Positions 1 through 39,600 of a DNA stretch of 39,600 nucleotides are shown piece by piece. Numbering within the stretch: position 1 is the stretch's first letter; every line of letters begins with the position of its first letter. Below the pieces are notes generated by a model that searched no databases, was not told the origin of the DNA, and was given only the letters and a program-made list of their open reading frames with translations. This stretch comes from Ralstonia sp. ASV6 (GTDB lineage Bacteria; Pseudomonadota; Gammaproteobacteria; Burkholderiales; Burkholderiaceae), in contig NZ_JAELUI010000043.1 of NCBI RefSeq assembly GCF_016429285.1, positions 1 to 39,600 on the forward strand, given 5' to 3'. The position numbers and the translations under genes are program-made.

Positions 1-81
1 CGCCAGGGCGCGTCGGACTACATCGTCAAGCCGGTCAAGGCTGAAGAGTTGCTGGATAAGATCGCCAAGCTGCCGCAATAA
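1..81 (+). CDS. pilH: C-terminal end of a CheY-like response regulator, PilH type (partial)
   Basis: Only the last 26 codons are in the window; the reading frame is open at base 1 and ends in TAA. The visible residues include DYIVKPVKAEELLDKI, the end of a receiver domain: the conserved Lys-Pro of beta5 followed by the alpha5 helix. In type IV pilus chemosensory operons a stand-alone receiver protein (PilG, then PilH) precedes pilI, so the position directly before a CheW-like gene argues for PilH. It would accept phosphate from the PilL/ChpA kinase encoded downstream. The phosphoacceptor Asp lies outside the window, so PilH rather than PilG rests on gene order alone. Confidence 0.75.
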   Translation, partial: RQGASDYIVKPVKAEELLDKIAKLPQ

Positions 82-126
82 GCTAGGCCAGCCGCCGACC
101 CGGAACACCACGGACAAGAGCCAGAC

Positions 127-672
127 GTGAACGAACCGCGCACCAACCTGACCTCCCGCCAGCGCCTGCATGAATACCAGACGATGCTGGCACGGCGCCT
201 GCAAGAGGCGCGCGCCAAGTCGTCGACAGAGAGCTTCCTGGGCGTGCAGATCGGCGACCAGCACTGGCTGCTGTCGCTGTCGGATACGGGCGAGGTGCTG
301 GACTACCAGCCGCCCGCACGCGTGCCGCTCACGCAGCCGTGGTATCTGGGCCTCGTGAATGCGCGGGGCAACTTGCTGGGTGTGATCGATTTCAGCCTGT
401 TCTGCGGCGAAGCGCCGACGGCGGGCAGTGCCGGCGCCAAGATCGTGGTGCTGTCCAAAGACCCGCAGCGCGCGTGCGCGATCGTCGTGCCGCGTGTGGC
501 GGGGCTGCGCAGCCTGAGTGATCTGCAGCCGGTCGAGGCCGCACAGGACGAGAGCCGCCTATGGCAAGGCCGCGCCTGGCGCGATGCGCAGGGCACGCTC
601 TGGCGCGAAATGGATGTGCGCCGCTTGCTGGCCGATCCGGCTTTCCTGCAGGTGGGTCGCACCCGCGCTTAA
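127..672 (+). CDS. pilI: CheW-like adaptor PilI of the type IV pilus chemosensory system
   Basis: The 181-residue protein is a single CheW-like domain after a short N-terminal helix. It would couple the receptor PilJ to the PilL/ChpA kinase at the inner face of the cytoplasmic membrane. CheW-type features are visible: the strand region VQIGDQHWLLSL near residue 38, the VPLTQPWYLGLVNARGNLL segment near residues 72-90 (in CheW proteins the P-x-G-x-x-N-x-R-G loop), and IDFSLF after it. The start is a GTG with a weak AAGAG-like sequence upstream; the length suits the family. It follows the receiver gene by 45 bases and precedes pilJ by 270 bases. Assignment as PilI rests on the CheW fold plus the operon context. 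Confidence 0.9.
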   Translation: MNEPRTNLTSRQRLHEYQTMLARRLQEARAKSSTESFLGVQIGDQHWLLSLSDTGEVLDYQPPARVPLTQPWYLGLVNARGNLLGVIDFSLFCGEAPTAGSAGAKIVVLSKDPQRACAIVVPRVAGLRSLSDLQPVEAAQDESRLWQGRAWRDAQGTLWREMDVRRLLADPAFLQVGRTRA

Positions 673-740
673 GGCGTGCGGCAACCGTAGTGCTAGACCC
701 GGCCGCAGGATTGGCTGGGCAACGAACAAGAAAAGATTGG

Positions 741-767
741 GCTCATCCGCAACGGGAGCGGATGGGC
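741..767 (+). other. RNA hairpin in the pilI-pilJ gap
   Basis: The 270-base gap between pilI and pilJ has no convincing gene. It contains an inverted repeat with a 10-bp stem (741-750 pairing with 758-767, one G-T pair) and a 7-base loop. No T-run follows, so it is not a classical intrinsic terminator. It could be an mRNA-stabilising or attenuating structure that sets the ratio of PilI to PilJ, or it could have no function. Confidence 0.4.
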
Positions 768-942
768 ACAAGGGGCAAGATGCGGTGCGTGGTGCGGCAA
801 CAGGACGCGCCATTTTGTGCCGATATGCACTGCAGAAGGTGCGGACCACGCCGGGCAAGACAAGGCGAGGCCGCGGACGGGAAATCCATGTTGCTGATCT
901 CGGGAAAACGGGGCGGCCGCATCGACAAAACAAGAGGGTCCT

Positions 943-3171
943 ATGGGGTTCAAGTGGTTCAACGCAGGTCGCCGTGCCGGTCAGGCAGGGGCGCCGGAGG
1001 TTGCAGCGGAGGGCGCATCAGCCGCCTCCATGCAGTTGGATAACCCCCACGTGGATGACGACAATCCCGCTGGCTCGCCCACGCAGTTGGGCCGCACGCC
1101 AATGGATGCCGTGGTCGGCTGGATGGAGCGCGTGCCGTTTGCCGCGCAGCAGCGGGTGTTCACGATCGGCCTGGTGGTCGGCCTGCTGGCCCTGCTGACG
1201 TCGGTGTACCTGGATAACCGCCAGGCCAACAACGGCTCGGTGCAGATTGAAATTGCGGGTGACACGCTGATGCACTCGCAACGTCTGGCCAAGGCGGTTC
1301 CGGTGGCGTTGCTTGGTAACGTCAACGCATTTACGCAGCTCAAGGAGAGCCGTGCTCGCCTGCAGGAAAACCTTGAAGCCCTGAAGAACGGCAACGCCGA
1401 TCGCGGCGTGCGTGCCACGACCGGCAGCGACTCAGAAGCGCTGCTCGACAAGGCGATCGACGAGTGGAAGCGCAGCGACAAGAGCGCCCAGGCCGTGCTG
1501 TCGCAAGAGAAGACCCTGGTGGCGGTGGGTAAGACGCTGAACGTGTTCAACGCGTCCAACCCCGAGCTGCTGGAAGAAGCCGAGCAGATCTCGTCGATGA
1601 AGCTGCAGACCAACGCGCCGGCCCGTGAAGTGGCCGCTTCGTCGCAGCTCGTGATGTTGACGCAGCGTCTGGGTAAGAACATGAACGAGTTCCTGGCCGG
1701 TGAAGGCGTGAACCCGGAAACGGCGTTCCTGCTCGGCAAGGACACCAACACCTTCCGCGAAACCCTGAACGGCCTGCTCAACGGCTCGGAAGCGCTGCGC
1801 CTGTCGCCTGCGACCGACCCCGAGACCAAGGGCTACCTGCAAGAGCTGTCGACCCGTTTCGACAACGTGCAGAAGACCACGCAGATCATTCTGGAAAACC
1901 TGCCGGGCCTGATCGCCGCCAAGCGCGCCCAGCAGCAGATCTTCAACGACAACGAAAAGCTGCGCGCCGAACTGTCGGATCTGCAATCTGCGTATTCGAG
2001 CAGCGTGCGTAACCGCCCGCTTACCCTGGGTGCGGTGGTGCTGTCGGCCATCCTGACCGTGGTCTGCTTGGCCGGCCTGGCTGCCCTGTACCTGCGCGAT
2101 TCGCGTGTGCGTACGATGGAAGCAGAAGCGCGTCAGCGTGAAGCGGAAGAACGCCGGATGGTGGAAAAGCGCAACAACGATTCCACCCAGGCCGCCATTC
2201 TGCGTCTGATGAACGAGCTGCAGGACATCGCAGACGGTGACTTGACCAAGCAGGCCACCGTGTCCGAAGACATTACCGGCGCCATTGCCGACTCGGTGAA
2301 CTACACCGTGGAAGAACTGCGCGAGCTGGTCGGCCGGGTGCAGAAGACGGCGGAGCAGGTGACGCAGGCATCGTCGGCAGTGCAGACCACGTCGGACAGC
2401 CTGGTGACCGCATCGGAAGAACAGTCCCGCCAGATCCGCCAGACCGGCCAGTCGGTGGTGGAAATGGCAGACCGCATTACGCAGGTCTCGCGCGGCGCTG
2501 CTGAATCGGCCAACGTTGCACGCGCCTCGCTGGCTGCTGCCGAGCAAGGTCAGCAGGCTGTGCAGAACGCCATCACGGGCATGAACGACATCCGTGACCA
2601 GATTCAGGAAACCTCGAAGCGGATCAAGCGCCTGGGCGAATCGTCGCAGGAGATTGGTGAAATCGTGGAGCTGATCTCGGACATTACCGAGCAGACCAAC
2701 GTGCTGGCACTGAACGCAGCCATTCAGGCGGCGTCCGCTGGTGAAGCCGGTCGCGGTTTCTCGGTGGTGGCAGAGGAAGTGCAGCGCCTGGCAGAACGTT
2801 CTGCCGAGGCAGCCAAGCAGATCGGTGCGCTGATCCGCACGATTCAGACCGATACGCAAGACGCGGTGCACGCCATGGAGCGCAGCACGGCGGGGGTGGT
2901 GGAAGGGGCGAAGCTGTCCGATAACGCCGGTGCCGCACTGGTGGAGATCGGCCGCGTGTCACGCCAGCTTGCCGAACTGATTGAAAGCATTTCGCAGACG
3001 ACCTCGCACGAAGCGACGCTGGCGTCTGACGTGGCGCAGAACATCGAACAGATTCTGCACATCACGGAACAGACGTCGACGGGTACGCGCCAGACCGCGC
3101 AGTCGGTGCGCCAGCTCACGCAGCTTGCTGAAGAGCTGCGTGACTCGGTGGCACGGTTCCGTATCGCTTAA
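943..3171 (+). CDS. pilJ: Type IV pilus methyl-accepting chemotaxis receptor PilJ
   Basis: This 742-residue receptor senses a pilus- or surface-associated input and controls the PilL/ChpA kinase through PilI. The order is: a cytoplasmic N-terminal tail of about 70 residues; a first membrane helix at about 72-90 ([15 protein letters not shown]); a long helical periplasmic region with PilJ-type sensor sequence; a second membrane helix at about 358-382; a HAMP-like linker; and a methyl-accepting signalling domain. The conserved hairpin tip of that domain, with [17 protein letters not shown] and [15 protein letters not shown], lies at about 580-616. The ATG start has AGAGGG a few bases upstream. 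The tail before the first helix is longer than in simple chemoreceptors and rich in Ala, Gly, Asp and Pro. Family assignment is firm; the ligand is unknown. Confidence 0.95.
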
Positions 3172-3274
3172 GTTTCGTCACTGCTTGACGTCACGGCGTT
3201 AAGGTCCATCGTCGGCACTGGATTTCGGGCGGGAGTGCCAAGCGGCAACCGCCAACTGCATTTTGGAAGCACAC

Positions 3275-6200
3275 ATGCGTCATCAATCTTCCGCCCAGCC
3301 CGAATCCGCCTCGCCTGAGGCGGTTGGAGTCTCTGCCGGGGGTCCGAAATTCGGCCCGAAGTCTGCTGTGCCTGCGCGTGATCTTTCCGCGTTGGCCTGG
3401 GTTGCGCCCAATATGCGTGCCGCGCTGGACGATGCCGTACGCGAGTTCGGCGAATATGCGGCCGATGTCATCGCCAACCCAGAAGTTATCGGCGCGCGCG
3501 ATACCACTTCGCTGCGCCTGGCCGGCCAGTATCTGCACCAGGCCGCCGGCGCGCTGTTGATCGTCGGCCTACGCGGCATCGAGGTGTATTGCCAGGCCGC
3601 CAAGCGCCTGCTCGAAGCGGTCGATGCGGGTACCGTGCAGGCCGATGCACATACGCTGGACGTGTTCTCGCGTGCCGTACAGGCACTGCAGGAATATGTG
3701 GCCGACCTGATGGCCGGCATGGCCGAAGAGCCGCTGCGCCTGTTCCAACCGTATCAAGCCGTGCTCGCCCGCCTGGGCGAAGAACGCATCCATCCGGCGG
3801 ACCTGTGGGCCGACGAACTGCGTCACCTGCCGGCGCTGTTATTGCCGTCTCGTGATCTGCCGGGGCTGGCCCGCCTGCGCCGCAAATTCGAACTCGCGCT
3901 GCTGACGGCGCTACGTGCGCCGGCCCCCGGTGCTGAAGGCGCACAGGCCGATCCGGCCGCTGCTGCCGCGGCGTATGCTCCGTTGGAGCAGCTGCTGCAC
4001 GGCATCCGCGCGCTTGAGCGTGAGCCGCGCCGTGCCGGCGACGATCTGCAGCGCGATCTGTGGCTCGTGCTGGCGCTGACCTTCGGCGCGCTGCGTGCCG
4101 GGTTGGTGCCGGCCGATATGACCGCCAAGCGTCTGGCTGCGCGCGTCAACCTGTTGCTGCGCCAGTACTCGCACAACAACGTCCACCTGCCGCAGGGCCT
4201 GCTGACCGACGCACTGTATCTGCTGGCTGGCATGGCCTACAGCAATGCGCCCGCCACGCCGGTGGGTGACGACACGCTGGGTCCGGACATCGTTGCCTGC
4301 GTGCAAGCCTTTGCAATTCCGCCCACGCACGCGCCTGCCGGTGCACTGCATACGCGCCAGTACTACGCGCTGCTGCCGACCGATGCCACCGATACGCTGC
4401 AACGTGTGGGCCGCACCCTGGAAACACTCAGCCAGCAAGCCGAGCCCGACGCCGAGGAAACCGACGCCGCGCTGCAGACGCTCGCGCTGCATACCGAGGC
4501 ACTGGGCCAGCCCGCGCTGCAGGATCTGTCGCAGCGCCTGGCGCAAGCGCACGGCCGCGACATCGCCCCCACACTGCAGTTCCTCTCGCGCATGCTGGCC
4601 CGTCCGTGGGCACTGCATGGTGAGTCCGGCGACCTGCGCAGCGCGTGGTTTGCCGCCCGCTGCACCGAGTTGGCCGAGCAAGTCCGTGCCACCCAAGCCG
4701 GCGACGCCGTCCCCGCACCGGCCTGGCTGTCCCTGCTGGCTGACGAAACCGCACAACGCCGTACGCGCGCCGAGCAGGTACGCGCGCTGCAGACGCAACT
4801 GGCCTCGGCCGAAACACACCTGGACGCCTTTGAGCGCGAGGGCGAGCAAAGCGGAGGCCTGCAGGAGGCCAGCCGCCTGTTCGGCTACATGCAGGGCGCC
4901 TTTGCCACCATGGATGCGTACGAGGCCGTGCACGCCACCCAGGCCGCCCAATCGACCATTGCCGCGCTGGAATCGGCAGGCGAGGGCGCGGGTGCTGATC
5001 GCGAACGCTATCTGGGTGCGCTGGCCGCTAACGCCAGCGGCCTGCAGGGCTTCCTTGATGCGCTGTCGGCCGGTACTGAACTGACCGGCACGCAGATCGA
5101 CGAGATCGTCATCGCAGGTACGCTCACGCCAACCGAGCGCGAAACCGCCTGGCACGAATTTGCCTTTGACGCAGAATCCGGCATGTTGGCCCGCCGTCAA
5201 ACGCAGGCCGACGCACACGCCGCAGAGCATGCGGCTGCCGCCGACGTCGCATCGCCGCTGCAATCGCTGCTCGACCGCCTGCTCGCCAAGCATCCGGTGG
5301 ACCCGACCGACCCGCTGGCCGCCGAGTTGCGTACCGCGCTGCAGGAAGCGCGCGACGCTGCCGCCATTGACGACGACCCGGCACGTCGCCGCCGTCTGGA
5401 AGAGGCGCTGGCGCAATTTGACGCATGGCAGGTTGGCAGCGCCGGCGCGCTGGAACGCCTGCAGGTTGCGCTGGCCACACCGGTTGCCGCACCGGCCGAA
5501 GCTGCATCCGCACCAGCCGCCGCTGCACGCGACACGCAATCCATCGATGCCGAACTGCTCGACATCTTCCTGTCCGAAGCCGAAGAAGTGCTGGCGGGGG
5601 TGCGCTCCGATCTGCACGCGCTGCACGCCGCGGCCGAGGCAGGCTCCGGCGGCCTGGCCGCGGGCTCCGACCTTGACCTGCTGACGCAACTGCGTCGCGC
5701 ATTCCACACACTCAAGGGCTCGGGCCGCATGGTTGGCCTCACCCGCTACGGCGAGGCCGCATGGGCCATCGAGCAGGTGATGAACGTGTGGCTGGCGGAG
5801 AGCCGCGTGCCCTCACACGATCTGGCTGCGCTGCTCACCCGCGCGGAATCCGAGTTGTCGACGTGGGCGACTGCCATTGCGCAATCGCCGCAAGCGGATC
5901 ACCCGATCGAGCCGCTTGTTGCCGCCGCCGAGCGCGTGCGCCACGGTGGTCCGTTCGTCTGGCTGGAGGCCGTGCAGGAAACGCCCGCACCGACGGCGGA
6001 GCCCGTGGCTGCTTTGGTGGAGGCTGCCGAGCCGGCCAATGACGCATCTTCCCTGGTCTGGGAAGACGCGCCCGTCGCGCACGAGCCCGAAGCGCCTCAC
6101 GTCGAGTCCGAAACGCTGCCTGCCGAGTTCGGAGCCTCGAACGTCGGGTACGAAGCCTTGCATGTCGAGTCGGAAACCTCTCGCGCCGAGTCTGAGACCC

Positions 6201-9200
6201 CGAGCATCGAGTCCGAAACGTCGCACGCCGAGTTCGACGCCTCGCATGTCGCGTCGGGAACTTCGCAGGCCGGGTTCGAAACCCCGAATGTCGAGTCCGG
6301 AACCCCGCCCGCTGAGTCTGAGACTCCAAGCATCGAGCCCGAAACGCCGCACACGGAGTTCGAAACACCGGCACACGCTATCGATGGCGATGCCAAGGTG
6401 ATCCCGTTCCCGTTTGCGCAGACCGGCGCAGCGGAAGAAGCACCGCACGACGATGGCGTGAAGGTCATCGGCCCCGTGCGCGTGAGCGTGGCGCTGTACA
6501 ACGTCTACCTGCAGGAAGCCGATGATCTGATCCGCCGCCTGGGCGTGGATTTTTCGGAATGGCGCCACGAAGGCCGTACGCCGCCGAGCGAGCTGGCCCT
6601 GCGCGCCGCACACACGCTGCAAGGCAGCTCCGCCGTGGTCGAACTGGAGCCCGTACGCCAGTTGGCGGATGCGTTGGAGCAGGTGCTGCTGAACCTGAAC
6701 AGCCGTCCGGTGGCCATGCACCCGGGCGACTTCCGTCTGCTCGACCAGGCGGTCGAACGCATGCGTGGCATGCTGCACCAGTTTGCCGCCAGCGTCTGGC
6801 CGGAGGCTGACGAGCCGCTACGCCGCGGTCTAGACGAGCTGTGCGAGCGCGTGCTGGTGCGTCCGCGATTGCCGCTGGAGCCTGCGCCGCAAGCCTTTGT
6901 CGAGATCACTCAGGCCGAGAACGAAACCGCTGGCCTGGCGGACGAACCCGTCCTTGCGCAACTCCAGCAGCCTCAGGACTTGGTGCAACTCGCACCGGCC
7001 TATCACGCGCCCGTGGCCGAACCGGCTGTCGGTGAGCTGGTTCGCCAGGCGCCGGCTGACGCGCTCGATCCGGCGCTGCTGGAAATCTTCCTGGAAGAGG
7101 CGCACGTTGCGCTGCCCGAACTCGGCCAGCACCTGCGCGCATGGGAAGCCGCACCGCAGGATCGCGCTGCCTCCGGCCTGCTGCTGCGTAACCTGCACAC
7201 CGTGAAGGGCAGCGCTCGCATGGCGGGCGCCATGACGCTGGGTCAGGCTGCGCACGAAATGGAAAGTGCCATCGAGAGCGGCCTGCGCCAGAACCGCGTG
7301 GACGACGCGCTGTTCCGCAAGCTCTACATGTGGTTCGACCGCATCCAGGCGCACGTCGATGCGCTGGGCTCGGGCAAGGTGCTGTCGCTCGATGCCGGCC
7401 TGGCTGAAGCTGCGGAAGCCCCGCAGGCGCAGGATGAAACCCAGGCGGTGCCCGGCACGTCGATGCTGCCGGCCGTGGCCACCACCACCAACGTTGACCT
7501 GGCCGGCACGCGCAGCGCAGAAGCCGACGCGCTGGAAGTGGCCGAACGCCAGCGCGCCATGGTGCGCGTGCAGGCGCGAGCGCTCGACTCGCTCATCAAC
7601 GATGCGGGTGAAGTCGGTGCCGCGCGTGCGCGTCTGGAATCGGAAGTCGATGCGCTCAAGACCTACCTGTCGGAACTGAACGACAACGTGGCGCGTCTGC
7701 GCTCGCAGGTGCGCGAGATCGAAATCCAGGCCGAAACGCAGATGGAGTCGCGCATTGCCGACGCGCAAGCGCACGCCGAAGCCTTCGATCCGCTGGAGTT
7801 CGACCGCTTTACGCGCCTGCAGGAACTCACGCGGATGATGGCCGAGTCCGTCAACGACGTGGCAACCGTGCAGCAGAACTTGTTCCGCGGTTTCGATCAG
7901 GCCTCGCTCGATCTGGAAACGCAGGCACGCCTCACGCGCGGCCTGCAGCGCAGCCTGATGCGCGCGCGCATGGTGCAGTTCGATACCGTGGCCGACCGCC
8001 TGTACCGCGTGGCCCGTCAGGCCGCGTCGGAAACCGGCAAGGAAGTCCGCCTGTTTATCAAAGGCGGTACGGTGGAACTGGACCGCAGCGTGCTGGACCG
8101 CATGGGCGGCCCGCTGGAGCACATGATCCGCAATGCCGTCGCGCACGGCATCGAATCCGCCGACGAGCGCCGCGCCAAAGGCAAGAACCCCGCTGGTGAA
8201 CTGACGCTGGAAGTGCAGCAGGAAGGCAACGAAGTCGTGCTGCACTTTGTCGATGACGGTGGGGGCCTGAACCTCGACCGCATCCGCGCCCGTGCGCTGG
8301 AGCGCCAGCTGCTGGCGCCGGACGAAGAGGCCAGCGACGCACGCCTCACAGAGATGATCTTCACGCCGGGCTTCTCCACCGCCGATCAGGTGTCGGAGTT
8401 GGCCGGCCGTGGCGTGGGCATGGACGTGGTGCGTGCCGAGACAGTGGCCCTGGGTGGCCGCATCTCGCTGCAGACCACGCCGGAAGTCGGCACGCGCTTC
8501 ACCATCCACCTGCCGCTGACCACCGCCATTACCCAGGTGCTGCTGGTGCGTGTGGGTGAGCGCGTGTATGCGATCCCGTCGGGCATGATCGACCACGTGC
8601 AGCAACTGCGCCCCGCAGCGCTGGCCGAGGCTTACAACGCTGCGGCGCTGCAACTGCCGACCGGCCCGGTGCCGTTCCACTACTTCGGCGCGCTGCTCGA
8701 AGAGGCGCAGCCTGTCGCGGGTGGCCGCAAGTACTCGCCGGCGGTGGTGGTGCGCAGCGGTGCAGACCGCGCCGCCGTGCATGTCGATGAAGTGATCGGC
8801 AACCGTGAAGTGGTGGTCAAGCACATCGGCCCGCACCTTGCGCGTCTGGAAGGCATTGCCGGTGCGACCACGCTGGGTGACGGCGAGATCGTGCTGATCT
8901 ACAACCCGGTCGTGCTCACGCAACGTTTCGAGCGTGAAGCCGCTGCGCTCGGTTTGCCGCATGGCGATCAGGAAACCACCGGCGCCGTGGCGGAACTCTC
9001 GCGCAGTGGCAGCACGGATGCCGTGCCGGGGCTGGCCACGCAGCCGATCGTCATGGTGGTCGACGATTCGCTGACGGTGCGCAAGGTCACGCAGCGTTTG
9101 CTCACGCGTTCGGGCTATCAGGCCGTGCTGGCGCGTGACGGTGTGGATGCACTGCGTCAGCTGCAGGAGATCACGCCTGACGCCATGCTGGTCGACATCG

Positions 9201-9430
9201 AAATGCCGCACATGGACGGCTTCGACCTCACGCGCAACGTGCGTGCCGACGAGCGTATCGGCGCCACGCCAATCATCATGATCACCTCGCGTACGGCGGA
9301 TAAGCACCGCCGCTATGCCGCGGAGATCGGCGTGAACGTCTACCTCGGCAAGCCGTACAACGAAGAGGAGTTGCTGCAGCACCTGCGCAACCTGATCGGC
9401 GATCGCGCGCCGGTGGCCAACGCGGGTTGA
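3275..9430 (+). CDS. pilL: Hybrid chemotaxis histidine kinase PilL/ChpA with several Hpt domains and a C-terminal receiver
   Basis: The protein of about 2051 residues is the central kinase of the pilus chemosensory pathway. An N-terminal FimL/PilL-like helical region has degenerate Hpt-like helices. Three Hpt sites follow: HTLKG at His811, HTLQG at His1113 (the usual Lys is Gln) and HTVKG at His1308. Next come a dimerisation region, a CheA-type ATPase with N-box HMIRNAVAHGIE near 1616 and GRGVGMDVV near 1715, a CheW-like domain (about 1750-1890), and a receiver domain with VVDDS near 1930, phosphoacceptor Asp1974 (DIEMPHMDG) and a terminal KPY motif. A TTG at 3263 is also in frame, but GGAAG at 3265-3269 places the ATG at 3275 at normal spacing. 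The linker between Hpt sites 811 and 1113 contains a heptapeptide repeat array. It resembles Pseudomonas ChpA but with fewer Hpt modules. Confidence 0.93.
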   Translation: MRHQSSAQPESASPEAVGVSAGGPKFGPKSAVPARDLSALAWVAPNMRAALDDAVREFGEYAADVIANPEVIGARDTTSLRLAGQYLHQAAGALLIVGLRGIEVYCQAAKRLLEAVDAGTVQADAHTLDVFSRAVQALQEYVADLMAGMAEEPLRLFQPYQAVLARLGEERIHPADLWADELRHLPALLLPSRDLPGLARLRRKFELALLTALRAPAPGAEGAQADPAAAAAAYAPLEQLLHGIRALEREPRRAGDDLQRDLWLVLALTFGALRAGLVPADMTAKRLAARVNLLLRQYSHNNVHLPQGLLTDALYLLAGMAYSNAPATPVGDDTLGPDIVACVQAFAIPPTHAPAGALHTRQYYALLPTDATDTLQRVGRTLETLSQQAEPDAEETDAALQTLALHTEALGQPALQDLSQRLAQAHGRDIAPTLQFLSRMLARPWALHGESGDLRSAWFAARCTELAEQVRATQAGDAVPAPAWLSLLADETAQRRTRAEQVRALQTQLASAETHLDAFEREGEQSGGLQEASRLFGYMQGAFATMDAYEAVHATQAAQSTIAALESAGEGAGADRERYLGALAANASGLQGFLDALSAGTELTGTQIDEIVIAGTLTPTERETAWHEFAFDAESGMLARRQTQADAHAAEHAAAADVASPLQSLLDRLLAKHPVDPTDPLAAELRTALQEARDAAAIDDDPARRRRLEEALAQFDAWQVGSAGALERLQVALATPVAAPAEAASAPAAAARDTQSIDAELLDIFLSEAEEVLAGVRSDLHALHAAAEAGSGGLAAGSDLDLLTQLRRAFHTLKGSGRMVGLTRYGEAAWAIEQVMNVWLAESRVPSHDLAALLTRAESELSTWATAIAQSPQADHPIEPLVAAAERVRHGGPFVWLEAVQETPAPTAEPVAALVEAAEPANDASSLVWEDAPVAHEPEAPHVESETLPAEFGASNVGYEALHVESETSRAESETPSIESETSHAEFDASHVASGTSQAGFETPNVESGTPPAESETPSIEPETPHTEFETPAHAIDGDAKVIPFPFAQTGAAEEAPHDDGVKVIGPVRVSVALYNVYLQEADDLIRRLGVDFSEWRHEGRTPPSELALRAAHTLQGSSAVVELEPVRQLADALEQVLLNLNSRPVAMHPGDFRLLDQAVERMRGMLHQFAASVWPEADEPLRRGLDELCERVLVRPRLPLEPAPQAFVEITQAENETAGLADEPVLAQLQQPQDLVQLAPAYHAPVAEPAVGELVRQAPADALDPALLEIFLEEAHVALPELGQHLRAWEAAPQDRAASGLLLRNLHTVKGSARMAGAMTLGQAAHEMESAIESGLRQNRVDDALFRKLYMWFDRIQAHVDALGSGKVLSLDAGLAEAAEAPQAQDETQAVPGTSMLPAVATTTNVDLAGTRSAEADALEVAERQRAMVRVQARALDSLINDAGEVGAARARLESEVDALKTYLSELNDNVARLRSQVREIEIQAETQMESRIADAQAHAEAFDPLEFDRFTRLQELTRMMAESVNDVATVQQNLFRGFDQASLDLETQARLTRGLQRSLMRARMVQFDTVADRLYRVARQAASETGKEVRLFIKGGTVELDRSVLDRMGGPLEHMIRNAVAHGIESADERRAKGKNPAGELTLEVQQEGNEVVLHFVDDGGGLNLDRIRARALERQLLAPDEEASDARLTEMIFTPGFSTADQVSELAGRGVGMDVVRAETVALGGRISLQTTPEVGTRFTIHLPLTTAITQVLLVRVGERVYAIPSGMIDHVQQLRPAALAEAYNAAALQLPTGPVPFHYFGALLEEAQPVAGGRKYSPAVVVRSGADRAAVHVDEVIGNREVVVKHIGPHLARLEGIAGATTLGDGEIVLIYNPVVLTQRFEREAAALGLPHGDQETTGAVAELSRSGSTDAVPGLATQPIVMVVDDSLTVRKVTQRLLTRSGYQAVLARDGVDALRQLQEITPDAMLVDIEMPHMDGFDLTRNVRADERIGATPIIMITSRTADKHRRYAAEIGVNVYLGKPYNEEELLQHLRNLIGDRAPVANAG
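6083..6376 (+). repeat. 14 tandem 21-bp repeats encoding an acidic heptapeptide in pilL
   Basis: Fourteen consecutive 21-base units run without interruption and in frame, each coding for a variant of E-[SFP]-E-[TA]-x-x-[VAI]; examples are EPEAPHV, ESETPSI and EFETPAH. The units are diverged from one another. Units 4-8 resemble units 10-14 pairwise (for example the two units ending PSI), so a higher-order period of six units (126 bp) is visible. The array forms an acidic, probably disordered, linker between the first and second recognisable Hpt sites. Because the period is a multiple of three, changes in copy number would keep the frame. Confidence 0.93.
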
Positions 9431-9449
9431 CGTAATCCGTCGCAGCAAA

Positions 9450-9482
9450 GACAACGGGCCGGTGTTCTACCGGCCCGTTGTC
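9450..9482. terminator. Bidirectional intrinsic terminator between pilL and the convergent secreted-protein gene
   Basis: A perfect 14-bp inverted repeat, GACAACGGGCCGGT with its complement, flanks a 5-base loop. It is followed by ATTT on the plus strand and preceded by CAAA, which reads as TTTG on the minus strand. It starts 19 bases after the pilL stop and ends 28 bases beyond the stop of the minus-strand gene, so it can end transcription from both sides. The T-tracts are short; the stem is very GC-rich. Confidence 0.88.
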
Positions 9483-9510
9483 ATTTGCAAGGCATGTGCC
9501 TGTCAGGCGG

Positions 9511-10200
9511 TCACTTCGACTTGGCCAGCTTGGCGCAGTCCCAGCCGTGCGTGCGGATCTTGGCGAGTTGGTCGGTCGCCGGCGTGCGCCATGCGTTAGG
9601 CAACGTGCAGGTGAGATGCGATGGGCGCTTGCTGCTCGTGTCGTCGGGTTCGGGCCTGTCGGGCGGCACGTAGTCGGAGCGCACCTCCCCGGTGAGGGCA
9701 TTGACGCTGTAGCGCTCCTGCAGGCCCGTCATGGTGTCTCGTGAGTGGAGGGTCCAGCCGGCGACGACCCAGCGGCCGTCCCGCATCGTGAATACCCAGT
9801 CTTCGCCCCAGCGCTCGCGCGAGCCACCCAGGTTGCTCACGAACAGCGAGCCGCGCTTGATCTCCAGCGCAACAAGCGGGTCCGCGATCATGCCGCCGCA
9901 CTCCTGGCACATGGTGATGTCGTTACTGGCCAGCGACAATTTGCCGCCGGTATAGAAGCGCATGCGGCGGTCGCCGTCCGGGTTGTTCTTGGGCGTGAGC
10001 ACGTCGACGCAGACATCGACCGTGTCGGGTTTGCCGATCGGGCCGCGCACGCTGCGCTCGACCGTGTAACCGGCATCGGGGGCTGCGCAGGTTTTGGGGG
10101 CATCGCTGTTGACCGCAGCATGCGCCGGGCCAGACATCAGGCAACCCGTTGCCATCGCCACGATGGCCAACAGCGGGGTACAACGTTGCATCATGCGCAT
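9511..10200 (-). CDS. Secreted protein of unknown function with six cysteines
   Basis: The 229-residue product begins with a clear signal peptide: MRMMQR, a hydrophobic stretch (LLAIVAMATGCLM) and an AHA-A type cleavage site near residue 26, so it should be exported to the periplasm or beyond. A lipobox-like ATGC sits inside the hydrophobic stretch but is a poor match. The mature part has six cysteines, including a CQEC pair, and alternating polar and aromatic segments such as WGEDWVFTMRDGRWVVAGW that suggest a beta-rich fold. The reading frame extends further upstream, but the start at 10200 has GGAG 7 bases ahead and yields the signal peptide. It lies 55 bases downstream of phrB on the same strand, so they may be co-transcribed. 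I do not recognise the family. Confidence 0.85.
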   Translation of the reverse strand: MRMMQRCTPLLAIVAMATGCLMSGPAHAAVNSDAPKTCAAPDAGYTVERSVRGPIGKPDTVDVCVDVLTPKNNPDGDRRMRFYTGGKLSLASNDITMCQECGGMIADPLVALEIKRGSLFVSNLGGSRERWGEDWVFTMRDGRWVVAGWTLHSRDTMTGLQERYSVNALTGEVRSDYVPPDRPEPDDTSSKRPSHLTCTLPNAWRTPATDQLAKIRTHGWDCAKLAKSK

Positions 10201-10255
10201 TGCGCATCTCCGTGGACAAAAACGCGCAGCAGTATCGCGTAGCGCGCTCAAGCTG

Positions 10256-11803
10256 TCACGAGCGCTGGTGCAGTGCCGCTGCCTCCGCGCCGGAGGTGCG
10301 CTCGGCCTTGGTGACCGCATAACGGTCGAGCGTGGCAGCGCGTGCGCCGGCATGGTCGACGATGGGGTGTGGGTACGTTTCGCCAAGCACGACGCCTGCT
10401 TCCTTCAGTACATTGGCAGGCGCCGTCCACGGTGCATGGATGAACTTGTCAGGCAGCCCGGCGAGCTGCGGCAGGTACTTGCGGATGAAGCGGCCTTGCG
10501 GGTCAAACTTCTCCGATTGCGTGACCGGGTTGAAGATGCGAAACCACGGCTGCGCATCGCACCCACTCGATGCAGCCCACTGCCAGCCGCCGTTATTGGC
10601 AGCGAAATCGAAGTCGTTGAGCACGTCGGCAAAGTACTGCTCACCGCGACGCCAGTCGATGCCAAGGTCTTTGATGAGAAAGCTGGCTGCCACCATGCGC
10701 AGGCGGTTGTGCATGTAGCCGCTCTGGAAGATCTGCAGCATGGCGGCATCCACCAGCGGGTAGCCGGTGCGCGCGGCTTTCCAGGCTTCGAAGCGCGCGT
10801 CGCCGGTTTCGCCATCAACCCAGCGGATGCGGTCGAATTCCGGGTGGAATGAGGCGCCATCGGCCAGGTCTGGGCGGTGGTGCAGGATCATGAAATAGAA
10901 GTCGCGCCAGATGAGTTCCGACAGCCACGTCGCCGCGCCACGGCTGCCGCGCAGCATGGCCGCATGCGCGCGCGCTGCCAGTGTGCGGATCGACACGGTG
11001 CCAAAGCGCAGATGCGTCGACAGGTAGCTCGGCCCACGCACGGCGGGGAAGTCGCGGCGAGCGTGGTAGTCGTCCATGCGGTCTTCGAAATCGTCGAGCA
11101 GTGCTGCGCCCCCGGACATGCCGGTGGGCAAGGCGATCTCCGAAAGGTTGGTGTGCGCGAAGCCCATGGCTTCCAGCGACGGTGTGGCGTGCGCGAGTGC
11201 CTGTGGCGGCTTGGCCAGCGCGCCGAAGTAGGGCTCGGTTGGGTACGCGCGCAGATCGAACGGCGTGAGCGCGGCCAGCCAGGCGTTCTTGTAGGGGGTG
11301 AAGACACCGTACGGCTTGCCCTGGCCGTTGAGCACCTCGTCGCGCTCAAAGATCACCTGATCCTTGAAGTCGAACCAGGCGCAAGGCTGCTGCGCGAGCG
11401 TTTTGCGCACGGCCTCGTCACGGGCCTGGGCGGCGGGCTCTTCATCGTGGTTGGCGAAAACAGCCTCAACGTTGAGCTGGCGCGCGAGCGCGGGAATGGC
11501 GTGGCGCGGGTGGTCGTGTACGACGATGAGCTCGCCGCCGGCTTCGCGCAGGGCGGTGCGCAGCTCCTCGATGGATGCGCGGATGAACTCGATGCGGCGG
11601 TCTGCCATGAGCCCGCGCGCGAGCAGCGCATCGAGGATGTCGCGATCGAATACGAACACGCAATAGACTTCGCGGCAGTGGCGCAGGGCATAATGCAGCG
11701 CCGCGTGGTCAACGTGCCGCAGATCGCGCCGGAACCAAACGAGTCCGCGCTGGAAATGTGCTCCGATGTGATAGGGCTGGCGGTTTCCGGTGGTAGGCGG
11801 CAT
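10256..11803 (-). CDS. phrB: Deoxyribodipyrimidine photolyase (class I CPD photolyase)
   Basis: This 515-residue cytoplasmic flavoprotein splits UV-induced cyclobutane pyrimidine dimers using blue light. The N-terminal antenna-binding domain starts with LVWFRRDLR at residues 19-27 and continues with FVFDRDIL. The C-terminal FAD domain has TGYPLVDAAM, MHNRLRM, DFDFAANNGGWQWAAS and GCDAQPWFRIFNP, which is the photolyase signature and includes the conserved Trp residues. The open frame runs about 275 codons further upstream, but that part is antisense to rsuA. The ATG at 11803 leaves only 18 residues before the family's usual N-terminus. The ribosome site there is weak, so a slightly different start is possible. 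It is divergent from rsuA with a 111-base gap, which contains short diverged GGCAAA-type repeats and no clear promoter. Confidence 0.92.
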   Translation of the reverse strand: MPPTTGNRQPYHIGAHFQRGLVWFRRDLRHVDHAALHYALRHCREVYCVFVFDRDILDALLARGLMADRRIEFIRASIEELRTALREAGGELIVVHDHPRHAIPALARQLNVEAVFANHDEEPAAQARDEAVRKTLAQQPCAWFDFKDQVIFERDEVLNGQGKPYGVFTPYKNAWLAALTPFDLRAYPTEPYFGALAKPPQALAHATPSLEAMGFAHTNLSEIALPTGMSGGAALLDDFEDRMDDYHARRDFPAVRGPSYLSTHLRFGTVSIRTLAARAHAAMLRGSRGAATWLSELIWRDFYFMILHHRPDLADGASFHPEFDRIRWVDGETGDARFEAWKAARTGYPLVDAAMLQIFQSGYMHNRLRMVAASFLIKDLGIDWRRGEQYFADVLNDFDFAANNGGWQWAASSGCDAQPWFRIFNPVTQSEKFDPQGRFIRKYLPQLAGLPDKFIHAPWTAPANVLKEAGVVLGETYPHPIVDHAGARAATLDRYAVTKAERTSGAEAAALHQRS

Positions 11804-11914
11804 CGGGCAGAGTCGGCTGGTCTGGAGATTGGCCGAGAGCGTATCGCAAAACGCCCGGCGAAACCCGGCAAAATCTGGCAAACCGCGCCGCATTCTTCTC
11901 TTCATGTTGTTGTC

Positions 11915-12667
11915 ATGGCTGATTCTTCTGCTCGTCTTCCGCTGTATCGCATTCTGCAATCCCAAGGCTTCGGCACGCGCCGCTATTGCAAGGACCTCGT
12001 GCTCGCGGGGCTGGTGTTCATCAATGACGTCGAGATGGAAGACCCCGACGCGCTGGTTGATACCGCAGGCCTGGTGCTGGACGTGGACGGCGAGCGCTGG
12101 ACGTACCATGCCCGTGCCTACCTGATGATCAACAAGCCGGCCGGCGTGGAGTGCTCGCAAAAGCCGAAGCATCACCCGAGCGTGTACACGCTGCTGCCGG
12201 TGCCGCTGCGCGAGCGTGGCGTGCAGTGCGTGGGTCGGCTCGACCAGGACACCACCGGCCTTCTGCTGCTGACCGACGACGGCCAGTTCGTCCACACGCT
12301 CACCAGCCCGCGCCATCAGGTGCCTAAGGTGTATGAGATCACCACCGCCGAGCCGGTGACCGACGCGCAGGTCGCCCAGTTGTGTGCCGGCGTGCTGCTG
12401 GACGACGAGGATGAAAACGTTATCGCTGCCTGGGCCGAGCGCGTGGACACGCACCACCTGCGCATGGCGCTCACGCAAGGCAAGTACCACCAGGTCAAGC
12501 GCATGGTGGCCGCTGCCGGCAACCATGTGACCGGGCTGCACCGGAGCGCCATCGGTGGGCTGTCGCTGGGCGACGATCTGGCCCCCGGCGAATGGCGCTG
12601 GCTGGACGCCGCCGACATCGAAGCGCTGCACACCACGCCGGAGCGTCAGAACGCCCCGGGTGCGTGA
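11915..12667 (+). CDS. rsuA: 16S rRNA pseudouridine(516) synthase RsuA
   Basis: The 250-residue enzyme isomerises a uridine in 16S rRNA to pseudouridine. A short S4-like RNA-binding domain spans about 1-60 (YRILQSQGFGTRR near residues 11-23). The catalytic domain contains MINKPAG and GRLDQDTTGLLLLTDDGQF with catalytic Asp110, followed by TSPRHQVPKVY, GKYHQVKRM and LAPGEW near the C-terminus. The SPRH and DLAPGE segments match RsuA better than RluB, RluE or RluF. The frame is open far upstream, but the ATG at 11915 gives the expected length; no strong ribosome site is seen. It ends 82 bases before yqgE. Confidence 0.88.
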   Translation: MADSSARLPLYRILQSQGFGTRRYCKDLVLAGLVFINDVEMEDPDALVDTAGLVLDVDGERWTYHARAYLMINKPAGVECSQKPKHHPSVYTLLPVPLRERGVQCVGRLDQDTTGLLLLTDDGQFVHTLTSPRHQVPKVYEITTAEPVTDAQVAQLCAGVLLDDEDENVIAAWAERVDTHHLRMALTQGKYHQVKRMVAAAGNHVTGLHRSAIGGLSLGDDLAPGEWRWLDAADIEALHTTPERQNAPGA

Positions 12668-12734
12668 TCCGGCACAAAATCCTTACCCCGGAAGCAGGCT
12701 CCTCCAAATGAAAGGGGCGATGGCCGGGGGCTTT

Positions 12735-12743
12735 TGGTAAACT
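12735..12743 (+). promoter_or_regulatory. Extended -10 promoter candidate for yqgE, placed for a leaderless start
   Basis: TGGTAAACT matches the extended -10 form (TGn then a TATAAT-like hexamer). Its predicted start of transcription falls at or within one or two bases of the yqgE ATG at 12750. No -35 box is evident, and no Shine-Dalgarno sequence lies in the 20 bases before the ATG. This is a pattern call only. Confidence 0.4.
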
Positions 12744-12749
12744 AGTCGC

Positions 12750-13322
12750 ATGGCCTCGCCGGACGCACCTATCAATCTCACGAATCAGTTCCTGATCGCT
12801 ATGCCTGGCATGGCGGACTCCACGTTTTCGGGCACGGTGGTGTACATGTGCGAGCACAACGAGCGCGGCGCGCTCGGCCTCGTCATCAACCGCCCCATCG
12901 ACATCGACTTGGCGACGCTGTTCGACAAGATCGATCTCAAGCTCGAAATCCACCCCCTCGCAGAACAGCCCGTGTACTACGGCGGCCCGGTGCAGACCGA
13001 GCGCGGCTTTGTGCTGCATGACGCCACGGGCGCGTACTCGTCGTCGCTGGCGGTGCCGGGCGGACTGGAAATGACCACCTCCAAGGATGTGCTGGAAGCT
13101 GTGGCCCAGGGCGGCGGGCCGCAGCGCTTCATCCTGACGCTCGGGTATGCCGGTTGGAGCGCCGGCCAACTGGAAGACGAACTCAGCCGCAACGGCTGGC
13201 TGACGGTCCAGGCCGACCCCGAGGTCATCTTCAATGTGCCTGCTGAAGAGCGGTTTGCCGCTGCGCTGAACCTGCTTGGCATCAACCCCGCCATGCTGTC
13301 GGGCGAGGCAGGGCATGCCTGA
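12750..13322 (+). CDS. yqgE: YqgE/AlgH family protein
   Basis: This 190-residue protein of the UPF0301 (AlgH) family has no firmly established biochemical role; AlgH was linked to alginate regulation in Pseudomonas. Family features are the start [30 protein letters not shown] near residues 33-48, [17 protein letters not shown] near 75-91, and [15 protein letters not shown]. Its gene is commonly followed by ruvX and the pyrR-pyrB genes in beta- and gammaproteobacteria, as here; the stop overlaps the ruvX start by 8 bases. The ATG at 12750 has no ribosome site, and a -10 like sequence sits just upstream. Confidence 0.9.
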
Positions 13323-13758
13323 GCCCGCATCGGCGACGGGTCCGGCCACCGCTCCCGTGCCCCCAGACGGCACTCTGCTGGCATTCGATTACGGCGAAAA
13401 GCGTATTGGCGTTGCGTTAGGCAATACGATTTCGCGTTCGGCTCGGGCGCTGGAAACCATTCCCAACCGCTCGGTCGACTTCCGCTTTGCGCAGATTGCG
13501 CGCCTGATCGACGAGTGGCAGCCAGTCGGTTTCGTGGTCGGCATGCCTGTGCATCCCGATGGCGATGAGCAGCCGATGATCAAGCTCGCCAAGCGCTTCG
13601 GCAATCAATTGCACGGCCGTTATGGCCTGCCGGTCACCTGGGTAGACGAGCGTTATTCTTCGATCGCCGCACAGGATGCCGGCGCCTCCGACGATGTGCT
13701 CGACGCAGAAGCCGCGCGCATCATCCTCCAACAGTTCTTCGACGAATCACACGCATGA
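13315..13758 (+). CDS. ruvX: RuvX/YqgF, putative pre-16S rRNA nuclease and Holliday-junction-resolvase-like protein
   Basis: The 147-residue RNase H-fold protein is implicated in 5' maturation of 16S rRNA. After about 18 variable residues comes [16 protein letters not shown], which carries the first catalytic Asp. It is followed by [24 protein letters not shown] (acidic Glu) and [14 protein letters not shown] (last acidic position), the three-part RuvX pattern. The ATG at 13315 overlaps the yqgE stop by 8 bases and has GAGG at a workable distance. An upstream in-frame ATG at 13276 would only add residues inside yqgE. The pyrR start overlaps its stop as ATGA. Confidence 0.92.
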
Positions 13759-14273
13759 CATCGCAACAGATCGATGCCGAGGCGCTGTACCAGAGCCTCG
13801 TCGCACAACTGCGCACACGGATGGCCGACGGCCATGCCTGGTCGGTGGCCGGAATCGTCAGCGGCGGCGCCTGGATTGCCAAGCGACTGGCGCATGACCT
13901 AGGCCTGCCGGAATACGGCGTGGTCAACGTGGCCATGCATCGCGACGATTACGCCAAGAAGGGCCTGCACGCCAAGGCCCAGCCGACCACGCTGCCGTTC
14001 GATGTGAACGAGCGCCGCATTTTGCTGGTGGACGACGTGCTGGCCAGCGGCCGCACCATCCGCGCCGCCATCAACGAGCTGTTCGACTACGGCCGTCCGG
14101 GCGCGGTGGAACTGGCTGTGCTGGTCGACCGCGGCGAGCGTCAACTACCGGTTGCCCCGGACTACATCGGTGAGCGCGTTACGCTGCCAGCCAACGAGTC
14201 GCTCGTGCTGAGCGAATCCGGTGAGGGCGCCTCCGCACGCTTTACCTTCACGCGCGAGCCCAAGGGTGCCTGA
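13755..14273 (+). CDS. pyrR: PyrR, bifunctional pyrimidine regulator / uracil phosphoribosyltransferase family
   Basis: The 172-residue protein is a type I phosphoribosyltransferase. The PRPP-binding loop is [17 protein letters not shown] at about residues 94-110, and [13 protein letters not shown] near 35-47 is the flexible-loop side of the site. In Gram-positive bacteria PyrR binds pyr mRNA and causes attenuation; in proteobacteria the regulatory mode is less settled and may depend on the enzyme activity. No PyrR-type leader hairpin is visible upstream, since the gene starts inside ruvX (ATGA overlap). pyrB begins 68 bases later, and that gap shows no strong hairpin with a T-run. Confidence 0.92.
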
Positions 14274-14341
14274 GTTCGCGCGCTGTATCGCTTCTGTTCT
14301 GTACTGACCGCTTTCGTCGCCTTCTGCCGTATCTGTCTCTC

Positions 14342-15316
14342 ATGCCCAAGACTTTCGCCAATCCGCAGCTCACGAAAAACGGCGAGCTCAAGCACCTGCT
14401 GTCGATCGAGGGGCTGTCGCGCGACATCCTCACGCACGTGCTGGACACCGCGCAGCAGTTCGTTTCCGTATCGGATTCCGACCGCGAGGTGAAGAAGGTG
14501 CCGCTGCTGCGCGGCAAGAGCGTGTTCAACCTGTTCTTCGAGAACTCCACGCGCACGCGCACCACGTTCGAGATTGCGGCCAAGCGGCTGTCGGCGGACG
14601 TGATCAACCTGAACATCAACGCGTCGTCCACCAGCAAGGGTGAGTCACTGCTCGATACGATCAACAACCTGTCGGCCATGCAAGCCGACATGTTTGTCGT
14701 GCGGCATGCAAGCTCCGGTGCGCCGTATCTGATTGCGGAGCACGTTGCGCCGCACGTGCACGTGATCAACGCAGGCGATGGCCGTCATGCGCACCCCACG
14801 CAGGGGTTGCTCGACATGTTCACCATCCGCCACTACAAGAAGGATTTCTCCAACCTGACGGTGGCGATCGTCGGTGACATCCTGCACTCGCGTGTGGCGC
14901 GTTCCGATATCCATGCGCTGACGACGCTGGGCTGCGCCGAGGTGCGCGCCATCGGCCCGCGCACGCTGCTGCCGGGCGGCCTGGAGCACATGGGCGTGCG
15001 TGTCTTCCACAACATGGAAGAGGGCCTCAAGGGCGTGGACGTGGTCATCATGCTGCGCCTGCAGAACGAGCGCATGAGCGGCGCGCTGCTGCCGTCTGCG
15101 CAGGAATACTTCAAGGCGTACGGCCTGACGCAAGACCGCCTCGCACTGGCCAAGCCCGACGCCATCGTCATGCACCCTGGCCCGATGAACCGCGGCGTGG
15201 AGATCGACTCCGCCGTGGCCGACGGCGTGCAATCGGTAATCCTGAACCAGGTGACGTTCGGCATTGCGGTGCGGATGGCCGTGATGGGCATCGTGGCTGG
15301 CAACAACGAAGAATAA
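14342..15316 (+). CDS. pyrB: Aspartate carbamoyltransferase catalytic subunit
   Basis: The 324-residue enzyme joins carbamoyl phosphate to aspartate, the committed step of pyrimidine synthesis. Carbamoyl-phosphate-binding [13 protein letters not shown] lies at about residues 65-77, with [15 protein letters not shown] after it, [12 protein letters not shown] near residue 151, and the C-terminal [13 protein letters not shown]. No regulatory pyrI gene is nearby; instead an inactive dihydroorotase-like gene follows 10 bases downstream. This is the arrangement of the Pseudomonas-type ATCase, in which PyrB is assembled with a catalytically dead PyrC homologue. The ATG start gives the usual family N-terminus. 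Confidence 0.96.
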
Positions 15317-15326
15317 AGACTGACCG

Positions 15327-16604
15327 ATGAAACTGCATATCAAAGGCGGCCGCCTGATCGACCCGGCCAACGGCATCGACGCACAACAGGACTTGTACAT
15401 CGCTGCGGGCAAGGTGGTCGGCGTCGGCCACGCACCGGCGGATTTCCATGCCAACAAGACGGTCGACGCGACAGGTTTGATCGTCAGCCCGGGCTTCATC
15501 GACCTGTCTGCCCGTTTGCGCGAGCCAGGTTTCGAATACAAGGCGACGCTCGAATCGGAAATGACCGCAGCCATGGCCGGTGGTGTGACGTCGCTGGTGT
15601 GCCCGCCGGACACCGACCCCGTGCTGGATGAGCCGGGCCTGGTCGAGATGCTCAAGTTCCGCGCGCGCAACCTGAACCAGGCGCACGTGTATCCGCTGGG
15701 CGCGCTCACTGTTGGCCTGAAAGGCGCGGTGCTGACCGAGATGGCCGAGCTGACTGAATCGGGCTGCGTCGGCTTTTCGCAGACCGATGCGCCGATGGCT
15801 GATACGCAGGTGCTGATGCGCGCGCTGCAGTACGCGCGGACCTTTGGCTTTACCGTCTGGCTGCGCCCCGAAGATCCGTACCTGGGCAAGGGCGGCGTGG
15901 CGGCAAGCGGCCCGCTGGCGTCTCGCATGGGCCTCTCCGGCGTGCCGGTGATTGCCGAGACTGTGCGCCTGCACACCATCTTCGAACTGATGCGCAGCAC
16001 CGGTGCGCGCGTGCATTTGTGCCGCCTGTCGTCGGCTGCTGGACTCGAACTCGTGCGCGCTGCCAAGGCGGAAGGCCTGCCGGTCACGTGCGACGTAAAC
16101 GTCCACCACATCTCGCTGACCGACGTTGACATCGGCTACTTCAATTCGCAGATGCGCTTTGTGCCGCCGCTGCGCTCAGGGCGCGACCGCGACGGCATTG
16201 TGCGCGCGCTGGCCGACGGCACCATCGACGCGATCTGCTCCGATCACACCCCCGTGGACGACGACGAGAAGCTGCTGCCGTTTGCGGAGGCCACGCCCGG
16301 TGCGACCGGCCTCGAAACCCTGCTGCCGCTGACGCTGCGCTGGGCCGCCGAACACAAGGTCGAGCTGTCGAAGGCGCTTGCCCGCATTACCAGTGAACCG
16401 GCGCGCGTGCTGGGTTTGCAGGCGGGCTCGCTGGAGGTCGGTGCGATGGCCGATGTGTGCGTGTTCGATCCGCACGCCACCTGGAAGGTCGAGCCACGCA
16501 GCCTGCGCAGCCAGGGCAAGAACTCGCCGTACCTGGGCTTCGAACTGGCAGGCCGCGTGCGCGCCACGCTGGTTGCCGGCCACCTTGCCTATGACGGGCA
16601 TTGA
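15327..16604 (+). CDS. pyrX: Non-catalytic dihydroorotase homologue (PyrX/PyrC'), partner of aspartate transcarbamoylase
   Basis: The 425-residue protein has the amidohydrolase fold of dihydroorotase, but the metal site is gone. The usual D-x-H-x-H reads DLSAR (Ser61 and Arg63 replace the two His), the His of the H-V-S strand is replaced by Arg233, and the D-H-x-P-H loop ends in Val310 (SDHTPV). The Asp306-His307 pair and overall length are kept, so the gene is intact rather than decaying. By analogy with Pseudomonas PyrC', it probably holds PyrB trimers in a stable complex instead of catalysing ring closure; a true PyrC should be encoded elsewhere. It follows pyrB by 10 bases and overlaps the acyltransferase gene by 14 bases. 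Confidence 0.88.
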   Translation: MKLHIKGGRLIDPANGIDAQQDLYIAAGKVVGVGHAPADFHANKTVDATGLIVSPGFIDLSARLREPGFEYKATLESEMTAAMAGGVTSLVCPPDTDPVLDEPGLVEMLKFRARNLNQAHVYPLGALTVGLKGAVLTEMAELTESGCVGFSQTDAPMADTQVLMRALQYARTFGFTVWLRPEDPYLGKGGVAASGPLASRMGLSGVPVIAETVRLHTIFELMRSTGARVHLCRLSSAAGLELVRAAKAEGLPVTCDVNVHHISLTDVDIGYFNSQMRFVPPLRSGRDRDGIVRALADGTIDAICSDHTPVDDDEKLLPFAEATPGATGLETLLPLTLRWAAEHKVELSKALARITSEPARVLGLQAGSLEVGAMADVCVFDPHATWKVEPRSLRSQGKNSPYLGFELAGRVRATLVAGHLAYDGH

Positions 16605-17388
16605 TCAGCGCATGGAAAGCGCACCCACTGGGGTGAGCACACCGCAGCGAAAACACCTGCTGCGCAAGCTGCGGTTGCTCGTGCATCTGGCTGAGGGCCT
16701 GACCACGTGTGCGCTGCTGTTCTGGTGGGTACGCCCTAGCACCAGGCGGGCGCTGATTCAGCGCTGGTCGCGCAAGCTGCTGGCGCTGTTTCGCGTCTCG
16801 CTCGTCGTGCATGGCGAGCCGGCCGAGCCGCACGATCTGGCGGGTTCGATGCTGGTGTCCAACCACGTGTCGTGGCTCGATATCTACGCAATCAACGGCT
16901 GGCACCCGCCGCGCTTCGTCGCCAAGTCGGAAATCCGCAGTTGGCCGGTGATTGGCTGGCTGTGTGCGCAGACTGGCGTACTGTTCGTTGAGCGCGCCCG
17001 CAAGCGTGACGCACACCGCATCATGCACGTGATCGCCGATGCACTGCGCAGCGGGGATGCGATCTGCGTGTTTCCCGAAGGGACGACGTCGGACGGGCTG
17101 CAACTGCTGCCGTTCCACGCCAACCTGTTCCAGGCGCCGGTGACCGCCGCCGCCCCGATCCGCCCCTTGGCGTTGCGCTATCGCATTGCTGCCACCGGCG
17201 AGTTGACGACCATTCCCGCGTACATCGGCGATCTGTCGATGATGGATACGATCAACGCCATCCTGAACGGGCCACCGTTAGTGGTGGAGGTGCTCGTGGG
17301 TGCCTCTGTGGCCCCAGAGATGGACCGCCGTTCACTGGCTGCGCACAGCCAGGACGCTGTCGCGGCGCTGATCGAACGCGCAGGCTAG
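16591..17388 (+). CDS. 1-acyl-sn-glycerol-3-phosphate acyltransferase family protein (PlsC-like)
   Basis: The protein of about 265 residues belongs to the PlsC-type lysophospholipid acyltransferases. A hydrophobic segment near residues 30-48 ([17 protein letters not shown]) should anchor it at the cytoplasmic membrane. The catalytic motif is NHVSWLD (H-x4-D) near residue 93, and the phosphate-binding motif is [10 protein letters not shown] near 157-166. It could make phosphatidic acid or acylate another lyso-lipid; the substrate cannot be read from sequence. The start may be the ATG at 16591, overlapping the end of pyrX, or the ATG at 16612; neither has a clear ribosome site. Its stop overlaps that of the convergent apaH. 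Confidence 0.85.
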
Positions 17389-18251
17389 GCCGCCTGAGAG
17401 TTTTTCTGGTGAGCGAGCGGGTCTTGCGCCTGCTCGCACGCGACCTGCACCACATCGCGCTCTGCTGGCGCCAGCGAAAGTTTCGCTGCTGACAGCTTTC
17501 CGCCCCACACGCACCCGGTATCCAGGCCGATCAGGTCATCGCGCATAACCAAACCACGCGTGGACCAGTGTCCGAAAACGATGGGCGTGCCGCGTGTGCG
17601 GCGACCCGGCACATCGAACCACGGCATGTGACCGTCGGGCGCACCTTCGGCGTCTGTCGTCTCAAACTCCATCGCGCCATCTAGCGTGCAGAAGCGCAGG
17701 CGGGTGAGGGCGTTGATCGTCAGGCGCAGGCGGTCCATGCCGACGAGATCATTGCTCCACTTGGCAGGATGGTTGCCGAACGCGTCGGCCAGGAAGGTTT
17801 TCCAATGTGCGCTACGCAACTCGCGCTCTACGGCGCTCGCCAGTTCCAGCACGTCGCCCGTCGTCCATTGCGGCAGAACGCCGGCGTGCACCATCAGGAA
17901 ACCGTTCTCGAAGATGGCCAATGGCTGGTGCCGTAGCCAGTCGATGAGTTGATCACGATCGGGTGCAGCCAGGATTTCGGCAATGGTGTCGCGCTTGCCC
18001 GGCTTGCGCACGCCGGCCGCCACAGCCAGCAGGTGGATGTCGTGGTTGCCGAGCACCGTGCGTGCGCGACCGGCTTCGCAGAGGGCGATGACTTGCCGTA
18101 GCGTGCCGAGAGAGTCAGGGCCACGGTTGATCAGGTCGCCTACGAAGCGCAGTGGCGCGTTGGCTGGCAGGGCGGCCAGGAGGGACTGGAGAGGGGCGCA
18201 GCAGCCTTGGAGGTCGCCGATGGCGTGGGGGGGAGGCAACGCAATGGGCAT
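17385..18251 (-). CDS. apaH: Symmetrical bis(5'-nucleosyl)-tetraphosphatase ApaH
   Basis: The 288-residue metallophosphatase hydrolyses diadenosine tetraphosphate to two ADP. The metal-binding blocks are HAIGDLQGC at residues 9-17, [11 protein letters not shown] near 37-47, [10 protein letters not shown] near 67-76, VHAGVLPQW near 119-127 and, late, VFGHWSTRG. This is the full ApaH set and length. It is convergent with the acyltransferase gene (stop codons overlap) and divergent from the rhamnose operon. A seven-C run falls near codons 7-9; it is short and is not claimed as a switch. Confidence 0.95.
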
Positions 18252-18475
18252 GTGATGCTAAGGGCGTATTTTGAGAGATTGAGGAGGGAACGCCTCACCT
18301 GTTACAACGCGCTACAAAAAGATCAGGCCCTTTGGCAGGGTGCGCCCTGGGGTCGGATAGAATACGCGACTTCTCACCATACTTAACAATTCCGCTGCCC
18401 TTCATCGGGTGTATCGAGCCGCTGTCGGTCGTGTGCTGCGGGCTCCCGGCGTGGCGGCAGGCAGGAGCTTTGAGT
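18252..18475 (+). promoter_or_regulatory. Intergenic control region between apaH and the polysaccharide locus
   Basis: This 224-base divergent gap has no supported gene. Notable elements are a direct repeat GTTACA-4 bases-GCTACA at 18301-18316, a short palindrome CAGGG-TGCG-CCCTG at 18336-18349, and a TAGAAT hexamer at 18358-18363 that could be a -10 box. A TTGGCA at 18332-18337 is about 20 bases upstream of that hexamer, longer than ideal. No JUMPstart/ops element was found. GGAG at 18464-18467 serves the rfbB TTG start. The region most likely contains the promoter for the O-antigen locus. Confidence 0.45.
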
Positions 18476-19543
18476 TTGTCTCATATTTTCGTTACCGGCG
18501 GAGCTGGATTCATTGGCGGCAATTTTGTTCTGAATTGGTTGGCCGATCCTCGGGCGAGCGGTATCGTCAACATTGACAAGCTGACCTATGCTGGCAATCG
18601 TAAGACGCTGGCCCCGGTTGACAGCGATCCGAGGCACGTTTTTTCCCAGACGGATATCTGCGATCGCATAGCCTTGGATGGGCTGTTTGCCAAGTACCGG
18701 CCGCGCGCGGTGGTCCACTTCGCCGCTGAAAGTCACGTGGACCGCTCCTTGCACGGCCCGGCCGAATTCATTCAGACTAATATCGTCGGCACTTTCACCT
18801 TGTTGGAGGCCGCGCGAGCCTATTGGGTTGGGCTCGAGGCTAACGCCAAGGCGGTGTTCCGGTTCCTGCATATTTCGACGGATGAGGTATTTGGCTCGCT
18901 GGGGCCCAACGATCCGCAGTTCTCGGAAACCACACCTTATGCACCCAACAGCCCATATTCCGCCTCGAAGGCAGCTTCGGATCATTTGGTGCGCGCATAT
19001 CACCATACATACGGCCTGCCGGTTCTGACGACTAACTGCTCGAACAACTACGGGCCATATCACTTTCCGGAAAAGCTGATCCCACTGACAATTGCCAACG
19101 CGCTTGGTGGCAAGTCGTTGCCCGTCTACGGCGATGGTCAAAATGTGCGTGACTGGCTATATGTGAGCGATCATTGTGCAGCTATCCGTGAAGTGCTCGC
19201 GCGAGGGCGACTGGGCGAGACGTACAACATCGGCGGCTGGAACGAGAAGACAAACCTGGAAGTCGTGCATATGCTGTGCGAACTGTTGGATCAGCTCCAA
19301 CCGAAGGCAACCGGCGGCTCGTATCGCAACCAAATAGTTTTTGTGAAGGACCGCCCAGGGCATGATCGGCGCTACGCTATTGATGCGCGCAAGCTGGAAC
19401 GAGAACTCGGTTGGAGGCCCAAGGAGACGTTTGAGACAGGGCTGCGCAAGACGGTTCAGTGGTACCTAGATAACCAGGCTTGGGTGCACGATGTGATGTC
19501 GGGCGAGTACCGGAACTGGGTGGCGAAGCAGTATGCAGCATAA
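18476..19543 (+). CDS. rfbB: dTDP-glucose 4,6-dehydratase
   Basis: The 355-residue NAD-dependent enzyme converts dTDP-D-glucose to dTDP-4-keto-6-deoxyglucose, the second step to dTDP-L-rhamnose. The Rossmann motif [10 protein letters not shown] is at the N-terminus; [11 protein letters not shown] lies near residues 80-90, the catalytic HISTDEVFG near 132-140, and the YSASK active-site Tyr-Lys near 160. [14 protein letters not shown] follows. The open frame extends upstream, but the TTG at 18476 has GGAG 8 bases ahead and gives exactly the family length. The rfbD start overlaps the end by 11 bases. It opens the polysaccharide locus. Confidence 0.96.
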
Positions 19544-20468
19544 GGCGCACTCTGTTCCGAAGCTTCTTGTCACGGGCAGCAACGGCCAAGTCGGCTTTGA
19601 GCTCCGCCGTAGCCTCGCCCCGCTAGGCGAGGTAATTGCGCTGGATCGAGCCGCGTGCGACTTGGCACAATGGGATGAGCTGCGCCGGGTGGTACGCGAA
19701 CACCGTCCCGACGTGATTGTCAATGCGGCCGCTTACACGGCAGTAGATGAGGCCGAAAAAGACTCATGCGCTGCATTTGCTGTTAACGGCACCGCCGCTG
19801 GTGTACTCGCCGAAGAGGCGCGCGCACTGGGTAGCCTACTTGTGCACTACAGCACAGATTACGTTTTCGACGGCACCAAGGCGACCGGAGCCTATGTTGA
19901 GACCGACGCGGTCAATCCGCAGTCTGTCTACGGTAAGAGTAAGCTGGCGGGCGAGCGGGCGATTGCAACATCAGGCGTTGCAGCGCTGGTATTGCGCACC
20001 TGCTGGGTGGCTGGCGCACACGGCCGCAATTTCGCCAAAACTATGCTGCAGCTGGGGCGCGAGCGCGACAGCCTGCGCGTGATTTCCGACCAATTCGGTG
20101 CTCCGACAACCGCGGCGTTGATCGCTGATGTGACGGCGCAGATCGTCGCGCGCTTCTTGCTGGCGGCGGATCGCTCTGCTTTTCCCGGGGGCGTCTACCA
20201 TCTGGCAGCGGCTGGCGAGACCACGTGGCATGGCTACGCTACCGAGGTGCTGCGCTATGCAGCGGCGAGCGGCATGGTGCTCAAAGTTGACCCTGGGGCG
20301 ATCACTGCGATCCCCGCGACCGAATATCCGTTGTCAGCCCCACGGCCGGCTAATTCGCGCCTCGATTCCAGTAGGCTGCGTGAGACCTTCGGCATCCATC
20401 TACCGGACTGGCGCCAGGGCGTCCATTTTTTGCTCGACCAGATCCTCTGGGACCCCGACCATGCGTAA
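19533..20468 (+). CDS. rfbD: dTDP-4-dehydrorhamnose reductase
   Basis: The 311-residue NAD(P)H-dependent enzyme performs the last step to dTDP-L-rhamnose. It has [18 protein letters not shown] (dinucleotide-binding) near the N-terminus, [14 protein letters not shown] near residues 66-79, YSTDYVFDG near 108-116 and the catalytic [11 protein letters not shown] near 130-140. It overlaps rfbB by 11 bases and rfbA by 8. The gene order rfbB-rfbD-rfbA-rfbC is the common four-gene set in proteobacterial O-antigen loci. Confidence 0.95.
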
Positions 20469-21345
20469 AGGCATCATTTGGGCCGGAGGTTCCGGCACTA
20501 GGCTTTATCCGATAACCCGGCCGGTATCCAGGCAACTGCTGCCGGTTTACGACAAGCCGATGATCTACTATGTACTGTCGACGCTCATGCTTGCGGGGAT
20601 TCGCGATATCTTGGTGATCTCGACCCCTGAGGACACGCCGCGCCTTACTGAGATGCTGGGTGACGGCCGCAAGTGGGGTATCAATCTCCGCTATGCAATG
20701 CAGCCGTCACCGGACGGCATGGCACAGGCTTTCATCGTTGACCGCGATTTCGTTGGCAATGATCCATCCACGCTGATTTTGGGCGACAACATTTTCCACG
20801 GTCACGATCTAGATCTAGTGCACCAACTTGGCCGCGCAGCCCAGCAGGACACCGGTGCAACGATGCTCGCCTATCACGTTCACGATTCCGAACGCTATGG
20901 CGTCGTGGATTTCAATGAAGACTTCCGCGCGCTGTCGATGGAGGAGAAGCCGCTTAAGCCGTGCTCCAACTATGCGATCACTGCCCTTTATTTCTACGAC
21001 CGTCAGGTCTGCGATATTGCCGCGGATATCAAACTGTCTGCGCGCGGCGAACTGGAGATCACCGACGTCTACAAGCGCTATCTGGAGATGGGGCAGTTGG
21101 AAGTGGAGATCATGGGCCGCGGCTATGCCTGGCTTAATACGGGCACGTTCGAGTCTTTGCTGGAGGCAGCTAGCTTTGTCGCCACCTTGCAGAACCGGCA
21201 AGGGCTGATGGTGGCGTGTCCCGAAGAAGTCGCCTACCGGAACAAATGGATCGATGCCGACCAAGTGGTCGAACTGGTTGCTCCACCGGCGAAGAATGCA
21301 TATGGCCGATGTCTGCAGCGTATTCTCTCGGACGCGATCCGATAA
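20461..21345 (+). CDS. rfbA: Glucose-1-phosphate thymidylyltransferase
   Basis: The 294-residue nucleotidyltransferase forms dTDP-glucose from dTTP and glucose-1-phosphate, the first and feedback-regulated step of the rhamnose pathway. It carries [10 protein letters not shown] with Arg14, [19 protein letters not shown]-like [19 protein letters not shown] (catalytic Asp), MEEKPLKP and [11 protein letters not shown]. The Lys of the near-invariant V-S-K-Q-L-L-P reads Arg here (VSRQLLP), Leu before AGG is Trp, and Pro after MIYY is Val. These are substitutions, not breaks, and the gene is full length. The ATG at 20461 lies inside the end of rfbD. Confidence 0.95.
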
Positions 21346-21359
21346 GAGATGAGTGCCAC

Positions 21360-21929
21360 ATGAAACTGACGGTAACCCCCACCACGCTTCCCGGTGTCCT
21401 AGTCCTTGAGCCAAAGGTGTTTGGCGACGAGCGTGGGTTCTTTTTTGAAAGCTTCAATACGAGGGAATTCGTACAAGCCACTGGTTTGCGGCGCGAGTTT
21501 GTGCAGGACAACCATTCTCGGTCAGCGCGCAATGTATTACGTGGACTGCATTATCAAGTTCAGCATCCGCAAGGAAAGCTCGTGCGCGTTGTTGCTGGTG
21601 AGGTATTTGATGTCACCGTCGATTTGCGGAAACACTCCCCGACATTCGGTCAATGGGTTGGTGTTACGTTGTCTGCGGAGAATAGGCGGCAGTTGTGGGT
21701 ACCAGAAGGCTTTGCCCATGGATTTGTCGTTACTTCGGATTTTGCAGAATTCCTATATAAGACGACGGATTATTGGTATGCGGAGCACGAGAGAGTGCTT
21801 GCATGGAACGACCCCGCATTGGGGATAGAATGGCCGGTTTCCGAATCGCCCGTTCTGGCCGCCAAGGATGCTGCCGGCGGGAAACTTGTTGACGCTGAGA
21901 TATATGCGACTGCATTGGGAAACGCCTGA
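21360..21929 (+). CDS. rfbC: dTDP-4-dehydrorhamnose 3,5-epimerase
   Basis: The 189-residue cupin-fold enzyme epimerises C3 and C5 of dTDP-4-keto-6-deoxyglucose. Visible landmarks are DERGFFFESFN near residues 24-34, NHSRSARNVLRGLHYQ with the catalytic His near 64, GEVFDVTVDLRKHSPTFG, VPEGFAHGF and YKTTDYW with the catalytic Tyr, then WNDPALGIEWP. The ATG at 21360 follows rfbA by 14 bases with a weak GAG upstream. From about here on, AT content rises noticeably compared with the first 18 kb. Confidence 0.96.
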   Translation: MKLTVTPTTLPGVLVLEPKVFGDERGFFFESFNTREFVQATGLRREFVQDNHSRSARNVLRGLHYQVQHPQGKLVRVVAGEVFDVTVDLRKHSPTFGQWVGVTLSAENRRQLWVPEGFAHGFVVTSDFAEFLYKTTDYWYAEHERVLAWNDPALGIEWPVSESPVLAAKDAAGGKLVDAEIYATALGNA

Positions 21930-21941
21930 GCTAGGCTGGGC

Positions 21942-21971
21942 TTGCAGTTGGATAGATACTCATCGTACTTT
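21942..21971 (+). promoter_or_regulatory. Possible promoter ahead of manC
   Basis: In the 76-base gap between rfbC and manC, TTGCAG at 21942-21947 and TACTTT at 21966-21971 are 18 bases apart, a plausible sigma-70 pair. GAGAGGAAG just before the manC GTG is a strong ribosome site. A short near-tandem repeat (TAGATTGTAGATTG) sits between. Low confidence without transcript data. Confidence 0.3.
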
Positions 21972-22005
21972 AGATTGTAGATTGATTACCTATTGAGAGG
22001 AAGCA

Positions 22006-23421
22006 GTGAGTTTGATTCCTATTATTCTGTGTGGTGGTGCCGGTTCGCGTCTGTGGCCTGTATCTCGAGAGTCGCATCCGAAACCGTTCATGCGGCTTGC
22101 CGACGGTCAAAGCCTGTTGCAGAAGGCGTTCCTGCGGGCAGCAGCACTGCCTGGTGTCAATGAGATTCTCACTGTCACCAATCGGGACCTGTTCTTCAAG
22201 GTTGCTGATGAGTACCGCGAAATCAATCGCGATAACCGCGCAACATCATTCATTCTGGAACCATTTGGCCGTAATACTGCTGCCGCGATCGCTTCTGCTG
22301 CATTGCGTGTGGCAGAAGTACATGGCCCGAAAGCCATGATGCTGATCCTTGCTGCCGACCATCTGATTGCAAATCAGGATGCGTTTTCCGAGGCGGTTAA
22401 TAAGGCATTAAGCCTCGCTGGCGAAGGCAAGATCGTTACATTTGGCATTCGCCCTGAGACGCCGGAAACCGGCTACGGGTACATCGAGGCAAATGGCGAC
22501 AAGGTGCTGCGGTTTGTCGAAAAACCCTCACTTGACAAGGCTCGGGAGTATCTCGAATCCAACCGCTTTCTCTGGAACTCCGGGATCTTCTGCTTTACCG
22601 CTGAGAGCATTCTCCGAGAGCTGCAACAGCACTGCCCGCAAATTCTTGAAACGACGCGGGCATGCCTCAAGCAGTCCCGCGTGGCTGAAGGCAACGGTTG
22701 GGTGCAGATAGAACTGGAGACGAGGACATTTGGTGCAGTGCCTGAGGACTCGATTGACTACGCGGTGATGGAAAAATGCAGTGAAGCTGCTGTCGTTCCC
22801 TGCAGTATCGGGTGGAGCGACATTGGTTCCTGGGCTGCGGTAGGGGACTTGGTCAACCCGGATGGCAATGGAAACCGGGTCGAAGGTGAGGCACTTCTGC
22901 ACGATGTCTCCAATTGCTATTTGTCGAGCAGTGATCGACTGATCGGCGCAGTAGGCGTGGAAAACCTGATAGTCATTGACACGCCTGATGCGCTGCTGGT
23001 GGCCAACCGGGACCGTGCGCAGGACGTCAAGCATGTCTACGCAGAACTTAAGGCGCGAGGCCACGAGGCGCACAAATTGCACCGTACGGTGCATCGTCCA
23101 TGGGGCACCTATACGATTCTCGAAGAGGGGCCGCGTTTCAAGATTAAGCGTATCGAAGTCAAGCCGGGCGCCAGTTTGAGCCTGCAAATGCATCACCATC
23201 GCAGCGAGCATTGGATCGTCGTCAGCGGGATGGCGAAAGTAGTGAACGGTGAGCGCGAACTGTTTGTGAGCACCAATGAATCGACCTATATCCCGGCCGG
23301 GCACAAGCATCGCCTTGAGAATCCCGGTGTGGTTGACCTCGTGATGATAGAAGTGCAGAGCGGTGAATATCTTGGGGAAGATGACATCGTTCGCTTTGAG
23401 GACAAGTACGGCCGTGCCTGA
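22006..23421 (+). CDS. manC: Mannose-1-phosphate guanylyltransferase / mannose-6-phosphate isomerase (ManC/AlgA type)
   Basis: This 471-residue bifunctional type II enzyme supplies GDP-mannose. The N-terminal nucleotidyltransferase domain has LCGGAGSRLWPVSRESHPKP near residues 8-27, FGRNTAAAIA, LILAADHLI, RFVEKP, and NSGIFCF. The C-terminal cupin domain carries the isomerase signature with QMHHHRSEHWIVVSG near 395-409 and ends with the usual GEYLGEDDIVRFEDKYGR. The start is GTG with GAGGAAG close upstream. GDP-mannose made here can feed mannosyltransferases and the gmd product at the right end of the window. Confidence 0.95.
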   Translation: MSLIPIILCGGAGSRLWPVSRESHPKPFMRLADGQSLLQKAFLRAAALPGVNEILTVTNRDLFFKVADEYREINRDNRATSFILEPFGRNTAAAIASAALRVAEVHGPKAMMLILAADHLIANQDAFSEAVNKALSLAGEGKIVTFGIRPETPETGYGYIEANGDKVLRFVEKPSLDKAREYLESNRFLWNSGIFCFTAESILRELQQHCPQILETTRACLKQSRVAEGNGWVQIELETRTFGAVPEDSIDYAVMEKCSEAAVVPCSIGWSDIGSWAAVGDLVNPDGNGNRVEGEALLHDVSNCYLSSSDRLIGAVGVENLIVIDTPDALLVANRDRAQDVKHVYAELKARGHEAHKLHRTVHRPWGTYTILEEGPRFKIKRIEVKPGASLSLQMHHHRSEHWIVVSGMAKVVNGERELFVSTNESTYIPAGHKHRLENPGVVDLVMIEVQSGEYLGEDDIVRFEDKYGRA

Positions 23422-23422
23422 T

Positions 23423-24244
23423 ATGGAAATAGCTGCGGATCGCCGGCCAGATGTCGATCTGGCTCAACATAGCGGTAACGATGACCTGCTGATGGGCGTC
23501 TGCGCGGGTCGGATTTGGGGCACGCTCGGATGGCACGATATCAAGCAGCGTTATCGCCGTTCTGTCATTGGGCCTTTCTGGTTCACGCTCAGTACGGCGC
23601 TGATGGTGGTCGTCCTTGGGGCGCTATATTCGACGTTGCTGAACCAGGAAATCCGTGACTATCTGCCGTATCTTGCCGTCGGCCTAGTCATATGGCAGTA
23701 CCTGGGAACCGTTGCAAATGAAGGCTGCATGGCTTTTATTGGGTCGGCATACCTCATTAAACAGATGCGGATTCCTCTGAGCATCCACGTGTGCCGCATT
23801 GCCTGGCGTAACTTTGCGATTCTGTTGCACAGCTTGCCGGTGGTGGTAATCCTGCTTGTTGGGTTTGGACGCTGGCCAAAGTGGGAGTTTTTGCTTGTCC
23901 CGCTAGGGCTAGGTTTGCTTCTGCTGCACGGCATATGGGTAGGTGTGACGCTCGGCATCCTGTGTGCGCGTTTTCGCGATATTCCACCGATCGTGGCCAA
24001 TCTGATCCAGATAGTGTTCTTCTTCACGCCAGTCATGTGGTCGCCAGAAATCTTGAAGGGCCGTGCCTGGATTGCTGAGTACAACCCGCTCTACCACCTG
24101 ATCGAGACGGTTCGCGCGCCGATTACCGGACGTCCCATTCAATGGGAGTCCTGGGTCTGGTCGCTCGGCCTGCTGATGGCCGGCTTCGCACTGGCCCAAT
24201 TCCTAATGCAGCGTTACCGCAACCGGATACCTTACTGGCTTTAA
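23423..24244 (+). CDS. wzm: Polysaccharide ABC transporter, permease subunit (Wzm type)
   Basis: The 273-residue integral membrane protein is an ABC-2 type permease that would export a lipid-linked polysaccharide across the inner membrane. After a 30-residue polar N-terminus it shows RIWGTLGWHDIKQRYRRSVI, the typical amphipathic entry of this family, then about six hydrophobic helices (for example LMVVVLGALYSTLL and VVVILLVGF) and the conserved PVMWSPEIL near residue 205 and YNPLYHLIETVRAPI near 222. The ATG at 23423 is one base past the manC stop; an upstream in-frame GTG is possible. The wzt gene follows after 5 bases. Confidence 0.9.
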   Translation: MEIAADRRPDVDLAQHSGNDDLLMGVCAGRIWGTLGWHDIKQRYRRSVIGPFWFTLSTALMVVVLGALYSTLLNQEIRDYLPYLAVGLVIWQYLGTVANEGCMAFIGSAYLIKQMRIPLSIHVCRIAWRNFAILLHSLPVVVILLVGFGRWPKWEFLLVPLGLGLLLLHGIWVGVTLGILCARFRDIPPIVANLIQIVFFFTPVMWSPEILKGRAWIAEYNPLYHLIETVRAPITGRPIQWESWVWSLGLLMAGFALAQFLMQRYRNRIPYWL

Positions 24245-24249
24245 TAACT

Positions 24250-25017
24250 GTGACTTCATCGATTGTTGCCAAGGAAATCTCGGTCGAGTTTCCGATCTAC
24301 GAGAATTCTCACCGCTCGCTCAAGAAGGCGGTGTTGAATCTGACCACTGGTGGTCGGATTGGTCAGGACGCGGGGCGGCACGCTGTCGTCACTGCGCTTG
24401 ACCGGCTGAGTTTTCGCTTTTCCGATGGCGAGCGGATTGGCCTGCTCGGACACAACGGCTCGGGGAAGACGACACTGCTCAGAACATTGTCCGGCGTCTA
24501 CGCTCCTGTGCGTGGAAAACTCCATATGCGTGGCAAGGTTGCATCATTGCTGGATGTGTCGATGGGTCTGGATCCGGATGCGACAGGCTTCGAGAATATT
24601 TATCTTCGCGGCATCCTTGACGGTCTCAAGCCGGCCCGTATTCGAGGCAAGATCGATGAGATAGCCGATTTCAGTGAGTTGGGCGAATACCTGAATCTGC
24701 CGGTGCGCACTTATTCCAGCGGCATGATGCTCCGGCTTGCGTTCGCCATTTCGACGAGTGTGGAGGCCGATATCCTTATCATGGATGAGTGGCTGAGCGT
24801 GGGCGATGCGGAGTTCAGCGCAAAGGCTACTAAACGACTTGAAGAACTCGTTGGCGCCGCATCCATTCTGGTCGTGGCGACGCACGATCCCACCTTGGTC
24901 GAACGCGTCTGCACGCGCAAGATCAGCTTGGAACATGGGCGGATCATCGCGGACGAACCGGTTTTGAGCAAACAGTCCGATGCACTATCTGAATCCATTA
25001 CGCGGCACTCCGCCTGA
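24250..25017 (+). CDS. wzt: Polysaccharide ABC transporter, ATP-binding subunit (Wzt type) without carbohydrate-binding domain
   Basis: The 255-residue ATPase drives export by the adjacent Wzm. The Walker A is GHNGSGKTTLL near residue 65; the family-specific region ASLLDVSMGLDPDATGFENI follows; the ABC signature is YSSGMMLRLAFAI near 157; and Walker B is ILIMDEWLSVGD near 175. The protein ends soon after the switch His (VATHD), so it lacks the C-terminal beta-sandwich that some O-antigen Wzt proteins use to recognise a chain-terminating group. GTG start, 5 bases after wzm. Its presence makes this an ABC-transporter-dependent glycan locus. Confidence 0.92.
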   Translation: MTSSIVAKEISVEFPIYENSHRSLKKAVLNLTTGGRIGQDAGRHAVVTALDRLSFRFSDGERIGLLGHNGSGKTTLLRTLSGVYAPVRGKLHMRGKVASLLDVSMGLDPDATGFENIYLRGILDGLKPARIRGKIDEIADFSELGEYLNLPVRTYSSGMMLRLAFAISTSVEADILIMDEWLSVGDAEFSAKATKRLEELVGAASILVVATHDPTLVERVCTRKISLEHGRIIADEPVLSKQSDALSESITRHSA

Positions 25018-25068
25018 AAACGTATCGCGTGAAGATGAGAGACTTCACGCCCCAAGAGGCATATCAAA

Positions 25069-26457
25069 TTGAAGATGCGAGCTGACCACCCTTTGCTTCG
25101 GTATGGCGAATCGCTGTTCCGACATCAGCCTTTCAAGACGGTCAAAGGTTTTGTCGGCGCGTATGTCGCGTACCCCATTGCGGAGAACAGAGAAAAGCGC
25201 AGCGTCTCCCCGAAGGTGGCTGAGTTACGGTTGCACTATCTAAAATCGTTCACGGAACGTCGTCAAATTGCCTTGCAGCGCTTGTCGAACATTCTGCAGT
25301 TTGCCGGCCAGGAAGTTCCGTACTATCGCGATGTGTTTCAGGCCAGAGGGTTTGATCCTCTCAAAGCAGGAAAGGATCCCCGTTACCTTGAGGACCTGCC
25401 ATATTTGACCAAGGACGTTATTCGCGAGCAAGGGGCGCGGCTATTTTCCCGTTCATTGGAACAAGTCAGGCATCACGCGTGCAAGACCGGAGGGTCAACC
25501 GGACTGTCTTGCACGATCTTTTATGACCAAGAGGCTGCGGACTATTCTTCGGCGGTCACGTTTTACGCGCGCTTGCGCGCGGGCAAGCGACGCTATCGCT
25601 CCGAATTGCATTTTGCATGCCGTTTCCCCGATGAGACGGTTCCGTTGTGGCCATCGCGGGAAGATTTCAAATGCTTCGCGATGAATCGAAGCAATATCTT
25701 CTTTGATCGTATCGACGATGAGGGGCTCGAAGAAATCTGGCAGACGCTGTTGCGTCGCCGGCCATTTCTTGCGCATGGCCATCCCTCGACAATGTACGCA
25801 TTGGCATGCTATGTCGAGCGCCGCTATGGAGGCGGTAAAGCCTTTGAGGTCTTCGAATCCAGTGGCGAACTGCTGGAGGACGGCGCGCGGGAAGTTATCG
25901 AGCGTGCTCTGCGTTGCCGCGTGATCAATCGCTATGGTCTAGCAGAGCTTGGCGTGATGGCATACGAGCTGGATGGTCGTGAAGCCGGATTCCAGATCCT
26001 CGATTCGGAGGGCTGGGCCGAGAACCGCCTACTGGAAGGCGATATTGATGGTGCCAATGAACTCGTTTTCACCGGCTTCCGGAATCGTTTGATGCCTTTG
26101 ATTCGCTATACCACCGGTGATCTTGCGCGTGTCGAAGAGCGTGACAACGGTTTTTTCCTGACCAATGTTGTGGGCCGGATCCATGACGTTGTACCGATCA
26201 ACGGTACTGCACACGCAACACACCATATCCAAGACATGTTGGATCACCGTGTTGGCGGCATTCAGGAATTCCAGATCGACCTTCGGACCTCCCCCCCCAC
26301 ACTGCGCATTGTGCTTGAACCGTGGGCAAGCGAGGAGGAGACGACCAGGAAGCTGCGCGGGTACTGGAAGGATGCCTTCACTATCGCCTACGTTGGTCAT
26401 GGCGATTTGTTGCGCGTGGGTCATCGGGCCAAATTTCGCCACGTGGTGACTGCATGA
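25069..26457 (+). CDS. Phenylacetate-CoA ligase / CapK family adenylate-forming protein
   Basis: The protein of about 462 residues resembles CapK and PaaK, members of the adenylate-forming superfamily that occur in many capsule and O-antigen loci without a settled role. The nucleotide-binding loop is CKTGGSTGLSC near residues 140-150; FEVFESSGELL and NRYGLAELG follow near 260-305; and a TTGDLARVEE segment near 347 matches the core-to-C-domain hinge region. It may activate an acyl or amino-acyl group that decorates the glycan. The TTG at 25069 is 9 bases after AGAGG; the ATG at 25075 is the alternative. A C8 run near the 3' end is listed separately. The next gene starts in its stop codon. Confidence 0.8.
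   Translation: MKMRADHPLLRYGESLFRHQPFKTVKGFVGAYVAYPIAENREKRSVSPKVAELRLHYLKSFTERRQIALQRLSNILQFAGQEVPYYRDVFQARGFDPLKAGKDPRYLEDLPYLTKDVIREQGARLFSRSLEQVRHHACKTGGSTGLSCTIFYDQEAADYSSAVTFYARLRAGKRRYRSELHFACRFPDETVPLWPSREDFKCFAMNRSNIFFDRIDDEGLEEIWQTLLRRRPFLAHGHPSTMYALACYVERRYGGGKAFEVFESSGELLEDGAREVIERALRCRVINRYGLAELGVMAYELDGREAGFQILDSEGWAENRLLEGDIDGANELVFTGFRNRLMPLIRYTTGDLARVEERDNGFFLTNVVGRIHDVVPINGTAHATHHIQDMLDHRVGGIQEFQIDLRTSPPTLRIVLEPWASEEETTRKLRGYWKDAFTIAYVGHGDLLRVGHRAKFRHVVTA
26291..26298 (+). repeat. C8 homopolymer inside the CapK-like gene
   Basis: Eight consecutive C bases encode Ser-Pro-Pro about 55 codons before the stop. A one-base slip would replace the C-terminal part of the adenylate-forming enzyme and disturb the overlap with the downstream gene. 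The length is at the lower limit for slippage-prone tracts. Confidence 0.85.
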
Positions 26458-28025
26458 TCGGCGTGCTGTTCTCTTCGACGGCCAGCGAAGCAGGCAATCT
26501 CGTGCTCGCAGCCCTGCGTCGCTCGGTAACTGCCAGCCAGGCATGGCCGCTCTCGCGCAGCGCCTTGCGCTCATTTACCGCGTCCATCGTGGTGGCGGTT
26601 GATGTGCCGGATGAGTGGGGCGCGGATCTGCTCGCTTGGATGGACCAAGGCAACAGCAAGCTCGTTGTGTTCGGCCGCATGCCATCCCTAATTGCGCAAC
26701 GGCTTCAATGTCGATCGGATGAATGGCCTGCAGATCTCGCTGGCGCCGCTCGCAGCCAACTCGCGGCCAGCTATGCGGTAAGCGAGAGTCGCGCAACCGT
26801 GCGCTACCGGGAACTCGCCTGCAGTCTCGGCGCAAAGGCGAGGTTCAGGCCGTTCGAGCGCTTCGACTTCGCAGACGAATGGAACAACCTCGGTTATGGT
26901 GCCATTCGCGTTGGTGGATCAATTTGGGGGGTGGCCCAGGCGCTGAATGTGCCAGCGGCAATTGAACTGGCGTCGGTCTTCATCAACGAGGAACAGCGCT
27001 TTTCGTATGCCGCGCTTTGGGACAGCGAGAAATCCAGCTTGCTTTGGTTCAATCGACCTGTGGGTCCAATTGACTCCTTTGAATGGCGGTTGGTTGAAAA
27101 TTTCCTCTCTGCGCACCGCACCGCATCGCTCCCGTGTCAACCCGTTCTCAGCGAGATTCCTTGGGGATACGATGCCGTCATTACCTCGCGGCTCGATTGT
27201 GATGAGGACGTCGAGTCGGCTCGCCCCTTGTGGAAACTGTATCAGCGACTCGGCATTCCGTTCACGCTTGCGGTACATACATCAAACCTGAGCCGCCAGG
27301 AGCATCACGGCATTCTGCAAGAACTGGTCGCCGATGGCGGAGCCGTTTTGTCACATACCGCTACGCACGCCCCGAATTGGGGTGGAAGCTATCAGGCCGC
27401 CTTCACAGAGGCCGATGAGTCTGCACGGCTACTGCAGGCCGTGACCGGCAAGTCTGTGCGCTATGCGGTTTCGCCATTTCATCAGAGTCCGTTTTATGCG
27501 CTGCAAGCGCTGGCGGATGCTGGTTATGCCGGCTGCATTGGTGGCATCATCCGTAACGATCCTGAGTTCCTGATCGCCCGCGGCGGCACGCTGGCAGGCA
27601 TGCCTATTGGTTTCGTTGGCCATAGTCAGCAATGCATGCTGCATGGTGACTGCATGCTGGCCCAGGGCGATCCACTCGCTGTGTTCAAGGAGGCGTTTGA
27701 TCTCGCTTTCGAAAGCAGGACCTTGTTCGGTTATCTGGACCATCCATTCTCCGAGCGCTATCAGTATGGCTGGCCCGATGAGGCAACCCGCGTGGATGCC
27801 CATGATAAGTTCATTGCCTATATCCGGCACCGGGCGACTAAACCGTTGTTCCTGCATGAGGAAGCAGCGCTGGATTTCCTACAGTTCAAATCGGCAGCCG
27901 AGATCGTCATGGAAAAGGGCGAGTACCGCGTGGTAATGCCCAGGGCAACCGACTCCGCACTGCAATTGGCAGTGGAGTTTCATCGGGAATGCCAGTCGGC
28001 GCAAGGTTGGGCGGGGCGGCAATGA
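26454..28025 (+). CDS. Polysaccharide deacetylase-like (NodB-fold) protein
   Basis: The 523-residue protein has a unique N-terminal half of about 235 residues and then a NodB-like region. The metal-binding pattern is recognisable: SRLDCDED with Asp248 and Asp250, and LSHTATH with His301 and His305 in the H-T-x-x-H motif. A later YLDHPFSERYQYGW segment near 425 could be the distal His-containing block. The canonical TFDDG is changed, so substrate and even catalysis are uncertain; de-N- or de-O-acetylation of a sugar is the best guess. There is no signal peptide, so it should act in the cytoplasm. ATGA overlap with the CapK-like gene suggests the two work together. A G6 run occurs near 26927. 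Confidence 0.75.
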   Translation: MIGVLFSSTASEAGNLVLAALRRSVTASQAWPLSRSALRSFTASIVVAVDVPDEWGADLLAWMDQGNSKLVVFGRMPSLIAQRLQCRSDEWPADLAGAARSQLAASYAVSESRATVRYRELACSLGAKARFRPFERFDFADEWNNLGYGAIRVGGSIWGVAQALNVPAAIELASVFINEEQRFSYAALWDSEKSSLLWFNRPVGPIDSFEWRLVENFLSAHRTASLPCQPVLSEIPWGYDAVITSRLDCDEDVESARPLWKLYQRLGIPFTLAVHTSNLSRQEHHGILQELVADGGAVLSHTATHAPNWGGSYQAAFTEADESARLLQAVTGKSVRYAVSPFHQSPFYALQALADAGYAGCIGGIIRNDPEFLIARGGTLAGMPIGFVGHSQQCMLHGDCMLAQGDPLAVFKEAFDLAFESRTLFGYLDHPFSERYQYGWPDEATRVDAHDKFIAYIRHRATKPLFLHEEAALDFLQFKSAAEIVMEKGEYRVVMPRATDSALQLAVEFHRECQSAQGWAGRQ

Positions 28026-28177
28026 GTGCTCTGGTGGTAATGGGGGTACAGCCTGAGGTTGCCAAGCTGGCGTTGGGCAATACCGCACTCCGCAGCAATT
28101 TGCTCAATGACCGCATTGACGCCGTACAAACCGCGGCAAAGTTGCTGAGCGAGCCGCTTGAGGTGTTCCGTGGCTGA
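28022..28177 (+). CDS. Small 51-residue ORF between the deacetylase-like and glycosyltransferase genes
   Basis: The ORF begins at an ATG overlapping the upstream stop (ATGA) and ends in a TGA overlapping the next gene's GTG start by 8 bases, so it fills the gap between two genes exactly. The product, starting MSALVVMGVQPEVAKLALG, is mostly helical in character with no membrane segment, signal peptide or motif I recognise. It may be a small accessory protein, a translational coupling device or chance. No clear ribosome site precedes it; coupling from the upstream gene would be needed. Confidence 0.45.
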   Translation: MSALVVMGVQPEVAKLALGNTALRSNLLNDRIDAVQTAAKLLSEPLEVFRG

Positions 28178-29384
28178 GCGGCGTGGACCTACGGTGACGC
28201 CTGGTGACTGTGTGCTGTTCTCGACGGCGGACTGGGACGAGCCGTACTGGACCAACAAGCAGCACACCGCGCGTGCTCTCGCGCGGCAAGGTTGGCGCGT
28301 GCTCTATGTGGAAAGCGTCGGCTTGCGCGCCCCCAGGATGTCCAGCGGCAAGGATTGGTCGAGAATATGGCACCGTCTATGGCGCGGCTTGCGCTCGACC
28401 CTCTTCGCACCGCCGCAGCGCGAATCGAACCTTTGGGTGCTCTCTCCATTGATGGTGCCGGCTATGCACCACTGGCCGCTGGTGCGCGGCTTCAACCAGG
28501 CGTTGCTGCGCTGGAGCGTCGGCCGTTTTGCTAAAAAGCATGCTTGTCGCCGGCCCATATTGTGGACCTATCATCCGTTCATGCTGCCTGCTGTGCAGAA
28601 TTTGCAGCATGGCCCCCTGGTTTATCATTGTGTCGACGACCTCGCTGCTGTGCCGGGTGTGGACGTGGCGGCATTCAGGCGGGCGCAGCAGCAACTGCTG
28701 GGGCGCAGTGACGCCGTCTTCACCACAGCGGTCGCGCTGCTTGAGCAATGTCGTCCGCACAACGCCAATACGCATTTTTTTGCGAACGTGGTAGATGCGG
28801 AGCATTTTGGCACGGCGTTGAGCGCGCAGGCACTTCCTGCGGACTTGGCAGTGATACCTGGACCGCGACTCGTCTACCACGGCGTGCTTTCGGATTTCAA
28901 GGTGGACTTCGCACTGCTGCTTGCCGCGGTGGCCATGCGACCAGATTGGCAATGGGTGTTCATTGGCGAGGAGCGAGAAGGTCAGCGCAGTGAGTTTGTG
29001 TCGCGCTTGCGCGAGCGGCCCAATGTGCATTTCCTTGGCTACCGCAGCTACGCTGATTTGCCTGGATATTTGCGGGGTATGAGTGTTGGTCTGTTGCCGA
29101 CACAGCTGAACGACTACACGCGCTCCATGTTCCCGATGAAGTACTTCGAGTACTTGGCAGCGGGGCTGCCGGTTGTGTCGACACCGCTGGATTTCACTCG
29201 GCATCAGTCGCAAGGACTCGAGATTGGGGCCGACGCGGCACAATTTGTGGCCGCTATCGAGCGACAACTTGCTCGCGGCAAACTGAGCCATGCCGAGGCG
29301 AAGGCATATGTCGGCGAAAACACCTGGGATGCCAGGACGCTGAAGATGCTGGAGTATGTTTGGCCGGAACGCGACCGCAGTTAG
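28170..29384 (+). CDS. Glycosyltransferase (GT-B fold, TuaH/GT4-like)
   Basis: The 404-residue cytoplasmic protein starts with DCVLFSTADWDEPYWTNKQ and HTARALARQGWRVLYVES, typical of TuaH-like transferases. A central LVYHCVDDLAAVPG segment lies near residue 150, and the C-terminal donor domain has RLVYHGVLSDFKVD, VHFLGYRSYADLPGYL and MFPMKYFEYLAAGLPVVSTP near 315-335, the nucleotide-sugar-binding end of GT-B enzymes. Donor and acceptor cannot be read. GTG start with GAGGT 7 bases ahead, overlapping the 51-residue ORF. The following gene starts 48 bases later. Confidence 0.85.
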   Translation: MAERRGPTVTPGDCVLFSTADWDEPYWTNKQHTARALARQGWRVLYVESVGLRAPRMSSGKDWSRIWHRLWRGLRSTLFAPPQRESNLWVLSPLMVPAMHHWPLVRGFNQALLRWSVGRFAKKHACRRPILWTYHPFMLPAVQNLQHGPLVYHCVDDLAAVPGVDVAAFRRAQQQLLGRSDAVFTTAVALLEQCRPHNANTHFFANVVDAEHFGTALSAQALPADLAVIPGPRLVYHGVLSDFKVDFALLLAAVAMRPDWQWVFIGEEREGQRSEFVSRLRERPNVHFLGYRSYADLPGYLRGMSVGLLPTQLNDYTRSMFPMKYFEYLAAGLPVVSTPLDFTRHQSQGLEIGADAAQFVAAIERQLARGKLSHAEAKAYVGENTWDARTLKMLEYVWPERDRS

Positions 29385-29432
29385 CAAGCAGAATTGAAGA
29401 GTTGATCTCGGAACAATAAACCGGAGTACTGA

Positions 29433-30401
29433 ATGAGTGATTCCCGAGTACTGATCACCACTTACCCGACCGCGTTTCTGTATCGCGGTGGGGGCGAGCT
29501 CGAACTTGTCGACTTGCTGACGAACCTGAGGCAGTTGGGCGTTCGCGCTGATATCTATGGTTCGACGTCGCTGCCGCTGAGTAAATATGACGTGATCCTG
29601 CATTACTCCGTGGTGCCAACGGGGATGGAATTCGTCCGGGAAGTGAAGGCTGCGGGCAAGAAGCTGGTATTGCTGCCCAGTGTCTGGTGGGCTAAGGAGC
29701 CGTCCCAAGCTGACAGGAACTCGGTGGCCGAATTCTTCAAACTGGCAGATGTAGTTGTCTTCAAGTCGAAGGCTGAGTATGAGAACGTCGCCCAGTATGT
29801 GTCACTGGACGCGTCCAAGGTGGCGTACTGCCGTTGGGGTGTCGATTCCTGTTTTGAAGAGCGGATCGACGGAAGTCTGTTCAGGGACACCTACAAGCTG
29901 GGCGATTATTTGCTTAGCGTTGGCATTATCGAAGAACGCAAAAATCAGCTGTCTGCGATCCACGCACTCCGGGATTCGAAGATCCCGTTAGTTTTCATTG
30001 GTGACTATCGAGATCGCGCCTACTACGAGGCCTGTGTGAAGGCGGCACCAGGCCACTTCAAGTTTCTGCCCTATCTGCAACCCAAGTCGGAAATGCTGCG
30101 CTCCGCCCTTCACGGATGCGAGGCATACATTGAAGTGTCACTCGAGCCTGTCGGGTTTTCGGCTTTCGAAGCTGGATTGGCTGGCATACCCTTGGTGCTT
30201 TCGGCGGGAGCGTGGACTCAGGAGCATTTTGGCGACCTGGTGCACCAAGTGGATCCGATCTCGACCTCGTCCATTCAGCGCGGGGTGGAGGCCGCACTGA
30301 GTGCGCCTGTGTCCCCGCAGTTGCAGCGGAATATCCATAATCAGCATCTGCTACCGCAGAGTCTTGAGCCATTGGTGCGAGTGCTGAAACTGCGAGCCTA
30401 A
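29433..30401 (+). CDS. Glycosyltransferase, GT4-like, type A copy 1
   Basis: The 322-residue protein is a compact GT-B transferase. The acceptor half opens with VLITTYPTAFLYRGGGELEL; the donor half has VGIIEERKNQLSAIHAL near residues 165-181, FLPYLQPKSEMLRSALHGCE near 210-229, and VGFSAFEAGLAGIPLVLS near 238. It is clearly a paralogue of the product of 33706-34677: both share the GGGE start, the E-x-R-K-N-Q-L block and SEMLRSA-x-x-GCE. The usual EGFG acidic motif is replaced by LEPVGFSAFEAG. ATG start with GGAG 8 bases upstream. It precedes the sugar-phosphate cyclase gene by 54 bases. Confidence 0.85.
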   Translation: MSDSRVLITTYPTAFLYRGGGELELVDLLTNLRQLGVRADIYGSTSLPLSKYDVILHYSVVPTGMEFVREVKAAGKKLVLLPSVWWAKEPSQADRNSVAEFFKLADVVVFKSKAEYENVAQYVSLDASKVAYCRWGVDSCFEERIDGSLFRDTYKLGDYLLSVGIIEERKNQLSAIHALRDSKIPLVFIGDYRDRAYYEACVKAAPGHFKFLPYLQPKSEMLRSALHGCEAYIEVSLEPVGFSAFEAGLAGIPLVLSAGAWTQEHFGDLVHQVDPISTSSIQRGVEAALSAPVSPQLQRNIHNQHLLPQSLEPLVRVLKLRA

Positions 30402-30455
30402 CGCTAACCCGGAAACGAACCAGCGCAAGATGACAAGCCGCGCAATAAGATCTGT

Positions 30456-31592
30456 ATGAGCGAAACCAATTTGCCACGCCAATTCAATTTTCACGCCGAT
30501 CGAAGGTTGGAAAGCGAAGTTGTTGTCCGGAAAGACGCCCTTCGGCATTTGGATACGATGGGTGTCCTTGACCATATTCGGAAGGAATCCAAACACCTTC
30601 TTGTTACCGACAAGAATGTAGAGAAGCTGTACCTGCGTCGGGTGCTGGAGTGTATTGAGCGGTCTGGTCGTTCCGTCCGTACCCTGGTCGTTCCCGCACA
30701 CGAGGGTTCCAAGAGCTTCCGGTGGTATTCCCAGCTTGTTGAGAAGGCTCTCGACTACGGCTTTGATAAGTACTCAGTGATCTTCAGTCTTGGCGGCGGT
30801 GTTGTGAACAACCTCGCCGGTTTCCTTGCATCCACACTCTATCGTGGGATCGGGCTAGTTCATTTTCCAACGAGCCTGCTGTCTCAGGTGGATGCTGCTA
30901 TTGATTTCAAGCAGGCGATCAACTTCGATCACGGCAAGAATCTCATCGGAAGCTATTATCCGGCGTCCAAGATTATCGTAGACCCACTGGTATTGCGCAC
31001 GCTGGACGTACGCCTGATTCGCGACGGTTTGGCTGAATCCATCAAGCATGCGATCTGTCAGGACACGGCGTTTCTCTCGTTCATTTGCTCGAATAGCGAG
31101 CACTTGGTCGATCCGGATTTTCTTTCTGAAGTTGTCGCAAAGTCGATCGAGCTCAAGCTCGAAGTCATGAGCGGTGACCTTGATTCAGATTACGATGAAA
31201 CACTGAAGCAGTATGGCCATGCTATCGGGCATGCTGTGGAGCACTTGTCCGAAGGCGAGGTGTACCACGGAGAAGCGATCTCGATCGGTATGTGTGTATC
31301 GGCGGAGGTAGCACTGCTGCTCGGCTTGTCCGATGAGGAAACAGTGGAATTGCACTACGACGTCTTTAGGCGCATCGGGTTGCCCACAATCGTTCCAGAT
31401 GCATTTTCGTTATCTGATCTCTGGGAAAAGATTCGCTACGACAAGCATTTCTTAAATGGAAAAGCCTATATGGGCCTTGTGAGGACCGCGGGGGTAATGG
31501 CCCCTACTACGACCGGAAATTTCGGCCATTACATTGAGCAGGATGTAATATTCGCGGCGATTGAGCGTAACCGCCGCCAGGCGCTGAGCTGA
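30456..31592 (+). CDS. Sugar-phosphate cyclase of the dehydroquinate synthase superfamily, 2-deoxy-scyllo-inosose synthase-like
   Basis: The 378-residue NAD- and metal-dependent cyclase keeps the superfamily metal ligands Glu194 (LAESIKH), His255 (YGHAIGHAVE) and His271 (YHGEAISIGM) and the GGG nucleotide loop. It differs from AroB at diagnostic places: GGGVVNNLAGF has Asn119 where AroB has Asp; the V-G-G-K-T block reads DFKQAIN followed by GKNLIGSYYP; and Tyr precedes GHAIGHA. From memory, these match the 2-deoxy-scyllo-inosose synthase BtrC (GN, KQAVN, GKNLVGFYYP, YGHTIGHA). It therefore probably cyclises a hexose phosphate to an inosose-type cyclitol for the glycan, not dehydroquinate for aromatic amino acids. 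No partner aminotransferase is in the window. The substrate is inferred only. Confidence 0.8.
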   Translation: MSETNLPRQFNFHADRRLESEVVVRKDALRHLDTMGVLDHIRKESKHLLVTDKNVEKLYLRRVLECIERSGRSVRTLVVPAHEGSKSFRWYSQLVEKALDYGFDKYSVIFSLGGGVVNNLAGFLASTLYRGIGLVHFPTSLLSQVDAAIDFKQAINFDHGKNLIGSYYPASKIIVDPLVLRTLDVRLIRDGLAESIKHAICQDTAFLSFICSNSEHLVDPDFLSEVVAKSIELKLEVMSGDLDSDYDETLKQYGHAIGHAVEHLSEGEVYHGEAISIGMCVSAEVALLLGLSDEETVELHYDVFRRIGLPTIVPDAFSLSDLWEKIRYDKHFLNGKAYMGLVRTAGVMAPTTTGNFGHYIEQDVIFAAIERNRRQALS

Positions 31593-31609
31593 ATCGTATG
31601 CTTGTGAGG

Positions 31610-31634
31610 CCGCGCCCAAGCTTTTGAGGCGCGG
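31610..31634 (+). terminator. Weak terminator-like hairpin after the cyclase gene
   Basis: In the 118-base gap after the cyclase, CCGCGCC at 31610-31616 pairs perfectly with GGCGCGG at 31628-31634 across an 11-base loop. Only a TTT follows at 31640. It is followed by a possible promoter, so it may partly separate two transcription units. Confidence 0.3.
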
Positions 31635-31659
31635 GCAAGTTTGCTTGCTCACTTGGTCA

Positions 31660-31693
31660 TTGACAAGGGGCAAGCATCCGTAGGTTTTAATAC
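31660..31693 (+). promoter_or_regulatory. Possible internal promoter with consensus TTGACA
   Basis: A perfect TTGACA lies at 31660-31665. The best -10 candidates are TTTTAA at 31685-31690 (19-base spacer) or TAATAC at 31688-31693 (22 bases), so the spacing is long. It stands about 20-50 bases before the next gene, in an AT-richer gap. It is a candidate only. Confidence 0.3.
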
Positions 31694-31710
31694 TGAAAAT
31701 TGGCTTCTGT

Positions 31711-32904
31711 ATGGGTCATCGCTTGTTCTTCGACGTGACGGAACTGGCTGGTTTCGATAAGGGCACCGGAATCCAGCGCGTTACGCGTGCCTTACTTCTC
31801 GCAGTAAGCCGTAGTTGTCCATCAGATTGGCAAGTGGTGCCGGTGGTTGGCGATGGTGTGGCTGGGGTGTTTCGTTCGGTTCCGTCAATGTTGTCGGGTG
31901 ACCGTGGTATTACTGAGGAGAACATTGAACCTTTGCAGGGGGATATTTTCCTTAGCGTGGATTTGGCGTACAACATTACGCCGAGCCTTCGCCAAGAACT
32001 GGTTCGATTTCGTGGTGAAGGCGTCTGCATCTATTTTGTCGTGTACGATTTGGTGCCGTTAATGTACCCCGAGTGGTTCGAAGGTACAAATGCTTGGTTC
32101 GAAGGAAATGATTATTTGGATTTATTCTCCCATTGGTTCGAATGTGCTAGCGAAGAGGCGGATGGCCTGATTTGCATTTCCGATTCGGTGCGTCAGGATG
32201 TGAGGCGCTGGCTGGAAACGCACAAACCGAGGCGCGCTGAGCTCCCTCAGCTGGGGTATTTTTATCTCGGATCCGATATCAGCGAGAGTGTGCCGACCAA
32301 GGGTTTGCCGCAGGATGTGTCGTCAGTGCTTGGTCGACTCCGTGCTGCGCCGACCTTTCTTATGGTGGGAACCCTGGAGCCGAGAAAAGGCCATGAACTT
32401 GCGCTCGACGCGGTCGAAGGTCTTTGGGCCGAGGGGGCAGATGTCAACTTGGTGATGGTGGGGCGCGAGGGGTGGAAGATTGAACGCCTAGCGCAGCGCC
32501 TGAAAGAGCATCCGGAGCTCGGGAAAAAATTGTTCTGGCTGGATGGCATTAGTGATGAATATTTGCGCGAAATCTATTCCAGCGCATCAGTTCTACTAGC
32601 ACTTTCGCTAGCCGAAGGATTTGGCCTCCCATTGGTGGAGGCTGCGCGCTTTGGTGTTCCATTAATTGTGCGTGATATCCCAGTGTTCAGGGAGATATGC
32701 GGAGCAGGTGCAACATACTTTCAGGGAAAATCAAATGCAGAGCTGCGTGCGTTGCTGCGGGAATGGTTGCATAGCTCTCATACCGGTTCAGTGTCATGCG
32801 TGAATAGTATTAAAGTACATTCTTGGCGGGAATCTGCTGAACAGCTTATGTCAGCGCTTGGAAAAATGCGTGGGGAGGAATCATTCTGGGGCGTTGGCAA
32901 ATGA
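31711..32904 (+). CDS. Glycosyltransferase, GT4 family, type B copy 1
   Basis: The 397-residue GT-B transferase opens with LFFDVTELAGFDKGTGIQRV, a form common in O-antigen chain-building transferases. It has YDLVPLMYPEWF near residue 111 and DGLICISDSVRQDV near 150. The donor domain contains FLMVGTLEPRKGHELAL near 215-231, GISDEYLREIYSSASVLLAL near 275 and SLAEGFGLPLVEAARFGVPL near 295-314, with the E-x7-E pair intact. It is strongly similar to the last third of the three-domain transferase at 34710-38501, so one probably arose from the other. Its end overlaps the next gene by 4 bases (ATGA). Specificity is unknown. Confidence 0.88.
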   Translation: MGHRLFFDVTELAGFDKGTGIQRVTRALLLAVSRSCPSDWQVVPVVGDGVAGVFRSVPSMLSGDRGITEENIEPLQGDIFLSVDLAYNITPSLRQELVRFRGEGVCIYFVVYDLVPLMYPEWFEGTNAWFEGNDYLDLFSHWFECASEEADGLICISDSVRQDVRRWLETHKPRRAELPQLGYFYLGSDISESVPTKGLPQDVSSVLGRLRAAPTFLMVGTLEPRKGHELALDAVEGLWAEGADVNLVMVGREGWKIERLAQRLKEHPELGKKLFWLDGISDEYLREIYSSASVLLALSLAEGFGLPLVEAARFGVPLIVRDIPVFREICGAGATYFQGKSNAELRALLREWLHSSHTGSVSCVNSIKVHSWRESAEQLMSALGKMRGEESFWGVGK

Positions 32905-33650
32905 AACGTGTGTTGGTGACGGGTGCCGGTCGCGGCATTGGTCTGGGTATCGCGGAAACCTTGGCTGAGCAGGGATATGCTCTGGATCTGGTAGTGAGTA
33001 GTGAGGCTTCTCTTGCACGCTTGCGGCAGTCACATGTAGCGCAACAAGCAAATGTACATATCATTGTGCTGGATTTTCGCGACCGTGTCGCTGTGAGCCG
33101 GTTTATCGGAAGCTGGAAAAATCCGTTGTGGGGAATCGTGAACAATGCGGGAATCTGCAAGACGTTTTCCATAGCCGATGCCGGCGATGATCCGTTGGAT
33201 GAAGTGCTTGGTGTCAACCTTATTGGTCCCTATTTGTTGACAAAAGGGTTGCTCCCACATCTTTCGAGACCTGGTCGTATCGTCAACATTGCTTCTCAGC
33301 TCGGCCAGGAGGGACGGGCAGGCTATTCCGCCTATTGCGCTTCGAAGTTTGGTTTGATTGGGATGACCAAGTGCTGGGCCAAGGAGCTTGGTGCCGAAGG
33401 CGTTACAGTGAATGCGGTTTGTCCTGGCTGGGTGGGGACAGAGATGTCATACATCGATGTGGATCGTATGGCTGTGGAGGAGGGGGTAACTTTCGAGCAG
33501 TTTTACAAAGATATTTGCCGGCCCCTTGAGCTTAAACGTTTTAACACGACCGCCGAAGTGGCGAATCTCGTCGCCTTTCTTTTGTCTGATCAGGCATCAG
33601 GAATCACGGGGCGTGACTGGTTAATGCAAACGGTTTGGAATCAATCGTAG
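32901..33650 (+). CDS. Short-chain dehydrogenase/reductase (SDR)
   Basis: The 249-residue classical SDR has the cofactor motif TGAGRGIGLG at residues 7-16, the NNAG motif near 79, Ser-Tyr-Lys catalysis (IASQLGQEG, then YSAYCASKFG near 149-158) and VNAVCPGWVGTEM near 172. The sequence ranks with FabG-like reductases, but a place inside a glycan locus between glycosyltransferases, and after a sugar-phosphate cyclase, suggests it oxidises or reduces a sugar or cyclitol instead. The final WLMQTVWNQS differs from the usual D-G-G-x-x-x-x ending of FabG proteins. ATGA overlap with the gene before it indicates translational coupling. Confidence 0.85.
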   Translation: MKRVLVTGAGRGIGLGIAETLAEQGYALDLVVSSEASLARLRQSHVAQQANVHIIVLDFRDRVAVSRFIGSWKNPLWGIVNNAGICKTFSIADAGDDPLDEVLGVNLIGPYLLTKGLLPHLSRPGRIVNIASQLGQEGRAGYSAYCASKFGLIGMTKCWAKELGAEGVTVNAVCPGWVGTEMSYIDVDRMAVEEGVTFEQFYKDICRPLELKRFNTTAEVANLVAFLLSDQASGITGRDWLMQTVWNQS

Positions 33651-33705
33651 GGAATATTGAAGAAATCGACCAGCGCTGGCAGTTATAAATATTCGGGATT
33701 CGATC

Positions 33706-34677
33706 TTGAAGGCACTGTTTTATAATTATCCATGGGCCATGGATGTCCCTGGGGGCGGTGAGCGCCAATTACTTGCTTACGCCCATCATTTGCCTCGGTT
33801 TGGGGTGCAGGCAGATCTATACGATATGTGGAAACCTAGTCTTGATCGGTACCAGGTTTTCCATGCGTTTTCTGTCATGCCGGGTATTATCGAGATGTGT
33901 GACTATGCCAAAAAGCGGGGACTCAAGTTTGTCGTTAATCCCAACCTTTGGGTGACGCAGGAGACAAAGGAGAATTACCCGCATGCGGCAATATGGAACG
34001 TCCTTGAATTGGCTGACCGTATCATCGTGAATTCCAACATGGAGGCTGATACTCTAAGTGACGTATACGGTTTTCCGCGCGAGAAATTTCACACCGTCTA
34101 CAATGCGGCCGAGGCAGACTTCCTTGTTCCAGTAGATCCTGCGCTCTTTAGAGCTGCGTTTGGTATTGATGGCTCCTATGTCCTGAATGTTGCCAACATA
34201 GAGCCAAGAAAAAATCAACTTGAATTTCTTCGCGTTTTGCGCGAAGCGCGGCCCGATGTGCTCTTTGTCATCGCCGGAACTATCCGCAATCAGTCTTACG
34301 CGGATGCCTGCATGGAGGCGGGGGGGGGGCAGCTACGAATTATTGGTAATTTGCCCTACGCGTCGGAGATGTTGCGATCCGCCATGGCCGGCTGCGAATT
34401 TTTTGCAATGCCCAGTCTTCTGGAAACTCCAAGCATCGCAGCTATCGAGGCGGCTGCTTTGGGGGCTCGTGTCCTTCTGACCAAGGTGGGCTCGACCGTT
34501 GAATACTTCGGTGATTCAGTAACGTACGTGGATCCGTGGTCCCACGAGTCTATGCGGGCTGGGGTTGCAGAGGTTGCGGTTTCATCTACGGAAAAATCCA
34601 TCTGGGCGGCCCGTAGCCGATTGCTCTGGCCGCAAGCAATTCCGGAACTTGTCCGTTGTTATCGTTCGCTTTTCTGA
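33706..34677 (+). CDS. Glycosyltransferase, GT4-like, type A copy 2, with internal G10 tract
   Basis: The 323-residue GT-B transferase is a paralogue of the product of 29433-30401. Shared blocks are PGGGERQLLAYAHHL near residue 16, VANIEPRKNQLEFLRVL near 164-180, YASEMLRSAMAGCEFFAMPS near 219-238 and a LETPSIAAIEAAALGARVLL donor loop. The TTG at 33706 is chosen because alignment with the paralogue needs the residues before PGGGE; an ATG eleven codons in would truncate the first strand. The ribosome site is poor. A run of ten G bases encodes Ala-Gly-Gly-Gly near residue 205, in a variable loop. As sequenced, the gene is in frame and intact. Confidence 0.85.
   Translation: MKALFYNYPWAMDVPGGGERQLLAYAHHLPRFGVQADLYDMWKPSLDRYQVFHAFSVMPGIIEMCDYAKKRGLKFVVNPNLWVTQETKENYPHAAIWNVLELADRIIVNSNMEADTLSDVYGFPREKFHTVYNAAEADFLVPVDPALFRAAFGIDGSYVLNVANIEPRKNQLEFLRVLREARPDVLFVIAGTIRNQSYADACMEAGGGQLRIIGNLPYASEMLRSAMAGCEFFAMPSLLETPSIAAIEAAALGARVLLTKVGSTVEYFGDSVTYVDPWSHESMRAGVAEVAVSSTEKSIWAARSRLLWPQAIPELVRCYRSLF
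34320..34329 (+). repeat. G10 homopolymer in a glycosyltransferase gene, possible phase-variation tract
   Basis: Ten consecutive G bases complete an Ala codon and encode three Gly codons. With one extra G, reading reaches TAA at 34347-34349 within about seven codons. With one G fewer, it reaches a TGA ending at 34480. Either change removes the donor-binding half of the enzyme. The tract is the longest homopolymer I noticed in the window. Confidence 0.9.
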
Positions 34678-34709
34678 TGTAACGATTTTACCTTTTGCTC
34701 TGAATTGCC

Positions 34710-37700
34710 GTGAAAATTATACTTGATCTGCAGGGGTGTCAATCTGCCAGTCGATTTCGAGGAATCGGCCGATACTCGGTTGCCCTTGCCAAGGCGATCG
34801 TTCGAAACCGTGGTGATCATTCCATCAAACTTCTTCTAAATGGTCTTTACTCAGAGGGCTTGAGGGAACTTCGGCAAGAGTTTGTTGGTCAAGTCGATGT
34901 TAATGATATCGTGGTCTTTGATGCTGAGGGCCCGGTCGCTGAATTTGACACAGCTAATACAGGGCGTGCGCGAGTTGCGGAATTGGCGCGGGAGCGATTG
35001 ATCTCATCCATGGCGCCGGATGCGGTGATTTTGACCAGTTTGTTCGAGGGATTTGTTGATGACGCGATCACTTCGGTGGGGGCGCTGGGAGATACACCTT
35101 TTACGGCCGTCACTTTGTACGATCTGATTCCTTATCTAAATCCAGACCCGAATTGGCCAGCGCATTATAAAGATTACTACAGCCGGAAAATCGCTTCGCT
35201 AAAGCGCGCCGATCTTCTGCTGTCAATTTCTGACTACTCCAGGCAAGAGTGTGCTGCGGCGTTGCCTGAACTTGCGGAGCACATAGTTAATATGTCCTCT
35301 GCATGTGATGCTCACTTCTGCACGGCTGAGGGGCCGATCGATCTAGCCCAGCTGAGAGGGGAATTTGGAATTGCGAAGCGCTTCGTCATGTCCGCCGGCA
35401 ACCTTGAGCCACGGAAGAACTTCGGTCAGTTGGTACGTGCTTTTGCGGCCTTGCCTGCGGAGTTGAGGGAAACGTATCAACTAGTCTTAGTGGGGGGGGC
35501 AGAAAAGGAAAAGATTCACGAAATTCAGCAGATCGCCATCGACTCGGGACTCGTTCCCGGCCAGCTTCTCGTGTTGGGTCATGTCTCGGATGCCGATCTG
35601 CGCTTGCTCTACCAAGCGTGCGATCTTTTCGTGTTCCCTTCTTTGCATGAAGGCTTTGGTCTGCCGCCGCTGGAGGCGATGGCTTGCGGCGCAGTGGTGA
35701 TCGGCTCTTGCAAGACAAGTGTGCCTGAGGTCATTGGTCGCGAAGATGCCCTATTTGACCCCACGTCAGTTTCGCAACTATGCGATTTAATGATTAGATC
35801 GCTGACCGACGATGACTTTCGTCAGTCTCTGCGTGAGCATGCGGTAAAGCAGGCGGGAGAATTCTCATGGGATAAGACGGCGCGGCGAGCACTGGGTGCC
35901 ATTGAGGAGCGGGTCGGACGTGGATCGAGCCGTGATGCGGGAAAAACCATTAATCGCGAGCTCCTAAGGAAATCGCGTGTAGCGCTGGTCACACCATTAC
36001 CCCCTGAACGCACCGGTATTGCAGACTACGTTGCAGATCTGATTCCCGCGCTTGCCGAACTCTATGATATTACGGTAATTTCGGATCAGACTGCGGTGCA
36101 GCCTATTCCCGGAAATGCAAGCATAGCCGTGCAGAGTATTTCTTGGTTCAAACAACATGCAGGTGAGTTTGAGCGTATTGTCTACCAGATGGGGAATTCG
36201 CCTTTTCATGTTCACATGCTGGACTTGATGAAGCAGTACCCCGGTGTGGTCGTCTTACATGATTTTTATCTTAGCAGCCTGAAATTGTGGATGGAGGCTT
36301 CTGGATATCGCTACAACGCGTTTAAGCAGTCCTTGTTGGACTCACATGGTTATGCCGCGCTTGAGTACTTGGCGCGCGAAGGCGAGCACGCGGCCAAACT
36401 CGAGTGGCCCTGTAGCTACGACGTGATTAGAGACGCGCTTGGTATCGTGATCCATTCAGAATATAGCCGTGATTTGATTTGTAAGTACTATGGCGATGCT
36501 TTTGCACCAAAGCTTAGCGTGGTGCGTCAGCATCGAGCGTGTGCTAAGAATGTGCAGCGCAAGCAAGCACGTGCCGCCTTGGGCTATACAGACGATGACT
36601 TTGTAGTCTGCGCTTTAGGTTTTATGGACTACACCAAGCTCAATCACGTTCTATTGGAGGCTTGGGGTCGATCCAATTTGGCAAGCGACAAGCGTTGCAA
36701 GCTGGTTTTTGTCGGGGGGCGGGACGAATCGGATTATGGTAATCGTATTGATGGAGCAATCGCCGACATTGATGGCGGCGCTCGCATCAAGATTACCGGC
36801 TTCGCAGACCACGACACCTTCAAAGACTATCTGTCTTCTGCCGATATGGCGGTGCAATTGCGTACGCATTCTCGCGGAGAGACGTCACGCACGGTACTCG
36901 ACTGTCTCGCCCATGGCATTCCTCTGGTGGTAAATGCTAACGGTCCGATGGCGGAGTATCCCAACGACACCCTATTGAAGCTGGAAGACGAATTCGACGT
37001 CGGCGATTTGGTTGCCGCCTTGGAGCGCTTATATGGAGATGCGGAGTTGAGGGCTAAATTGCGGCTCATGGGTCCCGCATATGTTGAGGCTAATCATGCT
37101 CCCGCGAAGACTGCTGCTGGCTATGCCAAGGCGATAGAGGCGGTTTTGAGGTCCGAGCGAACGCAATGCGAGCGTCAGGCAGCTGTTGAGTTTTGGGCGA
37201 GCTACCCAGAGTGCACACCTGATGTTCAGGACGGCGTTGCAGAGAAGGCTGCCGAACTGCTGTTCCTCGCCCGGAAGCCGCATATTTATGTGGATGTATC
37301 TGCGACGGCGCGAAACGACTTGAAGACAGGCATTGAGCGAGTTGCCAGGGCCCTACTTCGGGAGTTGCTGCTCAACCCACCCAAAAGCTGTGACGTGGTG
37401 CCTGTCTATCTTAGCCAGGAGAACGACCAGTGGCACGTACGTAGGGCCCAAACGTATCTGTCGTCGCAGCAGGGTTTCCAGTTGGTGCCGGCGCAGGACG
37501 AACTCGTGATTCCTGTGCGCGGAGACGCTTTGATCGCGCTGGACCTTTTTTCTGATGGCGTGGTCCGGGCAGCGGGGCAAGGGTTATACAACTATTGGCG
37601 GGTGAGCGGAGCGAAAGTTGGGTTCATGGTGCATGATTTGTTGCCGATCACTCGACCGGAGTTCTTTCCGCCGTGGGCCCATGATGTGCACAAGGCTTGG

Positions 37701-38501
37701 ACAACGGCCATTTGTGCGAATTCGGACATGCTGATCTGTATTTCTGATGACGTGCGACAGGCGGTATCCGATTGGTTGCGGGAGAATCCTCCTCCCGGCA
37801 ACGAATCTTTGCCAACATTGCTGATGTCCCACCATGGCGCGGACGTGTCAGCTTCTTTCCCGACGATGGGCCTGCCCGAAGGCGCGGGCACTCTTCTGGA
37901 ACATCTCTCTTCTCGCCCCACATTTCTGATGGTCGGTACGATAGAGCCGCGAAAGGGCCATCTGCAGACTCTTCGAGCTTTTGAGCAGCTATGGAGCGCT
38001 GGTGTCGATGTGAATTTGGTGATCGTTGGTCATGAGGGTTGGAAGGGTTTGCCCGAGCATGAGCGCAGAACGATCCCGGAGGTGGTCGAAAGTATTCGAG
38101 ATTGTCCAGAACTGGGTGAGCGTCTCCACTGGCTCGAGGGAATCAGCGATGAATACCTGAGCCGTATTTATGCTGCGTCCTCGTGCTTGCTGGCCCCTTC
38201 GGAAGGGGAGGGCTATGGGCTACCCTTGATTGAGGCGGCTCAGCACGGTCTTCCTATCATTGCGCGCGATATTCCCGTGTTTCGTGAGGTTGCCGGAGCG
38301 TCGGCTTATTACTTCGGCGGAACTGATGCGGTTGATCTCGGTCAGGCTGTGCGAGTGTGGCTGGAGCTCAGGGCGCGGGGACAGATGCCGGATATCGCAG
38401 GACTTAAGTGGGAGACTTGGGCGCAAAGTGCAGAGCGATTGGGCCAGCTTTTGGCGTCGCAGTTGGGGTGCGCTGAAAGACTTTCGGCTGGCTCCCTGTA
38501 A
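34710..38501 (+). CDS. Three-domain glycosyltransferase fusion (GT4 family)
   Basis: The 1263-residue protein joins three GT-B units. Unit 1 (about 1-415) begins ILDLQGCQSASRFRGIGRYS and has AGNLEPRKNFGQLV and SLHEGFGLPPLEAMACGAVV with the E-x7-E pair. Unit 2 (about 422-835) begins VALVTPLPPERTGIADYVAD and has HDFYLSSLKLW and RTHSRGETSRTVLDCLAHGIP. Unit 3 (about 857-1255) begins IYVDVSATARNDLKTGIERV and has VGTIEPRKGHLQTL and SEGEGYGLPLIEAAQHGLP; it is a paralogue of the type B transferase at 31711-32904. Such fusions often make a whole repeat unit or polymerise an O-antigen chain. GTG start, 32 bases after the previous gene, without an obvious ribosome site. A G8 tract lies in unit 1. Confidence 0.88.
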   Translation: MKIILDLQGCQSASRFRGIGRYSVALAKAIVRNRGDHSIKLLLNGLYSEGLRELRQEFVGQVDVNDIVVFDAEGPVAEFDTANTGRARVAELARERLISSMAPDAVILTSLFEGFVDDAITSVGALGDTPFTAVTLYDLIPYLNPDPNWPAHYKDYYSRKIASLKRADLLLSISDYSRQECAAALPELAEHIVNMSSACDAHFCTAEGPIDLAQLRGEFGIAKRFVMSAGNLEPRKNFGQLVRAFAALPAELRETYQLVLVGGAEKEKIHEIQQIAIDSGLVPGQLLVLGHVSDADLRLLYQACDLFVFPSLHEGFGLPPLEAMACGAVVIGSCKTSVPEVIGREDALFDPTSVSQLCDLMIRSLTDDDFRQSLREHAVKQAGEFSWDKTARRALGAIEERVGRGSSRDAGKTINRELLRKSRVALVTPLPPERTGIADYVADLIPALAELYDITVISDQTAVQPIPGNASIAVQSISWFKQHAGEFERIVYQMGNSPFHVHMLDLMKQYPGVVVLHDFYLSSLKLWMEASGYRYNAFKQSLLDSHGYAALEYLAREGEHAAKLEWPCSYDVIRDALGIVIHSEYSRDLICKYYGDAFAPKLSVVRQHRACAKNVQRKQARAALGYTDDDFVVCALGFMDYTKLNHVLLEAWGRSNLASDKRCKLVFVGGRDESDYGNRIDGAIADIDGGARIKITGFADHDTFKDYLSSADMAVQLRTHSRGETSRTVLDCLAHGIPLVVNANGPMAEYPNDTLLKLEDEFDVGDLVAALERLYGDAELRAKLRLMGPAYVEANHAPAKTAAGYAKAIEAVLRSERTQCERQAAVEFWASYPECTPDVQDGVAEKAAELLFLARKPHIYVDVSATARNDLKTGIERVARALLRELLLNPPKSCDVVPVYLSQENDQWHVRRAQTYLSSQQGFQLVPAQDELVIPVRGDALIALDLFSDGVVRAAGQGLYNYWRVSGAKVGFMVHDLLPITRPEFFPPWAHDVHKAWTTAICANSDMLICISDDVRQAVSDWLRENPPPGNESLPTLLMSHHGADVSASFPTMGLPEGAGTLLEHLSSRPTFLMVGTIEPRKGHLQTLRAFEQLWSAGVDVNLVIVGHEGWKGLPEHERRTIPEVVESIRDCPELGERLHWLEGISDEYLSRIYAASSCLLAPSEGEGYGLPLIEAAQHGLPIIARDIPVFREVAGASAYYFGGTDAVDLGQAVRVWLELRARGQMPDIAGLKWETWAQSAERLGQLLASQLGCAERLSAGSL
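35492..35499 (+). repeat. G8 homopolymer in unit 1 of the three-domain glycosyltransferase
   Basis: Eight G bases encode part of Val-Gly-Gly-Ala near residue 262. One extra G leads to a TGA at 35648-35650, cutting the protein inside its first unit and removing units 2 and 3. The tract falls at the conserved L-V-G-G strand, so part of its G content is explained by Gly codons. Confidence 0.85.
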
Positions 38502-38562
38502 GCAGCGTGGGCAAGCTAGGAAATGGCCAAAGACCCCTGAGATACTGAAGTAAATATGTTGA

Positions 38563-39600
<1,038 letters not shown>

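Follow-up and report, generated by a model that had tools for sequence, protein, structure and literature searches.

Sugar phosphate cyclases act by NAD+-dependent oxidation, phosphate elimination, reduction, ring opening and aldol closure. One of them, 2-deoxy-scyllo-inosose (DOI) synthase, acts on glucose 6-phosphate, according to PMC6170601. Other cyclases of the superfamily make carbasugars in secondary metabolism, as stated in PMC5133447. The same paper describes EboD of the ebo operon, a superfamily clade that is often annotated as AroB and is placed near the sedoheptulose cyclases. Carbon rings are also known from bacterial O polysaccharides, where the carbocyclic lipopolysaccharide (LPS) sugars bradyrhizose and caryose are precedents. 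PMC4743980 describes the genes for bradyrhizose as unknown, and in caryose, a 4,8-cyclo nonose (PMC9026286), the carbon ring is five-membered. Such a five-membered ring is not obviously given by a mechanism of the sugar phosphate cyclase type. Among open-licence papers in PMC we found none joining 2-deoxy-scyllo-inosose synthase with O-antigen, and none joining dehydroquinate synthase, O-antigen and cyclitol, which does not imply absence from print.

We analysed positions 1-39,600 of contig NZ_JAELUI010000043.1 of Ralstonia sp. ASV6 (GCF_016429285.1); this whole 39,600-nucleotide stretch is called the window. A first-pass annotation had noticed in it an inosose-synthase-like cyclase within an O-antigen-type locus; the observation was confirmed, and its interpretation found support in part. 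The ORF is intact (378 codons, ATG start), it has the Pfam domains and residues given below, and its neighbours are as claimed, with glycosyltransferases on both sides, an SDR gene downstream and a polysaccharide-deacetylase-domain gene that ends at 28025. We call this gene and its product SPC (sugar phosphate cyclase). In window order, the genes of the locus are as follows.

18332..21929, + strand: rmlB, rmlD, rmlA and rmlC (dTDP-rhamnose pathway), context only
22006..29384, + strand: upstream chassis, in order manC, wzm-like, wzt-like, PaaK-like, deacetylase-domain and TuaH-like glycosyltransferase genes, also in six of six loci that lack SPC
29433..30401, + strand: GT2, a GT4-family glycosyltransferase and probable partner of SPC, from its domain and co-occurrence
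30456..31592, + strand: SPC (sugar phosphate cyclase), 378 aa, assigned from Pfam domains, NCBIfam scores below cut-off, tree and residues
31711..32904, + strand: GT3, a GT4-family glycosyltransferase, in three of four SPC loci
32901..33650, + strand: SDR, putative ketone reductase of a cyclitol (Pfam adh_short, E 1e-45)
33706..38501, + strand: downstream chassis, a GT4-family gene followed by a fused triple-domain glycosyltransferase gene, both also in the SPC-less genome G120
38602..39600, + strand: gmd (GDP-mannose 4,6-dehydratase-like), partial, cut by the contig end, 86% to its homologue in L004 over 336 of 344 residues

The exporter genes of the window match galactan Wzm/Wzt models, but below their cut-offs, so "O antigen" is used here as the usual reading of such a locus. 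The start of the SDR gene overlaps the end of GT3. Its translation reads with the classical TGxxxGIG and YxxxK motifs. Among solved structures the SDR is closest to 3-hydroxybutyrate dehydrogenase and FabG-type reductases, which do not indicate the substrate. Among the window ORFs scanned we saw no aminotransferase, and no UbiA-type match was listed for them.

SPC matched the Pfam domains DHQ_synthase (E 5.4e-32) and DHQS_C (E 1.3e-27) far beyond chance. With these domains, the Glu-His-His metal ligands and the general lysines, it is a member of the superfamily. Against the NCBIfam aroB model (TIGR01357) it scored 262 bits, below the curated cut-off of 305 bits, and against TIGR04425 (AroB-related putative sugar phosphate phospholyase, cyclizing) 188 bits, below that of 400 bits. 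In control searches with the aroB model, two annotated DOI synthases scored 247 and 263 bits, an EEVS-type protein 226, the G170 relative of SPC 267 and a plasmid AroB 384. The earlier reading was to fail if the genome had no other aroB. When the genome (5.90 Mb in 718 contigs) was searched with TIGR01357, two matches came back, a canonical aroB at G000:C439 (413 bits) and SPC, and the test went in favour of that reading. SPC is thus not the housekeeping AroB, since the canonical gene lies elsewhere and SPC scores below the cut-off, level with the DOI synthases. Among solved structures the best matches of SPC were AroB chains (168 bits; DOI synthase 143), and among plasmid records an annotated DOI synthase was best (186 bits; AroB 174). 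Identity was 25-30% to DOI-synthase-type sequences and 26-33% to AroB. A single-sequence AlphaFold2 model of SPC had a mean pLDDT of 39 and was set aside.

Residues were compared in 64 aligned cyclases: four of the SPC group, six of DOI-synthase type, three EEVS/DDGS, four of TIGR04425 type and 47 AroB. Among the six DOI-synthase-type rows only BtrC (PDB 2D2X) is a solved enzyme; L040 and L041 are so named by annotation, L064 and L065 resemble L040 in sequence and go under different names, and L021 was placed by the tree. Copies and partial pieces (L002, L005, L006, L008, L036, L037 and L038) were left out of the rows. The PDB sequences in the alignment are five of the 16 matched in the structure search with SPC or its relatives, and AroB rows L061 and L062, which carry an internal stop, were read only up to a stop. 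BtrC numbering matches chain positions from the PDB search. The codons discussed are the following.

30810..30812, + strand: Asn119 (Asp in 47 of 47 AroB, Asn in six of six DOI-synthase-type rows)
30909..30914, + strand: Lys152-Gln153, the KQ pair of DOI synthases (BtrC Lys141), from the residue alignment
31035..31037, + strand: metal ligand Glu194, kept in 64 of 64 rows
31197..31211, + strand: residues 248-252 (ETLKQ), with Glu248 for AroB Arg264 and Gln252 for AroB Asn268 or BtrC Glu243
31218..31220, + strand: metal ligand His255, kept in 64 of 64 rows
31266..31268, + strand: metal ligand His271, kept in 64 of 64 rows

All three metal ligands claimed earlier are therefore in place, and the general catalytic positions are conserved in all four SPC-group rows. 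Non-AroB residues had also been claimed at the substrate positions, and Asn119, the DFKQAIN block (residues 150-156) and Tyr253, directly before GHAIGHA, stand where they were placed. Asn119 and Gln153 occur in 4/4 SPC-group and 6/6 DOI-synthase-type rows, and Thr replaces Gln153 in 47/47 AroB. Tyr253 proved less diagnostic of DOI synthase: it is found in 4/4 SPC-group and 6/6 DOI-synthase-type rows, but also in three of the four TIGR04425-type and one of the three EEVS/DDGS rows (none of 47 AroB, which have Phe or Leu).

The likeness to DOI synthase (BtrC and the annotated homologues on plasmids of Streptomyces sp. NBC_00015 and Sodalis praecaptivus) lies in Asn119 and the KQ pair, and further in Tyr253, Gly267 and the metal ligands. 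At the 15 columns that separate DOI synthase from AroB, SPC agrees with DOI synthase in eight, with AroB in two and with neither in five. The likeness claimed earlier stops at Glu243 (like Lys141, a residue with a role in BtrC) and at the DNKRGY motif. Both are common to the six DOI-synthase-type rows, and SPC has Gln252 and DKH instead. Lys330 is as in AroB, where DOI synthase has Asn.

Three pocket residues, which the first-pass annotation had not mentioned, are exclusive to the SPC group among the 64 rows. Glu248 is Arg in AroB and TIGR04425, Gly/Ala in DOI synthase and Asp/Lys/Arg in EEVS/DDGS. Gln252 is Asn in AroB and TIGR04425, Glu in DOI synthase and Asp/Ala in EEVS/DDGS. Ala256 is Thr or Ser in all other rows, Thr being the residue of DOI synthase. 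Because this pocket is unlike that of every subfamily compared, the substrate and product of SPC may be new. An alternative reading is that the enzyme closes no ring, or takes an amino-sugar or other phosphate, and so gives an unusual deoxy-keto or amino-cyclitol sugar of the glycan. The three exclusive residues speak for it, and the acid at the Arg264 position, where the DDGS row carries Asp, could conceivably contact an amino or hydroxyl group. Yet all catalytic and metal positions of the ring-closing members are retained, and we regard it as unlikely.

AroB Arg264 and Asn268 (A. nidulans numbering), which we take to bind the carboxylate of DAHP, are kept in 47/47 AroB and replaced by Glu and Gln in 4/4 SPC-group rows, as are the AroB residues Asp119 and Thr153. 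With Glu in place of the carboxylate-binding Arg, DAHP is an unlikely substrate of SPC. At positions His275 and Lys250 all three EEVS/DDGS rows carry Pro and Met, and the SPC group keeps His259 and Lys234 there (4/4), which argues against a sedoheptulose-type enzyme; on these two residues an EEVS identity was rejected.

In the 64-row tree, built on all columns, the four SPC-group proteins cluster together (100/100), and the DOI synthases are their sister clade (100/98). Constraint tests and a tree with columns removed were made with 30 of the 64 rows. In this 30-row tree SPC and the DOI synthases group at 98/98 and the DOI-synthase rows form their own clade (99/98), with the SPC group as sister outside it. 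The SPC group sits on a long branch (2.87 changes per column with 64 rows and 2.32 with 30). When 99 active-site columns were removed, the grouping with DOI synthases fell to 80/75 and the nearest rows by path were AroB; the sister placement therefore rests partly on active-site columns.

An SPC held with AroB was rejected on all columns (p-AU 0.005), which bears on the view that a second, divergent 3-dehydroquinate synthase has moved into the locus and still acts on DAHP. The fold is of the DAHP family, the aroB model gives 262 bits, the best solved matches are AroB, and without the 99 active-site columns a grouping with AroB was not rejected (p-AU 0.096). The earlier expectation that SPC branches outside AroB thus held on all columns only. 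The four replaced AroB residues, the genome's own canonical aroB and the linkage of SPC to SDR and GT2 go against this view, which we consider very improbable. A second AroB was rejected on the own aroB, the residues and the all-column tree, though less securely once the active-site columns are left out.

Holding SPC with EEVS/DDGS was weakly rejected on all columns (p-AU 0.046), in a tree with three such rows and no EVS or EboD; EboD was compared by description only. A seven-carbon cyclase acting on sedoheptulose 7-phosphate, which would make a valiolone-type carbasugar for the glycan, has in its favour that it belongs to the same superfamily with the same metal ligands, and that carbasugars arise in this way in secondary metabolism (PMC5133447). 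Against it stand this rejection and the His259 and Lys234 of SPC, and it appears quite unlikely.

TIGR04425-type rows form a clade separate from SPC in both trees and keep Arg264 and Asn268; by score, residues and tree, SPC is not a member of that family. In the two loci of this type that were scanned, both sugar-nucleotide-type, the cyclase adjoins an SDR (L066 8712-10497 and L068 10845-12615, both cyclases over the cut-off). Further genes of L066 are one with a SIS domain, a cytidylyltransferase, two of MocA type and one for a 2-hydroxyacid dehydrogenase. The two loci look like another cyclase pathway for a surface sugar.

We treat SPC, from its sequence, as a separate new subfamily with a DOI-synthase-like pocket that is itself no DOI synthase. 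In the wider reading, SPC would stand apart from AroB, DOI synthase, the sedoheptulose cyclases and TIGR04425 as a further kind of cyclase, one that makes a carbocyclic residue of the O antigen by way of a swappable cassette of cyclase, reductase and glycosyltransferase; we see the chances of this as evenly balanced.

Close relatives of SPC (89-91%) were found in three other species, so that four species are known to carry it. A pattern scan of 84,980 species genomes gave Paraburkholderia atlantica CNPSo 3155 (L003) and Trinickia symbiotica JPY-345 (L004), at 89-90%; the scan needs an exact match to a short peptide, and distant relatives would therefore be missed. In the family sample 3 of 249 genomes have a close relative (the genome of the window, G114 and G170), and all others among the matches listed were at or below 172 bits, in the AroB range. 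G114 is the same as L004 and G1051 the same as L003, and each pair was counted once. SPC occurs in 1 of 16 genomes of its own genus, in 1 of 11 of the genus of T. symbiotica (G114) and in 2 of 137 of that of G170 (G170 and G1051). With the limit set at E<=1e-53, matches came from 2 of 399 genomes in the order sample (the own one and G544) and from 1 of 398 in the phylum sample (the own one). No close relative was found among phages (15 records) or plasmids (115 records), all matches being below 60% identity, and the two viral-contig scans with alignments gave three and one distant homologues.

Two distant candidates were rejected. The third locus of the pattern scan (L005, Chlamydiota, 33%) reads as AroB, with an 'NFGHT' motif and a run of shikimate-type genes, named from a reading of their translations. 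The match in G544 (L039, 36%) has AroB residues and falls with AroB in the tree.

The PaaK-like gene is present in 10 of 248 family genomes, nine at 73-100% (own included) and G052 at 39%, and three of the nine carry SPC. We read 31 kb around this gene in the six that do not (G120, G128, G206, G095, G148 and G115). All six loci have homologues of manC, wzm, wzt, the PaaK-like, deacetylase-domain, wecB and TuaH-like genes, and none had a match to SPC or SDR within its 31 kb. G120 continues with the GT4-family gene (71%), the triple glycosyltransferase gene (64%) and gmd, which is the order of the window minus GT2-SPC-GT3-SDR. A search of 248 family genomes for SDR (E<=1e-60, at most 11 first-look candidates scored per genome) gave three, and these are the three that carry SPC. 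GT2 is at 78-80% in the three other SPC genomes and at no more than 42% in the six chassis genomes without SPC, and it is the probable glycosyltransferase partner of SPC. At the place of GT3, G170 has a different glycosyltransferase.

Cyclase, reductase and glycosyltransferase thus occur together or are missing together inside an otherwise shared locus. SPC does lie in a locus of surface-glycan type, as had been proposed, and recurs there as a set with SDR and a glycosyltransferase. The deacetylase-domain gene, which had been counted with the cyclase, is not tied to it, since its homologue is present in all six loci without SPC.

The wecB-like gene of the chassis is missing from the window at 28025-28158; the nine other loci that were read have it between the deacetylase-domain and TuaH-like genes, and the genome of the window has three other homologues (49-50%). 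In the G148 locus (L093, L094) manC was matched in two overlapping pieces (query 1-356 and 334-471) and is perhaps split or frameshifted. The triple glycosyltransferase of the window (34710-38501) has 1263 aa and contains three stretches of glycosyltransferase group 1; T. symbiotica and G170 have a split or shorter homologue.

SPC is under strong constraint. Ten genes were compared (wzt, wecB, the triple gene and rml not among them), and in all six species pairs SPC had the lowest pN (0.03-0.07). For pairs with the window, pN was 0.06-0.07 and pS 0.78-0.80; pS is near saturation, so pN was used for ranking only. We read SPC as a working, selected enzyme in what would be a chemotype-defining block. 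Across the locus (18000-39000) the G+C content is 0.51-0.59, down from about 0.64-0.69 in the upstream part. With this drop, and with SPC in 1 of 16 genomes of the genus, the SPC locus was probably gained or exchanged by horizontal transfer.

A DOI-synthase-type gene (L021) lies at 9836-11050 (-) of another locus (L097, G025:C48:215000-234999), in a genome of the genus of T. symbiotica. Its neighbours are DegT and class III aminotransferases, a PIG-L deacetylase, a GMC oxidoreductase, a GT4 glycosyltransferase and an ABC exporter. This gene set resembles clusters of the aminoglycoside type, here in a member of the Burkholderiaceae. With such a cluster in the same family, and with DOI synthases as the nearest clade on all columns, SPC might be an aminoglycoside-type DOI synthase that serves a secreted small molecule and stands in the locus by chance. 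However, the DegT and class III aminotransferases and PIG-L deacetylase of L097 were not seen among the window ORFs scanned, and the SPC set comes and goes within an O-antigen-type chassis. In G170 a DegT gene is located roughly 17 kb beyond SPC, on the opposite strand. We give this explanation hardly any weight. In G170 (L037), a two-gene transketolase pair and the DegT-type aminotransferase gene lie at 15455-17235 and 18243-19721 (-), downstream of the O-antigen genes and 15-19 kb past SPC.

We hold it somewhat probable that SPC is a hexose-phosphate cyclase whose deoxy-inosose product is reduced by the SDR to a cyclitol and placed by GT2 in the exported O chain, the whole acting as a swappable cassette. 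A hexose phosphate is the most likely substrate, glucose 6-phosphate above all. Using bound NAD+ and a divalent metal, SPC would oxidise one hydroxyl, eliminate phosphate, reduce again and close the ring through an internal aldol reaction to a deoxy-inosose. The linked SDR would then reduce the ring ketone to a cyclitol, and GT2, together with GT3 or its substitute, would add the cyclitol to the O chain that is presumably made by the locus and exported via the Wzm/Wzt-like pair. The entry of the ring into the chain is the weakest step, because the cassette showed neither a cyclitol kinase nor a nucleotidyltransferase of its own (RmlA and ManC of the locus belong to rhamnose and mannose); the ring may act as an acceptor or cap. 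In favour of this cyclitol pathway we count the retained catalytic positions, the DOI-synthase-type Asn119 and Gln153 with loss of AroB Arg264 and Asn268, the all-column tree, the separate aroB, the annotated DOI synthase as best plasmid match, the block-wise co-occurrence with GT2 and SDR, the low pN and the pairing of cyclase and SDR in both TIGR04425 loci. We count against it that Gln252 and Glu248 do not point to one substrate, that the SPC group has a long branch, that its grouping with DOI synthases weakens and AroB kinship is not rejected without the 99 active-site columns, that identity to DOI synthases is no higher than to AroB and that the best solved-structure matches are AroB.

The gene content suggests that a ring-shaped relative of a sugar is built into the surface coat. 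If so, we know of no earlier genetic route by which a cyclitol reaches the O chain of an LPS, and sugar phosphate cyclases, familiar from the pathways of antibiotics, sunscreens and aromatic amino acids, would also serve the bacterial surface.

Upstream of the locus, the window encodes a PilJ-type chemotaxis protein (943-3171) beside a 2055-aa CheA-type kinase (3263-9430) with Hpt, HATPase, CheW and response-regulator domains.
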